This document shows, one piece after another, positions 1 to 63,085 of a stretch of DNA of 63,085 nucleotides. The DNA lies in the NCBI GenBank assembly GCA_017617575.1, contig JAFZVY010000050.1, positions 1 to 63,085 of the forward strand, given 5' to 3'. The stretch is from Bacteroidaceae bacterium (GTDB lineage: Bacteria; Bacteroidota; Bacteroidia; Bacteroidales; Bacteroidaceae). Positions within the stretch are counted from its first letter, which is position 1. Each line of letters opens with the position of its first letter. A model generated the notes under the pieces. That model was given only the letters and a program-made list of their open reading frames with translations, did no database searches and was not told the DNA's origin. The position numbers and the translations under genes were made by a program.

Positions 1-73
1 AAACGCAACAATCGTAGATAAAAATTTCATATCTATACTTACTATATATAAAAAGAGTGTAAATTTACGTGTG

Positions 74-81
74 CAAAATTA
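74..81 (-). promoter_or_regulatory. Probable -7 promoter element for a gene off the left edge
   Basis: Read on the minus strand this is TAATTTTG, matching the Bacteroidota -7 consensus TAnnTTTG. It would drive a leftward gene whose start lies outside the window. The adjacent GGGGTATTTTTCC (82-94, + strand) recurs exactly at 62639-62651 upstream of another promoter. No gene is visible in 1-123. Confidence 0.35.
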
Positions 82-145
82 GGGGTATTTTTCCTCATAT
101 CATAATAATTATGAAATTATTTATTGTTTTATGGGAAAAAGGACT

Positions 146-153
146 TAATTTTG
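146..153 (+). promoter_or_regulatory. -7 promoter element of ribD
   Basis: TAATTTTG fits TAnnTTTG and lies 24 nt before the ATG at 178. It sits inside the reading frame that would result from the upstream TTG at 124, which argues for the ATG at 178 as the real start. Confidence 0.5.
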
Positions 154-177
154 TCGGTAAAAGTGAAGAATTGTAAA

Positions 178-1131
178 ATGAATAATGATGAATTATACAT
201 AAGCCGTTGTATTCAACTTGCCAAGAACGGATGGCAAAACAGTCAACCAAACCCTATGGTAGGTGCTGTAATTGTGTACAATGACACAATCATCGGCGAG
301 GGATATCACGTCAGATGTGGCGAGGGACATGCAGAGGTTAACGCCTGTGCTTCCGTAGCACCAGAAAACGAGCATTTACTGAAAGACTCAACCATATACG
401 TGAGTCTTGAGCCATGCAGTCACTACGGCAAGACGCCTCCTTGTGCCGAGTTGCTTGTTTCCAAAGGTTTCAAGCGTTGCGTTGTTGGATGTCTTGACCC
501 ATTCGCACAAGTACAAGGACGAGGCATCAAGCGACTTCGTGATGCAGGAATAGACGTAACCGTAGGAGTGCTCGAAGAGGAATGTAAGGCTCTCAACACC
601 CGTTTCATGACATTTCACGGCAAGCAACGTCCGCTTGTCACCCTCAAGTGGGCACAAAGTGCTGACGGATATATTGACGGACACATATCCACTCCTTACA
701 CCCAGATGGTTTGCCACAAGCGTAGGGCTGAGCATCAGGCAATACTCGTTGGTCACAACACATGGTTGACAGACAATCCAAGCCTTGATGTCAGGGTATG
801 GCGAGGCAGAAATCCAAAGATTTACGTTGCCGGCAACCACTTTACGGACAAGGAACGTGCAGATATCGAAGCCCGTGGCGGTAAGGTAGTTTGTGGAGGC
901 GTTGAGGACATTCTCCACACGCTATTTACAGACGGCATCCAGACACTTCTCGTCGAGGGAGGAGCACAACTTCTCCAGTCGTTCATCGACAGTCACCTAT
1001 GGGATTCCGCCTTTATCGAGGTAGGCGACACACCAATCCAAGGAAAGGTCAAAGCACCATCACTTAACAACGCCACACTCACAGAAAGACAATACCACAT
1101 GGGTCGCATAATAGAAAAGTTCGTTCCATAA
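178..1131 (+). CDS. ribD: Bifunctional riboflavin deaminase/reductase RibD
   Basis: Two consecutive steps of riboflavin synthesis in the cytoplasm: deamination of the diaminopyrimidine made from GTP, then NADPH-dependent reduction of its ribosyl side chain. The N-terminal cytidine-deaminase-like domain has the zinc site, with HAE at residues 51-53 and the PC...PPC pair (Cys80, Cys89). The reductase domain follows from about residue 150 (LKWAQSADGYID, then LLVEGGAQLLQSF near the C-terminus). I choose the ATG at 178, giving 317 aa, because the upstream TTG at 124 adds 18 unconserved residues that cover a promoter element. It stands alone: the next gene is convergent and a terminator overlaps its stop codon. 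Confidence 0.95.
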   Translation: MNNDELYISRCIQLAKNGWQNSQPNPMVGAVIVYNDTIIGEGYHVRCGEGHAEVNACASVAPENEHLLKDSTIYVSLEPCSHYGKTPPCAELLVSKGFKRCVVGCLDPFAQVQGRGIKRLRDAGIDVTVGVLEEECKALNTRFMTFHGKQRPLVTLKWAQSADGYIDGHISTPYTQMVCHKRRAEHQAILVGHNTWLTDNPSLDVRVWRGRNPKIYVAGNHFTDKERADIEARGGKVVCGGVEDILHTLFTDGIQTLLVEGGAQLLQSFIDSHLWDSAFIEVGDTPIQGKVKAPSLNNATLTERQYHMGRIIEKFVP

Positions 1132-1147
1132 TGGGACGAACTTTTTT
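1115..1147 (+). terminator. Rho-independent terminator of ribD
   Basis: AAAGTTCGTTCCA and TGGGACGAACTTT form a 13-bp stem around a 3-nt loop, followed by a T run. The stop codon TAA (1129-1131) is the loop itself, so the hairpin overlaps the end of the coding region. Confidence 0.85.
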
Positions 1148-1164
1148 TAAGTATGTAAGTTCAT

Positions 1165-1265
1165 CGTGCCTTCGCTATGACTCCGCTATGCCTTCGCTAT
1201 GACTCCGCTATGACTCCGCTATTTAGCAGAGAAATAGCAGACAAATAGCAGAGAATTAGCAGAGA
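1165..1265. repeat. 11-bp phased repeat array with inverted arms
   Basis: CGCTAT recurs at 1173, 1184, 1195, 1206 and 1217 (exactly 11 bp apart). TAGCAGA then recurs at 1224, 1235, 1246 and 1257 (again 11 bp). The second block is roughly the reverse complement of the first (CTCCGCTATGA versus CTCTGCTATTT), so the strand can fold on itself. It fills most of the 326-bp convergent gap between ribD and the Lrp gene. No coding potential is seen. Confidence 0.85.
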
Positions 1266-1372
1266 CATTACGTAGTTATAGCGGAAGTACAACGTAGTAT
1301 GTGCAAAAGTAGGACAAAACAAAACTAAGAGTAAAAATACTTTTTTCACAATTTGTAAAGTCAAGAACAAAA

Positions 1373-1403
1373 AAGAACCCACCTTGTGTAAAGATAGGTT
1401 CTT
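1373..1403 (-). terminator. Terminator of the Lrp/AsnC gene
   Basis: Read leftwards, AAGAACC and GGTTCTT form a 7-bp stem with a 17-nt loop, and a T-rich stretch follows in the direction of the leftward gene. It lies 55 nt past that gene's stop codon. Confidence 0.6.
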
Positions 1404-1457
1404 GTAAACTTTCTATTATTATTGTTTTTACTCAGCTTATTCCGTTGGGAACGATTA

Positions 1458-1982
1458 TCAGTCGATTTCCTCATCCGGTATGATTTCACCCTTTGACTTA
1501 GGGATAGCAGTTTCCTCTGTGTCAACCACATTGATAGGAACTTGCTTCTTGATACTCTGATCGAGTGAGATAAGTGTTTCGGTAGAGTCAACACCGTGAA
1601 TACCCTGAATCTTACGGTTCAAGAGATCCATAAGCTGCTCGTTGTCACGCGCAAAAAGTTTTACAAGCATAGTGTAAGGACCAGTAGTGTAATGACACTC
1701 CACGATTTCTGGTACTTGTCTTAGCTCCTCTACAACCTGTGCATACATTGAACCCTTCTCAAGCTTGATACCCACGTATGTACATGTCTTGTAACCTAAA
1801 CTCTTTGGATTAACATGATATCCAGAACCTGTGATTACGTTCATATCAACGAGTCGCTGAACGCGCTGATGGATAGCAGCACGTGACACACCACATACTG
1901 CTGCGACATCCTTGAATGGGATTCGTGCGTTGGCAGAGATAATTTCCATTATCTGCTTGTCAAGTTTGTCTATTTTTTCCAT
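1458..1982 (-). CDS. Lrp/AsnC family transcriptional regulator
   Basis: A feast/famine regulator: DNA-binding, usually octameric, and responsive to an amino acid. The N-terminal winged helix covers residues 5-50, with the recognition region around CGVSRAAIHQRVQRL. The effector-binding RAM domain (about 65-140) contains VEELRQVPEIVECHYTTG. At 174 aa it is slightly longer than typical 150-160 aa members because of an acidic, proline-containing tail ending IIPDEEID. It is monocistronic, with its own promoter at 2013 and a terminator at 1373. The regulated pathway cannot be inferred from the neighbours. Confidence 0.9.
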   Translation of the reverse strand: MEKIDKLDKQIMEIISANARIPFKDVAAVCGVSRAAIHQRVQRLVDMNVITGSGYHVNPKSLGYKTCTYVGIKLEKGSMYAQVVEELRQVPEIVECHYTTGPYTMLVKLFARDNEQLMDLLNRKIQGIHGVDSTETLISLDQSIKKQVPINVVDTEETAIPKSKGEIIPDEEID

Positions 1983-2012
1983 TTTTGTTTGGCTAAATTA
2001 TCAATTTGTAAG

Positions 2013-2020
2013 CAAAAGTA
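2013..2020 (-). promoter_or_regulatory. -7 promoter element of the Lrp/AsnC gene
   Basis: Minus-strand TACTTTTG matches TAnnTTTG, about 30 nt before the start codon at 1982. Confidence 0.5.
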
Positions 2021-2102
2021 TAAATTTTATTTTATATAACAAACAAAATACGCATTAAAATTACCAAGAGTAATAAAAAATAACAAAATATGCCATAAAT
2101 AG

Positions 2103-2137
2103 AAAAAAGGCAGATAACAGTATCTGCCTTTTTTCTT
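2103..2137 (-). terminator. Bidirectional terminator after the exported FKBP gene
   Basis: GGCAGATA and TATCTGCC form a perfect stem with loop ACAG, flanked by A and T runs on both sides. It would end leftward transcription from the FKBP gene at 2181-3200 before the Lrp promoter. Confidence 0.85.
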
Positions 2138-2180
2138 TTAGGTTGGTATGAATGTACATATTTAAGACCCAAGATAGCCT

Positions 2181-3200
2181 CTACTTGTTAATCTCCAAGA
2201 GTTCAACTGTAAAGATAAGAGCTGAGTATGGCTTGATATTATTACCTGCACCATTCTCACCATATCCGAGGTTGTAAGGGATATAGAGTTCCCACTTAGC
2301 ACCTACAGGCATCATAGTGAGGGCTTCTGTCCATCCCTTGATTACCTGGCTTGGACGGAATGTGTTTGGATCGCCACGCTTGTAAGAGCTGTCGAATACT
2401 GTACCATCAATAAGACGACCTTCGTAGTTTACCTTTACGTTATCGTTCTTGCCTGCTCTTGCACTTGACTCATCACCCTTTACGAGGACCTTGTACTGGA
2501 GTCCGCTTGGAAGAGTTACGACACCTTCCTTTGTCTTATTCTCCTCAAGGAACTTCTCGCCTGCCCTCTTAAGCTCGCCATACTTCTTCTCGTTAAGCTC
2601 AGCCTTACGCTTAGCCATAATCTCGTTGAGAGTATTGCCTGCTACCTCTGGAGTCATGTCTGCACTCTCAAAGAGTGACTCAAGTGCAGCGTTAGCCATA
2701 ATCTTACGGTCGATTACCTTGCCTTCCTCGCCATCATAGTAATCCTTTGAGAAGCGTGTTACCATCTGGCACAACTGGTTACCTATGTCCCAACCAGCGT
2801 TGTAAGCATTCACCTTGCTGTCTGTATCGTCTGCATTAACACGATTAAGAACACCCTCTGCGAAGAGGTTGAGGTATGTAGTGTCAACCTTGAGGTTGTT
2901 TACGAGGTGCTGCTTGAGTCCTCTTGAAGTGGCAAGACCGTAGATGTATGCTACTGAGTCGTCTGGAGTGTTGAGGTCAGGAATAACGATAGAAACGACC
3001 TTACCGTTCTTCTGTGTCTCAATAAATTCCTTGAGTTCTTTAGCCTGCTTTGCCTTGAACTCCTTAAGCTCCTGTGCCTGCTTTGCCTTGGCTGCCTTTG
3101 CTGCAGCCTTAACTGCTGCGATGCTGTCCTTTGCAGAAACCTGTGCGTTGGCAACTGCAGAAGAGAAAGCTATAAGTGAAAGAATTAATGCTTTTTTCAT
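2181..3200 (-). CDS. Exported FKBP-type peptidyl-prolyl isomerase
   Basis: A prolyl cis-trans isomerase that assists folding in the periplasm. The N-terminus has a signal peptide (about 1-20, ending ANAQ). An unusual charged, Ala/Lys/Glu-rich helix follows (about 28-62) with repeated KAKQA and ELKEF units, probably a coiled coil. Next comes the FKBP_N dimerisation region, and a C-terminal FKBP domain from about residue 225 with GRLIDGTVFDSSYKRG, VIKGWTEALTMMPVG and YGENGAG. At 339 aa it is longer than its neighbours because of the charged helix. It is followed on the same strand by a terminator. Family assignment is firm; client proteins are unknown. Confidence 0.93.
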   Translation of the reverse strand: MKKALILSLIAFSSAVANAQVSAKDSIAAVKAAAKAAKAKQAQELKEFKAKQAKELKEFIETQKNGKVVSIVIPDLNTPDDSVAYIYGLATSRGLKQHLVNNLKVDTTYLNLFAEGVLNRVNADDTDSKVNAYNAGWDIGNQLCQMVTRFSKDYYDGEEGKVIDRKIMANAALESLFESADMTPEVAGNTLNEIMAKRKAELNEKKYGELKRAGEKFLEENKTKEGVVTLPSGLQYKVLVKGDESSARAGKNDNVKVNYEGRLIDGTVFDSSYKRGDPNTFRPSQVIKGWTEALTMMPVGAKWELYIPYNLGYGENGAGNNIKPYSALIFTVELLEINK

Positions 3201-3249
3201 CGATTATTGATTTTTATTAAGTTTCAAAAGTTAACACTCAACTTTTGCT

Positions 3250-3385
3250 TGTAGTTAAGTTGAAGTTAAAAAGGAGTTATATAGGAAGTTAAAAAGACGT
3301 TTGACTGTACGCAAATTAATTCATAAAAACATTCGTATTTTTAACTCCACTTTAACTTCATTTTAACTACGATTTAACTACACAC
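3250..3385. repeat. 11-bp phased repeat array with inverted arms
   Basis: GTTA occurs at 3254, 3265, 3276 and 3288 (spacing 11, 11, 12). Its complement TTAAC occurs at 3341, 3352, 3363 and 3374 (spacing 11, 11, 11). The two blocks face each other across about 50 bp, so they can pair. They lie between two same-strand FKBP genes. Confidence 0.8.
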
Positions 3386-3431
3386 AAGTTAAACGTTAGC
3401 TATACTTACAAAACTTGAATTAGTGAAAGTT

Positions 3432-3470
3432 AAATTGCCATCCAGAGATAATAGCTCCGAATGGCAATTT
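3432..3470 (-). terminator. Terminator of the FKBP lipoprotein gene
   Basis: AAATTGCCAT (3432-3441) pairs with ATGGCAATTT (3461-3470) across a 19-nt loop, 25 nt beyond the stop codon at 3495. Confidence 0.7.
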
Positions 3471-3494
3471 TGTATTTATGCATTAAGTAAGTGA

Positions 3495-4379
3495 TTACTT
3501 AAGTACCTCGATTGTGAATACGAGAGTAGAGAATGGCTTAATCTGTCCCATGTTACGTGAACCATAACCGAGTTCCTGTGGAATAGTTACTTCCCACTTT
3601 GAACCAGCTGGCATCAACTTGAGAACCTCACTCCATCCCTGGATTACGCGTGGGTACTTCATATCAACTACGAATGGCTCGTTGTCGCGGTTAGCTGTAG
3701 AGTCAAAGATTGTACCATCAATGAGCTTACCCTCATAGAGCACCTTTACCTTGCTTGTATCTGTTGGAAGAGCACCTGTACCCTCTACGAGTACCTTGTA
3801 CTGCAATTCAGCAACACCATCTTCAGTCTTTACAGAAACAGTCTTAACGCCTTCCTTCTTCTTGTTCTCTGCGAGGTACTTGATACCTGCTGCCTTGTTG
3901 TCACCATACTTCTTCTCAAGATTAGCCTGCTGAATTGGCTCAATCATAGCGTTGAACTGTGCCTGCGCCTCCTCAGCTGTGATAGTTGATGTACCCTTGA
4001 GACCATCGATGAAACCTGCAAGGAGGTTGTTGATGTTTACAGTCTTAGTAGAGTCACCATCATAGATTTCGTTAGAAAGACCCTTAGCCATATCCTGAAT
4101 CTGCTTACCTACCTGAAGACCCTTCATGTAAGCCTCCTTCTTAGGGTCAGCCTCATTGATAGCTCCTTCCTTCATACCCTTGATGAAGTCTTCGAGGTAT
4201 GCAGAATCTACGCCAAGCTGCATAGACATATACTGCTTAAGACCACTTGCATTAGCAACACCAAGGTCGTAAGTCATTGAATCAACGCCTTCCTTAAGGT
4301 CAGCCTTGCCACTCTGTGAGCAAGCTGTGAATGCCATGGCAGCAGAAGCAACAGCTGCCATCAAAACGATTTTTCTCAT
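3495..4379 (-). CDS. FKBP-type peptidyl-prolyl isomerase, lipoprotein
   Basis: Envelope-anchored prolyl isomerase. The signal peptide ends in a lipobox, FTAC, with Cys20 as the lipidated residue. An FKBP_N-type helical region lies at about 25-180. The catalytic FKBP domain follows (about 190-294) with GKLIDGTIFDSTANR, VIQGWSEVLKLMPAG and ELGYGSRN. It is a paralogue of the gene at 2181-3200 but lacks that protein's charged helix (294 against 339 aa). It has its own promoter (-7 at 4464), so the two are probably separate units. Inner versus outer membrane location cannot be told from the sequence. Confidence 0.93.
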   Translation of the reverse strand: MRKIVLMAAVASAAMAFTACSQSGKADLKEGVDSMTYDLGVANASGLKQYMSMQLGVDSAYLEDFIKGMKEGAINEADPKKEAYMKGLQVGKQIQDMAKGLSNEIYDGDSTKTVNINNLLAGFIDGLKGTSTITAEEAQAQFNAMIEPIQQANLEKKYGDNKAAGIKYLAENKKKEGVKTVSVKTEDGVAELQYKVLVEGTGALPTDTSKVKVLYEGKLIDGTIFDSTANRDNEPFVVDMKYPRVIQGWSEVLKLMPAGSKWEVTIPQELGYGSRNMGQIKPFSTLVFTIEVLK

Positions 4380-4463
4380 TTTTTTGGTTTGTTATGTTAG
4401 TTTTGTTTATAAATTATCTTTCGATAGTAATTGTTTACTCGCAATAACGAGCAAATTTCGGCA

Positions 4464-4471
4464 CAAAGTTA
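4464..4471 (-). promoter_or_regulatory. -7 promoter element of the FKBP lipoprotein gene
   Basis: Minus-strand TAACTTTG, an exact TAnnTTTG match, 84 nt before the start codon, which implies a 5' leader of roughly 75 nt. Confidence 0.55.
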
Positions 4472-4504
4472 ATCATAATATTTAATAGGTAAGGATTTAG
4501 AGTG

Positions 4505-5632
4505 CTAAAAAATGCTAAATAGCTTTTTTACGAGTTTTATTCTTGCTCCTCCAAGCGTTTCTACCACTCCTTTTTCCTCAAGTTCGAAGACAATGGCACT
4601 TACAGAACCATAACTAAGACCCGACTCGTTTACGATGAAGTTAATGGATTTGTTGTCAACTCCCTTGAGACATTCCACTACCTTTTGCTCGTCCGGAGTA
4701 AGCTCTGGCATCTCATTGGCGAACAACTCCTGTTGAACAGGCTTTGGCGCAACCCACCCCATGCACTTGACAAATTCCTCAGCATTCAACAGTAGTTGCG
4801 CCTTGTTGTCGGCTATTATCTGGTTGCAACCAGCACTCTTCTCGTCCGAAGTCCTTCCCGGAAAAGCAAAGACATCACGATTATAGCTATTTGCCAAGTT
4901 GGTAGTAACGAGCGAACCGCCATGACTTCCGCTTTCCACCACTATGGTACAGTCACTTATGCCTGCCACTATCCTGTTACGCTTGAGGAAGTTGGATTTT
5001 TCAATATTAGTATTATGAATGTACTCCGTGAGCACTCCTCCTTGTGCTATCATCTTACTTGCTGTTTCCCTATGGGCACTTGGGTAAATCTTGTCAAGTC
5101 CGTGGGCAACAACACCAACGGTATTCATGCCATTTGCCAAGGCAGCACGATGTGAGTGTACGTCTATTCCGTATGCGAGACCACTGACAATAAGGGCGTC
5201 TGGTATAAGTGCTTTCAAGTCTGCCACGAACGACTTGCAAAGGTCTTTTCCATAGTCGCTACAGTTTCTCGTCCCCACCATGCTGATCACCTTATCGACA
5301 TTAAGGTCTGCATTACCATAGTAGAAGAGAACAACAGGCGCATCGTCACAGTTGGTAAGACGTTGCGGATAGTTGGCATCATTAAGGCATAGAGCCTTTA
5401 TTTTCTTTTTCTCTATGAACCCCATCTCCGCCTCAGCTATGCGAAAGGCGTTGTCAATATTCTTAAGCGACTCGATAAGGAGCAAGGATGCATCTGGGAT
5501 AACGTCTTTTATGTTATTCCTATGTTCCATAATTGCCGTTGCCGAGCCAAGCGTGTCGTACAGATACTTGGCTGTTATTACCCCAACATTAGCAATCTGT
5601 GTTAGTGCTATGGCATTGAAGATTTCTTGCAT
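4505..5632 (-). CDS. dprA: DNA-processing protein DprA
   Basis: DprA protects incoming single-stranded DNA and loads RecA during natural transformation; in non-competent bacteria its role is less clear. Domains in order: an N-terminal helical (SAM/HhH-like) region to about residue 75; the Rossmann-like DprA domain (about 95-290) with MVGTRNCSDYG and the GLAYGIDVHSHRAAL signature; and a C-terminal winged helix (about 310-370, from LTPDEQKVVECL). The length of 375 aa is normal. It lies 111 bp downstream of the thioesterase gene on the same strand, with a 7-bp phased inverted array between them. Confidence 0.95.
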   Translation of the reverse strand: MQEIFNAIALTQIANVGVITAKYLYDTLGSATAIMEHRNNIKDVIPDASLLLIESLKNIDNAFRIAEAEMGFIEKKKIKALCLNDANYPQRLTNCDDAPVVLFYYGNADLNVDKVISMVGTRNCSDYGKDLCKSFVADLKALIPDALIVSGLAYGIDVHSHRAALANGMNTVGVVAHGLDKIYPSAHRETASKMIAQGGVLTEYIHNTNIEKSNFLKRNRIVAGISDCTIVVESGSHGGSLVTTNLANSYNRDVFAFPGRTSDEKSAGCNQIIADNKAQLLLNAEEFVKCMGWVAPKPVQQELFANEMPELTPDEQKVVECLKGVDNKSINFIVNESGLSYGSVSAIVFELEEKGVVETLGGARIKLVKKLFSIF

Positions 5633-5639
5633 GAGTGTA

Positions 5640-5735
5640 TTTCAAGTCTTAAATTTTCAATTTCAAATCTATAATCTATGCCTTCGGAACTATACATGAA
5701 GACATAGATTATAAATCATAGATTTGAGATTATTC
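5640..5735. repeat. 7-bp phased inverted repeat array
   Basis: From 5640 the sequence reads as 7-mers of the type TCAAATC and TATAATC. After a short GC-containing centre (CCTTCGGAACTATAC) it continues as 7-mers TAGATTA, TAAATCA and TAGATTT. The arms are complementary, giving a long AT-rich hairpin between the thioesterase gene and dprA. It belongs to the same class as 20690-20930, 32468-32566 and 34089-34205. Confidence 0.75.
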
Positions 5736-5743
5736 CCCTTTCA

Positions 5744-6151
5744 TTATTCTTCAAAGAAAGGAGCGAACTTCTCGTTGAGTTCCTCACAATCAGAGAGGCG
5801 TCCATTAACGAGACATACGCTATCCACTTCTGCACGGATGCAAAGCTTCTCGTCAGGAAGACGGAAGATGTCCTGAAGGAACTTATACTTTATTCCGTCC
5901 TTCTTAATGCGAATCCTTGTCACGTACTCGTCACCGCTCTTGAGTGGAACCTTGAACTGCATGGTGAGACGTGCCACAACTGCATCAGTACCCTTGTCGT
6001 GAAGTTCAGCAAAGCTGATATTCTTTGAGAGGAGGAACTCGTGACGTGCGTGTTCGAGGTAATGCTGATAGTTAGCGTTGTTCACAATGCCCTGAAGGTC
6101 GCACTCATAATCACGTACCTTATCCTTTAATTCGTAGATATAATTTGCCAT
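5744..6151 (-). CDS. Hotdog-fold acyl-CoA thioesterase (4HBT family)
   Basis: A small cytoplasmic thioesterase of the YbgC/4-hydroxybenzoyl-CoA type that hydrolyses an acyl-CoA or acyl-ACP. The family motif is near the N-terminus: DYECDLQGIVNNANY followed by YLEHARHEFL. I start it at the ATG at 6151 (135 aa). The in-frame ATG at 6232 would add 27 residues encoded by promoter and repeat DNA, and the -7 element TATCTTTG (6170-6177) lies just upstream of 6151. It may be cotranscribed with dprA. The substrate is not predictable. Confidence 0.88.
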   Translation of the reverse strand: MANYIYELKDKVRDYECDLQGIVNNANYQHYLEHARHEFLLSKNISFAELHDKGTDAVVARLTMQFKVPLKSGDEYVTRIRIKKDGIKYKFLQDIFRLPDEKLCIRAEVDSVCLVNGRLSDCEELNEKFAPFFEE

Positions 6152-6169
6152 AAATATTAAAGTTTTGTG

Positions 6170-6177
6170 CAAAGATA
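6170..6177 (-). promoter_or_regulatory. -7 promoter element of the thioesterase gene
   Basis: Minus-strand TATCTTTG lies 18 nt before the ATG at 6151 and fixes that start. The divergent fklB-type promoter is 45 bp away, so the two genes share a short divergent control region. Confidence 0.7.
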
Positions 6178-6221
6178 GGATAAAAAGGAGAATGAGGAAT
6201 GAAGAATGCAGATTTTTTTCG

Positions 6222-6229
6222 TAACTTTG
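6222..6229 (+). promoter_or_regulatory. -7 promoter element of the cytoplasmic FKBP gene
   Basis: TAACTTTG matches TAnnTTTG, 59 nt before the ATG at 6289. The 6184-6208 stretch just upstream carries GAATGAG-like units resembling the 7-bp phased repeats. Confidence 0.65.
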
Positions 6230-6288
6230 CACAATCTTTTATAAGTAACAATCAAGAAAATAAATAAAATATAACGTAAATATACACA

Positions 6289-6897
6289 ATGGATAAACTT
6301 AGTTACGCTCTTGGCCTTGGTATTGGCCAGCAGCTTAAGCAGATGGGTCTTAAGGACGTTCTTAAGATTGAGGATTTCTCACAGTCAATAATTGATGTTC
6401 TTGCTGATGCACCACTCAAGGTGTCTAACGCAGAGGGACAGAAGATTGTAAATGATTTCTTCCAGAGATTGGAGGATGTTAAGCGTGCTGAGGCAGCAGA
6501 GGCTGGCAAGGCAGCAAAGGCAGACGGAGAGAAGTTCCTTGCAGAGAACGCTAAAAAGGCTGGCGTTATCACTACAGCAAGCGGTCTCCAGTATGAGGTT
6601 CTTACTGAGGGAACAGGTAAGAAGCCTAAGGCAACAGACAAGGTACGCTGCCACTATGAGGGTCGCCTCATTGACGGTACAGTATTCGATTCATCTTACC
6701 AGCGCAACGAGCCAGCAGACTTTGGACTCCAGCAGGTTATCGCTGGTTGGACTGAGGGTGTTCAGCTCATGGCAGAGGGTTCTAAGTATCGTTTCTACAT
6801 TCCTTACATGCTCGCATACGGCGAAGGTGGTGCAGGTGCTCTCATCCCACCATTCTCAGCTCTCATTTTCGATGTAGAACTTATTAAGGTACTTTAA
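6289..6897 (+). CDS. FKBP-type peptidyl-prolyl isomerase, cytoplasmic (FklB-like)
   Basis: A prolyl isomerase without signal peptide or lipobox, so probably cytoplasmic. The N-terminal FKBP_N helical domain (1-90, starting DKLSYALGLGIG) mediates dimerisation. The C-terminal FKBP domain (about 95-202) has GRLIDGTVFDSSYQR, VIAGWTEGVQLMAEG and YGEGGAG. The length of 202 aa matches E. coli FklB. It is the third FKBP gene within 5 kb but points the opposite way and has its own promoter. Confidence 0.93.
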   Translation: MDKLSYALGLGIGQQLKQMGLKDVLKIEDFSQSIIDVLADAPLKVSNAEGQKIVNDFFQRLEDVKRAEAAEAGKAAKADGEKFLAENAKKAGVITTASGLQYEVLTEGTGKKPKATDKVRCHYEGRLIDGTVFDSSYQRNEPADFGLQQVIAGWTEGVQLMAEGSKYRFYIPYMLAYGEGGAGALIPPFSALIFDVELIKVL

Positions 6898-7059
6898 GCC
6901 CCCTTACCCCCGAAGGGGGCAGCCTCCGGTTCATGCCGTTCATGATGCGTCTGCATGTTGAAACAGGAAGCCGAAGGTCATGCATGTCGGGGAATAAACA
7001 CGTTAATAACATCCACCTCCCTTGGTCCGGATGGCCGCCCCCTTCGGGGGCTGGGGGGC
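6898..7059. repeat. MITE-like GC-rich element with about 23-bp inverted ends
   Basis: The left end (6898-6921, containing CCCCCGAAGGGGGC) is nearly the reverse complement of the right end (7037-7059, containing GCCCCCTTCGGGGG). The 160-bp element fills the space between the FKBP gene and argS and contains no gene. Each end is also an internal palindrome that could act as a terminator. Such elements are common between Bacteroidota genes; whether this one is mobile is not shown here. Confidence 0.7.
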
Positions 7060-7065
7060 ATTAGT

Positions 7066-8880
7066 ATGGAACAGAAAATCATATCAGGAGTACAGGCAGC
7101 AGTCAAGGCACTCTATGGTCTTGATGCTGACGCTTCACAGGTTCAGCTTCAGAAGACAAAGGCTGAATTTGAGGGACACCTCACAGTCGTAGTGTTCCCA
7201 TTTGTCAAGGTAGCACGCAAGTCACCTGAGCAGGTAGGTCAGGAGATAGGTCAGTTTCTCTTGGACAACGCTTCAGATGTTGTTGCCAAGTTCAATGTGG
7301 TTAAGGGATTCCTTAACCTCGTCATCAGCGATGCACAGTGGATTCAGCTCCTCAACAACATCAACGCTGACGACAAGTTCGGATTCACTCAGGCAACTGA
7401 CAAGTCACCACTCGTGATGATTGAGTACAGTTCTCCAAATACAAACAAGCCACTCCACCTCGGTCACGTTCGTAACAACCTCCTTGGTGCTGCCCTCGCA
7501 CGTATCGTAGAGGCTAACGGTAACAAGGTAGTGAAGACAAACATCGTTAACGACCGTGGTATTCACATCTGTAAGTCTATGCTTGCTTGGCTCAAGTACG
7601 GCAATGGTGAGACACCAGAGACTTCAGGCAAGAAGGGTGACCACCTTATCGGTGACTACTACGTGGCATTCGACAAGCACTACAAGGCTGAGTGCGACGA
7701 ACTTGTAAAGAAGTACGTGGCAGAAGGCATGGGCGAGGACGAGGCCAAGGAAAAGGCTAAACAGGAAGCACCACTCATCAAGGAAGCACACGAGATGCTC
7801 GTGAAGTGGGAGAACAACGACCCTGAGGTACGTGCTCTCTGGCGCAAGATGAACGAGTGGGTTTATGCCGGATTTGACGAGACTTACAAGATGATGGGTG
7901 TAAGTTTCGACAAGATATACTACGAGTCAGAGACTTACCTTGAGGGCAAGGAGAAGGTGATGGAAGGTCTTGAGAAGGGATTCTTCTATCGTCGTGATGA
8001 CAACTCCGTATGGGCAGACCTTACTGCTGAAGGACTTGACGAGAAGCTTCTTCTCCGTTCAGACGGAACTTCAGTATATATGACTCAGGATATCGGTACT
8101 GCAAAGCTCCGTTTCCAGGACTTCCCTATCGACAAGATGATTTACGTCGTAGGTAATGAGCAGAACTACCACTTCCAGGTACTCTCAATCCTCCTCGACA
8201 AGCTTGGCTTCAAGTGGGGTAAGGACCTCGTTCACTTCTCTTACGGAATGGTTGAACTTCCAAACGGTAAGATGAAGTCACGCGAAGGAACAGTTGTTGA
8301 TGCCGATGATCTCATGGCTGCCATGATAAATGATGCCTACACAGCAAGTGCCGACAAGCTCAAGAAGGCAGAGATGTCAGAGGAAGAGGCACGCGAGGTT
8401 GCACGTAAGGTAGGACTTGGAGCTCTCAAGTACTTCATCCTTAAGGTTGACGCACGCAAGAACATGCTCTTCAACCCAGAGGAGTCAATCGACTTCAACG
8501 GTAACACAGGTCCATTCATTCAATATACTTACGCTCGTATTCAGAGCATCCTCCGCAAGGCAGCAGAGCAGAACATAGCTATCCCAGCCGTTCTCCCTGC
8601 AAACGTGGAGATTTCAGTTAAGGAGACAGAGCTTATCCAGAAGCTCAATGCCTTCACTACAGCTCTCCGTCAGGCTGGTACAGACTATAGCCCATCAGGC
8701 ATCTGTAACTACTGCTACGAACTTACAAAGGAATTCAACCAGTTCTATCACGACTTCACAATCCTTGGTGAGACAGACGAGAACAAGAAGGTATTCCGTC
8801 TCGTTCTTGCACAGGCTGTTGCCAAGGTAGTAAGTCTCGGCATGGGACTTCTCGGCATTGAGATGCCATCAAGAATGTAA
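7066..8880 (+). CDS. argS: Arginyl-tRNA synthetase
   Basis: Charges tRNA-Arg with arginine. An Arg-S N-terminal additional domain lies at about 1-100. The class I catalytic core has HIGH as HLGH (131-134, within NKPLHLGHVRNN) and a KMSKS-like loop read as KMKSREG. The C-terminal DALR anticodon-binding domain ends the protein (TYARIQSILRK onwards). I place the start at the ATG at 7066 (604 aa): the longer frame from 6955 would translate the upstream GC-rich repeat. Its stop codon overlaps the next start by one base, so the RNase H gene is translationally linked. Confidence 0.96.
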   Translation: MEQKIISGVQAAVKALYGLDADASQVQLQKTKAEFEGHLTVVVFPFVKVARKSPEQVGQEIGQFLLDNASDVVAKFNVVKGFLNLVISDAQWIQLLNNINADDKFGFTQATDKSPLVMIEYSSPNTNKPLHLGHVRNNLLGAALARIVEANGNKVVKTNIVNDRGIHICKSMLAWLKYGNGETPETSGKKGDHLIGDYYVAFDKHYKAECDELVKKYVAEGMGEDEAKEKAKQEAPLIKEAHEMLVKWENNDPEVRALWRKMNEWVYAGFDETYKMMGVSFDKIYYESETYLEGKEKVMEGLEKGFFYRRDDNSVWADLTAEGLDEKLLLRSDGTSVYMTQDIGTAKLRFQDFPIDKMIYVVGNEQNYHFQVLSILLDKLGFKWGKDLVHFSYGMVELPNGKMKSREGTVVDADDLMAAMINDAYTASADKLKKAEMSEEEAREVARKVGLGALKYFILKVDARKNMLFNPEESIDFNGNTGPFIQYTYARIQSILRKAAEQNIAIPAVLPANVEISVKETELIQKLNAFTTALRQAGTDYSPSGICNYCYELTKEFNQFYHDFTILGETDENKKVFRLVLAQAVAKVVSLGMGLLGIEMPSRM

Positions 8881-9575
8881 TGGCAAAACAGAAATTCTAT
8901 GTAGTATGGGATGGTGTAGAAGATGGTGTCTATACATCCTGGGAAGCATGCCAAGAGGCGGTAAAGGGCTTCTCCAATGCCAAGTACAAGTCATTCAAGA
9001 CTGAAGCCGAGGCAGAGGAGGCTTTTGCACTTGGCTATGACGCATGGAAAGATATAGAAAAGCAGAAGGAGACCGCTGTGTCTTCTTCTGCTTCTGTTTC
9101 TTCATCCGCAACAACGGATGAAGCCGTCACTCCACGTCCACAGGTAAACACATCAGCACTTCCACAAGGCGCAATAAACAATTCCATTGCCGTGGATGCA
9201 GCATGTAGTGGTAATCCTGGCAAGATGGAATATCGTGGCGTGTATCTTCGTACTGGTAAGGAGATATTCCATTTCGGTCCCGTCTTTGGCACTAATAATA
9301 TAGGTGAGTTCCTTGCCATCGTTCACGGGCTTGCTCTTCTCAAGCAGAAGGGACTTGACGACATGCCTATCTATAGCGACAGCGTCAATGCCCAGCTATG
9401 GGTACGCAAGAAGAAGTGCAAAACAACCCTTGAGCGCAACGAAAAGACAGAGCAACTCTACCAGATGATTGAACGTGCCGAGACATGGCTCAAGAACAAC
9501 ACCTACCGCAACCCAATCATCAAATGGCCAACCGAGCAATGGGGTGAAATACCTGCCGACTTCGGAAGAAAATAA
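8880..9575 (+). CDS. rnhA: Ribonuclease H1-like protein with viroplasmin domain
   Basis: Degrades the RNA strand of RNA-DNA hybrids. Residues 2-50 form the caulimovirus-type viroplasmin hybrid-binding domain (KFYVVWDGVEDGVY, then a tract ending SFKTEAEAEEAF). A Ser/Ala/Thr-rich linker (65-95) joins it to the RNase H domain, whose acidic catalytic residues appear as Asp106 (VDAACSGNPG), Glu143 (NNIGEF) and Asp167 (YSDS). The ATG overlaps the argS stop (TAATG), indicating translational coupling. The length of 231 aa fits this two-domain type. Confidence 0.9.
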   Translation: MAKQKFYVVWDGVEDGVYTSWEACQEAVKGFSNAKYKSFKTEAEAEEAFALGYDAWKDIEKQKETAVSSSASVSSSATTDEAVTPRPQVNTSALPQGAINNSIAVDAACSGNPGKMEYRGVYLRTGKEIFHFGPVFGTNNIGEFLAIVHGLALLKQKGLDDMPIYSDSVNAQLWVRKKKCKTTLERNEKTEQLYQMIERAETWLKNNTYRNPIIKWPTEQWGEIPADFGRK

Positions 9576-9587
9576 AGGCAGACCCTC

Positions 9588-9625
9588 TCCCCTGCCCTCC
9601 CCCTCTATTGGGAGGGTGACTAATA
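9588..9625. repeat. GC-rich CCCTCCCC / GGGAGGG intergenic hairpin
   Basis: CCCTCCC and GGGAGGG flank a short CT-rich loop between the ends of two convergent genes. Variants recur at 21893-21929 and, inverted, at 44967-45027. A dispersed repeat family; it may double as a terminator. Confidence 0.6.
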
Positions 9626-9702
9626 CAATAGCTTTTTGAAACGATAATTTATAACATTTTCCACAATAAGGTAACATAAAAATGGAGGAGCAAACTGTTT
9701 CA

Positions 9703-10677
9703 TTATAGTTGGTTTCCTTCATCCTTCACCATGGAGATGTTACGAACAAGACCTTCGTACTTGGCACGCTTGACAGCAGAACCCTTGAAGAGGGTGCGGT
9801 ACTGTTCCACAGTCAGCGACTGCCAATCAGATGGACGCATATTGAGGAATTCATCCTTTGGGGTGAATTCCTTTATTTTTGTAGGCTGTGCAAAGCGATT
9901 ATAAGGGCATGCAAGTTGGCAACGGTCACAACCATATACAAAGGGAGCAGAATGGTCGGCTTCGTCCTTTGCCGTTTCCGACTTATGCGAGAGAATATCG
10001 CTGTCAAAGTCGCCTCTGTGCTCAATGGTGAGGTAACTAAGGCACTTGTTGGCATCTATACTATAAGGTGACTCCAACGCTCCCGTAGGACACGCATCCA
10101 CGCATCGGGTACATGTACCGCAATGCGACTCCATCGGTGAGTCATATTCAAGGTCAATATCCACGATAAGCTCGGCAAGGAAGAAGAACGAACCTGCACG
10201 AGGAATGATAAGGTTGGTGTTCTTGCCAATCCAACCAAGTCCTGCCTTCCATGCCCAATAACGGTCAAGCATAGGGACAGTATCGACGCATAGCTTCACG
10301 GTCATTGGACTATCCACAAGTGTCTGCACGTATGATGCAAGCTCCTGTAGCTTTGCCTTTATCACATCGTGGTAATCCTGGCCGTAGGCATAATACGCAA
10401 ACTGGTACTGGTCATCGCCAAGCTTGCGTTCAGGGTAGTAGTTGAGGGCAAGGGATATAATACTCCTTGCCTCTGGCATAAGCAACAGAGGGTTAAGTCT
10501 CTTCTCAAGGTTGTTCTGAAGATAAGCCATTGTTGCATTCTTACCTTCCTCCAGCCATCGACGATACTTATTTGCCACAGCCTCATCCACAGGTTCAGCC
10601 TTGGCTATGCCACAAGCCGAAAAGCCGAGACGCTTCGCCTCGGACTTAATCTCCCGTGTAATATCTGAAATAACCAT
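9703..10677 (-). CDS. queG: Epoxyqueuosine reductase QueG
   Basis: Performs the last step of queuosine synthesis, reducing epoxyqueuosine in the tRNA wobble position with cobalamin and two [4Fe-4S] clusters. The active-site segment is VDTVPMLDRYWAWKAG (about 131-146, Asp132 likely catalytic) followed by GWIGKN. Ferredoxin-type cysteines are at 186, 189, 192 and 196, with the second group at 250, 253 and 257. At 324 aa it is the short form without the C-terminal HEAT-like repeats of some orthologues. Its own promoter is at 10695. Confidence 0.95.
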   Translation of the reverse strand: MVISDITREIKSEAKRLGFSACGIAKAEPVDEAVANKYRRWLEEGKNATMAYLQNNLEKRLNPLLLMPEARSIISLALNYYPERKLGDDQYQFAYYAYGQDYHDVIKAKLQELASYVQTLVDSPMTVKLCVDTVPMLDRYWAWKAGLGWIGKNTNLIIPRAGSFFFLAELIVDIDLEYDSPMESHCGTCTRCVDACPTGALESPYSIDANKCLSYLTIEHRGDFDSDILSHKSETAKDEADHSAPFVYGCDRCQLACPYNRFAQPTKIKEFTPKDEFLNMRPSDWQSLTVEQYRTLFKGSAVKRAKYEGLVRNISMVKDEGNQL

Positions 10678-10694
10678 GTGCTTTTAATTTTCCG

Positions 10695-10702
10695 CAAAAT
10701 TA
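10695..10702 (-). promoter_or_regulatory. -7 promoter element of queG
   Basis: Minus-strand TAATTTTG, 17 nt upstream of the queG start codon. Confidence 0.5.
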
Positions 10703-10891
10703 GGAAAAGTTTCTGAAAAGATAACCATAATAAACATGGAAAACAGCCACAATCGTTTTAACTGTATGCGAGTACATGTATTAACTCACATACAGTTAAT
10801 ACATACACTATTTTTTAGCATAATAAAGCAAACTTTACCAAAAAGAATATAATTTCACATCTATTTTCTTGGTTAGAATATACATTATATC

Positions 10892-10899
10892 TACCTTTG
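10892..10899 (+). promoter_or_regulatory. -7 promoter element of the serpin gene
   Basis: TACCTTTG, a strong TAnnTTTG match, 38 nt before the serpin ATG. An imperfect inverted repeat built on TAACTGTATG / CATACAGTTA lies just upstream at about 10757-10798 and could bind a regulator. Confidence 0.7.
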
Positions 10900-10937
10900 C
10901 GCCGTAAAAACGAATAAGCAACAAAAAACTTTTAACT

Positions 10938-12236
10938 ATGACAAAACGAATTTTCAACGGAGCTATCACACTTATGATAGCAGCTGCTTTTGCAGGATGC
11001 AATAGCAAGAATGATGAAACACCAAACGATTCAGACATTCCCTTGACAAACGAAGGAAATGAGAGAAAAGTAATCAATTTGTCCCAACCAGAAAAAGACT
11101 TAGTAAAAGGCAGCAATGAATTTGCCTTTGAACTTTTCCGCAAGGTGTCATCTGACAAGAGTGAAATCGTTTCTCCTATCAGTATTACATACGCATTGGG
11201 TATGCTCAACAATGGTGCAGCTGGTGAGACGCAGGAACAAATCAACAAGGTACTCGGCTTTGGTGACAAGGGTGCAGACGGCATCAACGCTTTCTGCAAG
11301 AAGATGCTGGACGAGGCTCCAAAACTTGACAAACTTACTAAGGTAAGTATTGCAAACACTATCTTCTTGAACAATGGCTACCAGTTGAACGCTAATTTTG
11401 TAAGCACGGCAAAGAACTATTATAATGCCACACCTGAGACATGTGACTTCAACGACGGCAAGACACTTGACGTAATCAACAAGTGGGCAAGCGACAATAC
11501 TAACAACATGATTGAAAAGGTTCTCGAAATAGGCGAATTCAGCCCAAGCGCAGTTAGTTATCTGTTGAATGCAATATACTTCAAGGGAGCATGGAGTGAG
11601 GAATACAAATTTGATAAGAACGAGACAACGGAGGAAACATTCCACGGATATAATGGAAACCTAACAGTCCCAATGATGCATCAAAATAAATCAGCCATTT
11701 ATGGAGAGACAGATGATTGTCAGATATTAAAACTTTCTTTTGGCAATGATGCTTATGCCATTGATTTCTTTTTGCCAAATGAGGGAAAGACAATTAACGA
11801 TGTGTTAGAGACACTGACTTATGATAAATGGAGAGGTTTTTACACCTTCGATATTCAAAAATACAAAAAAACTGGTGAAGCACAAACAATGTACACCAAT
11901 GAAGTTGACATAAAGTTGCCACGATTTGAGACTTCATCGAACATTGACCTGAAAGATATAATGTCAGCATTAGGCATGCCAAATGCATTTAAGGCTGACA
12001 AGGCAGAATTTCCAAACTTCTGCAATGTTCCAACTTGCATAAGTATGATGAAACAAGGTGCAAGAATCAAACTTGATGAGAAAGGAGCAGAAGCAGCTGC
12101 AGTAACAACTACTGGTATGGCAACAACCAGTGCTCATCCTTATGCCACTTTCCATGCCGACCGCCCATTCTTCTATATCATTTACGAGCAGTCAACAAAT
12201 GCAATCTTCTTTATCGGTCAATATACAGGAAAGTAA
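10938..12236 (+). CDS. Serpin family serine protease inhibitor, lipoprotein
   Basis: Serpins trap target proteases by a suicide conformational change. The signal peptide ends in the lipobox FAGC (Cys21), so the protein is membrane anchored, outside the cytoplasm. The serpin fold covers about 55-432, with NTIFLNNGYQLN, AIYFKGAWSEEY and the C-terminal DRPFFYIIYEQ plus FFIGQY signatures. The reactive-loop hinge KGAEAAAVTTTG (about 382-393) has the small residues expected of an inhibitory serpin. Counting from Glu381 as P17, the nominal scissile bond falls at Thr-Thr-Ser near 397-399. The target could be the cell's own secreted proteases or proteases in the habitat. Confidence 0.93.
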   Translation: MTKRIFNGAITLMIAAAFAGCNSKNDETPNDSDIPLTNEGNERKVINLSQPEKDLVKGSNEFAFELFRKVSSDKSEIVSPISITYALGMLNNGAAGETQEQINKVLGFGDKGADGINAFCKKMLDEAPKLDKLTKVSIANTIFLNNGYQLNANFVSTAKNYYNATPETCDFNDGKTLDVINKWASDNTNNMIEKVLEIGEFSPSAVSYLLNAIYFKGAWSEEYKFDKNETTEETFHGYNGNLTVPMMHQNKSAIYGETDDCQILKLSFGNDAYAIDFFLPNEGKTINDVLETLTYDKWRGFYTFDIQKYKKTGEAQTMYTNEVDIKLPRFETSSNIDLKDIMSALGMPNAFKADKAEFPNFCNVPTCISMMKQGARIKLDEKGAEAAAVTTTGMATTSAHPYATFHADRPFFYIIYEQSTNAIFFIGQYTGK

Positions 12237-12241
12237 AAGCG

Positions 12242-12299
12242 TTCTCGCCCGACAATAATATCATTCTCGCCCGACAATTCGATTATTGTCGGGCGAGAA
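12242..12299. repeat. 22-bp phased palindromic repeat after the serpin gene
   Basis: TTCTCGCCCGACAAT starts at 12242 and again at 12264, exactly 22 bp apart. Its reverse complement ATTGTCGGGCGAGAA occupies 12285-12299. The last two copies form a perfect 15-bp-stem hairpin that may terminate the serpin transcript. Confidence 0.8.
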
Positions 12300-12497
12300 T
12301 TGTTTATATTATAATAGTCAATCCCGATACTAACATGGTTTTATTATCTTCAACAGAGTCGGTTCAAACAAATAAAATGATGGCGACAATAAGGATAAAA
12401 CGCTCAGGCTTCGCTTATAGTTTGAGTGAGTGTCTTAAAATAACGAGTCTGTTTTCTTAGGCTGTTTGACCGATTATATTAGACTGTCGGAGCAATT

Positions 12498-12600
12498 TAT
12501 ACGCATCGTTACTATCACTTCATGTACTTTGTCAGAAACAACGATACGCATAAATCATTTAATCTATGCGTATCGTTTAATCAATCTATACGTGTCGTTT
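12498..12600. repeat. 22-bp phased repeat array
   Basis: TCTATGCGTATCGTTT at 12563 is followed by TCTATACGTGTCGTTT at 12585, 22 bp later. An inverted copy (AACGATACGCATA) lies at 12540-12552 and a further direct copy (TATACGCATCGTT) at 12498-12510. With 12242-12299 this accounts for most of the 503-bp convergent gap; nothing else is seen there except the terminator at 12679. Confidence 0.75.
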
Positions 12601-12678
12601 TGGATAGTTACAGATTAATAATGGGGGCATACGGAATAGTATCGCACATAGAAACGTGCCCACGGGATAATCTCATAA

Positions 12679-12727
12679 ATATCAAAAGAGGATGTACCAC
12701 TCGTATGGTACATCCTCTTTTTGATAT
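12679..12727. terminator. Bidirectional terminator between serpin and deacetylase genes
   Basis: A near-perfect inverted repeat of 21 bp: ATATCAAAAGAGG continues to GTACCA, and TGGTAC leads back to GATAT, around the loop CTCGTA. A and T runs lie on both sides. It ends 13 nt from the deacetylase stop codon. Confidence 0.85.
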
Positions 12728-12739
12728 TATCACGAGCAA

Positions 12740-13381
12740 TCACTTAAGGTGGCGGCTACGCTTGAGGTCTTCGTCAAATATCTTGAATTCGTAGCCGTTG
12801 TCACGCAACCATTCGATTGACTGTGGTAGGGCTGTCTTGAGCTTGTCAATACTCTTCAACGAGTCGTGGAAGGTAATGATTGAACCGTTACGTGCGTAAC
12901 GCTTCACGTTCTCAAAGACATCGTCTGCCGTGAGCAGATTGGAATAGTCACGAGTGACAAGGTCCCACATTATTATAGTATAGTGGCGACGAAGTCGGGC
13001 ATACTGGAGAGGCTTCATCCATCCGTGAGGAGGACGGAACAGGTTCGACTGGATAAGTCGGTCTGCCTTGTTAGCATTCCATAGATATTGCCAACTCCAC
13101 ACCTTGAGTCCACCGATGTGATTGAAAGTATGATTTCCCAGACGGTGACCGTGCGACTTTATCAGTTCAAGAAGCTCTGGATATTTGTGCACATTGTCGC
13201 CCACCATGAAGAACGTGGCTTTGACATTGTACTTGTCCAGTGTCTCTATCAACCAAGGAGTGGATTCTGGTATAGGACCATCATCGAAGGTAAGATAGAC
13301 TGCCTTCTCCTTTGGGTTCATCCTCCATATCGCACTCGGATAAAGCCAGCGCAGCCATTTACTTGGTTGTTCGATTATCAT
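12740..13381 (-). CDS. Polysaccharide deacetylase (NodB homology domain)
   Basis: A carbohydrate esterase family 4 type enzyme that removes N- or O-acetyl groups from a polysaccharide or peptidoglycan. Motif 1 is TFDDGP (Asp33, Asp34) and motif 2 is the metal-binding HTFNH (His84, His88). The catalytic domain fills almost the whole 213 aa. There is no clear signal peptide, so it may act in the cytoplasm or at the inner face. It starts 24 bp after the stop of the large DUF2723 gene on the same strand, so the two are probably one operon and may act on the same glycan. Confidence 0.9.
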   Translation of the reverse strand: MIIEQPSKWLRWLYPSAIWRMNPKEKAVYLTFDDGPIPESTPWLIETLDKYNVKATFFMVGDNVHKYPELLELIKSHGHRLGNHTFNHIGGLKVWSWQYLWNANKADRLIQSNLFRPPHGWMKPLQYARLRRHYTIIMWDLVTRDYSNLLTADDVFENVKRYARNGSIITFHDSLKSIDKLKTALPQSIEWLRDNGYEFKIFDEDLKRSRHLK

Positions 13382-13404
13382 ACTTTATTCTTTATTCGTT
13401 GTAA

Positions 13405-16400
13405 TTACTGAGGCATTGCACCTGTTGCTTCACACTTTGAAGCGAAGACATTATATACCTCGCTAATCTTGCCGTCAAGTGCCTTTGCCTTGTTGGCGTA
13501 TGTCTTGTCACCCTTCTCTGCGATAACCTCAAGAGTCTTGACGATGCTGAAGAGTACACGGAACTCGTGCATACAGTCAGATACGTTAGCTCTGAAGCGG
13601 TTGCCAGGAAGTGAGAGATACCAGTTGATGTATTCCCAGCTTCTCTTCTCTACGGCATCCATGATGGCAGCACCCTTCTCGTACTTACCGCAACCGATGT
13701 AAGCAGCAGCAAGGTCGAGTGAACCACTATTGGCATTGTGAGGGATGTTGTATGCAGGAATCTCCTTCTCGCACTTGTCGAGAGCCTTGAGTGCCTTGTC
13801 ATACTGACCACTGGCAACGAGGTTAGAACAGAGTGCAGAGAACCAGCGACGGTGAGTGAAGCACATACGCTCAGTTGTCTCGTCAATGTAGAGGCCTGGC
13901 TTGCTCAAGTTACCGTACTGGAACTTGTTCATCATGTTGTCATATACCTTCTCTGTATCAACAGCCGTGTTCATGTATGGGTCGTTGTCCGCAAACGTGA
14001 ACGGAGTGATGCGCCAAGCGATACCTTCGAGTACGAAGTGACGGTAGAGGTTACCGTAGTTGCTTGCGCCTACAGTTGTTGACATATAGAGAGGACGTGA
14101 GAAGTTACTCTGTGCAATCATCTCGAGGAGCATCATGAATCTCTTAGTGATACGTCCCTGACCGGCAAGGCTGATTTCCATAATCTCTGGGATGGAGTCG
14201 TTAGGAATCATCATGCCAGACTTGCGAACTGCTGCCTTATCAACATGGAGATAGAGTGTGTCGCTTGGGAGACATGAAGGAAGACTCTTAACCAACTCAG
14301 CAAACTCTTCTGGGATATCTTCCTTGAGGACGAACTTCTTGATTGCATTGTTAATCTCGAATGGTTCGTCACCCCAAATCCTACGAGCTTGAGCAGAGTC
14401 GTTGGCATAAACCTGCTTTACGAAATCCTCCATAGGGATAGAACCGCTGCCAAGGTTGACAGATGGGTTGACGTCAATCATCTCGTTCTTGCCAGATACA
14501 TACTGGAGACGCTTCCATGATATAGGGAGTGGGCTTGACTGTCCCTCACCCTCGAATGCTGGACGCTTCATCTGGTCGATGTACCAGTCTGTCTGCAAGT
14601 ATGAGAGGTTACAAACACGAACGTCTGTACGGTTGCCTTCAGTATCCTCATTGTACCAGAGAGGGAATGTATCATTATCACCGTTAGTGAAGATGACACC
14701 GTCATGAGGTACTGTCTGGAGGTAGTTGAGACCGAAGTCACGACAAACGAAACGGTCTGAACGGTCATGGTCATCCCATGTCTGGCTTACCATCTGGAGT
14801 GGCACAGCAATGGCAGGAATGAATGCAATCACGCTTGCCACGATGGCAGCCATGCGCTTCTCGAGCTTACCGCCAAGCCACTGGTCGAGCCATGTGTAGA
14901 GAGCAGCGATACCAAGACCGCACCACATTGCGAACGCATAGAACGAACCAGCGTAAGCATAGTCACGCTCACGTGGCTGACTTGGTGTCTGGTTGAGGTA
15001 AATCACGATGGCAATACCTGTCATGAAGAACAGGAAGAATACCACCCAGAACTGCTGTATTCCCTTCTGTCCACGGCCGAATGCCTGCCAGAAGAATCCG
15101 ATGAGACCGAGGATGAGTGGGAGACAGTAGAACACGTTGTGTCCCTTGTTCTCCTTCAACTCTGTAGGAAGAAGGCTCTGGTCGCCCAACATGGCGTTAT
15201 CTATGAATGAGATACCAGTAATCCAGTTACCGTGCTCAAGTTCTCCGAGACCCTGCTTGTCATTCTGACGACCGGCGAAGTTCCACATGAAGTAACGCCA
15301 GTACATGAAGTTAAGCTGGTAAGAGAAGAAGAAGCGGAGGTTGTCAACCTGTGTAGGAATCTTGACCTGACGCTTTCCAACCTGTGGGATGTCATAGTCA
15401 ACAGTTTTGCCTTCCACACCGCCGAGCCACTGCTCATAGTTAGCCTTGTGGTCGTCGCTATAGATACGTGGGAAGAGCATGCACTGGTTGAATGGATATA
15501 CGAGGTCTATCTTGTCGCGAACCTTCTCGTATCTGTCTGGCTCGTTCTCTGTAGCCTTCTCCACACGCTGATATACAGGTGCGCCCTTCTTTGTCTCATA
15601 CACGAGGTCACCGTCACCATTTACGATTACGTTTGGTGAAGAAGCGTATGTCTGTCCCCAGAAGAGAGGACGGTCACCATACTGCTCACGGCCGAGGTAC
15701 TCACCGAGTGTGAACACATCCTCAGGAGAGTTCTGGTCCATAGGTGGGTTGGCAGTAGAACGGATGACGATAACGGCATACGAAGAATAACCTACTGTCA
15801 TGAGAGTCATGCAGAGGATGCAAGTGTTGAGGATGCGTGGAGTCACCTCCTTAACCTTGAAGATTACGAATGCAATGGCAGCAAGTACCACGATACCGAT
15901 GATGACACAAGCCACACCGTGTCCGTAGAAAGGAATACCGAGCATACCTGTGCTGAGGAGCAACGCTACATTCATCTGTACCTTGCTCTTTGCCTGTACG
16001 GTAACATAGAGTGACCATACGAGACAAGCCACGAGGAGTACGAGGTAGATGTAGAGACCTGTATTGAATGCCATGCCGAGAGTGTTCACGAAGAGAAGCT
16101 CAAACCATCCGCCAATCTTCACGATACCCGGAACAACACCGTAGAGCACGGCAGCAACGATGACTCCTGAGAGTGCGAGAACTGCCAATGAGCCCTTACC
16201 TGTAGGGTTCTTGCTCATCTTGTAGTAATAAACAAGCACGATGGCTGGGATACAGAGTAGGTTAAGCAAGTGTACACCAATACTGAGACCTACGAGGTAT
16301 GCGATGAACACAAGCCAGCGGTCAGAGCATGGGTCTTCTGCATTGTCCTCCCACTTGAGGATAAGCCAGAACACGAGAGCCGTGAAGAAGCTTGAGAATG

Positions 16401-16842
16401 CGTACACCTCGCCCTCAACAGCTGAGAACCAGAATGTGTCGCTCCATGTGTAGATAAGAGCTCCGGCAACACCAGAAGCCATGATGGCGATGAGCTTGCC
16501 AGTAGATACTTCCTCGTCATCTTCACAGAGAAGCTTCTTTGCGAGGTGAGTGACACTCCAGAAGAGGAACAGGATACATCCTGCCGAGAGGAGTGCAGAC
16601 ATGGTGTTCACCATCTTGGCAATCTGTGTAGGATCGCTTGCAAATTGGCTGAAGAAGTTTCCGAGGAGCATGAAGAATGGTGCGCCAGGTGGGTGTCCTA
16701 CTTCGAGCTTAGCTGCCGTAGAGATAAACTCAGGACAATCCCAGAAACTTGCGGTTGGTTCAATTGTTGAGCAGTATGTGAAAGCTGCCACAGCAAAGAT
16801 GACCCAACCTAAAAGGTTGTTTACAATCTTGTAAGTTTTCAT
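13405..16842 (-). CDS. DUF2723 multispanning membrane protein, probable GT-C glycosyltransferase
   Basis: A large integral membrane protein of 1145 aa. The N-terminal half has many hydrophobic helices. The first periplasmic loop carries SFWDCPEFISTAAKL followed by EVGHPPGAP, the DUF2723 signature; acidic residues in this position are typical of lipid-phosphate-sugar-dependent GT-C enzymes such as protein O-mannosyltransferases. The C-terminal third is soluble, with helical, TPR-like repeats (ALDKCEKEIPAYNIPHN, LAAAYIGCGKYEKGAAIMD). I infer sugar transfer to a protein or glycan in the periplasm. The downstream deacetylase gene fits an envelope glycan role. Donor and acceptor are unknown. Confidence 0.85.
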   Translation of the reverse strand: MKTYKIVNNLLGWVIFAVAAFTYCSTIEPTASFWDCPEFISTAAKLEVGHPPGAPFFMLLGNFFSQFASDPTQIAKMVNTMSALLSAGCILFLFWSVTHLAKKLLCEDDEEVSTGKLIAIMASGVAGALIYTWSDTFWFSAVEGEVYAFSSFFTALVFWLILKWEDNAEDPCSDRWLVFIAYLVGLSIGVHLLNLLCIPAIVLVYYYKMSKNPTGKGSLAVLALSGVIVAAVLYGVVPGIVKIGGWFELLFVNTLGMAFNTGLYIYLVLLVACLVWSLYVTVQAKSKVQMNVALLLSTGMLGIPFYGHGVACVIIGIVVLAAIAFVIFKVKEVTPRILNTCILCMTLMTVGYSSYAVIVIRSTANPPMDQNSPEDVFTLGEYLGREQYGDRPLFWGQTYASSPNVIVNGDGDLVYETKKGAPVYQRVEKATENEPDRYEKVRDKIDLVYPFNQCMLFPRIYSDDHKANYEQWLGGVEGKTVDYDIPQVGKRQVKIPTQVDNLRFFFSYQLNFMYWRYFMWNFAGRQNDKQGLGELEHGNWITGISFIDNAMLGDQSLLPTELKENKGHNVFYCLPLILGLIGFFWQAFGRGQKGIQQFWVVFFLFFMTGIAIVIYLNQTPSQPRERDYAYAGSFYAFAMWCGLGIAALYTWLDQWLGGKLEKRMAAIVASVIAFIPAIAVPLQMVSQTWDDHDRSDRFVCRDFGLNYLQTVPHDGVIFTNGDNDTFPLWYNEDTEGNRTDVRVCNLSYLQTDWYIDQMKRPAFEGEGQSSPLPISWKRLQYVSGKNEMIDVNPSVNLGSGSIPMEDFVKQVYANDSAQARRIWGDEPFEINNAIKKFVLKEDIPEEFAELVKSLPSCLPSDTLYLHVDKAAVRKSGMMIPNDSIPEIMEISLAGQGRITKRFMMLLEMIAQSNFSRPLYMSTTVGASNYGNLYRHFVLEGIAWRITPFTFADNDPYMNTAVDTEKVYDNMMNKFQYGNLSKPGLYIDETTERMCFTHRRWFSALCSNLVASGQYDKALKALDKCEKEIPAYNIPHNANSGSLDLAAAYIGCGKYEKGAAIMDAVEKRSWEYINWYLSLPGNRFRANVSDCMHEFRVLFSIVKTLEVIAEKGDKTYANKAKALDGKISEVYNVFASKCEATGAMPQ

Positions 16843-16892
16843 TGGGTTTTGTATTTAATTTTTAATTTTATTATTCGTTTTTTTTAGAGGCT

Positions 16893-16951
16893 CTATATTA
16901 TCTAGAAATTCTAGACTATATAGAACAGCTAGAAGCTATAGAATATATAGG
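16893..16951. repeat. 9-bp phased repeat
   Basis: TAGA occurs at 16903, 16912, 16921, 16930 and 16939, with TAGG at 16948: exactly 9 bp apart, the intervening bases varying. It lies in the 189-bp gap upstream of the DUF2723 gene and downstream of rnr. Another 9-bp array ends the window at about 63000. Confidence 0.7.
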
Positions 16952-17031
16952 CTTTCCCGCCTCCGTCTAAACGCAAAAAAGCGGTTTGTCAAAGCCTAAA
17001 GCCCTAACAAACCACAAATATACGACTTTAT

Positions 17032-19383
17032 TTACTTCTTTCTGCGTGATTTACCCTTTTTTCCTTTTCCCTTTGCTTTTTTAGCATCAGAATACTCAAA
17101 ATTCTTGAAGAATGGCATACTCTCGGTAGCATCGTCAGTAAGTTTCTTCACAAACTCGTAGTCGAGCTGCTTTCTGTAAAGATTGGCTGAAGCCACCTTG
17201 ATACGGATAGGATCACCAAGGGTGAATGTGTGATGAGTCTTGCGACCTACGAGACGGTAGTTTCTGTCATCATAGTCGAACGCCTCGTCTCCGAGGAAAC
17301 GAACGGCAATGAGTCCTTCGCACTTGTTCTCGTCTATCTCTGCATATATTCCGAACTCTGTCACACCGCTAATCTTGGCATCGAACTCCTGACCAATCTT
17401 GTCAGCCATGAACTCCACCTGCTTATACTTGATGCTTGCACGTTCAGCAGCTGCAGCAAGCTGTTCCATGCTACTGCTGTGCTCACACAATGCTTCGTAC
17501 TTCTTTTGGCTTGCGCTCTTGCCACCTGCCTCATAACGAGTGAGGAGACGGTGAACCATCGTATCAGGATAACGACGGATAGGCGAAGTGAAGTGTGTGT
17601 AGTAGTCGAAGGCAAGACCATAGTGACCAATGTTGTCAGTTGAGTAGCGAGCCTTTGACATGGCACGGAGACTGAGGTTCTCAATGAGGTTCTCTGCCCT
17701 TCCGCCTTTAGTGTCTGCTATGAACTTGTTAAGGCTTGATGCCACGTCAGTCTTTGAACCCTCCGTACGGAGCACATATCCCATGCGTGAGGCGAGCTTG
17801 GCGAGGTTGTCAAGCTTTGTTGGATCTGGCACGTCGTGAATACGGTAAGGAAGAACCTTTGCCACTCCTCCCTTCTTCACCTTGCCCACGCTCTCTGCCA
17901 CGATACGGTTGGCAAGGAGCATGTACTCCTCCACGAGCTTGTTGGCATCCTTGGCACGCTTGAAATATACGCTGAGAGGCTTACCCTTCTCGTCTATCTC
18001 GAAGCGAACCTCCTCACGGTCAAAGTTGATGGCACCCTTCTTGAAGCGTGCATCCCTCAACTTCTTTGCAAGGCGGTTGAGCGTGATAAGTTCCTCTGCG
18101 TATGTCTCGGCATCAGGCTGTACGGTGTCCTTCGTAACCTCCTGTGCCGGTATTGGCTCGGTAGGCTTGATTCGTCCTGCCGCAATGTCCTCACACTCTG
18201 TTGCCTCGTTATGATTCTCAAGTAATGCCTGTACCTCCTCGTATGTGAATCGACGGTTACTCTTGATGACGGTATGCTTGATGCGATAGTTCAGCACCTC
18301 TGCCTCGTCGTTGAGTTCAAAGATGGCTGAGTATGTCAGTTTCTCCTCGTCAGGACGAAGTGAACAGATGAAGTTACAGAGACGCTCTGGGAGCATCGGT
18401 ATGGTGCGGTCAACGAGATAGATGGAAGTGGCACGCTTCTGTGCCTCCTGGTCTATGATGCTGCCCTCAAGCACGTAGTGGCTCACATCGGCAATGTGTA
18501 CACCCACTTCCCACACACCGTCTTTTATCTTCTTGATGGATATGGCATCGTCAAAGTCCTTCGCATCGCGAGGGTCAATGGTGAATGTGAGTGTGTCACG
18601 GAAGTCCTCACGCTTGGCAATCTCCTCTGGAGTGATGCCCGGGTCAATGGCGTCGGCAGCCTTTTCCACCTCTGCTGGGTAGGAATAAGGGAGACCGTAC
18701 TCCGCAAGTATGGCGTGCATCTCGGTGTTGTTGTCACCGCTCTTGCCAAGCACTTCTATAATCTCACCTATCGGGTTACGCGCATCCAGTGGCCAGTCCT
18801 TCACACGCACTGCCACCTTCTCACCATTCTTGCCACCCTTGAGACCGTCAAGAGGGATGGTGATGTCACGCAGCATACTTGCACTTGGGGTAAGGAGATA
18901 AGCCTTGTTTGGCTGTATGTCGAGTGTACCCACCCACACCTTGTCGCTTCGCTTGATGATTTCAGTTACAGTACCATGCAACTTGCTGCTGCCACGCTTC
19001 TTGGCAAGAAGCGTAACCCTCACCCTGTCGCCAGGGAGGGCGTGAAGCGTATCCTCGTCATACACGGACACGCCCTGACCATCGTCAGTGTCCACGAAGT
19101 TACGGCCACCTGCAGTACGGCTGAATATGCCCTCTGCCGTATGTGCCTTGCCGTTATATATGAACTCACCCTCATCGTTGCGAGCTATGAAACCTTGGTC
19201 GAGCAAGTCGTTGAGCACGTCAACGCATAGCATCTTCAGGGGGTGACTTGTAAGTCCAAGTGCGCTGAAGAATTTCTTCAGGGTATAAGTCTCACCCGCG
19301 TTCTTGGTGAGGTAAGCCGTTACCATTCCCTGAAGGTCCTTCTTGTTGATGTTTGACTTTGTCAGTCCTCTTTTCTTTCCCAT
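17032..19383 (-). CDS. rnr: Ribonuclease R (RNase II/VacB family)
   Basis: A 3'-5' exoribonuclease that digests structured RNA. An N-terminal winged-helix region (to about 75) precedes cold-shock/OB domains, the RNB catalytic domain with the acidic cluster TIDPRDAKDFDDAIS, and a C-terminal S1 domain (KISGVTEFGIYAEIDENKCEG). A basic Lys/Arg-rich tail (GKGKKGKSRRKK) follows, as in other RNase R proteins. I favour the ATG at 19383 (MGKKRGLTKSN, 783 aa) over 19422; the difference is 13 residues and not decisive. Confidence 0.95.
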   Translation of the reverse strand: MGKKRGLTKSNINKKDLQGMVTAYLTKNAGETYTLKKFFSALGLTSHPLKMLCVDVLNDLLDQGFIARNDEGEFIYNGKAHTAEGIFSRTAGGRNFVDTDDGQGVSVYDEDTLHALPGDRVRVTLLAKKRGSSKLHGTVTEIIKRSDKVWVGTLDIQPNKAYLLTPSASMLRDITIPLDGLKGGKNGEKVAVRVKDWPLDARNPIGEIIEVLGKSGDNNTEMHAILAEYGLPYSYPAEVEKAADAIDPGITPEEIAKREDFRDTLTFTIDPRDAKDFDDAISIKKIKDGVWEVGVHIADVSHYVLEGSIIDQEAQKRATSIYLVDRTIPMLPERLCNFICSLRPDEEKLTYSAIFELNDEAEVLNYRIKHTVIKSNRRFTYEEVQALLENHNEATECEDIAAGRIKPTEPIPAQEVTKDTVQPDAETYAEELITLNRLAKKLRDARFKKGAINFDREEVRFEIDEKGKPLSVYFKRAKDANKLVEEYMLLANRIVAESVGKVKKGGVAKVLPYRIHDVPDPTKLDNLAKLASRMGYVLRTEGSKTDVASSLNKFIADTKGGRAENLIENLSLRAMSKARYSTDNIGHYGLAFDYYTHFTSPIRRYPDTMVHRLLTRYEAGGKSASQKKYEALCEHSSSMEQLAAAAERASIKYKQVEFMADKIGQEFDAKISGVTEFGIYAEIDENKCEGLIAVRFLGDEAFDYDDRNYRLVGRKTHHTFTLGDPIRIKVASANLYRKQLDYEFVKKLTDDATESMPFFKNFEYSDAKKAKGKGKKGKSRRKK

Positions 19384-19572
19384 ATCTATTTTTTCGTCTT
19401 TAATCTCAAATCCCGAAACCACGCTTTCCGTCGATGGCAGACACCATGTTCGGACGGCATGAATTTAGGTTGTTCATTTAAGATTTCTCTAATTTTTGCA
19501 TAAAAATACGAGTTTTTTCTGACACTGTATGTTATCTTCACCATAAAACGTTGAAAAATGAGTATTTTATGC

Positions 19573-19580
19573 TACCTTTG
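19573..19580 (+). promoter_or_regulatory. -7 promoter element of the epimerase gene
   Basis: TACCTTTG lies 19 nt before the ATG at 19600. It may also serve the following PAP2 and MATE genes, which are co-directional. Confidence 0.65.
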
Positions 19581-19599
19581 CGCCAAAAAGTAACTAATA

Positions 19600-20688
19600 A
19601 TGAATATACTGATAACAGGTGCAAGTGGTTTCATCGGCAGTTTCCTCTGCGAAGAAGCACTTAACCGAAACATGAATGTGTGGGCAGGTATGCGCACCCA
19701 TTCAAGCAAGAAATACCTTCAGGACGAGCGACTCAATTTCATCACTCTCGACCTCTCCAACCCAGACACGCTTGCTGCCCAGCTGAGCGACTTCAAGGCT
19801 GAGCATGGCAAGTGGGACATCATCATCCACGCTGGAGGTGCTACCAAGTGCCTTCACAAGGAGGATTTCTACAAGCATAACTACGACTGCACTCGCAATC
19901 TTGTCAACACACTCAAGAACCTTGACATGCTCCCACAGCAGTTCCTGTACGTGAGCAGTCTCAGCGTTCTTGGCCCTCGTCGTGAGAACATGGTTGCAAG
20001 GCACGCCATCAGCATACCTGCTGGCATAAAGGCAGACAAGTCCTTCGTTGACACCTACACCATCAAGGAATCCGTGTATGAGCCTATGCTCGCCACCGAC
20101 ACACCTACGCCTAACACGGCATACGGCGAGAGCAAGGTGAAGAGCGAGAACTTCCTCAGGGAGAGCGGCATCAACTACACCATCTTCCGCCCTACAGGCG
20201 TGTACGGTCCACGTGAGAAGGACTATTTCCTCATGGCACAGAGCATCAAGCAGCACTTCGACTCAGCCGTAGGCTTCAAGCCACAGGAGATAACATTCGT
20301 ATATGTGCGCGACCTCGTGAACGCCATCCTCGCAGCCATCGGCAAGGACGTGAACGGCAAGACATACAGCGTGAGCGACGGCTATGTATATAACAGCCGT
20401 GCATTCAGCGACCTCCTCCAGAAGGAGATGGGAGTCAAGTGCGTGCTTCACGTCAAGTTCCCACTCTGGTTCCTCCGCACTGTCTGCGCCGTGTCCGACA
20501 TGATGACTCAGATTACAGGCAAGATGAGCGCACTCAACAATGACAAGTACAACATACTCAGCCAGCGCAACTGGCAGTGCGACATCACCCCTCTCCAGCA
20601 GGACCTCGGTTTCACTCCCGAATGGAACCTTGAGCGCGGAGTCAAGGAAGCCATCGCATGGTACAAGGCAAACGGATGGCTGAAGTAA
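19600..20688 (+). CDS. NAD(P)-dependent epimerase/dehydratase (extended SDR family)
   Basis: A nucleotide-sugar-type or steroid-dehydrogenase-type short-chain oxidoreductase. The Rossmann dinucleotide site is at the N-terminus (ITGASGFIGSFLCEEA), with the catalytic Tyr-x-x-x-Lys in TAYGESKVKSE and an upstream YVSSLSVLGP serine segment. The length of 362 aa is typical. There are no transmembrane segments. It is followed on the same strand by a PAP2-like gene, so a role in lipid or envelope sugar metabolism is plausible but unproven. Confidence 0.9.
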   Translation: MNILITGASGFIGSFLCEEALNRNMNVWAGMRTHSSKKYLQDERLNFITLDLSNPDTLAAQLSDFKAEHGKWDIIIHAGGATKCLHKEDFYKHNYDCTRNLVNTLKNLDMLPQQFLYVSSLSVLGPRRENMVARHAISIPAGIKADKSFVDTYTIKESVYEPMLATDTPTPNTAYGESKVKSENFLRESGINYTIFRPTGVYGPREKDYFLMAQSIKQHFDSAVGFKPQEITFVYVRDLVNAILAAIGKDVNGKTYSVSDGYVYNSRAFSDLLQKEMGVKCVLHVKFPLWFLRTVCAVSDMMTQITGKMSALNNDKYNILSQRNWQCDITPLQQDLGFTPEWNLERGVKEAIAWYKANGWLK

Positions 20689-20930
20689 TTCATAATTCTT
20701 AATTCATAATTCTTAATTAGGGCTAAGTCCCTACTATCTATAACCTCATTCATAATTCATAATTGAGCCAAGTTGATACTGGGCGCAAATCCGCCTGTCA
20801 GTTAGGTATCATCTATCATCTCAATTATGAATTATGAATTTTGAATTATGAATTAAGATTAGCTTGCTACTAAGCGCAAGGCTGACTGTCAATTATGAAT
20901 TATGAATTTTGAATTATGAATTAAGTTAAT
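20689..20930. repeat. 7-bp phased AATTCAT / AATTATG repeat arrays
   Basis: AATTCAT and AATTCTT 7-mers run at about 20689-20719 and 20748-20765. The complementary AATTATG and AATTTTG 7-mers run at about 20818-20855 and 20889-20925. The arms are complementary over some 25 bp, giving a hairpin-forming block that fills the 247-bp space between the epimerase and PAP2 genes. Confidence 0.8.
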
Positions 20931-20935
20931 TTCCT

Positions 20936-21886
20936 ATGAACTATCTAAAAGACTTACTACTGAAAAGATACGAACCAGGGTTATTGAGCCTTGAGTGGAT
21001 TACAGTCCTCTACGTCATCTACACCACGATACTCGTACTCTTCTACTGGAACGGCCTCAACGACCCAGCATCCATGCTCGGCATCCGCGCAGGAGTCCTT
21101 GTCGGATTCGGCATCATATACGCCCTCTACAAGTGCTTCCCTTACAGGCTCTTCCGCGTGGCACGTATCGTACCGCCAATGCTCCTGCTCATCGTGTGGT
21201 ATCCAGAGAACTACGACTTCTGTAGTCAGCTGCCATACCTCGACCATATCTTCGCAGGCATCGACCACAGCATCTTCGGCTATCAGCCTGCACTTCAGTT
21301 CAGCAAGGCGGTCAGCTCCGCATTCTGGTGCGAGGCATTCAACCTTGGCTACTACGCCTACTACTACATGATGGCAGCCACCATGCTGTTCTATCATATC
21401 TGCCGCTACGACAAGGCAGACAAGGCAGGCTTCATCTTCCTCGGATCATTCTTCACCTTCTATGTCATCTACCAGTTCCTGCCAGTAGCAGGACCACAGT
21501 ATTACTTCAAGGCAGTAGGCGAGGAAGCAGCCACACTCGGCATATTCCCAGAGGTGGGCAACTACTTCCGCACCAACGTGGAGTGCATACCTCTCGACGT
21601 GCGCGGCATCTTCAGCAGCCTTGTGCTCTCCGCACAGGAAGCAGGCGAATGTCCTACCGCAGCATTCCCAAGCAGCCACGTAGGCATGAGTACGGTAACC
21701 ATGATACTTGCATACCGCTCAGGCAACAAACCACTGTTCTACATCATGTTGCCGCTCTACCTCCTCCTCTGCTGTGCCACGGTATATATCAAGGCGCACT
21801 ACTTCATCGACTCCATCGTCGGCTTCTTCTACGCCTGCACCATCTACTGGGTGATGTACAAGGTGTATGATATGAAGCAAAACTGA
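20936..21886 (+). CDS. PAP2-superfamily membrane protein, Aur1/inositolphosphotransferase-like
   Basis: A 316-aa membrane protein with about six hydrophobic helices. It has the C-terminal PAP2 motifs CPTAAFPSSHVGMS (His248) and HYFIDSIVG (His288, Asp292), and it lacks the classical KxxxxxxRP motif 1. That combination resembles the PAP2_3 / Aur1 group that transfers a phospho-head group to ceramide, rather than ordinary lipid phosphatases. Bacteroidota make sphingolipids including inositol phosphoceramides, so a head-group transferase is a reasonable inference. It could equally be a lipid phosphatase. Codon 1 follows the 7-bp repeat block directly. Confidence 0.8.
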   Translation: MNYLKDLLLKRYEPGLLSLEWITVLYVIYTTILVLFYWNGLNDPASMLGIRAGVLVGFGIIYALYKCFPYRLFRVARIVPPMLLLIVWYPENYDFCSQLPYLDHIFAGIDHSIFGYQPALQFSKAVSSAFWCEAFNLGYYAYYYMMAATMLFYHICRYDKADKAGFIFLGSFFTFYVIYQFLPVAGPQYYFKAVGEEAATLGIFPEVGNYFRTNVECIPLDVRGIFSSLVLSAQEAGECPTAAFPSSHVGMSTVTMILAYRSGNKPLFYIMLPLYLLLCCATVYIKAHYFIDSIVGFFYACTIYWVMYKVYDMKQN

Positions 21887-21892
21887 ACTTGA

Positions 21893-21929
21893 CCCCCTCC
21901 CTTGCCCTCCCCCTTCCAAGGGGAGGGAA
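21893..21929. repeat. GC-rich CCCTCCC / GGGAGGG intergenic hairpin
   Basis: CCCCTTCC and GGGGAGGG palindromic segments just after the PAP2 stop codon, matching the family seen at 9588 and 44967. Confidence 0.6.
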
Positions 21930-21977
21930 AAGATAGTCAATCGTCCAGAAAGGTAATCACGAAGTAATACTCTGTGA

Positions 21978-23453
21978 ATGAATAATCCGCGAACAGACAT
22001 ACCAACTCCCCGTCCTGAAAGGCGAATGAGGGCGAAGAAGAGAGACTTAATGTCTCTCTGTCCCGAAATGAGGGGAGAGCAGTGCCCTGCGCGACGGAGG
22101 GACGGGAAGGGGGAAGGTCCTCTCTCCCGCCATCGCCAAATCCTCCGCATCGCCTTACCAAGCATAGTATCGAACATCACGGTACCCTTGCTTGGCCTCA
22201 TTGACGTGGCGATAACAGGACACCTCGGCTCGGAGACCTACATAGGTGCGATAGCCGTGGGAGGTATGCTCTTCAACATCATCTACTGGATGTTTGCCTT
22301 CCTACGCATGGGAACAAGCGGAATGACATCACAGGCACTCGGCAGACGCGACCTGCACGAGACGATGCGCCTGCTCATACGCTCCGTAGGCATAGCACTC
22401 TTCATCTCCGTCATACTCATTGCCGTGCAATACCCAGTGAGGGAGGTGGCACTCAGCATCATATCGCCGTCGCCCGACGTGGCGTCACTCGCAAGGACAT
22501 ACTTCAATATCTGCATCTACGGAGCACCGGCATCGCTCTGCCTCTTTGCCCTCAACGGATGGTTCATCGGTATGCAGAACTCACGCATACCAATGGTCAT
22601 GGCGATAGCGCAGAACATCTGCAACATCATCCTAAGCCTCATCCTCGTCCTCGTCATGGGCATGAAGGTGGAAGGCGTGGCACTCGGCACGGTCATAGCC
22701 CAGTACCTCGGACTTGCCACGGCACTCGTGGCACTCTACAAGGTATATATCACACGCCTGCGCAGGTACATGCCACACGGCTTCGTCCGCTGCCTTCTCC
22801 CAGCGTCAAGCGATATATGGAACAAGGCAGACATCATGCGATTCCTCAATGTCAATCGTGACATCTTCTTCCGCACCTGCTGTCTCGTGGCGGTACACTT
22901 CGCATTCATCGCAGCAGGGGCAAAGCAGGGCGACACCGAGCTGGCAGTCAATACCATGCTTATGCAGCTGTTCACCCTCTACTCCTACATCATGGACGGC
23001 TTTGCCGCGGCAGGCGAGGCGATAGCAGGCAAGGCGATAGGCAACCGCAACAGCATCATCTACCACGATGTCGTCCGACGTCTGTTCCTGTGGGGCATCA
23101 TCATGGTAGCCCTCTTCACACTCCTGTACTCCCTCTTTGCCTATCCGTTCTTCACGCTCCTGACCGACGATGCCCATGTCATTCGCACAGCCGGGGAATA
23201 CCACCTCTGGACGCTCCTCATCCCTATTTGCGGCATGGCAGCCTTCATATGGGACGGCATCTATATCGGTGCAACAGCCACGCGTCAGATGCTCATATCC
23301 ATGACTGTCGGAGTCATTGTCTTCTTCATCCTCTACCACACACTCATCCCACACCTTGGCAACCACGGACTGTGGATTGCCTTCATCACCTACCTCGCCA
23401 CACGAGGCATCGTGCAAACACTACTTCGCAACAAGATTGTGAAGTGGGAGTAA
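21978..23453 (+). CDS. MATE family efflux transporter
   Basis: A cation-coupled multidrug/organic-cation antiporter with twelve membrane helices; the core begins at ILRIALPSIVSNITVPLLG (about residue 55). The transporter proper is complete. The first 50 residues are odd: Arg/Pro-rich and encoded by palindromic intergenic-type DNA, including an AGAGAGAC / GTCTCTCT hairpin at 22039-22059. In-frame ATGs exist at 21978, 22026, 22050 and 22068 but none close to the conserved core, so the true start is uncertain. It follows the PAP2 gene by 91 bp on the same strand. Confidence 0.88.
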   Translation: MNNPRTDIPTPRPERRMRAKKRDLMSLCPEMRGEQCPARRRDGKGEGPLSRHRQILRIALPSIVSNITVPLLGLIDVAITGHLGSETYIGAIAVGGMLFNIIYWMFAFLRMGTSGMTSQALGRRDLHETMRLLIRSVGIALFISVILIAVQYPVREVALSIISPSPDVASLARTYFNICIYGAPASLCLFALNGWFIGMQNSRIPMVMAIAQNICNIILSLILVLVMGMKVEGVALGTVIAQYLGLATALVALYKVYITRLRRYMPHGFVRCLLPASSDIWNKADIMRFLNVNRDIFFRTCCLVAVHFAFIAAGAKQGDTELAVNTMLMQLFTLYSYIMDGFAAAGEAIAGKAIGNRNSIIYHDVVRRLFLWGIIMVALFTLLYSLFAYPFFTLLTDDAHVIRTAGEYHLWTLLIPICGMAAFIWDGIYIGATATRQMLISMTVGVIVFFILYHTLIPHLGNHGLWIAFITYLATRGIVQTLLRNKIVKWE

Positions 23454-23466
23454 ACATGCATCCTCT

Positions 23467-24087
23467 TTACTTCATCGCCACATACACCAGCGAAGAACCA
23501 CGTCCCACGGTCGTTATGCCAGTAATGGAAGGTGACTCTGCAAACTGTCTCAGTTCCTGCGAGGCAGCAGTCTTCTTCAGTCCCGTAATGTTCATGTATT
23601 CATTTATGCGCATCAACTGATGCTTGGCAATGAAAGCACGCGCCATGTCCAGTCGCTGCTCCTTCGTAAACTTACACTTGGTAAGCCTACAAGTACCGCC
23701 ACGCTCAAAACGACACTTCCTGTTCAGTTCCTTTACAATCTTCTTGTCAGCAGCAAAAAGCACGTTCCTCACCTTTATGCTTGCGGCATTCCTCTTCTCG
23801 CCACCGTCAAGCTTCTCCACTTCCTTGTCGTCCTTCACACCGATGGAAAGGCTGAAACGACCGAGTCCGTCAATACTCACGCTATACCCCTGTCGCAGCA
23901 ACTCGACAATGGACTCCTTCATCCTCGTAAGAACCATCTCAATGTGTGCCTTCGACATACCGCACAGACTCATCTGTTCTATCAGTTCGTCTTGCGACAT
24001 ATTGCCAATCGTATCGACCTTATAGTAGCACTGCTGCTTGACCATATCGTTCACACGAGGCATCTCCTGTTTGATAAACCTTATCAT
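23467..24087 (-). CDS. HU-HIG family DNA-binding protein
   Basis: A nucleoid-type protein of the Bacteroidota HU-HIG group, in which an HU/IHF-like fold is fused to another domain. The HU-like part is about residues 10-115, with MVLTRMKESIVELLRQGYSV followed by IDGLGRFSLSIG. The C-terminal part (about 125-206) looks like a helix-turn-helix (FTKEQRLDMARAFIAKHQL, then TGLKKTAASQELRQF). DNA binding is expected from both parts. It converges on the MATE gene with a 13-bp gap. The specific role is unknown. Confidence 0.82.
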   Translation of the reverse strand: MIRFIKQEMPRVNDMVKQQCYYKVDTIGNMSQDELIEQMSLCGMSKAHIEMVLTRMKESIVELLRQGYSVSIDGLGRFSLSIGVKDDKEVEKLDGGEKRNAASIKVRNVLFAADKKIVKELNRKCRFERGGTCRLTKCKFTKEQRLDMARAFIAKHQLMRINEYMNITGLKKTAASQELRQFAESPSITGITTVGRGSSLVYVAMK

Positions 24088-24324
24088 AAGCCTAAGTGTT
24101 TTATTAGCATTATACTATCTGTTTTTCTTTATACCCACTAACAAAAGTTACGGATTGCACTACAAAAAGTTTCCGCATGCACTACAGAAAGTTCCGTTTC
24201 CAACTAAGAAAAGATATCCGTATATTTCCGAATCGTTATTTGAAAGTTCCGAACGATGCGCCGAAAGTGCAGAATAACCATTCGGAAATTCCGAATAACC
24301 ATTCAAAATTGCAAGAACAACTAA

Positions 24325-24397
24325 TCATAATACTCTCCGGAACTTTTCATAATACTCTCCGAAACTTTTCATAATACTCTCCGGAACTTTTCATAAT
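24325..24397. repeat. 22-bp tandem repeat, 3.3 copies
   Basis: The unit TCATAATACTCTCCGGAACTTT starts at 24325, 24347 and 24369 with a partial fourth at 24391. The second copy differs by one base. The CTCCGGAACTTTT core echoes scattered TTCCGAA motifs upstream. Confidence 0.9.
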
Positions 24398-24453
24398 GGC
24401 ATTTAGAACTTTTATCAGTTGCAAAAATAAGTTTTTATAGTATAACCTACAAA

Positions 24454-24481
24454 TAAAAAGGAGGCTAATTCGCCTCCTTTG
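24454..24481. terminator. Bidirectional terminator-like hairpin
   Basis: AAAGGAGGC and GCCTCCTTT pair across the loop TAATTC with flanking A and T runs. It lies between two divergent genes, so it ends neither neighbour as annotated; it may insulate the restriction-modification unit or mark its insertion edge. Confidence 0.65.
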
Positions 24482-24572
24482 CATATATTAACGTAAATGT
24501 ATGTAGAGGCTAAATATTGTAACTTTATTTTAAAACGTGGTGCGAAATAACCTGTGTTTCATAGAAAATAAG

Positions 24573-24580
24573 TAACTTTG
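24573..24580 (+). promoter_or_regulatory. -7 promoter element of the restriction-modification operon
   Basis: TAACTTTG, 22 nt before the methyltransferase ATG. Confidence 0.65.
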
Positions 24581-24602
24581 TGCCATAAATATAAATGTAA
24601 TT

Positions 24603-25910
24603 ATGCCAAAAGTTAAATTTGTCGACTTGTTTGCTGGTATTGGTGGCATTAGAAAAGGATTTGAAATGGCTTTTCAACGTTACGGTTATGAAACCGAATG
24701 CGTTATGACATCAGAGATAAAACCTCATGCATATAAGGTTTTGACTGCAAATCATCCTGAAGAAGAAATACGTGGAGATATAACAAAAATACAAGCGGAT
24801 TCCATTCCTGATTTTGATATTTTGTTAGGTGGCTTTCCTTGTCAAGCGTTTTCTTCGGCAGGACGTCGCCTTGGTTTCCAAGATACACGTGGTACATTGT
24901 TCTTTGAGGTAGAACGTATTCTTAGGGAAAAACATCCTTTTGGTTTCATTCTTGAAAATGTTGAAGGATTGGTAAATCATGACAAAGAAAACCCTAAAGA
25001 TCGTATTGGTAGAACGCTTACCGTTATTCTGAACAATCTTGAGGCTTTGGGGTATCATGTAACTTGGAAGGTGCTTAACTCAAGAAAATTTGGACTTGCG
25101 CAAGAACGTAAAAGAATATATATAGTTGGCACGAATGTGGAAAATGTTTCTCTTGATGATTTCGTTGAACGTCGTACGGTGTTGGCGGATATTCTTGAAC
25201 ATGGTCTTCCTACGGTGGATACTAATTTTACTCGTTTGTTGTTTGCACATTTTAGCCCAGAGCAACTTTACGGGAAAAGTATTAAAGATAAACGTGGTGG
25301 TAATGATAATATTCATAGCTGGGATATTGAAATCAAAGGATCTGTAAGTGCTGAACAAAAAAAACTTCTTAATATGATGTCTCATGAGAGGCGTAAGAAG
25401 AAGTGGGCTGTTATTCATGGTATAAAATGGATGGATGGAATGCCTCTCACAATAGAAATGATACGTGAGTTTTATCAACATGAAAATCTTCAGGCCATGC
25501 TTGATGATCTTGTTCATAAGGGCTATCTTAAAAAAGAATATCCTAAAGCTCTTGTTAAGGAATATACAATATTTGGAGAGCGTGAAGTCCGTCGTCAAGA
25601 CACGAGTAAAACGCCAGGATATAATATTGTTGCAGGTAAATTGAGTTTTGAAATAAACAAGATACTTAATCCACAGGATATAGCTCCAACACTTGTCGCT
25701 ATGGATATGAAGAAAGTCTTTGTTGTTGATGGTGCTGGGGTTCGCCCACTGTCTTTACGTGAAGGCCTGCGACTTTTTGGCTATCCAGACGATTTCAAGT
25801 TTCCTGTAAACCAAGATGAAGGTTACGATTTACTTGGCAATACGGTTGCAGTTCCTGTTGTGGCAGCTGTAGCTGAAAGATTGGCAGAGGTATATAATAA
25901 TCATAATTAG
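24603..25910 (+). CDS. DNA (cytosine-5) methyltransferase
   Basis: A type II modification enzyme placing a methyl group on cytosine C5. Motif I is VDLFAGIGG (7-15), motif IV GGFPCQAFSSAG with nucleophile Cys80, motif VI ILENVEGL, motif VIII QERKRIYIVG and motif X LLGNTVAVPVV. The region between motifs VIII and IX (about 195-355) is the target-recognition domain. The length of 435 aa is normal. The gene is visibly AT-richer than its flanks, and the restriction gene follows after 7 bp, so it looks like a horizontally acquired operon. Confidence 0.96.
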   Translation: MPKVKFVDLFAGIGGIRKGFEMAFQRYGYETECVMTSEIKPHAYKVLTANHPEEEIRGDITKIQADSIPDFDILLGGFPCQAFSSAGRRLGFQDTRGTLFFEVERILREKHPFGFILENVEGLVNHDKENPKDRIGRTLTVILNNLEALGYHVTWKVLNSRKFGLAQERKRIYIVGTNVENVSLDDFVERRTVLADILEHGLPTVDTNFTRLLFAHFSPEQLYGKSIKDKRGGNDNIHSWDIEIKGSVSAEQKKLLNMMSHERRKKKWAVIHGIKWMDGMPLTIEMIREFYQHENLQAMLDDLVHKGYLKKEYPKALVKEYTIFGEREVRRQDTSKTPGYNIVAGKLSFEINKILNPQDIAPTLVAMDMKKVFVVDGAGVRPLSLREGLRLFGYPDDFKFPVNQDEGYDLLGNTVAVPVVAAVAERLAEVYNNHN

Positions 25911-25917
25911 TATTTCT

Positions 25918-26658
25918 ATGTTTTTTTTCTTCTTTGATGATATGAGTGCTGCGGACAAACTTTACAAAGCCCTGCAAGACGATTTCGGTTTTGAGGGTGC
26001 AACAGGGTCTATTAAGTTCAATCTTAATGACTATGAAATAACTGTTGAGCAGAATAATGTAGTTGGCAATATTCTTGAGGAGTGGCTTGATAAGTGGATG
26101 ACAAGTAAGGGCATTGTACATGTTCATAACGAAAAGCAGTCGTCACCTGATTTTTGGCTTAATCCTGATGACTTAAATTCCGATTGGCTCGAAGTGAAAT
26201 CTTTTACTGGTAGCCCGAATTTTGATGTCGCTGCATTTCGTAGTTTTATAAATCTTATTGTGGAAAAACCTTGGAAACTTCATTCTAAACACTTGCTTAT
26301 TAAATATAAAAGTGACAATGGTATTGTAACAATTGAAAGGCTTTGGCTAAAGAACTTATGGGAAATATGTGGTACAAGTAGCGTCTGGCCTGTAAAGGTG
26401 CAATACAAGAACAAAGTTATTGTGAATTTACGTCCTTCGACTTGGTATTCGGATAATGTAGGATTTCCTTCTTTTGACTGTCTTGAAGATTTTCTTGCAG
26501 CTTTGGAGGAAACGATATATAGGTATCATGATACTCGTAGCACCATTGCAGAGCATTGGAGCGAGCGCTTGTGTAAGAGCTACAAAGCACATTATGGGAA
26601 GGATTTGATTCTTCCGCGTTGGAATGATATTAAGCATAAGTATGTTAAGGAAGACTAA
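25918..26658 (+). CDS. Type II restriction endonuclease, probably NgoBV/NlaIV family
   Basis: Cleaves DNA at the site protected by the upstream methyltransferase. A PD-(D/E)xK core is visible: Pro77-Asp78 in SSPDFWLNPDD and Glu92-x-Lys94 in WLEVKSF. From memory the overall pattern (ITVEQNNVVGNILEEWLDKW, LRPSTWYSDNVGFPSFDCLE) resembles NgoBV/NlaIV enzymes, which cut GGNNCC; I cannot confirm this here. The start is uncertain: the ATG at 25918 leads into eight T residues (MFFFFFDD), and the ATG at 25942 (MSAADKLYK) looks more natural. The stop is followed by a repeat-rich region. Confidence 0.8.
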   Translation: MFFFFFDDMSAADKLYKALQDDFGFEGATGSIKFNLNDYEITVEQNNVVGNILEEWLDKWMTSKGIVHVHNEKQSSPDFWLNPDDLNSDWLEVKSFTGSPNFDVAAFRSFINLIVEKPWKLHSKHLLIKYKSDNGIVTIERLWLKNLWEICGTSSVWPVKVQYKNKVIVNLRPSTWYSDNVGFPSFDCLEDFLAALEETIYRYHDTRSTIAEHWSERLCKSYKAHYGKDLILPRWNDIKHKYVKED

Positions 26659-27055
26659 ATACAAATAAAGCTTGTTGTATAAAAAGTTGCTCGTCAAAGA
26701 TTATCTTGAAGGGCAACAATTTTTTTGTAGAGGTTCTGTAAATTCAATTCGTTGCATAACATGGTGGAGGAGTTCTGCAAGCTCGGCATTAGCAAAGCCC
26801 ACGGACAAACAGTAATTGTCAGTGGGCTTTTTATTTGGTTCTACAAGATTTTGTGTGGGTCGGGAACTAAAGCCAAAGGCTTGGCTGTTACCTTGGCAGA
26901 CGTACAAGGCTTGAAACACTCATAAATAGAAGGGGTAACGGATGTTTGTAATAACATCGTCAGCTTAGCCGCTTTGTTAAATCTTCTTTACCCACACACT
27001 TTCTAGCAGAACCTTTTATTTTCTAAATATGCCATATAAAAAGCCCCCAAAAACC

Positions 27056-27163
27056 ACTTATTCCGTTTTTCTTACCCCAATTTTTACCACTTATTCCATT
27101 TTTTGAGGGGTAAAACAACCACTTATTCCATTTTTTCAAGGTACTTTTCACCCACTTATTCCA
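27056..27163. repeat. CACTTATTCC repeat, 33-bp phased
   Basis: CACTTATTCC occurs at 27056, 27089, 27121 and 27154, spaced 33, 32 and 33 bp (three times 11). The copies are followed by T- or A-rich stretches. It resembles an array of protein-binding sites. Confidence 0.8.
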
Positions 27164-27257
27164 AAATTATTCTTGTATACAACATTAAATAAGGAAATAG
27201 CGCATACATATAAGAATACTAAAAGAGACCGCAAAGGTGAGTTTTGTGGTCTCTGTG

Positions 27258-27322
27258 TTTTCTGTGTTGGATAACACAGAAAAGGGTTAGTAGCAGAGTT
27301 CAAGACCCCTGACCACTAACCC
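27258..27322 (-). terminator. Tandem hairpins after the GH5 gene
   Basis: Two adjacent hairpins: TTTTCTGTGTT with AACACAGAAAA (loop GGAT), and GGGTTAGT with ACTAACCC. They start 29 nt after the stop codon of the leftward GH5 gene. The first has terminal T runs in both directions. Confidence 0.7.
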
Positions 27323-27350
27323 AAGAGAATAATCTTTCGTTAACTATCTT

Positions 27351-29873
27351 TTATCTAACTATTACCTTCTTTCCGTTCTTGATGTAGATACCCTTTGATG
27401 GGTTTGTCACCTTGCGACCTGAGAGGTCGAAGATAACATCACTCTTTGGTGCTTCCTCAACATCGGTGATGGCTGTGGCTTCTGACTCTACGTCCGTGAT
27501 ACGAGGATTAATCCTACTGCCTGAGTTCTGGCTAATCTTGATGTGACCTATGACGACCTCATCCCAGAAGCCTGCATCGCCGTTGGCATTAGCAACAGGT
27601 GTCCAGCGCAAGCGGTAGTTGCCCACCGTGTTCACACGGAATGATACCGTTCCCTGTGGTGCATTGGCTGTTGAAACAGATGTGTTCTTGTTGAGGTTGA
27701 GTGAACAGTATGTAATGCTGCTTCCGAGTACGTTGCCTGACTCGTCGAGCACATCACACTTGACATAAGGATTACCTGACCATGCGGCACAGTTGTAACT
27801 GAGAGTGTAAGTGCCAGGTAGGAATCGGAGACCGTATCCCCAGCGTGAACCGAACTCAGCATAGTTGTCATCAAGTGATGTGGATGTGCTGCGAATGTAG
27901 AGACCATAGTTGAACTGTCCTCCTGCTGGGAAGTTGAAGATACGTGGACCGCTACCTGCATCGCCACTCTCCACGAGGTTGCCACCGTCAAGTATCTTCC
28001 ATCCTGGGTTCACGTAGTTTGCCTTTGCAAAGACGAGCGGATTGTCCATATAGCGGAGGTTCACGTTACCTACGATAGCCTCCACCCACGTACCGGAAGC
28101 TCCGTTGGCATCAGCACAAGGTGTGAAGCGTAGCCTATAGTTTCCCTTATTGAAAACATAGAAGCTCAAGTAGCCAAGTGACGAGCCACTCGTTGAAGCC
28201 GCAGTATTCTTGTTGACGTTCTTGGTACACTCGACGATTGTGCTTGCTATTACGTTGCCATTTGGTGTGAACACCTCAGCCTTCACGTAAGGAGTACCAG
28301 CCCATGCCACTGCATTGAACGTGAGGCAGTAGTTGCCGTACGCATTGAGTGCCAACTCATGACCTGACGTGCTGCCGTACTCGATATAGCCAGGCTTCGT
28401 GGCATCAGCTTGACGCACATAGAATCCGTAGTTGAAATCACCACCACCTGTGAACTGCATAACGCGTGGACCTGAACTTGCACTTCCTGAAGCAGGGTAC
28501 TCACCAGCATCGTTGCAAGCCCAGCCGTCTGGACGAACTCCGCCCTGTGTCCATGCTGGGATGAGTGATGAAGAGAGGTCGGTAGGTGTGCTTGGTGTTG
28601 GCTCAGTATTAGTTTGACCGGACTGTCCTCCGTTATTGGAACCTGAACCGCTTCCTGACGCATGAGCGTAGTCCTTCTGTGCCCAGAGAGAGTACCAGTA
28701 CATACAGGCAGCACCGCATGCCTCCCACATATTATTGAAAGCACCAACTACCTTACCGCTGTTGAGGTAAGTGTTTACGTCGATGTAGCAGTCAGTACCT
28801 GAAAGTGTCATTGAGATATTGTCAAAGTGGTCAAGCACAGCCTTGTAAGCATATCCCCACTTAGTAGTGTTGGCAGTCGCCCATGTACCGTAGTTACCCA
28901 CGACCCAGTTGCCATGCTCATCGTAGTGTCCCTGTCCCGGTTTCTCAGGACTCCAGTCAACCTCTGTGATGACGATAGGCTTGGAAGTGACCACTGGAAC
29001 GGACTCACGGAACGAGTTGATAGCTGTAGTGTGGTTGTAGCTCGTATTGCTCGTGTTGTACCATCCCGGGTAATCATGCACCGCATAACCATAGTTGTTG
29101 TCACTCACTGGATAGTTGGCATAGTCCCTGTAGTTGGACTGCCAACCAGTTCCCGGAACAAGTATGATGCCGGTGTATCCATTAGCGCGAATAACATCGA
29201 TGACTGGTTGGAAGTAATCTCGCATTGCAGTAGCACTCGCCTGTCCATACCTATTATATATATGCACAGGTTCGTTTGCAAGTTCAAGCATCACCACGCC
29301 TGCGTTCTGCTTGACGTTAGTATTGCGTGAGACGATGTTCCACACTGTCTTCAGGTAGTTCTGATACTCATCTCCCACGCGAAGGTTCTGAGGACACACG
29401 CCCGGTGGACGCATGATGACGTACATTCCGTGGTTGAGAGCCTTCTGGGCGATAGGCCAGAACACGGTCTGCATATACTTCTCAAGACGGGAGCTACTGA
29501 AACGGCTGATGTTTGCCTCACCAGTCTCCGAACCCGTTGACTGCTTGTTTGGGTCATTCGTCCAACAAGGGTCGAGGTGGAGACGGAACAAGTTACAGTA
29601 AGCACCCTGTCTCGTGTCAGTGATAGCAGTAAATATCTTCTCGAAATAGTTGAGACATCCACTTATGGCACCATCGTTGGCAGAATATCCCCATCTCCAG
29701 CTGTTGAAGTAAGGATTAGGAGTGTCCATGACACCGTGAAGCACGACCTTGTTGCCGTATGGGTCATTAAACTGGTTGCCATTAACATGTAGCGGCTGAA
29801 CAACGCCAAACTGTGCGAAAGCACTAAGAGGCAAGGTTAGTAGCAGAGTTACTGTTTTCCAAAAATTTTTCAT
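27351..29873 (-). CDS. Secreted GH5-like glycoside hydrolase with two C-terminal modules and a sorting tail
   Basis: An extracellular or surface polysaccharide hydrolase. The signal peptide is about 1-20 (SAFAQ). The TIM-barrel catalytic domain (about 25-400) has acid/base Glu201 in LELANEPVH and probable nucleophile Glu304 in VITEVDW, as in clan A cellulases and mannanases of family 5. A Ser/Gly/Gln/Thr linker (about 405-437) follows. Then come two homologous beta-sandwich-like modules (about 438-610 and 615-785), each with SGPR, FNYGxYxR and a final YRLR(F/W)TP segment, probably carbohydrate binding. The tail has FDLSGRKV and KGIYIKNGKKVIVR, the Prevotella-type sorting signal for type IX secretion. 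Substrate is not determinable. Confidence 0.88.
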   Translation of the reverse strand: MKNFWKTVTLLLTLPLSAFAQFGVVQPLHVNGNQFNDPYGNKVVLHGVMDTPNPYFNSWRWGYSANDGAISGCLNYFEKIFTAITDTRQGAYCNLFRLHLDPCWTNDPNKQSTGSETGEANISRFSSSRLEKYMQTVFWPIAQKALNHGMYVIMRPPGVCPQNLRVGDEYQNYLKTVWNIVSRNTNVKQNAGVVMLELANEPVHIYNRYGQASATAMRDYFQPVIDVIRANGYTGIILVPGTGWQSNYRDYANYPVSDNNYGYAVHDYPGWYNTSNTSYNHTTAINSFRESVPVVTSKPIVITEVDWSPEKPGQGHYDEHGNWVVGNYGTWATANTTKWGYAYKAVLDHFDNISMTLSGTDCYIDVNTYLNSGKVVGAFNNMWEACGAACMYWYSLWAQKDYAHASGSGSGSNNGGQSGQTNTEPTPSTPTDLSSSLIPAWTQGGVRPDGWACNDAGEYPASGSASSGPRVMQFTGGGDFNYGFYVRQADATKPGYIEYGSTSGHELALNAYGNYCLTFNAVAWAGTPYVKAEVFTPNGNVIASTIVECTKNVNKNTAASTSGSSLGYLSFYVFNKGNYRLRFTPCADANGASGTWVEAIVGNVNLRYMDNPLVFAKANYVNPGWKILDGGNLVESGDAGSGPRIFNFPAGGQFNYGLYIRSTSTSLDDNYAEFGSRWGYGLRFLPGTYTLSYNCAAWSGNPYVKCDVLDESGNVLGSSITYCSLNLNKNTSVSTANAPQGTVSFRVNTVGNYRLRWTPVANANGDAGFWDEVVIGHIKISQNSGSRINPRITDVESEATAITDVEEAPKSDVIFDLSGRKVTNPSKGIYIKNGKKVIVR

Positions 29874-29936
29874 AATTCTTTTTAATCGTTATTGATTCCC
29901 ATTCATATTTCACGAACATTTACGGGATGTAGGTGT

Positions 29937-29944
29937 CAAATATA
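29937..29944 (-). promoter_or_regulatory. -7 promoter element of the GH5 gene
   Basis: Minus-strand TATATTTG fits TAnnTTTG, 63 nt before the start codon at 29873. Confidence 0.55.
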
Positions 29945-30110
29945 GGATAGGAACGATTTGGTTTAACTTTAGGTTTTGTTGATCAACGTGGCAAATATCC
30001 ATATTTTCCCTCACATCACGTTTCAGTCCACGTCACAAATGTTTTTCACTATGTTACAAAGGTTATCGTTTCGCCAACATATCCATGTTTTGATATTTAG
30101 TATAAACAAA

Positions 30111-30144
30111 AACGAGAGGGTGAACGTGGCGTCACCCTCTCGTT
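30111..30144 (-). terminator. Terminator of the DAACS transporter operon
   Basis: AACGAGAGGGTGA and TCACCCTCTCGTT form a perfect 13-bp stem with an 8-nt loop, flanked by T runs, 31 nt past the stop codon. Confidence 0.9.
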
Positions 30145-30174
30145 AAAAAAGCGAAATTTCTTTTAAAGCGAACT

Positions 30175-31401
30175 TTACTCCTTGCCATTCACGATGGCAC
30201 AGACGCAGGAGTCGCTCCATACGTTTTCGGCTGTTTCAATCATGTCGATGATGGTGAAGATAGGAAGGATGATTCCCATTATGCCAATAGGGGCACCGAT
30301 GCCTGCCATGAGGGAGAGGGTGAGGAAGTAACAGCCCATAGGCACTCCTGCATTACCTACGGCGGAGATGACGGCGATGAAGAGCCATAGCAACATGGTG
30401 TGGAGGTCTATGACCGTGCCTCCGTTCTGCATCACGAAGAGGGAGGTGACGAGGATAAAGGCTGCACATCCGTTCATGTTGATGGTAGTGCATATAGGGA
30501 GTACGAAACGTGCCACCTGTGGCTTTACATTCAGGCGGTTCTCTGCTGACTGCATGGTGATAGGGAGTGTGGCTGCCGAACTCTTGGTAAAGAGTGCCAT
30601 AAGCACGGCTGGCGACATTGCCTTGAGCACCTTGAGTGGGTTGAGCCTGTTGCCAAGAAGGAACAAGGGCAACACTACGAAGAACTGTATGAGGTTGCCT
30701 CCAAGGATGACGGCCACGTACTTGCCTAAAGAGCCTACTATGACTCCTGCCTCTACCTGTGCCGACAGCTGGGCTGCAAATGCCACGATACCAAGAGGCA
30801 ATGCCCAGATAAGTGCCTTGATGAGTGCAAACAGCAGTTCCTGCAAGCCAAAGATTACCTTGGTGAGTGCCTGTATGTTCTCACTCTTAGGGATGAATGC
30901 CAAGGCAAGTCCTACGGCAGCAGCCACGAGGAGTATGCTGAGTACATTACCCTTGGCAAACGGTTCGATGACGTTGTTAGGAATGACTCCGAGTATATGG
31001 TCATAGTATGTTATCGTGCCGAGATTGTCAGGCACTTCCACCTGACCACTTGCGATGGCTTCAACTGGTAGGTTGTCAGGATGGATGGCAACGTAGAGGA
31101 CAAGTCCAACAGCTGCGGCAGCTATGGTGGTGAGCAGCGTCCATGTGAGTGTGCGGAGAAATATCCTGCCAGTCTCCTTCTGGTTGCCCAATGAAGCGAG
31201 GGTTGTGATGACTGCCAAGGCTATCGTTGGCACAGCCACGAACTGAAACAGTCGTGTGTATGCTGATGCCACAAAGAGGAACAGCCCATTCAGCCAGTCA
31301 ACCCTCAACCATCCCAATATTGAACCTACAATAAGAGCGACCACCCAGATGATGAGTTGACGCCCCTGAAACGAACTTTTGTTTTCTGTTGTTTTATCCA
31401 T
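30175..31401 (-). CDS. Dicarboxylate/amino acid:cation symporter (DAACS, GltP/DctA family)
   Basis: An inner-membrane secondary transporter coupling uptake of an acidic amino acid or dicarboxylate to Na+ or H+. About eight hydrophobic helices are present. The serine-rich re-entrant loop appears as FTKSSAATLPITM, and the substrate/cation region as TTINMNGCAAF, followed later by SAVGNAGVP. I start it at the ATG at 31401 (MDKTTENKSS); the longer frame from 31449 adds hydrophobic residues lying in the gap after the upstream gene. The upstream gene ends 63 bp before, on the same strand, and carries operator A. Confidence 0.9.
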   Translation of the reverse strand: MDKTTENKSSFQGRQLIIWVVALIVGSILGWLRVDWLNGLFLFVASAYTRLFQFVAVPTIALAVITTLASLGNQKETGRIFLRTLTWTLLTTIAAAAVGLVLYVAIHPDNLPVEAIASGQVEVPDNLGTITYYDHILGVIPNNVIEPFAKGNVLSILLVAAAVGLALAFIPKSENIQALTKVIFGLQELLFALIKALIWALPLGIVAFAAQLSAQVEAGVIVGSLGKYVAVILGGNLIQFFVVLPLFLLGNRLNPLKVLKAMSPAVLMALFTKSSAATLPITMQSAENRLNVKPQVARFVLPICTTINMNGCAAFILVTSLFVMQNGGTVIDLHTMLLWLFIAVISAVGNAGVPMGCYFLTLSLMAGIGAPIGIMGIILPIFTIIDMIETAENVWSDSCVCAIVNGKE

Positions 31402-31464
31402 AATCATGCCAAAGTAAACATAAAAGAGCGAGCCAAATACGGCTCGCACAATAATGATAATTAG

Positions 31465-32367
31465 TTATTTTTTTGCCAATAGTTTTATCTGTTGCTTTAC
31501 GTCTCTTTCCTCCAACTGAAGGAAACCCTGCTCGTGGTTGTACTGCTGTCCGTCGCTGAGTACCCACTCAAGGAACTGGTCGATGTCTGTGTCCAAATTT
31601 GCGTATGTGAATCCGATGTGCTCAACTGGGATGGCATCAATATGGTGATGCTCAAGGATGTTGAGTGTTGCATCAAGGTTGTTGAGTGCCTCGCCCTGCT
31701 CCTTCTTCACGTTAAGTGGCAGAACGGAGAAGTTCTTGCGGATGCTGCGTGAAGTGAGGTCGTAGAGGAATGTGAGTGAAGAGAATGTGACTGATGCTGG
31801 CTCTTCCTCAATGGCATTGAGAAGATAGTAGTCATCACCTGCCACCTTGTTGCCCTTAACGTCATCCTTAGTGTGACCGAAGTAAGCTGCGAGGGCTGGC
31901 GTCCAACTTGTGCTGTGGCTACCCGTGAAGACAGTAAGCTTGTCTGCCAACTTCTCCTTCTTGCTCTTGAAGCCGTCAATCTCATCGTCATCAAACTCCT
32001 CATCCACGAAGAAGAGACGCTTCAAGTCCTTGGCAGACCATGTCTTGCGCTCTATGTCCTCCATGAGAGGGTTGGAAGCAGATGTGACAGGGAGCAAGGC
32101 ATATCTACCCACGAAGGTAACGTCCGTACCCTCTGTCTGCACGTTAGTGAGAGTGATGTCAGCATCCTTTGCCTTGCCAGATACTATCTGAATCTGTACG
32201 TCTGGACGAACAGCCTTGTATGCCTCCACCCATTTCTCTACCAAGGCACGTCCTGCCTTGTTAGTCTTAACTGTGATGACTCCATCGTTCTGTGCTGTGA
32301 ATGCTGAAGCAACGACCGTGCTCAATGCAAGTGCTATAGTGAATATTACTTTCTTCATAATTGTCAT
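31465..32367 (-). CDS. PstS-like periplasmic substrate-binding protein
   Basis: An exported solute-binding protein of the PBP-like (phosphate-binding) fold. Its signal peptide is about 1-24 (VVASAFTAQ), followed by a first lobe starting VITVKTNKAGRALVEKWVEAYKA. It has TFVGRYALLPVTSASNP and TGSHSTSWTPALAAYFG, the latter like the ligand loop of phosphate-binding proteins. The length of 300 aa fits. No ABC transporter genes adjoin; the next gene is a DAACS symporter, an unusual partner. The start may be 32367 or the ATG at 32358 (MKKVIFT). Ligand unknown: phosphate is a family guess only. Confidence 0.75.
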   Translation of the reverse strand: MTIMKKVIFTIALALSTVVASAFTAQNDGVITVKTNKAGRALVEKWVEAYKAVRPDVQIQIVSGKAKDADITLTNVQTEGTDVTFVGRYALLPVTSASNPLMEDIERKTWSAKDLKRLFFVDEEFDDDEIDGFKSKKEKLADKLTVFTGSHSTSWTPALAAYFGHTKDDVKGNKVAGDDYYLLNAIEEEPASVTFSSLTFLYDLTSRSIRKNFSVLPLNVKKEQGEALNNLDATLNILEHHHIDAIPVEHIGFTYANLDTDIDQFLEWVLSDGQQYNHEQGFLQLEERDVKQQIKLLAKK

Positions 32368-32385
32368 GTTTTATTTTTTCTGCTG

Positions 32386-32454
32386 CAAAGGTACGGACTA
32401 TTCTGCACATACGAAATCACTTTGGTATGGTAGATTTATACCATAAATGTGGTA
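32386..32454 (-). promoter_or_regulatory. Promoter with composite operator A (regulon motif)
   Basis: Minus-strand -7 TACCTTTG at 32386-32393. Then, on the + strand, exactly 19 nt, GAAATC (32413), 10 nt, GGTA (32429), 5 nt and ATACCAT (32438). The same arrangement occurs in B, C and D. GGTA and TACC form a dyad here (GGTAGATTTATACC), with a second dyad in CCATAAATGTGG. Confidence 0.85.
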
Positions 32455-32467
32455 GAAGCCACAAGGG

Positions 32468-32566
32468 GAATTCATAATTCATAATTCACAATTCATAATT
32501 GCTATCCAGTACAGATGACACATCTACAATTAATTATGAATCCTGAATTTTGAATTATGAATTACT
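32468..32566. repeat. 7-bp phased AATTCAT repeat with inverted arm
   Basis: AATTCAT, AATTCAC and AATTCAT 7-mers run from 32469 to about 32500. After a 30-nt spacer, TTATGAA and TTTTGAA units run back from 32529 to 32564. It lies between operator A and the end of the TonB receptor gene. Confidence 0.75.
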
Positions 32567-34637
32567 AAAGTCCCACGCTTACATTCACATAGACGTTGCG
32601 ACCTTTCTGGGGAATGTTGCACCAGTCAGAGTAGGTGGAGTAGCGACGGTCAAGGAGGTTCTCCACTCCTGCACGAAGGGTAAGGTGTGCGTTGTTGAGC
32701 GAGAACGTATATTGTGTATTGAGGTTAACGATGGCGTATTCTGCCGTCTCCGTCTCACCATACTTAGGTGCGTAATTCACCTGACGGGCATTGCCATTAA
32801 CCTCTGCCCTTACCTGAAACCTGCTCCAAGCGAAGTCGAGGCTTGTGGCATAAGCCAGAGGGGAGATGAGAGGCAGTGGGTCGCTGTCGGCATCACGTCC
32901 TATGGCATAGTTGACCTTGCCCGTCCATGAGAGCCAAGGAAGAACATGATACTGGGCTGTGAAACTGGTGTTGAAGATTGTGGCATGGTCTATGTTGCCA
33001 TACACCTTGACTCCCTCCGCACCGACGGTCATGGCACTCAGGCGGTTTTCAAACTGACCGATGATGTAGTTGTAAAAGAAGAATGCGTTGGCATCAACAT
33101 TGAACGAAAGGAGTGAAGATGGTTGCCACTTGACAGCTGCATTCACCTCAATGGCACTCTCGTTCTTCAGACGTGGATTGCCTATATAGTCATATTGGTC
33201 AAAGGTATTGTTGAGATAATAGCCGTATGCCTCCGTGACTGTAGGTGCACGGCTACCCCAACCAGCACCGAGGTTCAGGGTGTATTCCTTGACACGTGCC
33301 TCATAGTTGGCAGCCACACGTCCTATGGTCTGGTAATAGGCATCCTTCATTCCCGGGAAGAACACGCTGAGCGAGTGATAGCCTTCCTCGTCATTCAGCT
33401 TCTGCCATTGTTGTGCCACCTTAGCCGAAAGCTTCACCTTCTGCTGGTGAGGCAAAGACACTACGTCGCTTATTGCCACACCCGTATTGAGCGTTCCCAC
33501 GTCTGGCCAAGTGACCATGTACATAGGGGCTGCGCCACCAGGGTACATCGTCATGTCGGCAAAGAGGCGATTGTAGTAAAGGTCGTAGTTCAGTTGCACA
33601 TCGTGACTACCCTTAGAGGCAGAGAGAAGGCTATAGATACCGCTTGTCCAACTCTTACCAGGCATATCCATGTGTATCTCTACGTCAGGACGAGTAGTGT
33701 CATCCATGATATGGACTATGTGGTTGTAATACACCTTTGTCTCCCACGTATTGAGGACTGGATGATGAAAAAGTCGCTTGTACGAAAGAGAGGTGATAAA
33801 TGCCTCCGCCTTGCTCACATCCATGTTGAGGGCAGGATAACCCACGTCACTTGCACGGTCATAGATGAACGTACCTTCCAATATATGGTCTTCTGCCAAG
33901 CGAGCACCAAGATTGGCAAAGGCATTCAGTTTCTGAAACTGCGAGAAGTTGACTTCCTCGCCTCCACCTTGCTTGTAGTTGTCGGCATGACGATAGAACA
34001 CGCCACCATTGGCATAGAAGCTATGCGAAGAGTATGCAGCATCTGCCCCATACACTTGCAGGTGTCCGTTAGCCTCGTAACCCGTGGTGAAATTAGGAAT
34101 GAGGAATGAGGAATGAGGAATGTGAAATGAGGAATGAGGAATGGAATGACTGTTCGCGGAAAGAGTATCAATTCCTAATTCCTCATTTCTAATTCCTAAT
34201 TCCATAAATCCCGCTTTCTTTAGTTTGAGGTCAAGGCTACCGCCTATGTTGCCAGTAGATTGGGGATTGCCGCTCAATCCTGAGTTAAGGCTTATGCTCT
34301 GGAGGTTACCACTCTCCACATACGAAGTGACAGGATCCATCTTATCGGTACAAGCATAGAATATCTTCATTCCGTCGATGGTTGTGGAAACACGTTCCGT
34401 AGCCATGTTATTCACTACAGGCTCCCAAGCATAAGAGCCACGACGTACCAGATTGACGTGTGACAGCTCGCCTATGTGTTCGTCGATGCTTGCCACCTGC
34501 CCCTTGATTGACCTCTTCTGACCCTCCGTCCTGCCAGATATGACCACCACCTCATCAATATTGTGAGTCTTGGTAGCCACCGAGTCGGAAGGAAGTGGCA
34601 ACAAAGGAAGAAAAGAAATATATAGTATGTTGAGCAT
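32565..34637 (-). CDS. TonB-dependent outer membrane receptor
   Basis: An outer membrane active transporter of 690 aa. The N-terminus is a short hydrophobic leader. The plug begins with a TonB-box-like NIDEVVVISGR (26-36), then TTIDGMKIFYACTDKMDP and SGNPQSTGNIGGSLDL. The barrel ends with an aromatic-flanked strand, RNVYVNVSVGL. There is no carboxypeptidase-like N-terminal domain. Residues about 145-183 are low-complexity (NSHSIPHSSFHIPHSSFL) and encoded by a 7-bp repeat element inserted in frame. It is the downstream partner of the His/Met-rich lipoprotein gene at 34899, so a metal or metal complex is the likely cargo. No TAnnTTTG promoter is seen in the gap. Confidence 0.88.
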   Translation of the reverse strand: MLNILYISFLPLLPLPSDSVATKTHNIDEVVVISGRTEGQKRSIKGQVASIDEHIGELSHVNLVRRGSYAWEPVVNNMATERVSTTIDGMKIFYACTDKMDPVTSYVESGNLQSISLNSGLSGNPQSTGNIGGSLDLKLKKAGFMELGIRNEELGIDTLSANSHSIPHSSFHIPHSSFLIPNFTTGYEANGHLQVYGADAAYSSHSFYANGGVFYRHADNYKQGGGEEVNFSQFQKLNAFANLGARLAEDHILEGTFIYDRASDVGYPALNMDVSKAEAFITSLSYKRLFHHPVLNTWETKVYYNHIVHIMDDTTRPDVEIHMDMPGKSWTSGIYSLLSASKGSHDVQLNYDLYYNRLFADMTMYPGGAAPMYMVTWPDVGTLNTGVAISDVVSLPHQQKVKLSAKVAQQWQKLNDEEGYHSLSVFFPGMKDAYYQTIGRVAANYEARVKEYTLNLGAGWGSRAPTVTEAYGYYLNNTFDQYDYIGNPRLKNESAIEVNAAVKWQPSSLLSFNVDANAFFFYNYIIGQFENRLSAMTVGAEGVKVYGNIDHATIFNTSFTAQYHVLPWLSWTGKVNYAIGRDADSDPLPLISPLAYATSLDFAWSRFQVRAEVNGNARQVNYAPKYGETETAEYAIVNLNTQYTFSLNNAHLTLRAGVENLLDRRYSTYSDWCNIPQKGRNVYVNVSVGL
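34089..34205. repeat. 7-bp phased repeat element inside the TonB receptor gene
   Basis: Six or so GGAATGA 7-mers (34096-34143), a 26-nt centre, then complementary TAATTCC / TCATTTC 7-mers (34170-34203). It is the same kind of hairpin element as the intergenic 7-bp arrays, but here 117 bp (a multiple of three) without stop codons, adding about 39 residues to the receptor. Confidence 0.8.
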
Positions 34638-34701
34638 ATCGAATTCAAGTTTTTATGTTATTCTCACTTCACCTTATATCGTTGGTGAACTAATAAAAAA
34701 A

Positions 34702-34811
34702 GGTTTACGGCAGAACAGTTGGGTGGTTTATTACAAAAACAAACATCATGGTTCAATTAAACAACTACATTTAATACCTTTATAACCACCCAACCGTTCT
34801 ACCGCAAAGCC
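34702..34811. repeat. Long imperfect inverted repeat between lipoprotein and TonB receptor genes
   Basis: Arm 34702-34728 (containing CAGTTGGGTGGTT) pairs with arm 34784-34811 (containing AACCACCCAACCG) over about 27 bp with few mismatches; the loop is 55 nt. It lies in the 261-bp gap of a probable operon and could be a processing site, an attenuator or a small mobile element. Confidence 0.75.
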
Positions 34812-34898
34812 AAACAAAACGAATAAACTTCACTATAATGTGTCCATGTATCTAAGCTCTTGCCGAGCCTTCGGTCATGTACCAACCGAACTGCACCA

Positions 34899-35903
34899 TT
34901 ACAGAGTCACATCCCAATAGAGAGAGCTGAAGCCATCCTTCAAGTCGTCGCCACCTGCAACCACGTTGCCCTGTGCGTCCTTAACCGTGAGATGTATTCT
35001 CCACAATCCTGTCATCGTAAGATTGATGACACCCTTGTATGAACCATCACTCTGACGAGTAAGCGTCACGTTGTCTGGTGAAGTATGGTTACCCATGTCA
35101 GGCATACGAGGGTCAATATCCACGGTGAATGTTTCCGTTGCAAGGAAGTAAGGAGTAGTGATAGGGTTGCTCTTCTTAGAGATGTAAGCCCTAATCTCAT
35201 TTGTTCCTGTTGCCCACTCTGAAGGGTTAACCAAAGAGAGGAAGAAAGTGTCGTCACCAATCTTGAAGTTCTTGAGCCAGTCCTGACCGTCAGGAAGTGC
35301 ATCCACGTTTATCTCTACTTTGTTCACTTTACCTGTACTACCGAGAACGGATATGTCGTAAGAGAATTCCCAGAAACCGTTATCGCTCGTGTTCATCAAG
35401 AGAGACACCCAACCGTGCTTAACAGCAATACGAGTATCGTCGAATGTAGTCACGCTACCAGAAATAGGAGTGCTGTGCTGATGACCCATCTTAACCATTG
35501 TCATAAGTGGAGTAATGTTGGTAATGTCATAGTTCTTGACATAGTTACCAGTCAGCTTCTTGGTAACAACGAAATAGACATCGTTATACCCCTTGTGGAA
35601 CGTACCAGTCTTTGTGTAAGCAAAGACGTTGTACTTGCCATCCACCGTGGTTGAAAGCTCTGGCACAATCTTAACCGTCTGGAGGAACTTATACACTTGC
35701 AAAGCCTCCTCAGCAGAACAGCAGTCAACGTCTTCCCTCAAATCTATTCCATCTATCACTATGCCATTCTCATCATCGTTGCTATTACAAGAGACGAGAC
35801 CGAAAGTTGCTACGAATAAAAACAAGCCTACAACAAGGCGAACAATCTTCTCAATCGAAGCATTCAAGATGCTTACCTCATTAACAAATAATACTTTTTC
35901 CAT
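34899..35903 (-). CDS. Lipoprotein with YtkA-like, His/Met-rich segments, probable metal binding
   Basis: A 334-aa exported protein. A longer than usual N-region precedes the hydrophobic stretch, and the lipobox is VSC (Cys39 by my count). Two stretches suggest metal ligands: MVKMGHQHSTPISG and RMPDMGNHTSPDNV, each preceding a beta-rich segment (GFWEFSYDISV, GLWRIHLTVKD) as in YtkA/FixH-type copper-associated domains. The architecture looks like two related beta domains. It is transcribed from operator promoter B and followed by the TonB receptor gene, an arrangement expected of a surface lipoprotein delivering a metal or complex. The metal identity is inference only. Confidence 0.7.
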   Translation of the reverse strand: MEKVLFVNEVSILNASIEKIVRLVVGLFLFVATFGLVSCNSNDDENGIVIDGIDLREDVDCCSAEEALQVYKFLQTVKIVPELSTTVDGKYNVFAYTKTGTFHKGYNDVYFVVTKKLTGNYVKNYDITNITPLMTMVKMGHQHSTPISGSVTTFDDTRIAVKHGWVSLLMNTSDNGFWEFSYDISVLGSTGKVNKVEINVDALPDGQDWLKNFKIGDDTFFLSLVNPSEWATGTNEIRAYISKKSNPITTPYFLATETFTVDIDPRMPDMGNHTSPDNVTLTRQSDGSYKGVINLTMTGLWRIHLTVKDAQGNVVAGGDDLKDGFSSLYWDVTL

Positions 35904-35956
35904 CTCTTAACAAATTTAAGTTAATACTGTTTTCTAATCCTTCTTGATTTCGAGTG

Positions 35957-36024
35957 CAAAGGTACAGCCTTTTCCCCACCCCCGAAATCCCCTTTGTGGG
36001 GTATTCTTATACCATAGATATGGG
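35957..36024 (-). promoter_or_regulatory. Promoter with composite operator B (regulon motif)
   Basis: -7 TACCTTTG at 35957-35964 (minus strand). Then 19 nt, GAAATC (35984), 10 nt, GGTA (36000), 5 nt and ATACCAT (36009). Dyads GGTATTCTTATACC and CCATAGATATGG are clear. Confidence 0.85.
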
Positions 36025-36028
36025 AGAG

Positions 36029-36064
36029 CAATTAACAATTAATAATTCAAAATGCAAAATGCAT
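36029..36064. repeat. Short 7-bp phased AATTAAC/AATTCAA repeat
   Basis: AATTAAC, AATTAAT, AATTCAA, AATGCAA, AATGCAT: five 7-mers in a row just upstream of operator B. Confidence 0.65.
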
Positions 36065-36200
36065 GATTGCCCGATTCACGATAGTCTCATCTTAGTCAGT
36101 ACTTTAGATGCACCTTATATGTCTCTTATGTTTGTAAGGGAAATGTAGCTTCCACCATATCTTTACATTCATTCTCCGTTGTTCCTTCGTTCTTCCTCCC

Positions 36201-36380
36201 ATGATGCTCCTATGATGCTCCTATGATGCTCCATATTTACCCCATCACATCCCCATCGTATCATCACCGAATGTCCATCGAAACGATGGAGATTCGATGG
36301 ACATTCGATGGAGATTCGGTGGACATTCTACGTAGTATCATAGGAGCATCATAGGAGAAACATTGGAGAATCTTTGGAGG
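36201..36380. repeat. Three-block 11-bp phased repeat array
   Basis: ATGATGCTCC at 36201, 36212 and 36223. CGATGGA (or CGGTGGA) at 36284, 36295, 36306 and 36317. ATAGGAG/ATTGGAG/TTTGGAG units at 36340, 36351, 36362 and 36373. All steps are exactly 11 bp. The first and third blocks are complementary (ATGATGCTCCT against AGGAGCATCAT). This fills much of the 674-bp gap between the metal lipoprotein promoter and the SusD gene; the rest (36385-36577) shows only a 20-bp-spaced TTGTGTTA / TTGCGTTA motif at 36522, 36542 and 36562. Confidence 0.9.
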
Positions 36381-36577
36381 AAGAATGAACTATATTTTCA
36401 CACCGTACAGTTCAAACAAAATTGAGGGCTGGCATCTTACTCAGATACCAACCCTCGCATGGATAAAAAACAGAATTTATGTATGTTTACGAACAATTAA
36501 AGTCTATGAACCATGCACGAATTGTGTTAGCCTTTCGAGGATTGCGTTATCCTCTGTAAGGTTGTGTTACCCTTAGA

Positions 36578-38236
36578 TTAATATCCTGGGTTCTGTGCGA
36601 TACCGAGGTTTTCTCCTGTGAGTCCACCTGGTACTGGCTGACGGTAGTGCTTACCGCGTACGTTGTCGTACTTAGCGTGGAGATGCTTGTGTATCTTTGC
36701 AAAGTAAGCTGCCTGATCGTCTGTGTATGTCTGTCCGAGGCTTGTCTGCCAGTCGTCAGCAAAGTGCTTGTATGTAGATACCTTCTTGACAGATGAGATG
36801 AGGTCCTTCCAACGGTATGAGTTGTAAAGTGAGAACTGCTCGTATGTGAACTCATAGTCCCACTCACGCTTGATGTCGTCGAGGGTTGGAGAGCTTACGC
36901 TTGCGATGCCTGCACGTGTGCGAAGCTTGTTGAATGGCTCTGCTGCCTCACTGTTGCGACCCAACTGTACGAGTGCCTCTGCCTTGATGAGGAGTACCTC
37001 GGCGTAGCGAATCTCGATGCGGTCAACGGAGTTCTGAGTAATCTCAAGGTTCACGGAGTTCTCGTAGCTCAAGTCAACTCCCTTACCATTGATTGGAGTA
37101 TAAACTGGTGAGTAATAGTGGTATGTCTTACCATCCACTGGGTTCACGAGTTCTGTGAAGTATGTCTCGGCAAGGCGCTTGTCGTTTGGTTGCTCTGCCT
37201 TCCAGTCGTCGTAGAGATCGTCGTCTGCCACCTCTGTGTGGTTCTCCTTGTAGTCCTTGTCATTCTCACCGTTGAGGAATGGGAATGTCCATGAGCAGTG
37301 TGTCTGGTGGTTACCCTGAGCGTCTGTCTTGTCACCGTCATGTGCGATAGTGAAGAGGTGCTCGTTTGTGCCACGCTTGTTGCTCTCGTATTCACGTCCC
37401 CACAGTTTGTTGTACTCTGGGTCGAGTGCAAGCTTGCCGCTGTTGATGACCTTGTTTGCATACTCTACTGCCTTCTCAAGTCGTGAAGGTGTTGTAGTGA
37501 ACTTTGGGTCAGTCTGTGAGTTAGCTATGGCTGCCACCTCTGACTCTGAGAGTGGGTTGTCACCCCATACGAGGTATGCACGTGCAAGGATTCCCTGTGC
37601 TGCCTGCTTTGATGGCACGCGTGGGTCACCGTTATAGTCCTTGAGGAGTGACTCAGCCTCTGTAAGGTCGCTTACTATCTGAGTGAACACCTCGTCGATT
37701 GACTTACGCTCTGTTGCGCTACCGCCTGCCTCTGTTATCACTGGCACCTCGCCCCAGAGCTGTACAAGCTTCAGGTATGCAAGACCGCGGAGGAACTTAG
37801 CCTTACCTATGGCTGCGTCGTAACCGCTCTGGCTCACCTTGCCAAGTGCGCGTGAGTTGTTGATGGTCTGTATTGCATCGTTTGCCTGTGCCACACCGAG
37901 AAGGAGGTGGTTGAATATCTTGACCTGATACCATGTTGTTGGCTGCTGCTCGAATCGGCTATTTACAGGACCAGGCTGGTCTTCTTCACCCTCGAATGAG
38001 ATGAGCTTGTTTGAGTTAAGCTCGATGATGAATGAGAAGGAAGAGCTAAGTGGCTGCCAGTGGCTATATACTCCATTTACAAGTGAAATGGCTTCTGCAT
38101 CGTTACTTACTACGTTTGTTTCATCAATCTGATTACCATTGTTTGCGTTGTTGTCATCATCGCTTGAGCAGGAAGTGAAACCTGCAAGAAGCGTAGTTGC
38201 TGCAAAGGCAGCGAGGAATAGATTCTTTTTCTTCAT
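36578..38236 (-). CDS. SusD/RagB family nutrient-binding outer membrane lipoprotein
   Basis: The surface lid protein of a SusC/D-type importer. The signal peptide ends in lipobox FTSC (Cys23) followed by an Asp-rich outer membrane export signal (SSDDDNN). SusD family features are the TPR-containing N-terminal half (GKAKFLRGLAYLKLVQLWGEVPVI) and the C-terminal RYAEVLLIKAEALVQLGR and GKHYRQPVP segments. At 552 aa it is full length. Unlike most susD genes it does not directly follow a susC: it has its own promoter (operator C), and the likely susC partner lies 3.5 kb upstream at 41814-44876 with the same operator. Confidence 0.93.
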   Translation of the reverse strand: MKKKNLFLAAFAATTLLAGFTSCSSDDDNNANNGNQIDETNVVSNDAEAISLVNGVYSHWQPLSSSFSFIIELNSNKLISFEGEEDQPGPVNSRFEQQPTTWYQVKIFNHLLLGVAQANDAIQTINNSRALGKVSQSGYDAAIGKAKFLRGLAYLKLVQLWGEVPVITEAGGSATERKSIDEVFTQIVSDLTEAESLLKDYNGDPRVPSKQAAQGILARAYLVWGDNPLSESEVAAIANSQTDPKFTTTPSRLEKAVEYANKVINSGKLALDPEYNKLWGREYESNKRGTNEHLFTIAHDGDKTDAQGNHQTHCSWTFPFLNGENDKDYKENHTEVADDDLYDDWKAEQPNDKRLAETYFTELVNPVDGKTYHYYSPVYTPINGKGVDLSYENSVNLEITQNSVDRIEIRYAEVLLIKAEALVQLGRNSEAAEPFNKLRTRAGIASVSSPTLDDIKREWDYEFTYEQFSLYNSYRWKDLISSVKKVSTYKHFADDWQTSLGQTYTDDQAAYFAKIHKHLHAKYDNVRGKHYRQPVPGGLTGENLGIAQNPGY

Positions 38237-38323
38237 AATTCGTTCCCTTTCTTTTATTAGATGTGATTACCTTTTAATGATGTCGTGTTAAATTTATGTT
38301 TATGTATCATTTGATTTCGAGTG

Positions 38324-38390
38324 CAAAGGTACGGGCTTTTCAGCACCCGTGAAATCCCTATGATTTGGTATATTGATACCATGTTTGTGT
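38324..38390 (-). promoter_or_regulatory. Promoter with composite operator C (regulon motif)
   Basis: -7 TACCTTTG at 38324-38331. Then 19 nt, GAAATC (38351), 10 nt, GGTA (38367), 5 nt and ATACCAT (38376). First dyad GGTATATTGATACC; the second dyad is weaker here. Confidence 0.85.
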
Positions 38391-38543
38391 GATAATGGAT
38401 TACGCGCTGTTTGACGAAGCATCCAAACCTGACAGCCTTCATCTATTATTTTACAATGAGTTAAACCACCGTTTCATTCATAAATATAAATACCAATCTT
38501 TGCAAAAAAGTATTTGATATTTTGTAGTTAAATACATTATTCG

Positions 38544-38551
38544 TACATTTG
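38544..38551 (+). promoter_or_regulatory. -7 promoter element of the nucleotidyltransferase gene
   Basis: TACATTTG, 24 nt before the ATG at 38576. It overlaps the TTG that would extend the frame, which supports the ATG start. Confidence 0.6.
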
Positions 38552-38575
38552 CCACGTAAACAAACGATTAATGAA

Positions 38576-38896
38576 ATGAATAAGTACAATGAAGTCATAG
38601 ACAATATCCGTAAGGTCGCAAAACAGACTTTGCCACCAAAGGGACATGTGTACTTGTATGGTTCAAGAGCAAGAGGAGATGCCAACAAGGATTCTGACTG
38701 GGATCTTCTGGTGATACTTGACAAGTCACGAATCGAACAAGACGACTATGACAATGTGACTTATCCACTAACAGCACTTGGCTGGACTATGGGTGAAATG
38801 ATAATACCTGTTATTTACACAAAAAAGGAATGGGACGACAATTCTTTCACTCCTTTTTATAAGAATGTTGAACAAGACGGAATACTATTAGTTTGA
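38576..38896 (+). CDS. Nucleotidyltransferase domain protein (MNT type)
   Basis: A minimal nucleotidyltransferase of about 106 aa with the GSRARGDANKDSDWDLLV signature (G-S then D-x-D), which transfers a nucleotide to a protein or small molecule. Such proteins usually pair with a HEPN-domain toxin and act as the AMPylating antitoxin. No HEPN gene is seen on either side; the next 600 bp are repeats, so it is a solo or orphaned copy. Codon use is AT-rich, like the other accessory genes here. Confidence 0.85.
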   Translation: MNKYNEVIDNIRKVAKQTLPPKGHVYLYGSRARGDANKDSDWDLLVILDKSRIEQDDYDNVTYPLTALGWTMGEMIIPVIYTKKEWDDNSFTPFYKNVEQDGILLV

Positions 38897-38989
38897 TATT
38901 ACTCCTATATTACCACTTGCAAAGACATTCCTTGAAAAAACTAAAGAAATTCTGAAGGAAGAACTATGACCTTCTGAAGTCTGCCAGCA

Positions 38990-39065
38990 GATATATATCT
39001 GAATTACTTAGGATATATATCTTACGCTCGTCTGATATATATCCTAATGCTGTCAGATATATATC
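38990..39065. repeat. 22-bp phased palindrome array GATATATATC
   Basis: The 10-bp palindrome GATATATATC starts at 38990, 39012, 39034 and 39056: exactly 22 bp apart, with unrelated 12-bp spacers. Confidence 0.9.
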
Positions 39066-39136
39066 TTTTTCAATATAAATATTATAGTTGATTTTCAGAT
39101 ATTTCTAATCCACACTTACTTTATTCGTTTATCACC

Positions 39137-39168
39137 TGTTTAACGTCTGTTAAACGTTTGTTAAACGC
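39137..39168. repeat. 11-bp phased TGTTTAACG/TGTTAAACG repeat
   Basis: TGTTTAACG, TGTTAAACG and TGTTAAACG start at 39137, 39148 and 39159, each 11 bp apart. Confidence 0.8.
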
Positions 39169-39495
39169 CATGAATTGCATCACGTGTGCAGACAAAAAGA
39201 TGTCTATCCAGCGTGGATTTTCCGTTTGTTCCACATGTATTCTGTAAATACCTAAGCGGTACAGTCATACCACGGCGTGATTTCAAGAATTGTCGCACGT
39301 CGATCATAGAATTATCATGCTTGATGTAAAGAATTGTTCCGCAATAACGAAATAAATGTTCATTGTCTTCACGGATTTTATCCCGCTTATTCCTTTGCGT
39401 GTAAATAAAAATGTGTAACTTTGGCGCAAGATTACATTCACACAATAGTTTTATGCTATTCATAAAAGTATAAACCACTAATTTATAAGAAAACT

Positions 39496-40032
39496 ATGAA
39501 AAAATTATTATTGTTATTTGCCTTAGCCATATCAAATGTGGTTAACGCTCAGATCTTTAATGTAAAGTTTGGCGACGAATATAATGTTGCCAATCCTGCC
39601 GTTACGATCTTAATAGGAATGCCTTCGAAGGAAACAAAAAGCACTGTAAAAATTGAACAAGTCTTTAAGAATGTTACAGTGTATGGAAGCAAATTCAAAA
39701 TTGCAGAAATCCAATATACAGGAACTGGAAAAGATGGTAAATTATATTTGGACAATGCTTTTTTTTCAAATGAATTTTATTTATACAGTGATGCTGTTTC
39801 GTTCATCGATAAAATTAGCAAAGTATTATTAAATAAATTTGGAGAACATAAAATACAGTCTGTACCTGAAGGATATTCTTTTTGGGTAAACTATGGAAAG
39901 TCTCCTAGTTTTGACGGAAATGAACCTTTGTGTTCATTATCAATGCAAAGAATAGATGGAGTGTACTATGTATTGTTGAATTTCGGACCATTTTACATGG
40001 CACATTGGCTTGAACAACAAAAGAACAAATAA
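39496..40032 (+). CDS. Hypothetical exported protein
   Basis: I do not recognise this 178-aa protein. It has a clean signal peptide (MKKLLLLFALAISNVVNAQ, cleavage after residue 18). The mature part is beta-rich with aromatic residues (FSNEFYLYSDAV, YSFWVNYG, LNFGPFYMAHW). There is no lipobox. Codon use is AT-rich compared with the conserved genes. It lies between a lone nucleotidyltransferase and a GIY-YIG protein, 41 bp before the latter, so it may be part of the same acquired segment. Confidence 0.75.
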   Translation: MKKLLLLFALAISNVVNAQIFNVKFGDEYNVANPAVTILIGMPSKETKSTVKIEQVFKNVTVYGSKFKIAEIQYTGTGKDGKLYLDNAFFSNEFYLYSDAVSFIDKISKVLLNKFGEHKIQSVPEGYSFWVNYGKSPSFDGNEPLCSLSMQRIDGVYYVLLNFGPFYMAHWLEQQKNK

Positions 40033-40073
40033 AATTCAATTCGCAATATATGCTTCTTTCTTTTTGAAAAAAC

Positions 40074-40904
40074 ATGAGCAGAACTATAACAACATTCTTA
40101 ATAGATGGCGTTCCTGAGGGAAACCGATATGCATTCATAAGCAATAGAATATGCCGAATGTATGTAGTTTATCGTTCCAATCTTGACATACTAAGCAAAC
40201 GCCAAGATTTGCAAACTCCTGCATTCTATGTTTTGCTTGGAGAAGATGAAAAAACCAATCCGATGGCTTACATTGGAGAAACAGAGAACTTTCGAGAAAG
40301 GGTAAAAGACCACGACAGCAAGAAAACTTTTTGGCAAAAAGCATTGGTATTTGTGGCAAAAGATTCAACAACGACAAAAGCCGACGTACAATATTTGGAA
40401 TATCTTGCAATACCAGAGGCAAGAAAAGCAAACAATTACGTTTTAGCAGAGAACAAGCAAACGCCAAAAGAACCAAATCTTCCAGAGCATAGGAAAAGTG
40501 ACATGGACGATTTCTTTGAGGATGTGAAACTTCTCACTTCATTTTCTGGCTGTAATCTTTTTGACGTGACGGATGTTAACAAAGAACACATTTTTTACGT
40601 CAAAGGTCGTGGATGTGAGGCTCGTGGTTTCTATAGCAGCAAAGGCTTTACAGTTCTAAAAGATAGCATAATTGCCAAATCATCAGTTCCATCTTTAACA
40701 TGGAAAGATGGACGTGAAAGCCTTCTTAAAGAATGTACGAGAGACAATGGCGACAAACTTATATTAAATACAGACAAAACTTTTCCAACTCCAAGTACAG
40801 CTGCAAATTTCTGTCTTGGTAGTAACAATAATGGCTGGCTGGCATGGAAAGATAAAGACGGACAACCATTGGATGATGTTTATAGAAGACCTGTAGAAAA
40901 ATGA
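40074..40904 (+). CDS. GIY-YIG nuclease family protein with DUF4357 domain
   Basis: A 276-aa cytoplasmic protein. The GIY-YIG-like core is about residues 48-130 (PAFYVLLG, then MAYIGETENFRERVKDHD), with a catalytic-type Arg following. The C-terminal DUF4357 region (about 180-270) starts near KGRGCEARGFYSSKGF and contains NNGWLAWKD. Such proteins are annotated as nucleases and turn up in phage-defence and mobile contexts; the actual substrate is not established. AT-rich, with no obvious operon partner. Confidence 0.82.
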   Translation: MSRTITTFLIDGVPEGNRYAFISNRICRMYVVYRSNLDILSKRQDLQTPAFYVLLGEDEKTNPMAYIGETENFRERVKDHDSKKTFWQKALVFVAKDSTTTKADVQYLEYLAIPEARKANNYVLAENKQTPKEPNLPEHRKSDMDDFFEDVKLLTSFSGCNLFDVTDVNKEHIFYVKGRGCEARGFYSSKGFTVLKDSIIAKSSVPSLTWKDGRESLLKECTRDNGDKLILNTDKTFPTPSTAANFCLGSNNNGWLAWKDKDGQPLDDVYRRPVEK

Positions 40905-40990
40905 TATTAGACTTGGAGGCATGTTTTTCAGTTGCGCAACTATAAAGCAAAAGTTCTCGACTTTCAACATGAAGTCGAGAACTTTTTGTT

Positions 40991-41044
40991 TCATACGTAT
41001 CAACGATGTCATTCATACGTATCATCTGACTCATTCATACGTAT
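40991..41044. repeat. 22-bp phased TCATACGTAT repeat
   Basis: TCATACGTAT starts at 40991, 41013 and 41035, exactly 22 bp apart. ATACGTAT is a perfect palindrome. It lies in the convergent gap between the GIY-YIG and PIN genes. Confidence 0.9.
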
Positions 41045-41064
41045 GACGCACTAAAACAGTAATA

Positions 41065-41478
41065 CTAACTCTTGTGCGATAATATGTCAAGTAACTCGGA
41101 ATATTTCAGAATCGGTATTCCTTCATGCTGTTTTAAGTCGGTAAGGTCACGGTCGCCACTGACAATGTAATCGACAGGAACACTTTCTGCCATTGAAAGA
41201 AGGTAAAGGTCTTTTGGATCACGAATGTCAGATTTTGCATCAACGGTTATTTCCGTAAACAAGCAGATATCATAGATCATTTCGAAGAAGTAGTAACGGG
41301 TTTCATTAGAAATGAGTTTGTCAAACTTCTTACGTGCTATGACTCCTTTGATTTCGTCTATTAGCTGTTCGCAGACATATATCTGAATGTCATTTCGACA
41401 CAAAACATCAGCAAGTGACGAAAGTCGCTTGCCAATCATGAATGAAATCCATAGATTTGTGTCAAATAAAACTTTCAT
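41065..41478 (-). CDS. PIN-domain toxin of a toxin-antitoxin pair
   Basis: A 137-aa ribonuclease-type toxin. PIN acidic residues are seen in LFDTNLW (Asp6), in IRDPKDLYLL and in VSGDRDL near the C-terminus. It belongs to the group annotated as putative PIN-family toxin (PIN_3). Its ATG overlaps the stop of the antitoxin gene (ATGA), the usual arrangement for translational coupling with antitoxin first. Confidence 0.88.
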   Translation of the reverse strand: MKVLFDTNLWISFMIGKRLSSLADVLCRNDIQIYVCEQLIDEIKGVIARKKFDKLISNETRYYFFEMIYDICLFTEITVDAKSDIRDPKDLYLLSMAESVPVDYIVSGDRDLTDLKQHEGIPILKYSELLDILSHKS

Positions 41479-41666
41479 AGCCCATTCCTGTATGCATTGA
41501 TTTCAGCCTGAATCTCTTCGTCTGTCATCTGTGATGTAGATTGGCATGAATTGATGAATCGCTCAACTGATGTTTGACGACGACGCATAGTCCAACCCAT
41601 GCGCTGAGCAAGTGTCTCAATGAGAGCGGCATCCTGTGTAGGAATTGATAGTACGAGTTCCTCCAT
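41475..41666 (-). CDS. Antitoxin of the PIN toxin pair
   Basis: A 63-aa protein just upstream of the PIN toxin, overlapping it by four bases. It is rich in charged residues with a basic centre (RRRQTSVERF) and a C-terminal acidic helix (DEEIQAEINAYR), as in small antitoxins whose tail wraps the toxin. No DNA-binding fold is assigned with certainty. Confidence 0.8.
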   Translation of the reverse strand: MEELVLSIPTQDAALIETLAQRMGWTMRRRQTSVERFINSCQSTSQMTDEEIQAEINAYRNGL

Positions 41667-41768
41667 AATTCTATATTTTTGATTGTTACGTTGGCAAAGA
41701 TAAGCATAATACTGCTAATACGAATAACAATTCTCAAAAATTATACATTTGAATATAATTATCAGCAC

Positions 41769-41803
41769 ACTGCTGTCCAAAGAAATTTTCTTTGGACAGC
41801 AGT
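41769..41803 (-). terminator. Perfect 16-bp hairpin after the SusC gene
   Basis: CTGCTGTCCAAAGAAA and TTTCTTTGGACAGCAG form a perfect stem with almost no loop, 11 nt past the susC stop. It lacks a T tract, so it may stabilise the 3' end rather than terminate. Confidence 0.75.
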
Positions 41804-41813
41804 GAATTATAAG

Positions 41814-44800
41814 CTATAATGTGAGGTTGACACCGAATGTGAAGGTGCGTGCTGATGGATAGGCTCCGCTGTCCGTTCCACTGCTCACTTCTGGGTCGTA
41901 TCCCTTGTAAGGTGAGATGGTGAAGAGGTTGGAAGCCGTAGCATATACCCTAACACCGAATGGTACTGTCTTTGGAAGACGTGGACGGTAGCCGATGGTC
42001 AGGTTGCGCAACTTGAGGTATGATGCCGACTGTACGTAGCGGTCGTCAATGTATGAAGTAAGGCGTGTGTATGTGGCACGTGGAAGGACGTTGTTGCCAT
42101 TCTCAGGTGTCCAGCTGTCGAGCACCGTAGTGAGGACATTGTATGCGTCGCCTGTCTGCTCAAGTCGTCGTGCGAGTGCATTGTAAACCTTGCTGCCATG
42201 ACTACCTGCAAACGTGAGGGAGAAGTCGAAGTCGTAAAACTGCAACTGTGTGCCAAAGCCGTAGGTGAAGTCAGGCTGTATGCTACCGAGTACCACACGG
42301 TCGGACTCGTCAATCTTTTCGTCGCCATTCGTGTCAACATACTTCACATCGCCTGGCTTTGGTGTCTGACCAGCCACAATAGGAAGCTTGCTAACGTCCT
42401 CATCGCTCTGCACGATACCGTCAAACTTAAATCCGAAGAAAGAACCGAGTGCAGCACCCTTGCGGAGCACAATCTGCTCGTCCGAGCCTTGCACAATCTT
42501 CTCTGTACTGCCGATATTGGTTACCTCATTCTTGTTGTGCGCTATGTTGGCAGAAGCCGTCCATGTGATGCGACGACGCTTGAGAAGCGTTCCGTTGACT
42601 GCAAACTCTATACCCTTGTTGGTCACGTTACCCACGTTCTCATATCGCTTTGTCACACCTGTGAGGAAGGCAATTGGACCCAATGGAGCCTCAAGCAGAA
42701 GGTCGGAAGTCTTCTTGTAATAAGCATCAAGCACAAAGCCGAGACGGTTTTGGAAGAGTCCTAAGTCAACACCCACATTGTAGGATGTAGTAACCTCCCA
42801 CTTCAAGTCTTCATTGGCAGTAGTCTTCTTGGAGTAAGACGATGAACCAGCGTACGAACCTGTGGCATAGGCTGTCATATAGACATATTCACCTATGTTC
42901 TGATTACCAATCTGACCACCAGTGAGACGAAGCTTCAGGTAGTCAATGTTGTTTGCACCAACAAGGAAAGGTTCCTTGTCAATGTTCCATGAGAGACCGA
43001 GTGAAGGGAATGTTTCCCATTGATGCTTCACGGCCACATGAGAAGACTTGTCGGCACGGAACGTAGCTGTGGCATTATATCTGTTGAGCAGGGTGTAGTT
43101 CACACGTGCTATGATACTGTTCAATTCATATTCCGTCTTTCCTGATTTAGGAGTATATATATTGGCTGCATCACCGAGGTTGTTGTGCTTCAAGGACTCG
43201 TTGGTGAAGTGGTCACCCATGATGTTATTGAAGGAAGACGTAGCAGTCTCCTTTGTGTAGCCCACCATTGCATCCACATGGTGGTTATCGTTTATATCCT
43301 TATTATATGTAAGCGTGTATTCCTGTTGCCAAGCGTCTGTCTGTCGATTGCCAATACCTCCGATACCCTCATTGGCAAGACCAAGCGACGTATATTTGCC
43401 AGAGAAGTAGTTCTGCGTAACCTTCTCGCTGTTGAGACCAACGGCTGCCTTGAACGTGAAGTCGCCAATCTTGTACGTAGTCCAGATGTTGGACAGTAAG
43501 TAGTTGTTGATGTTCTCAGCCACACTCTCCATCATGTCATACACAGGATTGGCAGCGTGGTCGCCAATGGCAAAGTAAGCATACTCGTATGGATTTCTGA
43601 AGTTGTACGACCCGTCAGCATTATACACAGAAACGACTGGAGGTATAAGCAATGCATACACAAAGCTGTTGGTAATGCCTGCAGAGAAAGGCGATGAGTT
43701 GAACACCTTCTCCTGCGTAGTGGTGAGACCCTCCTGCTTGCTCCTTCCGTATGTAGTGTTGAAGCCGAACTTGAGTCCCTTTTGCAACTCCCACTCCACG
43801 TTGGCATGGAAGTTGTAACGCTGAAATCCGGAATTGAGGATGATACCATCCTGGTCGGTGTAATTGGCAGAGAAGGCATAGCGGCTCTTGTCAGTACCAC
43901 CATTGATGGACAACTCATGAGACTGCTGCACGGCTGTACGCAACATAGCATCCTGCCAGTCGGTACCCTCGCCAAGGGCATCTATCTGCTCGTCCGTGTA
44001 GCTATCCTTGTTATTGAAATATTTCTTATGGAAACGTGCCCACTCAGAAGCGTTGAGCAGGTCAAGCTTCTTGGTAATAGTGCTTGCTCCAATGCTGTAG
44101 CCATAGCTGATGTGCGCCTTCTTGTCGCCCTGTGCACCCTTCTTGGTAGTAATCATCACAACACCGTTTGCACCACGTGAGCCATAGATGGCAGTTGCAC
44201 TCACATCCTTCAGCACCTCGATGCTCTCAATGTCATTAGGATTGATGGTAGCCAATGGATTGAGCGAACTCTCGATGGCACCAAGGGTGTTACCAGTCAT
44301 CGAAGCATCCCTGAAGTAGATGAAGCCATCCACCACGTACAAAGGCTCATTACTTGCATTCACGGAGTTACCTCCACGTATGCGAATGCTACTCTCCGCA
44401 CCAGGCTGACCGCTTGCAACCGTGACGTTAAGACCAGCCACCTGTCCGCTCAGCGCACCATCAAGTGTGGCAGACGTGCTATTCTCAAACACGTCGGACT
44501 TGACAGACACAACCGAACCCGTCAACTGTGTACGGCTCTGCGTGCCATAGCCCACCACCACAACGTCATTAAGGAGGCTACGCTTCTCAGTAAGCTTAAC
44601 CTCTATATCTTCCTCATCATCATAAACCGTAACGTCCTGCTTCCTGTAGCCCGTGAACGTGATACTCAGCTTGACTGGCAACTTATCCACAGGGATGGAG
44701 AACTCACCATCGTAGTTGGTCACCACGCCCTTGGCATCACCATACTTAACCGTTGCACCTATGATGGTCTCACCCGTTGCAGCATCCTTTACTACACCCG

Positions 44801-44876
44801 TTATTGTCTGCCCGACTGCCGTCAGGAATGATATGGCACTCAATGCCACCGTTGTAATCAATCTGTTTTTTTCCAT
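41814..44876 (-). CDS. SusC/RagA family TonB-linked outer membrane transporter
   Basis: The barrel half of a SusC/D importer, 1020 aa. Signal peptide about 1-22 (SFLTAVGQ). A carboxypeptidase-like regulatory domain follows (ITGVVKDAATGETIIGATV, about 24-90), then the VVVGYGTQSR plug entry and SIRIRGGNSVNASNEPLYVVDG. The barrel ends with ARTFTFGVNLTL. The usual downstream susD is missing; instead a toxin-antitoxin pair follows, and susD is 3.5 kb away with its own copy of the operator. The promoter carries operator D and faces the orphan response regulator gene. Cargo is unknown. Confidence 0.94.
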   Translation of the reverse strand: MEKNRLITTVALSAISFLTAVGQTITGVVKDAATGETIIGATVKYGDAKGVVTNYDGEFSIPVDKLPVKLSITFTGYRKQDVTVYDDEEDIEVKLTEKRSLLNDVVVVGYGTQSRTQLTGSVVSVKSDVFENSTSATLDGALSGQVAGLNVTVASGQPGAESSIRIRGGNSVNASNEPLYVVDGFIYFRDASMTGNTLGAIESSLNPLATINPNDIESIEVLKDVSATAIYGSRGANGVVMITTKKGAQGDKKAHISYGYSIGASTITKKLDLLNASEWARFHKKYFNNKDSYTDEQIDALGEGTDWQDAMLRTAVQQSHELSINGGTDKSRYAFSANYTDQDGIILNSGFQRYNFHANVEWELQKGLKFGFNTTYGRSKQEGLTTTQEKVFNSSPFSAGITNSFVYALLIPPVVSVYNADGSYNFRNPYEYAYFAIGDHAANPVYDMMESVAENINNYLLSNIWTTYKIGDFTFKAAVGLNSEKVTQNYFSGKYTSLGLANEGIGGIGNRQTDAWQQEYTLTYNKDINDNHHVDAMVGYTKETATSSFNNIMGDHFTNESLKHNNLGDAANIYTPKSGKTEYELNSIIARVNYTLLNRYNATATFRADKSSHVAVKHQWETFPSLGLSWNIDKEPFLVGANNIDYLKLRLTGGQIGNQNIGEYVYMTAYATGSYAGSSSYSKKTTANEDLKWEVTTSYNVGVDLGLFQNRLGFVLDAYYKKTSDLLLEAPLGPIAFLTGVTKRYENVGNVTNKGIEFAVNGTLLKRRRITWTASANIAHNKNEVTNIGSTEKIVQGSDEQIVLRKGAALGSFFGFKFDGIVQSDEDVSKLPIVAGQTPKPGDVKYVDTNGDEKIDESDRVVLGSIQPDFTYGFGTQLQFYDFDFSLTFAGSHGSKVYNALARRLEQTGDAYNVLTTVLDSWTPENGNNVLPRATYTRLTSYIDDRYVQSASYLKLRNLTIGYRPRLPKTVPFGVRVYATASNLFTISPYKGYDPEVSSGTDSGAYPSARTFTFGVNLTL

Positions 44877-44936
44877 TGCTTCGTATTTTATTTTGTTATC
44901 TTTTAATTACTTCCCTTCGAGTGAGACCGCTTCGCT

Positions 44937-45027
44937 TAACTCTTAACTCTTAATTCTTAACTCCAAATTCCCCCTCCCTTTCATTAGTCACCCTTCCCAT
45001 AGAGGGGGAGGGATGGGGATAGGGTCC
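44937..45027. repeat. 7-bp TTAACTC repeat and GC-rich hairpin
   Basis: TTAACTC, TTAACTC, TTAATTC, TTAACTC run in 7-bp steps (44937-44964). A CCCCCTCCC ... GGGGGAGGG hairpin of the family at 9588 follows (44967-45027). It lies inside the 5' leader region between susC and its -7 element at 45041. Confidence 0.65.
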
Positions 45028-45040
45028 CTAAATTCGTCCG

Positions 45041-45108
45041 CAAAGGTACGGTGTTTTCTTCTTTGCTGAAATCCCTTTTGTAGGGTATATACATACCATA
45101 AATATGGG
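45041..45108 (-). promoter_or_regulatory. Promoter with composite operator D (regulon motif)
   Basis: -7 TACCTTTG at 45041-45048. Then 19 nt, GAAATC (45068), 10 nt, GGTA (45084), 5 nt and ATACCAT (45093). Dyads GGTATATACATACC and CCATAAATATGG. The operator is in the 372-bp divergent gap shared with the response regulator gene, whose -7 is 90 bp away. Confidence 0.88.
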
Positions 45109-45199
45109 ATATAAGGATAATTTACACTATACAACCATACACTATTAGAAAGATTTTCTAAAGATATGTGTTATTATTGTATAAATAATCTAATACCAT

Positions 45200-45207
45200 T
45201 ACCTTTG
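45200..45207 (+). promoter_or_regulatory. -7 promoter element of the response regulator gene
   Basis: TACCTTTG, 42 nt before the ATG at 45249. ATACCAT overlaps just upstream (45194-45200), a half-site of the regulon motif. Confidence 0.65.
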
Positions 45208-45248
45208 CATCGCAAATAGCGAACAATAACACAAAACACAAAACGGAT

Positions 45249-45905
45249 ATGGCAGAAAGACAGATTATATTGGCAGATAATCAGGACATCTCAAGACTTG
45301 GACTGATTACTATTATACGCAACTCTTTGTATGGCGTAGAAGGTCTTACTGTAAAGGAACTCAACAAGCGTTCAGAGTTGATTGCCGAACTGAAGGAGAA
45401 CCCAACTTCAGTAGTGGTCATCGACTACACACGCTTCGACCTCGGTAGCAGTGACGAGCTGCTTAACCTTAGCCAGCGTTTCCCATCATCAATGTGGGTA
45501 CTGTTCTCCGACGAACTGACGGAGCAACTCATTCGCCGACTCAGCGTAGAACAGCAGTTCTGTATGATACTGAAGGACGACACTGCACAGGAGATAATAA
45601 CAGCCTTGAAGTGTGCCCTGACTGGTGTACGCTTCCTCTGTCATCAGGTTACTAACCTGTTGCTCACACCTACCATCCCAGTGGAGAAGGATGACCCTCT
45701 GACTGCCACTGAGCGCGACGTGTTACGTCTCATAGCCCTTGGCAAGTCCGTGAAGGAGATTGCCGTGGAGCGCAACTCAAGCATTCACACCATCACCACG
45801 CACAAGAAGAACATCTTCCGCAAGATTAAGGTGAACACAGTATATGAGGCAACAAAGTACGCCCTCCGTGCCGGCCTTGTGGAAATGGTAGAGTACTGTA
45901 TTTAA
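45249..45905 (+). CDS. Orphan NarL/LuxR-type response regulator
   Basis: A two-domain transcription factor of 218 aa. The receiver domain (1-125) has acidic residues Asp10 and Asp13 (ILADNQD), probable phospho-acceptor Asp59 (VVVIDY) and Lys109 (MILKDD). The NarL-type helix-turn-helix occupies about 152-212 (LTATERDVLRLIALGKSVKEI, then TITTHKKNIFRKI). No histidine kinase gene adjoins. It is divergent from susC and operator D and is followed by two PLP-enzyme genes. I infer it is the regulator that recognises operators A-D. Confidence 0.9.
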   Translation: MAERQIILADNQDISRLGLITIIRNSLYGVEGLTVKELNKRSELIAELKENPTSVVVIDYTRFDLGSSDELLNLSQRFPSSMWVLFSDELTEQLIRRLSVEQQFCMILKDDTAQEIITALKCALTGVRFLCHQVTNLLLTPTIPVEKDDPLTATERDVLRLIALGKSVKEIAVERNSSIHTITTHKKNIFRKIKVNTVYEATKYALRAGLVEMVEYCI

Positions 45906-45940
45906 TTCATAGAACAGAGTATTGTATATATATAGGAGGA

Positions 45941-45960
45941 GCAAGCCAGTTTTGGCTTGC
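45941..45960 (+). other. Intercistronic hairpin
   Basis: GCAAGCC and GGCTTGC pair around a 6-nt loop (AGTTTT) in the 77-bp gap between the response regulator and the next gene. It has no T tract, so possibly a processing or stability element. Confidence 0.6.
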
Positions 45961-45982
45961 CCTCATTCTAACAGGATAAAGA

Positions 45983-47152
45983 ATGGATAAATCAACAATC
46001 GCAATTGACACTAAACTGCCAAGGCAGGATGCATACGGCTCAATTGCAATGCCAGTGTATCATACAGCAGCCTACGAGTTTGAAACTGCCAAGGACATGG
46101 CAGACGCTTTCTGTGGAAGGGTTCTCGCACCAGACTATTCACGCGTGATGAACCCAACAGTAATGCACTTTGAAGACCAAGTAAAGGCTCTCACTGGTGC
46201 CGACAACGTGTTTGCGTTCTGTTCAGGCATGGCTGCCATAAACAATGCGTTCCTCACAGTCATAGAGTCAGGCAAGAACATTGTCACTTCACGCCACTTG
46301 TTTGGCAACACAGTGGCTCTCATCACCAAGACATTTGCACGCTTCGGCGTGGAGACACGTCAGGTCGATTTGCTCGACCTTGATGCCGTGCGCAAGTCAA
46401 TAGACAAGAACACGGCGTGCATCTACCTTGAGATTGTGACCAACCCACAGCTGGAGGTAGCCGACCTTACCGCACTTGCACAGATTGCACATGAGAACGG
46501 TATTCCTCTCATTGCAGACACCACAGCCATACCTTTCACACAGTTCAGCGCAAAGGCACTTGGCGTAGATATCGAAGTGCTCTCATCCACTAAGTACATA
46601 TCAGGCGGTGCTACATCGCTCGGTGGACTTGTCATCGACTACGGTACATTCCCAGAGGTGAACAAGCGCATACGCTTTGAATTGCTCTTCAACATAGGCA
46701 GTTACATGACTCCTCATGCAGCCTACATGCAGTCACTGGGACTGGAAACTCTCGAAGCAAGATACAGGATGCAATCAGGCAATGCACTTGAACTCGCAAG
46801 GAAGTTGCAGACAGTAAAGGGCATACGTGTCAATTACATCGGACTTGAGGACAATCCTTTCCACGCCCTCGCACAACGTCAGTTTGGCAAGACGGCAGGT
46901 GCAATGCTCACCATCGACCTTGCTGACCAAGATGCTTGTTTCCGATTCATCGACAACCTGAAGCTTATCCGTCGTGCCACAAACCTCTTCGACAACAAGA
47001 CTCTCGCCATCCATCCTTACAGTACCATCTTCGGTAACTTCACTGACGAGGAGAGACGCGAAATGGATGTTAAGGACACGACTATCCGCCTCTCCGTCGG
47101 ACTCGAAGATGTTAACGACATATTCGAGGATATTGTGCAGGCGGCTAAATAA
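45983..47152 (+). CDS. PLP-dependent Cys/Met metabolism enzyme (methionine gamma-lyase / O-acetylhomoserine sulfhydrylase type)
   Basis: A trans-sulfuration-family enzyme of 389 aa. PLP is held by Lys204 in SSTKYISGG; the partner-subunit phosphate contact is DYSRVMNPT, with FCSGMAAI and IADTTAIP further signatures. The family includes cystathionine gamma-synthase, cystathionine lyases, methionine gamma-lyase and O-acetylhomoserine sulfhydrylase, and sequence reading alone does not separate them. It follows the response regulator by 77 bp and precedes a second PLP enzyme of sulfur metabolism. Confidence 0.9.
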   Translation: MDKSTIAIDTKLPRQDAYGSIAMPVYHTAAYEFETAKDMADAFCGRVLAPDYSRVMNPTVMHFEDQVKALTGADNVFAFCSGMAAINNAFLTVIESGKNIVTSRHLFGNTVALITKTFARFGVETRQVDLLDLDAVRKSIDKNTACIYLEIVTNPQLEVADLTALAQIAHENGIPLIADTTAIPFTQFSAKALGVDIEVLSSTKYISGGATSLGGLVIDYGTFPEVNKRIRFELLFNIGSYMTPHAAYMQSLGLETLEARYRMQSGNALELARKLQTVKGIRVNYIGLEDNPFHALAQRQFGKTAGAMLTIDLADQDACFRFIDNLKLIRRATNLFDNKTLAIHPYSTIFGNFTDEERREMDVKDTTIRLSVGLEDVNDIFEDIVQAAK

Positions 47153-47164
47153 TTATACAGTCTG

Positions 47165-47306
47165 GTAGTTAACGGAAGTTAGCAGGTAGTTAACACGGAG
47201 TTAACGGATGATACTCTGTATAGTATCAGTTTCGTCTAAGCAAAAAAGCGAACAGTCATTCGTCCGTTAACTCCCATTAACTCCCGTTAACTCCTATTAA
47301 CTCCCA
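47165..47306. repeat. 10-11-bp phased GTTAAC repeat with inverted arm
   Basis: GTTA occurs at 47168, 47178, 47189 and 47200. TTAACTCC occurs at 47267, 47277, 47287 and 47297 (10-bp steps). The arms are complementary. It fills the gap between the two PLP-enzyme genes. Confidence 0.75.
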
Positions 47307-47333
47307 TAAAACATAAAAATGAGATTACGAACT

Positions 47334-48497
47334 ATGACATACGATTTTGATAAACCTGTTGAACGCAGAGGAACTGGTGCACTCAAGACTGATGCACTAA
47401 AGGAAAGATATGGACGTGCAGACCTTCTGCCACTATGGGTAGCAGATATGGACTGGGAAACGCCACAGTTCATAACTGATGCATTGAAGGCACGTCTCGA
47501 ACACTCGCTGTTTGGCTACACCGTAGAACCTGAAGACTACTGGCCTACAGTGCAAGAGTGGATATGGAGTCATCATCAGTGGCGTGTGGAACGTGAATGG
47601 CTATCATACATTCCTGGCGTGATGAAGGGAGTGGGTATGGTCATCAACTTCTTCCTCAAACCCGATGAGAAGGTCATTGTCATGCCTCCTATATATCATC
47701 CGTTCTATCTCACTCCACAGGGCAATAAGCGTGAAGTGGTGTGGAGTCCGCTAAAGGGTGATAAGATAGACTTTGACAATCTTGAAAAGGTATGTGACGA
47801 CAAGTGCCGCCTACTCATGCTTGCCAATCCTCACAACCCTATGGGTATCGTGTGGGACAGGGAGACATTAAAGCGTGTGGCACACTTTGCCAAGGAGCAT
47901 AACCTCATTGTCATAAGCGATGAGATACACTGCGACCTTGCACTCTATGACAACAAGCACATACCATTTGTCACGGTAAGCGACGAGGCTGCCGAGGTAG
48001 GCATCACGTTCAGTGCGCCTACCAAGACATTCAACCTTGCAGGCATAGTAAGCTCATGGTGCATCATTCCAAACGACAAGCTTCGCAAGCCTTTCTATGA
48101 ATGGATGGCAGCCAATGAATTCAACGAGCCAAATATGTTTGCACCTATCGCAACCATTGCCGCACTAAAGAATGGCGAGGAATGGCGACAGCAGATGCTC
48201 CGCTACATTGAAGGTAATGTTGAGTTCCTCATTGATTACTGCAAGACGCACATCCCACAAATCAAGCCACGTCGTCCACAGGCATCATACCTCGTATGGC
48301 TCGACTGCCGTGCCTTAGGACTGAGCCACGAGGAACTCAAGGACCTCTTCATCAATAAGGCACTCCTTGCCCTCAACGATGGTGAGATATTCGGCAAGGA
48401 AGGCTCTGGCTTCATGCGTCTCAACGTGGGAACCCAGCGCAGTGTACTTGCACAGGCACTCAAACAGTTGGAGGAAGCGGTGAAGAGTTTGTCTTAG
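47334..48497 (+). CDS. MalY/PatB family PLP-dependent cystathionine beta-lyase
   Basis: An aminotransferase-fold C-S lyase that splits cystathionine or cysteine to a thiol, pyruvate and ammonia. It has the MalY-type opening VADMDWETP, the NPHNPMG loop, DEIHCDL and the PLP lysine in SAPTKTFNLAG (residue 231 from this start). I take the second ATG, at 47334 (MTYDFDKPVERRGTG), as the start, 387 aa; 47319 would add five residues and cannot be excluded. With the upstream gene it suggests a methionine/cysteine module next to the regulator. A strong terminator follows. Confidence 0.92.
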   Translation: MTYDFDKPVERRGTGALKTDALKERYGRADLLPLWVADMDWETPQFITDALKARLEHSLFGYTVEPEDYWPTVQEWIWSHHQWRVEREWLSYIPGVMKGVGMVINFFLKPDEKVIVMPPIYHPFYLTPQGNKREVVWSPLKGDKIDFDNLEKVCDDKCRLLMLANPHNPMGIVWDRETLKRVAHFAKEHNLIVISDEIHCDLALYDNKHIPFVTVSDEAAEVGITFSAPTKTFNLAGIVSSWCIIPNDKLRKPFYEWMAANEFNEPNMFAPIATIAALKNGEEWRQQMLRYIEGNVEFLIDYCKTHIPQIKPRRPQASYLVWLDCRALGLSHEELKDLFINKALLALNDGEIFGKEGSGFMRLNVGTQRSVLAQALKQLEEAVKSLS

Positions 48498-48501
48498 TAA
48501 T

Positions 48502-48534
48502 AAAGAGGAGTAAAAAGGATTTTTACTCCTCTTT
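48502..48534 (+). terminator. Terminator of the MalY-like gene
   Basis: AAAGAGGAGTAAAAA and TTTTTACTCCTCTTT form a near-perfect 15-bp stem five bases past the stop codon. Confidence 0.9.
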
Positions 48535-48552
48535 ATTACTTAAAAATAGAAA

Positions 48553-48568
48553 TATCTTTGTACCTTTG
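48553..48568 (+). promoter_or_regulatory. Two abutting -7 elements before the Cys/His-rich protein gene
   Basis: TATCTTTG (48553) and TACCTTTG (48561) abut directly, with the ATG at 48573. Either implies a very short or nearly absent 5' leader. Confidence 0.6.
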
Positions 48569-48572
48569 CGCC

Positions 48573-48923
48573 ATGAAACTGACGACGAAGAGACATATTT
48601 CTGCTTGGATGCTATTGGCAGTGTTTGTGCCAATGCTCCTTATTTCGTCGCTTCACATACACGAAGAGAGTGAGACGGCAGAGGAGGCGTGCGCTGAATG
48701 CGTACACCACCATTGCTATGGACACTTGTCCCAGCTCACCACGACGATGCACCAGTGTATCCTCTGTCAGTTCCTCACATTATCATTCGTTGCCTCAAGT
48801 GCCATAACGCTTGTTGTGTACAATAAGGTTATGCACCTTAGGCTTGATGCCCGCCAGCGCAATGTGAGCATTGCACACAAGGGCATCGTCGGGCTTCGCG
48901 CTCCCCCAGTTTTCTCCATTTAA
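48573..48923 (+). CDS. Small Cys/His-rich membrane protein of a TonB receptor locus
   Basis: I do not recognise a named family with certainty. The 116-aa protein starts with a hydrophobic signal anchor (SAWMLLAVFVPMLLISS). A dense set of ligands follows: LHIHEE, CAECVHHHCYGH, MHQCILC. A second hydrophobic segment (LSFVASSAITLVV) then leads to a basic tail. Its size, layout and position before a TonB receptor recall the small DUF2946-like proteins near copper-related receptors, so a metal-binding or metal-sensing role is plausible. The start at 48573 is set by the promoter elements just upstream. Confidence 0.75.
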   Translation: MKLTTKRHISAWMLLAVFVPMLLISSLHIHEESETAEEACAECVHHHCYGHLSQLTTTMHQCILCQFLTLSFVASSAITLVVYNKVMHLRLDARQRNVSIAHKGIVGLRAPPVFSI

Positions 48924-49244
48924 CGTATTAAGGGGTACTGCCATCCATGCGGATGACAGTAGTAGTTTATTCAAGTCTTTGTAATAGGTGATTCAAGTTC
49001 CGCTTACGCTTCATTTGCCTGAAGTTAAACGGAAGTTTGATTACTCGTGTTTTTGGGAAACGAGAATTTAGAAAATTATTATTCATTATCTCTTATTATT
49101 CTTTCCCCAAAAAGCAAGGATAACGAAACGTTTAAGCAAATAAAGAAAAACAAAATTTTCTTTATTTTTCTAAATTTTCGTTTTCTCTTCACTTCACGAA
49201 GTTTACTCCTTTTTTATTACAAAGATTAAATGGAAAAATCATAA
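48924..49244. other. Intergenic/leader region with large inverted repeat
   Basis: 321 bp between the small Cys/His-rich gene and the TonB receptor. GGGAAACGAGAATTTAGAAAA (49055-49075) pairs with TTTTCTAAATTTTCGTTTTC (49166-49185), enclosing about 90 nt. No TAnnTTTG promoter was found, so the receptor is probably transcribed from 48553 through this structure. Confidence 0.55.
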
Positions 49245-51359
49245 ATGACAACATCTATCATTGCCACCGCGCTCGCAGCGTGCGTGGCTGGTAGCAATGG
49301 CTATGTGGCACACGATGACTCTGTCATTGTGCTAAACGACGTAACCGTAAGTGGACAGCGACAGCGCGAGTTTCAGATGCGTTCGTCACAGTCCACCGTA
49401 CAGGTTAGCCATGACTACCTACAACAGAACTTCGCAGGTTCTCTGTCGCAGACTCTTGAGGGCATTCCCGGAGTAAAGGCAATGTCCATCGGTTCAGGCC
49501 AGTCAAAGCCTACCATACGTGGCTTGGGCTTCAACCGTATGGTGGTGAGCGAAGATGGCGTAAAGCACGAAGGACAACAATGGGGCGATGACCACGGACT
49601 GGAAATAGACCAGTTTGCAGTGGATCGTGCCGAAGTGATAAAAGGTCCTGCCGCCTTGCAATACGGTTCTGATGCAATAGGCGGAGTGCTGAGCCTCTAC
49701 ACCAACCACGTGCCAACAGAGCCTATGAGCGGAAGCGTACAAGTGTTTGGACGTACCAACAATGAGCAGGTAGGTCTTTCAGCTAAGCTGGGAGGACGAC
49801 TTGGCAAATGGTTCTACCGCATAAGTACGACCCTCATTGACTATGCCGACTATCGTGTACCTACCGACAGTATTCAGTATTATTCATACTGGATACGCCT
49901 GAAGGATGGACGCCTACGCAACACGGCAGGTTGTGAGCGTGACGGAAACGTGATGATAGGCTATGCTGGCTATCGTTTCCACACTGATGTACGCATTAGC
50001 AACAGCTACTCAAAGAGTGGCTTCTTTGCCAATGCACATGGTTTGGAGGTACGTCTTTCCGACATCGACTACGACCATTCACGACGTGACGTTGACCTTC
50101 CATATCAATGGGTCAATCACCTCAAGGTACTCAGCCACACCTCATGGCAGGGTAATGGCGTGCGCATTGATGCAAACCTCGCTTGGCAGAACAACCATCG
50201 CGAGGAACTAAGCGAACCTATCAGCCACGGCTATATGCCTACACCTGACGGTACGCTTGAACGTCGTTTCGTAAAGAACACGCTGACAGCCAACATAGCC
50301 ACTCACATAGACATGAGTGAGCATCACGAACTTAGCGTGGGACTTAACAGCGAATACCAGCGCAACCGCCGAAGTGGATGGGGCTTCATCATCCCAGACT
50401 TCAAGGCATCGTCTGTAGGGCTCTTCGCCATGGACAAATATACCATAAGCGAGAGCCTCAAGCTGAATGCAGGAGTACGCGTTGACCATGCCAACACCAT
50501 CATCAACAGCTACAATGACTGGTACAAGACACCTACCACAGATGGCGACTCTGCCTACATGAAACGCTCGGATGACGTCAATCGTCATTTCACAAGCGTC
50601 ACGTGGTCGGCAGGCATCAACTATGCCACTGGTCACTGGGTGCTGAAGGCAAACATTGGCAAAAGTTTCCGTACGCCTATACCTAAGGAACTGGGAGCTG
50701 ATGGTGTCAACTACCACATATTCCGCTACGAGCGTGGCAATGCCGACCTCAATCCAGAGGAGAGCTATCAGATGGACATGGGCATTCACTGGGACAATGA
50801 CAAGGTGTTCGTTCAGGTTGACCCATACGTGAACTACTTCCCCAACTATATATACTTGAACCCAACGGCTCAGTACGTGGAGGGATTGCAACTCTACCAC
50901 TACACTCAGGCACGTGTCCTTCGTTACGGCGTGGAGGCACAGGTAACGTGTGTTATCAATTCCCACTGGGAAACAGAGCTGAAGGGTGAGTACCTACATG
51001 CACGTCAGCAGTCAGGACAGAAGAAAGGCTACACATTGCCTTTCAGCACTCCGTGGTCGATGGAGGCAGGTGCTAAATATTCATTTAAGTGGCACGGTAA
51101 CTCATTCGTAGGCATGAATGCCCACATTGTTGGAGCGCAGCACGAGATTGTTCCCCCAGAGAGTCCTACAGACGGACACTGGACACTCAACCTCTCCGCA
51201 GGCAAGCAGATAAGCCTACACAGCTATAAGCTCAACATCGCCATGCATGCTGAGAACCTGCTCAACCGCCGTTACTATGACCACACCAGCTACTACCGTC
51301 TCATTGACGTTCCTGAACCAGGACGCAACGTATCTATAAAGGTAGGACTGGATTTTTAA
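49245..51359 (+). CDS. TonB-dependent receptor, probably for a metal
   Basis: An outer membrane transporter of 704 aa. It has a short leader, a TonB-box-like VIVLNDVTVSG (28-38), the plug with SLSQTLEGIPGVKAM and KPTIRGLGFNRMVV, then GVKHEGQQWGDDHGLEID, a His/Asp-rich plug loop that also occurs in metal-type receptors. The barrel closes with PGRNVSIKVGLDF. No carboxypeptidase-like domain is present. It is followed at 46 bp by the first of two His-rich DUF4625 lipoprotein genes. Zinc or copper import is the favoured inference; no sequence feature chooses between them. Confidence 0.88.
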   Translation: MTTSIIATALAACVAGSNGYVAHDDSVIVLNDVTVSGQRQREFQMRSSQSTVQVSHDYLQQNFAGSLSQTLEGIPGVKAMSIGSGQSKPTIRGLGFNRMVVSEDGVKHEGQQWGDDHGLEIDQFAVDRAEVIKGPAALQYGSDAIGGVLSLYTNHVPTEPMSGSVQVFGRTNNEQVGLSAKLGGRLGKWFYRISTTLIDYADYRVPTDSIQYYSYWIRLKDGRLRNTAGCERDGNVMIGYAGYRFHTDVRISNSYSKSGFFANAHGLEVRLSDIDYDHSRRDVDLPYQWVNHLKVLSHTSWQGNGVRIDANLAWQNNHREELSEPISHGYMPTPDGTLERRFVKNTLTANIATHIDMSEHHELSVGLNSEYQRNRRSGWGFIIPDFKASSVGLFAMDKYTISESLKLNAGVRVDHANTIINSYNDWYKTPTTDGDSAYMKRSDDVNRHFTSVTWSAGINYATGHWVLKANIGKSFRTPIPKELGADGVNYHIFRYERGNADLNPEESYQMDMGIHWDNDKVFVQVDPYVNYFPNYIYLNPTAQYVEGLQLYHYTQARVLRYGVEAQVTCVINSHWETELKGEYLHARQQSGQKKGYTLPFSTPWSMEAGAKYSFKWHGNSFVGMNAHIVGAQHEIVPPESPTDGHWTLNLSAGKQISLHSYKLNIAMHAENLLNRRYYDHTSYYRLIDVPEPGRNVSIKVGLDF

Positions 51360-51365
51360 CAATCC

Positions 51366-51387
51366 GGTGCGCCACACTTAGCGCACC
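51366..51387 (+). other. Intercistronic hairpin GGTGCGC/GCGCACC (first copy)
   Basis: GGTGCGC (51366-51372) pairs with GCGCACC (51381-51387), 6 nt after the receptor stop codon. The same stem recurs at 51874-51895 between the next two genes. Confidence 0.75.
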
Positions 51388-51405
51388 CCTAAAAACAAAA
51401 AAACA

Positions 51406-51864
51406 ATGAAAAAGATTATCAATATGAGCCTCATGATGGCTCTCATCACAATGGTTACATTTAGTTTCACATCTTGCGGCAACGATGACGATGATGTATT
51501 GCCTGCAAAGCCATCCATCACACTTACAGAGGTAGGTCACGACAATGGCAAGCATGCTCATCCGGGTCACGACCTTCACCTTGAGGCTGACTTGCTCGCA
51601 GAAGGACTCATCCAGCGCATCGACATAGAGATACACCAAGAGGGTGGCGCAAACAAGATTGTGGAACAGTCATATACCACAGGTACGTACATCGGTGTTC
51701 GCAATGCCGAGTTCCACGAGCACATCGACATCCCTGCCGACGCTCCACTCGGAGAGTACCACCTTCATTTCACTGTGACTGACAAGCACGGACAGCAGAC
51801 AACAGTTGAAGACCACATCGAACTCATTGAGGGCGATGAAGATGACCATGACGAAGAGGATTAA
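51406..51864 (+). CDS. DUF4625 lipoprotein, His-rich
   Basis: A 152-aa lipoprotein: signal peptide with lipobox TSC (Cys24), then an Asp run (GNDDDDD) that in Bacteroidota favours surface export. The DUF4625 beta-sandwich contains a striking ligand stretch, GHDNGKHAHPGHDLHLEAD, and a His/Asp-rich C-terminus (DEDDHDEED). Position after the TonB receptor suggests it captures a metal and hands it to the receptor. Metal identity is not determinable. Confidence 0.85.
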   Translation: MKKIINMSLMMALITMVTFSFTSCGNDDDDVLPAKPSITLTEVGHDNGKHAHPGHDLHLEADLLAEGLIQRIDIEIHQEGGANKIVEQSYTTGTYIGVRNAEFHEHIDIPADAPLGEYHLHFTVTDKHGQQTTVEDHIELIEGDEDDHDEED

Positions 51865-51873
51865 CAACTACAG

Positions 51874-51895
51874 GGTGCGCTGAATTCGGCGCACC
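51874..51895 (+). other. Intercistronic hairpin GGTGCGC/GCGCACC (second copy)
   Basis: Same 7-bp stem as 51366-51387 with loop TGAATTCG, 10 nt past the first DUF4625 stop codon. Confidence 0.75.
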
Positions 51896-51915
51896 CCCCT
51901 TATAAATACAGAACG

Positions 51916-52410
51916 ATGAAGAATAAAAGAACCATGAGCCTCATGATGGCTCTTATAACAGCATCCACACTTAGCATACTGTCCTGTGGTGACTCCGACT
52001 GCGACGAGTCAAAGGATATGCAAAAACCTGCCATCAGTGAGCAAGGCATCGTTGCCAACCCAATAGACTGTCAGGTGTATCACCGTGGCGAGTCCATACT
52101 GTTCCATTATCTCCTGACAGACGACATCGAACTGGGCTCTTACAACATCGAGATACATAATAACTTTGACCACCACACCCACAGCACCACAGCCATTGAC
52201 TGTGAGTTGGATGCCAAGAAGACACCACAGCACCCTTGGGTCTTCAATCGTGATTACAACATCCCCGACGGATTACGTTCATACGAGGCAACCCTTGAGA
52301 TTGCCATACCGACAGACATTGACACAGGTGACTATCACTTTATGATTCGCCTCACGGACAAGGCTGGATGGCAACAAATCCACTCCGTTGCAATCAAGAT
52401 AGCGGAATAA
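51916..52410 (+). CDS. Second DUF4625-type lipoprotein
   Basis: A 164-aa paralogue of the preceding gene. The signal peptide (SLMMALITASTLSILSC) shares the SLMMALIT segment with its neighbour and ends in a Cys lipobox; an Asp/Cys-rich stretch (GDSDCDESKD) follows. The ligand-like segment here is NNFDHHTHSTT. The C-terminal beta strands (GDYHFMIRLTDKAGW) match the neighbour's YHLHFTVTDKHG. A tandem duplication in which the His motifs have diverged. Confidence 0.8.
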   Translation: MKNKRTMSLMMALITASTLSILSCGDSDCDESKDMQKPAISEQGIVANPIDCQVYHRGESILFHYLLTDDIELGSYNIEIHNNFDHHTHSTTAIDCELDAKKTPQHPWVFNRDYNIPDGLRSYEATLEIAIPTDIDTGDYHFMIRLTDKAGWQQIHSVAIKIAE

Positions 52411-52530
52411 CGCAAATTAAACAACCATTAGATAACCATTTAACAATGGTAAAACAATGTTTGAACGCAGCTCAAAACCTGTTCAAACATAAAGTAGTCA
52501 ACTAAAATCATTAAACTACATATTGTCCTC

Positions 52531-52617
52531 AGTACGTCGCGAACGTACTCGTAGTACGTGGCGAGCGTACTCCCAGTACGTTGGGGACGTACTGAGAGTA
52601 CGTTCCCGAACGTACTT
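52531..52617. repeat. 22-bp phased AGTACGT palindrome array
   Basis: AGTACGT starts at 52531, 52553, 52575 and 52597, exactly 22 bp apart. Each is followed by a complementary ACGTACT or GCGTACT half, so every unit is an inverted repeat such as AGTACGTCGCGAACGTACT. Confidence 0.92.
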
Positions 52618-52674
52618 ACTACTAACCGCTAAAGTCTATGCATATTATCCTTTGGTTGCCACTAATACGAAAAA

Positions 52675-52705
52675 GGAGCGGGGAGTCGCAATGACTCTCC
52701 GCTCC
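52675..52705 (-). terminator. Terminator of the M16 protease gene
   Basis: GGAGCGGGGAGTC and GACTCTCCGCTCC form a 13-bp stem with one mismatch and loop GCAAT. In the leftward direction it is followed by CTTTTT. Confidence 0.85.
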
Positions 52706-52851
52706 TAAAAAAAACAGTATGTAGGGCAAATATAGGCATGTTATATCGTCCCGTAACGGGAGGATATTCGTTCCTGTGTTTTTACTCAAATGATATTCGG
52801 ATATATCACTCAGAATACACAGTTATTGTTAATCTGAGTGTTCGGTTTGTA

Positions 52852-55659
52852 TCACTCGGAGAGCATAGTTACCTCGACGCATCGTCCTGAGGCGAGAATG
52901 CGCTGTGCCATGCGTTGCACCGCATCGGCGGTCATGGCATCGACCATGTCACAGTAACCGTGGTCGAAGTCGGCACCATCCGTAAGGTCGTGCCAGATGA
53001 CATAGCTCCAGTAGTCGTTCGTTATCGCTGCCTGTGCGTATTGCTTGCGAAGGTATTCCTTCACCTTGACGAGGCTCGATGAGGCAGGGCCTTGGGCTGC
53101 GATGTTCTGCAGTTGTCTATATACTATGTCGTTAAGCTCGGCGTAACGCTTTGGATCTGCCTTGTACGATACCTTGAGCATTGCGTTAGGCTTGTCGTCG
53201 TTGTCGAGGTCGAAATCAACGCTCACTCCGTATGTGCCACCCTTCTCCTCCCTGACGGAGTCTGTGAAGGCAATGGAGAGGCATCGCTTGAGGAAGTCAA
53301 GTTCGAGATCGCTCTGTGGCGTGAATGGTACGTCGGCGGTGTAGAAGATGCTGACGTTGGCAAGCGGTGTGGCTTGTTTCTTTGTGAAGGTATGTACAGA
53401 CTTGCCACCTATGACACGTGGTATGTTGGCTTCCTGTGCCTTCTCATGCTTGTCCTTGGCAGGGAGCGAGGCAAGGTACTGGCATAGCATACGGCGCAGT
53501 TCGGCATCATCGTAGTTACCGATTATGACGGTCTTGAATGCCGCGGCATCGCTGAATAGTTCCTTGTATATCTGTAGGATACGGTCGTAGTTCACCTTGT
53601 CGAGCGTTGATTGCACCACAGGCGCGAGGCGTGGGTTGTGGGCATAGAGTATAGCCTTGATTGAGTCGTTGTAATCGACCTTAGGCGAGGCGTTGCGGTT
53701 GGTGAGGAAGGCACGATTGCGGTTGATGAACTCGCGGAAGGCGAGTGTGTCCTTGCGTGGCTGTGTGAAGTAGAGGTAGGTAAGCTCGAACATCTCCTTC
53801 ATGTCCTTGATGGATGCGCTTGCGCTGATTGCCTGTTCCTTCATGCCAACCGATGGCGTAACACTCACGGTCTTGCCTGTGAGCATCTTGCGGAGTGTCA
53901 TGGCATCGAAGTTGCCTACGCCACCTTCGGTTGTGGCACTTGTGATAAGGCTGAAGTTAGGGATGTCGTCGGTGCCATAAACAGATGTACCGCCTTCTGC
54001 CTCCATACGGAGGGTTATGCCGTCGGTGCTGAAGTCTGTCTTGCGGGCATATACCTTCATGCCGTTTGACAGTGTTAGCTCGGTGAAGCCATGCTTGTAT
54101 GGTTTCTCTGCTATGATGCTACCAGCCTTAGGCAGATTCGTGATGAGTGCCTTGCCGATGGTCTGCTCGGTGTATGGTGCATAGCTAATACGCTGTGCGG
54201 CAGTCACAACCTGCTCTATCTGATGCTCGTCGGGCAGGATGACTGATGGCTTGTCAGGTGCGTACATCACTACCACCTGATTGCGGTCGGTGATGAGTTC
54301 ACGCACGGCACGATTGACCTCATCGAGCGTAACCTCACGGTCAAACTTCTTGGCTAAATCGAGGGCACAGTCCTCCGAGATGATAGGTTCTCCTGAGAGG
54401 AAGTTGCTGACGCAGTCATTGACGTAGTGTGAGTTGCGGTAGTCAGTGCGCATCTTGTGGCGACGCTCTGCAATGTTCATGCGCAAGGCCTTGGCGCGCT
54501 GAAGCTCCGACGGGGTGAAGCCGTGCTGACGTGCCTGTTCTGCTATGCCGACGGATGCGATGATGCCACCGAGTATGTTGTCCTGCTTGCAGCTCACGCT
54601 CATTGAGAATGCCTCCTTGGTCTTGCTTACGAAGAATGTGGATGCATGCGCTGATGCGCTCTGCACTGGTGAGGCAGTCTGGTAGCGAAGCTCCGAGTAG
54701 CGGTCGTTGAGCATGTTAGTGATGAGTGCGTCGATGTAGTCGGCACGGAGATATGCCTCGCTGTCCTTCTCGTTGTCGGGTGTAGCATTGCGCTTCTGGT
54801 AGAGGTGGCAGAGTACGATAGGCTGCTCTGCGTCTTTCTCTATGGCTACAATCATGGAGTCATTGTCAGTAACTGGGTAGTAGATGCGCTCCGCTGCATT
54901 GCGAGGCATAGGGATTGACGAGAAGGTACGGCGTATCTTCTTCTCCACCTTGTCCACGTCTATGTCACCCACTACGATAATGGCTTGCAGGTCGGGGCGA
55001 TACCACTTATGGTAGTAGTCGCGGAGGTCTTGGTAAGGAAAGTTATCGACGATGTCCATATAGCCTATAGGCAGGCAGTCCTCATACTTCGTTCCCTTAT
55101 ATATCTTAGGCATGGCCTGTTCCATGAGTCTCTGCACCGCCATGCCTGCACGTCGGTTGCGCCATTCCTCATGTATCACGCCACGCTCCTTGTCTATCTC
55201 CTTGTCCTCAAGGAGGAGGTAGTGGCTCCAGTCGTGGAGTACCAAGAGGCATGAGTCGATGATGCCCTCACGCTTGAGAGGTGCAGAGCCTATGTGATAG
55301 ACGGTCTGCTCCACTGAGGTATAGGCATTGAGGTTAGCACCAAACTTCACGCCAATGCTCTCGCACCATGGCACTATGCCGGGCTTGTCGCCCTTACCGG
55401 GGAAGTTCTTTGTTCCGTTGAATGCCATGTGCTCAAGGAAGTGAGCCAGTCCACGCTGACGAGGCTCTTCGAGTATCGAGCCTACACGCTGAGCGATGTA
55501 GAAGTCTGCTAGTCCACGCTCCTTGTCATTGTGACGTATATAGTACGTCATGCCATTCTTCAGCTTACCTTTTCGCACGGCAGAATCATGCGGTAGCTGT
55601 GCCGATGCCGTGAGCGGCAATAGCATGAGTGCGATGATGGATAATATGTTTCTTCGCAT
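52852..55659 (-). CDS. M16 family zinc metalloprotease, periplasmic, two-domain
   Basis: A 935-aa exported protease of the insulinase/pitrilysin group. Signal peptide about 1-20 (LPLTASAQ). The first catalytic domain has HFLEH (His73, Glu76, His77) and the distal glutamate in ERGVIHEEWRNRR. An inactive second M16 pair (from about residue 500) gives the closed clamshell layout of PqqL- and FusC-like enzymes. It lies 121 bp after the DUF4876 lipoprotein gene, at the end of a same-strand run starting with a TonB receptor. I infer that it degrades a peptide or small protein imported by that receptor. Confidence 0.88.
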   Translation of the reverse strand: MRRNILSIIALMLLPLTASAQLPHDSAVRKGKLKNGMTYYIRHNDKERGLADFYIAQRVGSILEEPRQRGLAHFLEHMAFNGTKNFPGKGDKPGIVPWCESIGVKFGANLNAYTSVEQTVYHIGSAPLKREGIIDSCLLVLHDWSHYLLLEDKEIDKERGVIHEEWRNRRAGMAVQRLMEQAMPKIYKGTKYEDCLPIGYMDIVDNFPYQDLRDYYHKWYRPDLQAIIVVGDIDVDKVEKKIRRTFSSIPMPRNAAERIYYPVTDNDSMIVAIEKDAEQPIVLCHLYQKRNATPDNEKDSEAYLRADYIDALITNMLNDRYSELRYQTASPVQSASAHASTFFVSKTKEAFSMSVSCKQDNILGGIIASVGIAEQARQHGFTPSELQRAKALRMNIAERRHKMRTDYRNSHYVNDCVSNFLSGEPIISEDCALDLAKKFDREVTLDEVNRAVRELITDRNQVVVMYAPDKPSVILPDEHQIEQVVTAAQRISYAPYTEQTIGKALITNLPKAGSIIAEKPYKHGFTELTLSNGMKVYARKTDFSTDGITLRMEAEGGTSVYGTDDIPNFSLITSATTEGGVGNFDAMTLRKMLTGKTVSVTPSVGMKEQAISASASIKDMKEMFELTYLYFTQPRKDTLAFREFINRNRAFLTNRNASPKVDYNDSIKAILYAHNPRLAPVVQSTLDKVNYDRILQIYKELFSDAAAFKTVIIGNYDDAELRRMLCQYLASLPAKDKHEKAQEANIPRVIGGKSVHTFTKKQATPLANVSIFYTADVPFTPQSDLELDFLKRCLSIAFTDSVREEKGGTYGVSVDFDLDNDDKPNAMLKVSYKADPKRYAELNDIVYRQLQNIAAQGPASSSLVKVKEYLRKQYAQAAITNDYWSYVIWHDLTDGADFDHGYCDMVDAMTADAVQRMAQRILASGRCVEVTMLSE

Positions 55660-55780
55660 TGTGATTGTCTTGTTTATTGTCTTCTATCTGTTATACTTTT
55701 TGCTTACTGCACCGGCTGTCCTTTTACACCTTATTGTTTATATAGGCGTGCAGGATGATGCTTGCCAACTCGTGCCGAGA

Positions 55781-57019
55781 CTACTTGATGAGTGATGCCG
55801 TAGCCTCTGGTATGAAGTCGTTGGTAGAGTTGTTCGTGTCGATATACTTGCCGTTGGCATCCTGCTTGCGAATGACAGACTTATTGAAGCGGGTCTCATC
55901 CTTATCTACCTTACCGCAGTATGTCCAGCCTGCATCGATGCTTGCATCGAGCACGTTCCACTCACGGACAGACTCCACGCTAAGGTTCACGCCATCAAGA
56001 ATCCAGCTGTTTGGTACCTTGTAGATTCCCTTCTTGGTCATCTCCTTTGAGAAGTCGCCAAAGACAAACATGTACTTGGCATCATAGACATAGTTCTCCA
56101 GCCAGTCCTCCTTCGTTGTACGCATCTTGGCGATAGCCATTGAGTTGAAGCCACGGCTATGGAACTGGTAAACGGTTGCCGTGTAGCAGTACCACTTGTC
56201 AAGGTTAGGTGCAGAACCGTCTGGGTCGGTGAATTTGGCATTGGTTGACTCATCGTATATCTCGAAGTCGGCATCGCTCTGGTCGATGGACTTATGGTAT
56301 GATTCCTTGTGGTTGATGGCATTGACTGCGATCTTGATGCTCTTGCCTGCCTCTACTGGCACGCTCTTGCCATCACCCGGAATCATGTAGCAAGCCTGTA
56401 CCGAGAAGGCTTCTGACATAAGGTCAGGTGTGTAGTCGTACTTCTGTGTTGTGAGAAAGGCTGACTCAAGGAGTGCGATGCTGTCAGCATAGAGCGTCAT
56501 GTCAGAGTTATTGGTGATGATGATGTACTGGTCACCGGAGTATGAACCTCCCTCATCAGTTGATGTGCCTGTGAAGAATATCTCACTGATGACGAATCCA
56601 CCCTGTGCCGTGAAGGTTGATGCCACGAGCGATACGGTAGGAGCATCGGCGGTAATCTTCACGTTCTCGCTTCGGAGCTCGATGTCCTTTTGTCCACGGA
56701 TGCCGTTGTATGTAAAGTCGAGGTGTCCACGAACCTCCACATTGTATGTACCTTCCTCCAGTCCCTCTACGTTGAGGCTGTAGCCCTTGGCTGTCTTAAC
56801 GAAACGGTCGCCCGCAGCGGTGTGCACTGCCTGTGTGTTCACGTTGGTCAGAGTAGCCGAAGCGCTGGAGAGAACGGCGTTCTCAAGGTTGGCTGGCACT
56901 TCGAGGGATATGGATGTCACTGGTACGACAGGGATTGAGTCGTCGTCACTCTTGCATGATACCATTGTCATGCCTACTGCGAGCATCATCATGATGCCAC
57001 TGATTAATGTCTTCTTCAT
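55781..57019 (-). CDS. DUF4876 lipoprotein
   Basis: A 412-aa exported lipoprotein: signal peptide with lipobox VSC (Cys22), then SDDDS. An N-terminal beta domain (about 35-135, SLEVPANLENAVLSSASATLTNV) precedes a lamin-tail-like domain with GGFVISEIFFTGT, GDQYIIITNNSDM and LYADSIALLESAF. The family's function is unknown. Its gene follows the outer membrane barrel gene by 132 bp and precedes the M16 protease gene. The N-terminal segment resembles the small lipoprotein at 58661 (both have a TLTNVNTQAV / ITNIQAQAVVVNVNTRQA-like pattern), suggesting a shared ligand-binding or assembly module. Confidence 0.82.
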   Translation of the reverse strand: MKKTLISGIMMMLAVGMTMVSCKSDDDSIPVVPVTSISLEVPANLENAVLSSASATLTNVNTQAVHTAAGDRFVKTAKGYSLNVEGLEEGTYNVEVRGHLDFTYNGIRGQKDIELRSENVKITADAPTVSLVASTFTAQGGFVISEIFFTGTSTDEGGSYSGDQYIIITNNSDMTLYADSIALLESAFLTTQKYDYTPDLMSEAFSVQACYMIPGDGKSVPVEAGKSIKIAVNAINHKESYHKSIDQSDADFEIYDESTNAKFTDPDGSAPNLDKWYCYTATVYQFHSRGFNSMAIAKMRTTKEDWLENYVYDAKYMFVFGDFSKEMTKKGIYKVPNSWILDGVNLSVESVREWNVLDASIDAGWTYCGKVDKDETRFNKSVIRKQDANGKYIDTNNSTNDFIPEATASLIK

Positions 57020-57151
57020 TGTCTTTGTTGCTTATCGCCTCCTGTGCGCATCGCCAGTGGTTGCCCGTTGGCGTAACGTGGAGGCTTCGTTATTATTATA
57101 TTATTATTTATTATCTCTTTGCGGTATTCCTGCCGAGGATGGTTGGAATGG

Positions 57152-58657
57152 CTAAAAGCACAGGCCTATAGCAAGTCTCGCCCCTGTCTGATGAGAGCCT
57201 ACGGAGCAGGCTGTGTAGCTCATGCCCGCATCGGCATAGAGACCATAGGTTGTCCTTGGCATGTCGTAATCGGCACGGAGATGGATGGCGAGTGTGGTGA
57301 AGTCAGCCTTCAAGTAACGTTCCTTGTGACGTATCATGTCGGTGAAGGATGGCTTCATATTGGCATAAGGCATCGTGACCGTACTGCGGAGCGATGTGCT
57401 ATGCTGTGCCTGTGCATCAAGCATGAGCCTTACAGCTCGTCGTTGCATCAAGAAGCATTGGGCATCCACTTCGGCGTAAGCATCAGTATGTTCCATACGT
57501 CGAAGTGGGTAGGCATATTCCTCCGATTCGGTGCGGTAGCCACCCACGGCTATGACGTTCCACGATGCTCTGCCATAGAGTGCACCAAGATGCGCATCCG
57601 TCAGTCTGTAGTGATACATGGAAAGAGTCGCTATCGTCGGGTACGAACCGCCATAAGCCTCGCCTCCCACATTCTCATCGCCCACGTGGCGTGCTAACTT
57701 TACCCCACTGAAGACGGCAGAGTTAGCACCCCCTTTCTTCTGCCTCCAGCCGAGGGACATCTCAGCTCGTTCCTTGGTGAGCATGGTGAGAGGCATGGCA
57801 TTGAAGTCAGCCAGTTTCCTCTCGTAATGGTGCTCACAGAGCATAAGGTCGGCATAGATGCCTCTACAGGCATGAGGCACGAGGTTTAGTCGGATGGCTG
57901 TGCCACCACCGTCATGGTAGAGACTGCGCTTGTCGCCTGAGAAACGTGTGTAGTCCGAGCCGAGACCAGTAAGCTGATACTCTGGTATCACACCATCCTC
58001 GTTGTAGAATGCCACGGAGTTGGTCTGTCGGTAGATGTTAGTCTCTACGGCTAAGCCTATGTCGTATATTCCGATGGTATAGGCACAGCCAGTCCTCAGT
58101 GTGAGGTCAGTTACTATGCCTCGCATCCTTGGGTCGCGTTCCCTGTATTCCTGCTCTGCCCTGAACTCCATCTCACCGCCAAGGCAGAACCTGCCAAGAC
58201 GGGTTCCATATCCCCCTGCAAAGCGATAGCACTCTCCCTTGGTGTCGCCACCGAGCGTGTCAGCAAGGATGTAGGGGCGAAGCAGTGCGTAGTCGGCTGT
58301 TGACCTCCAGCGCACATCGTGGTTAGTGCCTGCAGTGTAGGATGCCTTGCCCCATACCGCCGTCTTGTCAGACAACCTGAGATATGTATCGACACCTACC
58401 AGAGTATGGAGAAAGCCTGTGCCGTCCTCCTCAACGAAGGCTTCCGACTGCTTCCTTCCATCCATGCTCAGGGTGAGCTGTGAGAGCGACGAAACGAACA
58501 TGGCGGAGCGCAAGGCTGGGTTGAGGCTCTCCGACACGCGGAGGCTGTTCCATAGCGAGAGGTGCTCCACCTGTGCCGTGTCGGTGACAGAAGCCTCAGC
58601 CTCATTGGTGAGGCTCAGCAGGCAGAATGCTGTTATGAAAGCGTATGATTTCTTCAT
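57152..58657 (-). CDS. Outer membrane beta-barrel protein (DUF6850-like)
   Basis: A 501-aa exported protein with signal peptide about 1-22 (LLSLTNEAEA). It has many alternating amphipathic strands rich in Tyr and Gly (VWGKASYTAG, YRFAGGYGTRLG) and a terminal strand ending in Phe (TGARLAIGLCF), all typical of outer membrane barrels. I match it tentatively to DUF6850. It starts 3 bp after the stop of the small lipoprotein gene. It may be a second pore or assembly partner of the TonB receptor in this operon. Confidence 0.75.
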   Translation of the reverse strand: MKKSYAFITAFCLLSLTNEAEASVTDTAQVEHLSLWNSLRVSESLNPALRSAMFVSSLSQLTLSMDGRKQSEAFVEEDGTGFLHTLVGVDTYLRLSDKTAVWGKASYTAGTNHDVRWRSTADYALLRPYILADTLGGDTKGECYRFAGGYGTRLGRFCLGGEMEFRAEQEYRERDPRMRGIVTDLTLRTGCAYTIGIYDIGLAVETNIYRQTNSVAFYNEDGVIPEYQLTGLGSDYTRFSGDKRSLYHDGGGTAIRLNLVPHACRGIYADLMLCEHHYERKLADFNAMPLTMLTKERAEMSLGWRQKKGGANSAVFSGVKLARHVGDENVGGEAYGGSYPTIATLSMYHYRLTDAHLGALYGRASWNVIAVGGYRTESEEYAYPLRRMEHTDAYAEVDAQCFLMQRRAVRLMLDAQAQHSTSLRSTVTMPYANMKPSFTDMIRHKERYLKADFTTLAIHLRADYDMPRTTYGLYADAGMSYTACSVGSHQTGARLAIGLCF

Positions 58658-58660
58658 CGT

Positions 58661-59044
58661 TCAGTCGAGATATAGGATATTGAGTTCCGCATGGTTAGCG
58701 GTCTTGTGGCTCAGGTCGACGTAGTCGCTCTGTGCACGAAACTGGCGTATGCGTTCGTTGCCCATTCCGTCGCTGACCGTAACTACTCCCTCGATGGTCA
58801 CAGAGTATGCTCCGCGAAGGAGTTCAACCTCCAGACGGGAGTCACGGAACTGTGAACTCGTAGTGGCCTGCCTCGTGTTCACGTTCACCACTACCGCCTG
58901 AGCCTGAATGTTAGTGATTGATGCACTATCGGGAGTGCGGAGCGTGATATATGCAGTGGAGAAGATGTCGTTCTCCTCCTTGTGGCACGACACAATCAGG
59001 GATGCCAAAGCCACGATGAGCGTAATGAGTATCTTATGGTTCAT
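58661..59044 (-). CDS. Small lipoprotein of the TonB receptor operon
   Basis: A 127-aa protein I do not recognise by family. It has a signal peptide with lipobox VSC (LASLIVSCHKEEND), then a single beta-rich domain (AYITLRTPDSASITNIQAQ, RGAYSVTIEGVVTV). The start at 59044 is clear: ATG overlaps the TGA stop of the TonB receptor gene (ATGA). The longer frame from 59146 reads through the receptor gene. Tight coupling argues that it works with the receptor at the outer membrane. Confidence 0.8.
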   Translation of the reverse strand: MNHKILITLIVALASLIVSCHKEENDIFSTAYITLRTPDSASITNIQAQAVVVNVNTRQATTSSQFRDSRLEVELLRGAYSVTIEGVVTVSDGMGNERIRQFRAQSDYVDLSHKTANHAELNILYLD

Positions 59045-61845
59045 AGCTTTAAATTCATTTCGAGTCCGAAGTATGGAGTAACGTGGCGTCGTATCGTAGC
59101 ACCTCGGCTTACGTAGTCGGGCGTGTAGTCCCATAGCTTGTTGCAAAACATCGCCACACTTATACGGTCGGCAAGCAGACGCTTTGTTACCTTGAAGTTG
59201 AGGTTCATGCTGAACGGCACCACGTTGCGCTCGAAATTGGATGGTGAGTTCTCTCGCACAAGGTAGCGGAGGTAGGGATTACTTTCGCACTCATCAGTCC
59301 ACTCGTGAACCGTTCCGTCGGGAGCGATGTAGCTGACTGGGTAGTTATCAACCTCCTTGCGTTGTGAGGATGTGTACCACAGACACTGGGCAGACACCGA
59401 GAATCCGAGACGTAGTCGGGGTACGTTGGTGTCAAGGGTAAAGTTAGTGTTGAAGCTCTCTCGCACCGACCCGTCGTTGTTCTGATATAGACCCACGTAC
59501 TGTATCTGGCGGTTATCAAGCACCTGCGAAGGACGGTAGGCATCCTCCAAGGAATTGTTGTAGGTGGTGCGAAAGTAAGCGCCGTTCACAGTAAGACGGG
59601 TGAGGATGACTGGCACTCTCTCAGTCTCAAACGTATATTCAACGCCCTCCTTCAGCGTGAGGCTACCGTTGGTGTAGTTGTAGTAGCCCGAAAGCTCGTC
59701 TGTCTCCGTGTATGGGAGGTCAGCCAATGACGGAGAAGCACTTAGGCTCGAAGCTTCGATGACGGATGCATCATACTGGCGGAAGTGGTAGGAGTCGTAG
59801 TGAGGCTGACTGCGGAATCCTGATTCCATATTCTCGCGGAAGAGAGTTACCGAGAGGCGGTTGCCACCGATGCTCACATCGGCTGTCAGCTCCATCTTGC
59901 GATTGCGGGCTGGCTCAAGCTTGACGTTACGCGGATTACGCACATAGGTCATTAGGTTGATGCGTCGGTAGTCAGGATTATCGTGATAGTAGTTGAGCTG
60001 CACGAAGTCAAGGTAGAGCATGTCAGGGAAGAGCTGTTCCATGGTTGGCATCTTCGTGTGGCATCCCAATCCTGCGGATAGGCGGATGGTGACTGGCTTG
60101 TCCCCGATGGTGAAGCGTGGCAGCGTATAGCCGAGGTTGGCACGAGGGTCGAGGTAGAAGTGGCTGTGCATCACGTAGTCATTGGGCAGGTTGGTCATGC
60201 ACGATGACCTTACACCTGCCATAAGCTCTAACGTGCCGATACCAAGAGGGAGCTTCATCTGCTCCTCGGCAAAAAAGGACAGGCGACGGTTGGCTGGTAT
60301 GTCGCTCAGTGCCCTCTGGCGTGATGACACACCAGTGTAGGCAGGAGTCATCGGGTCGAATATCTGTCCCCTGCCAAGATTCTTGTCCATATTCCAGTCC
60401 GTTCCGATGAGGAGAGTATTCGTTATCCTTTCGCTTGGCACACGCAGACGGGCATTGAGCTTCATGAACACATTGAGAGGCTTGCCCTCCGTAGCGTGGC
60501 TGCCTATATATTTAAAAGGAAGAATCACGGCATCGTTCTCCCCCTCAGTCTTGGCCGTAGGCGCTATGGTCATGCGCTGAAGCTGCACGAGACGTGTGCG
60601 CTCCGTCTTGTCATACTCATAGGCTGACGACATGGTGGCATCCACGCTTCGCAACCACGTAGCCTTAGCCATCCTGAGCTGGAGGGATAGGTTCGTCGTA
60701 AGGCGATTGTAGCTCGAACGGTACGAGTCCTCCGCACCATGATTGATGTCGGGGTCAGACTTATCGTCGTCGAATGAGCCTGTGTAGTCAATATTGGCAG
60801 AGAAGGTGGCATGATACGCATTGCTTGACCATTGCTTGACCAGTCGGGCAGACAACGTCAGTCGCTTGTAGGTCTCGTACGTGTTGCGAGGATCAGCCTT
60901 GGAGTTCAGGTAGTCAGCACTCACGTTGAGGGTGAGACGTCGGCTCTCCCATTCAGTATCCTTTGCCACGTACATCAGCTTGGAGCCCATGTCCGTCTTT
61001 AGGCGGAAACGGAGATCGCGTCCCCCTTTCCTTCGTTCAATCTTCACCAGACCGCTTGTCAGGTCGCCATACTCCACGGATGGAATGCCCCTGATTATCT
61101 CCACCCTGTCTATGTCGTCAGTGGAGATGGAACGCATATCAACGCCAGCATTGGTATTGTCTCGGTTCGTTGCCGCGGCATCCCACGCACCAGACATGTA
61201 CTGCATATTGGCATTAGTAGATATCGGTGCGCCATCAATGACGAAGCTCGTGCCGAGAGCCGACGTGGCATAGTTGCCGTTGCCTGTGGCAATCTCTCTT
61301 ATATATATGTTATTGGGAGTATTGAGCGAAGGAGTCGATGCCCTACCGCCAGGGAGAAGTTCCAGCAGGTCGGAGAAGCTTGAAGGTTGTAGGTGTTCCA
61401 TTGCCTGCTTCCTTATGACTGAGGCACTTGACAAGCCCCTGCTCTCCTGAGCTGTCACAACCACCTCGCCAAGTGTATTTTTCTCGGAATAAACGGTGAA
61501 CATCTTGTATGTGTTGTCGGGAGTGCGCCCCGTGTCCAGAGGCTTGTAGCCAAGATATGTTATCCTTATGCGTCGACAATCATTTGCCTTGTTGTTTCGG
61601 TCATCTTTCAATCTGCTACTTAGGTCACCATTTTGGGGTATGTCGAAGCGTCCGTCATCATGCGTCACGGCAATCGCCTTACCCGTCTGCCCGTCTGAGA
61701 TGATTGCCCCTACGATAGGCTCTTGGGTGGTAGCATCCAGTACGATGCCCCAGCTAATCGATTGCGCATTAGCTGTTTGAACGGCTGCGGTGAACATCAC
61801 AATCAGTATTATGAATAGCTTTTTCTTTCCTTTATATATAGTCAT
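59041..61845 (-). CDS. TonB-dependent receptor with carboxypeptidase-like domain
   Basis: A 934-aa outer membrane transporter. Signal peptide about 1-27 (AAVQTANAQS). A CarboxypepD_reg-like domain follows (about 30-110, LDATTQEPIVGAIISDGQTG), then the TonB-box-like GEVVVTAQE and a plug with FSDLLELLPGG, VDMRSISTDDIDRVEIIRG and YGDLTSGLVKIERRKGG. The barrel C-terminus is HVTPYFGLEMNLKL. It lacks a SusD partner. It is first in a run with a small lipoprotein, a barrel protein, DUF4876 and an M16 protease. Its promoter carries a variant of the local regulatory motif. Confidence 0.9.
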   Translation of the reverse strand: MTIYKGKKKLFIILIVMFTAAVQTANAQSISWGIVLDATTQEPIVGAIISDGQTGKAIAVTHDDGRFDIPQNGDLSSRLKDDRNNKANDCRRIRITYLGYKPLDTGRTPDNTYKMFTVYSEKNTLGEVVVTAQESRGLSSASVIRKQAMEHLQPSSFSDLLELLPGGRASTPSLNTPNNIYIREIATGNGNYATSALGTSFVIDGAPISTNANMQYMSGAWDAAATNRDNTNAGVDMRSISTDDIDRVEIIRGIPSVEYGDLTSGLVKIERRKGGRDLRFRLKTDMGSKLMYVAKDTEWESRRLTLNVSADYLNSKADPRNTYETYKRLTLSARLVKQWSSNAYHATFSANIDYTGSFDDDKSDPDINHGAEDSYRSSYNRLTTNLSLQLRMAKATWLRSVDATMSSAYEYDKTERTRLVQLQRMTIAPTAKTEGENDAVILPFKYIGSHATEGKPLNVFMKLNARLRVPSERITNTLLIGTDWNMDKNLGRGQIFDPMTPAYTGVSSRQRALSDIPANRRLSFFAEEQMKLPLGIGTLELMAGVRSSCMTNLPNDYVMHSHFYLDPRANLGYTLPRFTIGDKPVTIRLSAGLGCHTKMPTMEQLFPDMLYLDFVQLNYYHDNPDYRRINLMTYVRNPRNVKLEPARNRKMELTADVSIGGNRLSVTLFRENMESGFRSQPHYDSYHFRQYDASVIEASSLSASPSLADLPYTETDELSGYYNYTNGSLTLKEGVEYTFETERVPVILTRLTVNGAYFRTTYNNSLEDAYRPSQVLDNRQIQYVGLYQNNDGSVRESFNTNFTLDTNVPRLRLGFSVSAQCLWYTSSQRKEVDNYPVSYIAPDGTVHEWTDECESNPYLRYLVRENSPSNFERNVVPFSMNLNFKVTKRLLADRISVAMFCNKLWDYTPDYVSRGATIRRHVTPYFGLEMNLKL

Positions 61846-61867
61846 TGATACCCTACTGTTTTTAATG

Positions 61868-61925
61868 CAAAGTTAGGGCAATATTACCTTGCCGTCAATA
61901 CCCAAAACTTGGTATATTTAGGGCA
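61868..61925 (-). promoter_or_regulatory. Promoter of the TonB/M16 operon with motif variant E
   Basis: -7 TAACTTTG at 61868-61875 (minus). On the + strand CAATACCCAAAACTTGGTAT starts at 61896. GGTA (61911) falls exactly where it does in operators A-D, but GAAATC is replaced by TCAATA and the ATACCAT half is absent. It shares CAATACyCAAAA with promoter F. Confidence 0.7.
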
Positions 61926-61961
61926 GGAGTTACCAGTCCAACAGTTAGAAGCATCTGCAGC

Positions 61962-62576
61962 TTACATTTTAGTTCCAATTATCGTAGCGTACGATGGACG
62001 CTTGTGATGGATGCAGGTTTGTCGGAAGCCAGCCTCATCAAGAAGCGACTGGAGCTGTTCTGGAGCATAAGCTGTCATTCCTTCCACTACGCTTGTCCAC
62101 ATGCTCTCAGTATCAACTACCTCCACCATTATGGCAAAGCAACCACCAGGCTTGAGTACCCTATACACCTCCTTCAAGCAGTTTGGCAGGTCAGGCCAAA
62201 AGTAAACAGTCTCAACAGCCGTCACAAGGTCAAACGAATCGTTCTCGTAAGGCAACTGGGCTGCCGTTCCTTGTTCCACGAATACTTGCTTCCCAAGAGC
62301 CTTGGCATTCATGCTCCGTGCCTTCGCCACACTCTCCTCCGAGATATCAATGCCATAAACCCTGCCTCCATTGCTGCGTTTCAGCAGTCTCTGCAGGGTA
62401 GCGCCACCGCCACATCCGATGTCAAGCATCGTCCATCCGTCCTTAATATCAACGAGACTAAGTCCCCAATTAGTTAGGGGAGCATGACATAGGTTCATTA
62501 CTTTCAGCATCATTCTTCCCATCCAACCCTGAGGATGTGCACAATTCGTAAAAAACGTATTCAGTATATTCTTCAT
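61962..62576 (-). CDS. Class I SAM-dependent methyltransferase
   Basis: A 204-aa methyltransferase of the Methyltransf_11/25 type. Motif I is LDIGCGGGATLQRLL (Gly54 region) followed by the acidic GIDIS. Motif II is FDLVTAVETVYFWPD and motif III LKEVYRVLKPGG. There is no signal peptide, so it acts in the cytoplasm. The substrate (small molecule, lipid or quinone-like) is not readable. It lies just upstream of the TonB receptor promoter on the same strand, with its own promoter F, and may be co-regulated with that operon. Confidence 0.9.
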   Translation of the reverse strand: MKNILNTFFTNCAHPQGWMGRMMLKVMNLCHAPLTNWGLSLVDIKDGWTMLDIGCGGGATLQRLLKRSNGGRVYGIDISEESVAKARSMNAKALGKQVFVEQGTAAQLPYENDSFDLVTAVETVYFWPDLPNCLKEVYRVLKPGGCFAIMVEVVDTESMWTSVVEGMTAYAPEQLQSLLDEAGFRQTCIHHKRPSYATIIGTKM

Positions 62577-62596
62577 AACTTATTGTTTTTTTTGCG

Positions 62597-62652
62597 CAAA
62601 GATACGCCGAAGGTATGTAAGATGCAATACTCAAAAATGGGGTATTTTTCCT
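62597..62652 (-). promoter_or_regulatory. Promoter of the methyltransferase gene with motif variant F
   Basis: -7 TATCTTTG at 62597-62604. Then 19 nt, GCAATAC, TCAAAAATGG and GGTATTTTTCC. It shares the CAATACyCAAAA core and its position with promoter E. GGGGTATTTTTCC also occurs at 82-94. Confidence 0.65.
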
Positions 62653-62703
62653 TACTCTTCCTATTGGTTTATACCCAAACGTGATTATTTCTTCCATAGC
62701 ATT

Positions 62704-62948
62704 TCTGGTTCTACGAGAAATCGTGTGGGTGATTTTTTTCTCCAACCACGAACCCTTAGCACGACGTAGTCAATAAACACGAACTTTCAAGTCCTCTTGT
62801 TAGTTTATTACACTAAGACAACCTGTGTTGTCTGCGAATGGCACAAATGCTGTTCAGATGATTGACGGGCTAAAATGATTCGTGTAATTGGTTACGCCGA
62901 GCTAAAGGTTCGTGGTTAAAACAAATTATCCACACAAAATCTTGCGAA
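62704..62948. repeat. MITE-like element with long imperfect inverted ends
   Basis: AACCACGAACCCTTAGC (62744-62760) pairs with GCTAAAGGTTCGTGGTT (62901-62917). The pairing extends inwards (CGTAGTCAATAAACACGAA against TTCGTGTAATTGGTTACG) and, more loosely, outwards to 62704 and 62948. A small AGACAACCTGTGTTGTCT hairpin lies in the middle. CAAGATTTTGTGTGG (62930-62944, minus) also occurs at 26844-26858. It contains no gene. Confidence 0.75.
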
Positions 62949-62995
62949 CTGTACGGTTGAGAACACAGAAATATTAGTGTTTTTTAATCTCCCAC

Positions 62996-63085
62996 AGAGC
63001 TCACAGAGCACACAGAGTTTTTATTCTTAATCCTCTGATTTATTTAGAGCTCACAGAGGTCGCTTGCGCTCCGTGGAGCTCTCAG
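62996..63085. repeat. 9-bp CACAGAG repeat and inverted sequence at the window edge
   Basis: CACAGAGCT, CACAGAGCA and CACAGAG follow one another in 9-bp steps. AGAGCTCACAGAG (63046 on) is nearly the complement of CTCCGTGGAGCTCT at the edge. The structure is cut by the window end. Together with the element at 62704 this accounts for the last 509 bp; no gene is seen. Confidence 0.6.

What the first reader, a model, noticed from the sequence alone, without database searches (positions are those of the whole stretch)
32386..45108. Four promoters share a composite operator with invariant spacing: a local regulon
Upstream of the PstS-like gene, the metal lipoprotein, susD and susC, the + strand reads: -7 element (as CAAAGGTA), exactly 19 nt, GAAATC, exactly 10 nt, GGTA, exactly 5 nt, ATACCAT, then in three of four a second dyad of the form CCATAnATnTGG. 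The elements start at 32386, 35957, 38324 and 45041. The spacers are unrelated in sequence while their lengths never vary, which argues for one bound activator or repressor touching RNA polymerase. GGTAT-N4-ATACC is a clear dyad in three of the four.
Basis: seen in the sequence. Interest (0 to 1): 0.9.

Follow-up and report, generated by a model that had tools for sequence, protein, structure and literature searches.

The report
Twin-dyad operator of a sulfur-linked regulon
Four promoters of a gut-type bacterium carry the same two-part DNA switch at a fixed place next to the polymerase site; relatives carry it in front of cysteine-making genes, so it looks like the control site of a sulfur-supply regulator encoded next door.

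Summary
In detail: four promoters of minus-strand genes (PstS-like, YtkA lipoprotein, SusD, SusC) share CAAAGGTA-19-GAAATC-10-GGTA-5-ATACCAT exactly, and the composite occurs nowhere else in the 3.38 Mb assembly. Comparative data change the parse: the operator is two 16-bp NarL-sized dyads, TACC-N8-GGKA, usually 6 nt apart, the proximal one ending 23 nt before TAnnTTTG. In 80 regulator loci the distance piles up at 23, 45 and 46 nt; altered half-site order or spacing gives almost nothing. The operator tracks the divergent LuxR/NarL-type regulator at 45249: strong sites in 30 of 32 genus genomes with it, 0 of 13 without. At order level, perfect dyads of regulator-positive genomes are promoter-coupled in 15 of 24 cases and beside sulfur-linked genes in 13 of 24; without the regulator, 0 of 23 for both. 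Best reading: a position-dependent activator of sulfur acquisition, working like NarL at E. coli yeaR/ogt. Shown: sites, spacing, co-occurrence, gene context. Inferred: binding, activation, signal. No report appeared in the open-paper listings seen.

The parts
32386..32454 (-). Operator-promoter of the PstS-like gene: -7 box 32386-32393, -33 TTTC 32413-32416, proximal dyad 32417-32432, upstream dyad 32439-32454 (TACCACATTTATGGTA)
   Evidence: 55.9 bits, E 1.1e-14
35957..36025 (-). Operator-promoter of the YtkA-type lipoprotein gene: -7 35957-35964, -33 35984-35987, proximal dyad 35988-36003, upstream dyad 36010-36025
   Evidence: 67.1 bits, E 3.4e-18
38324..38392 (-). Operator-promoter of susD: -7 38324-38331, -33 38351-38354, proximal dyad 38355-38370, weak upstream dyad 38377-38392
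   Evidence: 55.9 bits, E 1.1e-14
45041..45109 (-). Operator-promoter of susC: -7 45041-45048, -33 45068-45071, proximal dyad 45072-45087, upstream dyad 45094-45109
   Evidence: 58.4 bits, E 1.8e-15
45249..45905 (+). LuxR/NarL-type response regulator, proposed operator-binding protein
   Evidence: GerE domain; profile matches full-length VraR, RcsB and NarL chains; relatives in 80 fetched loci, the best 80 of 154
31465..32367 (-). PstS-like secreted protein, first gene behind the 32386 operator
   Evidence: no Pfam or NCBIfam hit; orthologues carry the operator; only a non-significant partial match to a phosphate-binding protein (E 0.13)
30175..31449 (-). SDF-family (dicarboxylate/amino-acid) symporter directly behind the PstS-like gene, probably same transcript (inference)
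   Evidence: PF00375; beside PstS-like also in L027
34899..35903 (-). YtkA-domain lipoprotein behind the 35957 operator
   Evidence: PF13115
32565..34637 (-). TonB-dependent receptor downstream of the lipoprotein, no operator of its own found
   Evidence: sub-threshold beta-barrel hit; similarity to copper/heme receptors below the curated cut-offs
36578..38236 (-). SusD-family lipoprotein behind the 38324 operator
   Evidence: PF07980, PF14322
41814..44876 (-). SusC/RagA-family TonB-linked receptor behind the 45041 operator
   Evidence: TIGR04056, 834.5 bits
45983..47152 (+). Cys/Met-metabolism PLP enzyme (O-acetylhomoserine sulfhydrylase-like) following the regulator; no operator found in front of it
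   Evidence: PF01053, best NCBIfam TIGR01326 below its cut-off
47319..48497 (+). PatB-family C-S lyase
   Evidence: TIGR04350, 444.7 bits, above cut-off
61868..61914 (-). Ambiguous fifth candidate: single dyad TACCAAGTTTTGGGTA 23 nt before TAACTTTG, ahead of TonB receptor 59041-61845; may belong to a look-alike box type instead
   Evidence: (E 0.0155)

Best explanation
Each of the four promoters carries an operator of two 16-bp inverted repeats, TACC-N8-GGKA in consensus, 22 bp centre to centre. The promoter-proximal repeat abuts the Bacteroidota -33 element (TTTC instead of TTTG) and ends exactly 23 nt before the -7 box. The most likely ligand is the NarL/LuxR-type regulator encoded divergently at 45249-45905, one dimer per repeat. 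Placed where NarL sits at the E. coli yeaR and ogt promoters, it most likely activates transcription by contacting RNA polymerase when sulfur (cysteine) is short, raising expression of an outer-membrane uptake set (SusC, SusD, lipoprotein, PstS-like protein, probably the SDF symporter and second TonB receptor). In relatives the same kind of operator stands before a second cysteine synthase gene, OAHS-like genes and the regulator gene itself. Shown: sequence, spacing, conservation, co-occurrence with the regulator, gene context. Inferred: binding, activation rather than repression, the signal, and the imported compound.
For: Spacing: in 80 regulator loci TACC-N8-GGKA lies 23 nt (56 cases, 42 loci), 45 nt (38, 24 loci) or 46 nt (9, 7 loci) before TAnnTTTGC, with 11 of 114 cases elsewhere; swapped half-sites give 3 scattered cases, and N6, N7, N9, N10 spacers give 0, 0, 5, 0. 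Genus co-occurrence: operator at E<=1e-6 in 30 of 32 regulator genomes, 0 of 13 others (Fisher 1.4e-9). Order: perfect dyad in 14 of 33 against 23 of 359 (Fisher 8.8e-8); the reversed-pattern control, counted by hand, is in 3 of 33 against 67 of 359. Of those dyads, 15 of 24 are promoter-coupled and 13 of 24 beside sulfur-linked genes with the regulator, against 0 of 23 and 0 of 23 without, where 18 of 23 lie inside an ORF over 200 aa. Paralogue control: 17 of 20 regulator-linked-type cysK genes have a full-length site, 0 of 40 other cysK genes. Neighbourhood of 80 regulator loci: CysK 41, OAHS-like 36, PatB 22; CysD, CysN, CysH and CysG-type genes in L066. Reading helix nearly invariant in 30 orthologues. 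Precedent: a NarL 7-2-7 site abutting -35 activates yeaR and ogt (PMC7419079, abstract and passages).
Against: No binding or expression data. Only four composite sites in the own assembly, none before a sulfur enzyme: no site was found before the OAHS-like and PatB genes, the regulator's own -7 near 45200 has no registered dyad, and no close CysK is in the assembly (best 28% identity; 86% complete). Two perfect single dyads of the own genome (contigs C75, C83) are not promoter-coupled. The single-dyad pattern with one mismatch gives 8 own-genome matches against 5 for the reversed control. 19 of 33 regulator-positive order genomes lack a perfect dyad. 16 of 80 regulator loci show none of twelve query genes above my thresholds. 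Inner dyad bases show no pairing beyond shuffles (upstream 0.408 against mean 0.505). Co-occurrence was not corrected for relatedness. The E<=1e-6 limit was chosen after seeing the scores; at E<=0.01 the counts are 32 of 32 against 4 of 13, under stricter search filters that lose weak matches. Model R1 was trained on sites from many of the same genomes. Some of the 13 sulfur-linked cases rest on 31-34% identity. No kinase among the nine other proteins scanned beside the regulator.
Confidence: 0.72

Rival explanations
1. Same regulator and regulon, but a repressor: the proximal dyad touches -33 and blocks RNA polymerase until sulfur runs short.
For: The dyad's last base is next to the -33 element, which would also suit steric exclusion.
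Against: A blocking repressor needs no exact register, yet 23 nt recurs across many genera; the second dyad lies 22-23 bp further up, and only 3 of 114 dyads lie nearer to the -7 box than 23 nt. The -33 reads TTTC rather than the consensus TTTG (column 42: C 27, T 8, G 3 of 38; consensus from a PMC7366714 passage), as expected of an activator-dependent promoter (inference).
Confidence: 0.2
2. The operator is bound by another factor, such as a metal regulator (Fur/DtxR type or a CdhR-type LuxR protein), and the targets are metal uptake genes.
For: A YtkA lipoprotein and a TonB receptor with weak copper/heme-receptor similarity are among the targets. A look-alike box, TACCWA-N4-TWGGTATTG, stands before FeoAB-like genes (L202 confirmed as feoB, the others by eye) and before a hemerythrin-LuxR operon; its 23-nt register was fixed by the search pattern.
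Against: The two boxes differ at the sixth base (A against C/T). Of 47 TACCAYA-type dyads examined in 37 order genomes, the promoter-coupled ones all lie in genomes with the 45249 orthologue (15 of 24 against 0 of 23), and where a downstream gene was recognised it was cysK, OAHS-like, PstS-like, SusC/SDF-like or the regulator rather than feoAB.
Confidence: 0.1
3. A conserved core-promoter variant of the genus with no dedicated regulator.
For: Spacer and -7 surroundings are also partly conserved.
Against: Among 24 TAnnTTTGC occurrences listed in the window, by eye only the four sites, the ambiguous 61868 site and an imperfect copy at 62604 have a dyad. Housekeeping-type cysK promoters of the genus lack it, 0 of 40. 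Only four composite copies in the assembly.
Confidence: 0.03
4. Copies of one recently duplicated promoter cassette that look alike by descent rather than by selection.
For: Four neighbouring genes share the site.
Against: The same positions are kept, while intervening bases diverge, at several gene types (PstS-like, SusD, SusC, YtkA, cysK, OAHS-like) in many genomes, and at single-dyad promoters of distant genera.
Confidence: 0.02

Closest known systems
NarL-activated promoters of E. coli (yeaR-yoaG, single 7-2-7 site; ogt, tandem 7-2-7 sites at -44.5 and -77.5)
   Same: 16-bp inverted repeats (7-2-7), one abutting the upstream promoter element and, at ogt, a second further up, read by a NarL-type regulator
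   Different: Bacteroidota -33/-7 promoter; repeats mostly 22 bp apart instead of 33; sulfur-linked targets; no known kinase; one acidic receiver residue replaced
CdhR (PG1237) / BT_0519-0520 hemerythrin-linked LuxR regulators of Bacteroidota
   Different: no hemerythrin domain among the ten proteins scanned here; 34% identity to the L197 protein, confined to the DNA-binding region; inner operator bases and targets differ
Sus-type SusC/SusD uptake loci
   Same: SusC/RagA and SusD-family pair
   Different: susC and susD have separate promoters with the same operator; the proposed regulator is NarL-type rather than SusR, hybrid two-component or ECF/anti-sigma (those types recalled)
CysB sulfur regulon of enterobacteria (recalled)
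   Same: proposed role: cysteine/sulfur supply
   Different: unrelated regulator family (LysR) and operator

Membership tests
NarL/FixJ (LuxR-type) response regulators | C-terminal GerE helix-turn-helix | tested here: met
   PF00196, E 1.3e-14
NarL/FixJ (LuxR-type) response regulators | N-terminal receiver domain | tested here: met
   profile aligns over positions 2-205 to VraR 5hev (E 7.9e-27) and along most of RcsB and NarL chains; Pfam receiver model not hit at 1e-3
NarL/FixJ (LuxR-type) response regulators | phospho-acceptor Asp and conserved Lys | tested here: met
   D59 and K109 invariant in 30 aligned orthologues
NarL/FixJ (LuxR-type) response regulators | acidic pair at the end of strand 1 (metal binding) | tested here: not met
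   D10 invariant but the next residue is N11 in the window protein and nearly invariant; phosphorylation control is therefore uncertain
NarL/FixJ (LuxR-type) response regulators | partner histidine kinase | tested here: inconclusive
   none among the nine other proteins scanned; rest of genome not searched
NarL-type 7-2-7 operator | 16-bp inverted repeat abutting the upstream promoter element | tested here: met
   site definition from PMC7419079 passages
NarL-type 7-2-7 operator | bound by the regulator | not testable with these tools
   needs gel shift or footprint
CdhR hemerythrin-linked regulators | hemerythrin-domain protein fused to or preceding the regulator | tested here: not met
   no hemerythrin domain in P0001 or the other nine proteins scanned; definition from PMC10434189 passages
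Sulfur-assimilation regulon | sites before cysteine/sulfur genes in several lineages | tested here: met
   cysK and OAHS-like promoters in several loci, PatB in one (L083, one base off register)
Sulfur-assimilation regulon | expression responds to sulfur or cysteine supply | not testable with these tools
   needs transcriptomics

The most novel reading that the evidence does not exclude
This is a sulfur-starvation regulator of many Bacteroidales lineages: an orphan NarL-type protein with a degenerate receiver that senses a sulfur metabolite without a kinase. It drives cysteine synthesis together with an SusC/SusD-PstS-like system that imports an organosulfur compound rather than a glycan, and it belongs to a set of paralogous LuxR-type regulators (sulfur, iron) that use one operator position next to the -33 element.
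Probability: 0.25. Interest if true: 0.85.

Novelty: new member of a known kind. Interest (0 to 1): 0.66.

Why it matters
No regulator of cysteine or sulfur supply in Bacteroidales turned up in the paper listings seen here. The finding gives a regulator, an exact operator and a target list, testable with one gel shift and one deletion strain. It suggests a role for an SusC/SusD pair with no obvious glycan link and for a secreted PstS-like family without Pfam or NCBIfam name. It also gives a positional rule (dyad end 23 nt before TAnnTTTG) for finding such regulons in Bacteroidota.

Tried and rejected
Base-pairing covariation inside the dyads as proof of symmetry: no support. Order-wide scan with the loose pattern TACC-N8-GGTATT-N21-TAnnTTTG (103 of 392 genomes, reversed control 0 in the rows listed): not used as evidence for this regulator, because it mixes box types, one standing before FeoAB-like genes, and because the pattern itself fixes the register. 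Weak model hits such as AATCACATATTTTAGGTATTG before grpE and other genes: treated as a different element. Rfam: no family at gathering score in the window. PstS-like function: no significant solved-structure relative. Structure prediction: machine busy at each of 13 tries, so no model and no fold search. The 19 loci fetched (L160-L178) were not analysed. One of 61 cysK matches (second copy of G039) was left out of the promoter control. The name serine acetyltransferase for L220:234-1130 (one of the gene classes counted as sulfur-linked, though it decided none of the 13 cases) is from recall; Pfam shows only a hexapeptide repeat.
Full report
OBSERVATION. Reading the four regions confirms each element at the stated coordinates. 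The composite pattern with up to 3 mismatches matches 4 places in the window, all exact, against 0 in 100 shuffles, and the same 4 places in the whole assembly of 3,376,139 bases. All four promoters face left: PstS-like 31465-32367 (followed by an SDF symporter), YtkA lipoprotein 34899-35903 (followed by a TonB receptor), SusD 36578-38236, SusC 41814-44876. Divergent from susC is a LuxR-type regulator, 45249-45905, followed by an O-acetylhomoserine sulfhydrylase-like (OAHS-like) enzyme and a PatB C-S lyase.

WHAT THE OPERATOR IS. Relatives of the regulator were fetched with flanks: the best 80 of 154 loci, mostly rumen and gut Bacteroidales metagenome assemblies by their titles, plus Bacteroides reticulotermitis, B. 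neonati, Parabacteroides massiliensis, Phocaeicola barnesiae and Xylanibacter caecicola. On the coding strand the shared arrangement is TACC-N8-GGTA-N6-TACC-N8-GGKA-TTTC-N19-TAnnTTTG, found without gaps and with few mismatches at PstS-like, SusD, SusC and YtkA promoters and also at cysteine synthase genes beside the regulator. In more distant genera a single dyad remains, before cysK in many loci, before the regulator itself in several, before an OAHS-like gene in L047 and, one base off register, before PatB in L083. A distance count over the 80 loci gives 23 nt in 56 cases (42 loci), 45 nt in 38 (24 loci), 46 nt in 9 (7 loci) and 11 elsewhere. Swapped half-sites give 3, and spacers of 6, 7, 9 and 10 give 0, 0, 5 and 0. 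Gaps between two dyads in register are 6 nt (43), 7 nt (5) and 17 nt (1). The 38 aligned sites (A1) were selected by me from the hits, so column conservation in A1 is partly by selection.

REGULATOR LINK. In 45 genus genomes the regulator (E<=1e-40) is in 32. A model of the 38 sites finds a site at E<=1e-6 in 30 of these 32 and in 0 of the other 13. At the search's own limit of 0.01 it is 32 of 32 against 4 of 13. The E<=1e-6 limit was set after seeing the scores, the search used stricter filters that lose weak matches, and many training sites come from these same genomes. In 392 order genomes the perfect dyad TACCAYANNTRTGGTA occurs in 14 of 33 with the regulator (E<=1e-35) and 23 of 359 without (Fisher 8.8e-8); the reversed-pattern control, counted by hand, is in 3 of 33 and 67 of 359. 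I fetched the other 24 dyads of the 14 positive genomes (the window's own left out) and all 23 of the negative ones. Promoter-coupled at 23, 45 or 46 nt: 15 of 24 against 0 of 23. Beside CysK, OAHS-like, PstS-like or the regulator: 13 of 24 against 0 of 23. Inside an ORF over 200 aa: 2 of 24 against 18 of 23. Some of the 13 rest on weak identities (31-34%), and two dyads share one intergenic region. Two perfect dyads of the window's own genome (C75, C83) are among the uncoupled ones. Relatedness of genomes was not corrected.

PARALOGUE CONTROL. Genus genomes carry two kinds of cysK: 20 copies 69-100% identical to the query, 17 of them on the regulator's contig (compare), and 41 copies about 60% identical, present with or without the regulator. 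Of 60 upstream stretches searched (one of the 61 left out), a full-length site (model positions 1-69) stands before 17 of 20 of the first kind and 0 of 40 of the second. Two of the 17 (L280, L281; the 69-70% copies, not on the regulator's contig) sit one base off register. Three of the 20 (L269, L277, L279) have no site.

SULFUR CONTEXT. Within the 80 regulator loci, tblastn finds CysK in 41, OAHS-like in 36, SusC in 25, PstS-like in 24, PatB in 22, SusD in 21 and SDF in 5; 16 have none of twelve query genes above my thresholds, some of those loci being short. In L066 the regulator lies in a cluster with CysD, CysN, an APS/PAPS reductase and CysG/HemC-type genes. The window's own assembly has no close CysK, and no operator was found before its OAHS-like or PatB genes, so the sulfur link for this genome rests on relatives and neighbourhood.

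MECHANISM. Bacteroidota promoters have TTTG near -33 and TAnnTTTG at -7 (PMC7366714, passage; PMC12632263, passage). Here the -33 reads TTTC in most of the 38 sites (C at the last base in 27) and the proximal dyad touches it. With the -7 box at its usual place the dyad centre would lie near -42 (inference). In E. coli a single NarL 7-2-7 site just upstream of -35 suffices at yeaR-yoaG, and tandem sites, one abutting -35, act at ogt through the polymerase alpha C-terminal domain (PMC7419079, abstract and passages). Fixed register plus the second dyad lying upstream argue for activation over blocking. The regulator profile aligns over its full length with VraR and along most of RcsB and NarL; it keeps D10, D59 and K109, lacks the second acidic residue (N11), and has a nearly invariant reading helix (H180, T181, H185, K187, N188, I189, F190, R191, K192 invariant in 30). 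Shown: sites, register, co-occurrence, context. Inferred: binding, activation, sulfur signal, imported compound.

KNOWN OR NEW. CdhR, a known LuxR-type regulator of P. gingivalis, is described as preceded by a hemerythrin protein (PMC10434189, passages). That does not fit this regulator, and similarity to such a protein in L197 is limited to the DNA-binding region. In the listings of eight searches of open-access full text (capped lists, 15 of 18, 8 of 154 and 12 of 20 shown) I saw no paper on a LuxR-type sulfur or cysteine regulator in Bacteroidota. Term searches inside the B. thetaiotaomicron regulatory-network paper (PMC12596196, passages) and the gut amino-acid reconstruction (PMC9026213, 12 of 21 places shown) showed none either. 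Subscription papers are not covered. The kind of mechanism is known; the regulon appears undescribed in what was searched.

Noticed in passing
L194, L202, L208, L209, L210, L212 (box shortly before the gene); L197:1565-2861: A second box, TACCWA-N4-TWGGTATTG-like, stands before FeoA-FeoB-like genes (L202 confirmed as feoB by NCBIfam, the others by eye) and before a hemerythrin-LuxR (CdhR-like) operon; possibly the iron counterpart bound by a CdhR-type regulator. Its 23-nt register was fixed by the search pattern, so it is not independent evidence.
   Followed up: partly
L146, L148, L150, L151, L154, L155, L156, L157 (genus genomes): A recurrent element like AATCACATATTTTAGGTATTG before TAACTTTG/TACCTTTG, once ahead of grpE; a different, unexplained promoter element.
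   Followed up: no
window 61868-61914: Single dyad TACCAAGTTTTGGGTA 23 nt before TAACTTTG, upstream of a TonB receptor (59041-61845) in a group with DUF6850, DUF4876 and M16 peptidase proteins; an imperfect copy also precedes a -7 box at 62604.
   Followed up: partly
L140 (own assembly, contig C152:18772-18818): Single dyad TACCATGAAAATGGTA with -7 in register before an unnamed protein of at least 504 aa without Pfam hits.
   Followed up: partly
L144, L145, L147: Single dyad in register before an AAT-type (acyl-CoA:6-APA acyltransferase family) protein in two genus genomes.
   Followed up: no
window 36187-36390: Long imperfect inverted repeat built of short GATGCTCCTAT-like units between the lipoprotein operator and susD (read by eye).
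   Followed up: no
window 38236-41814: About 3.5 kb with a nucleotidyltransferase gene and other small ORFs separates susC from susD, which lie within a few hundred bases in most relatives tabulated.
   Followed up: no
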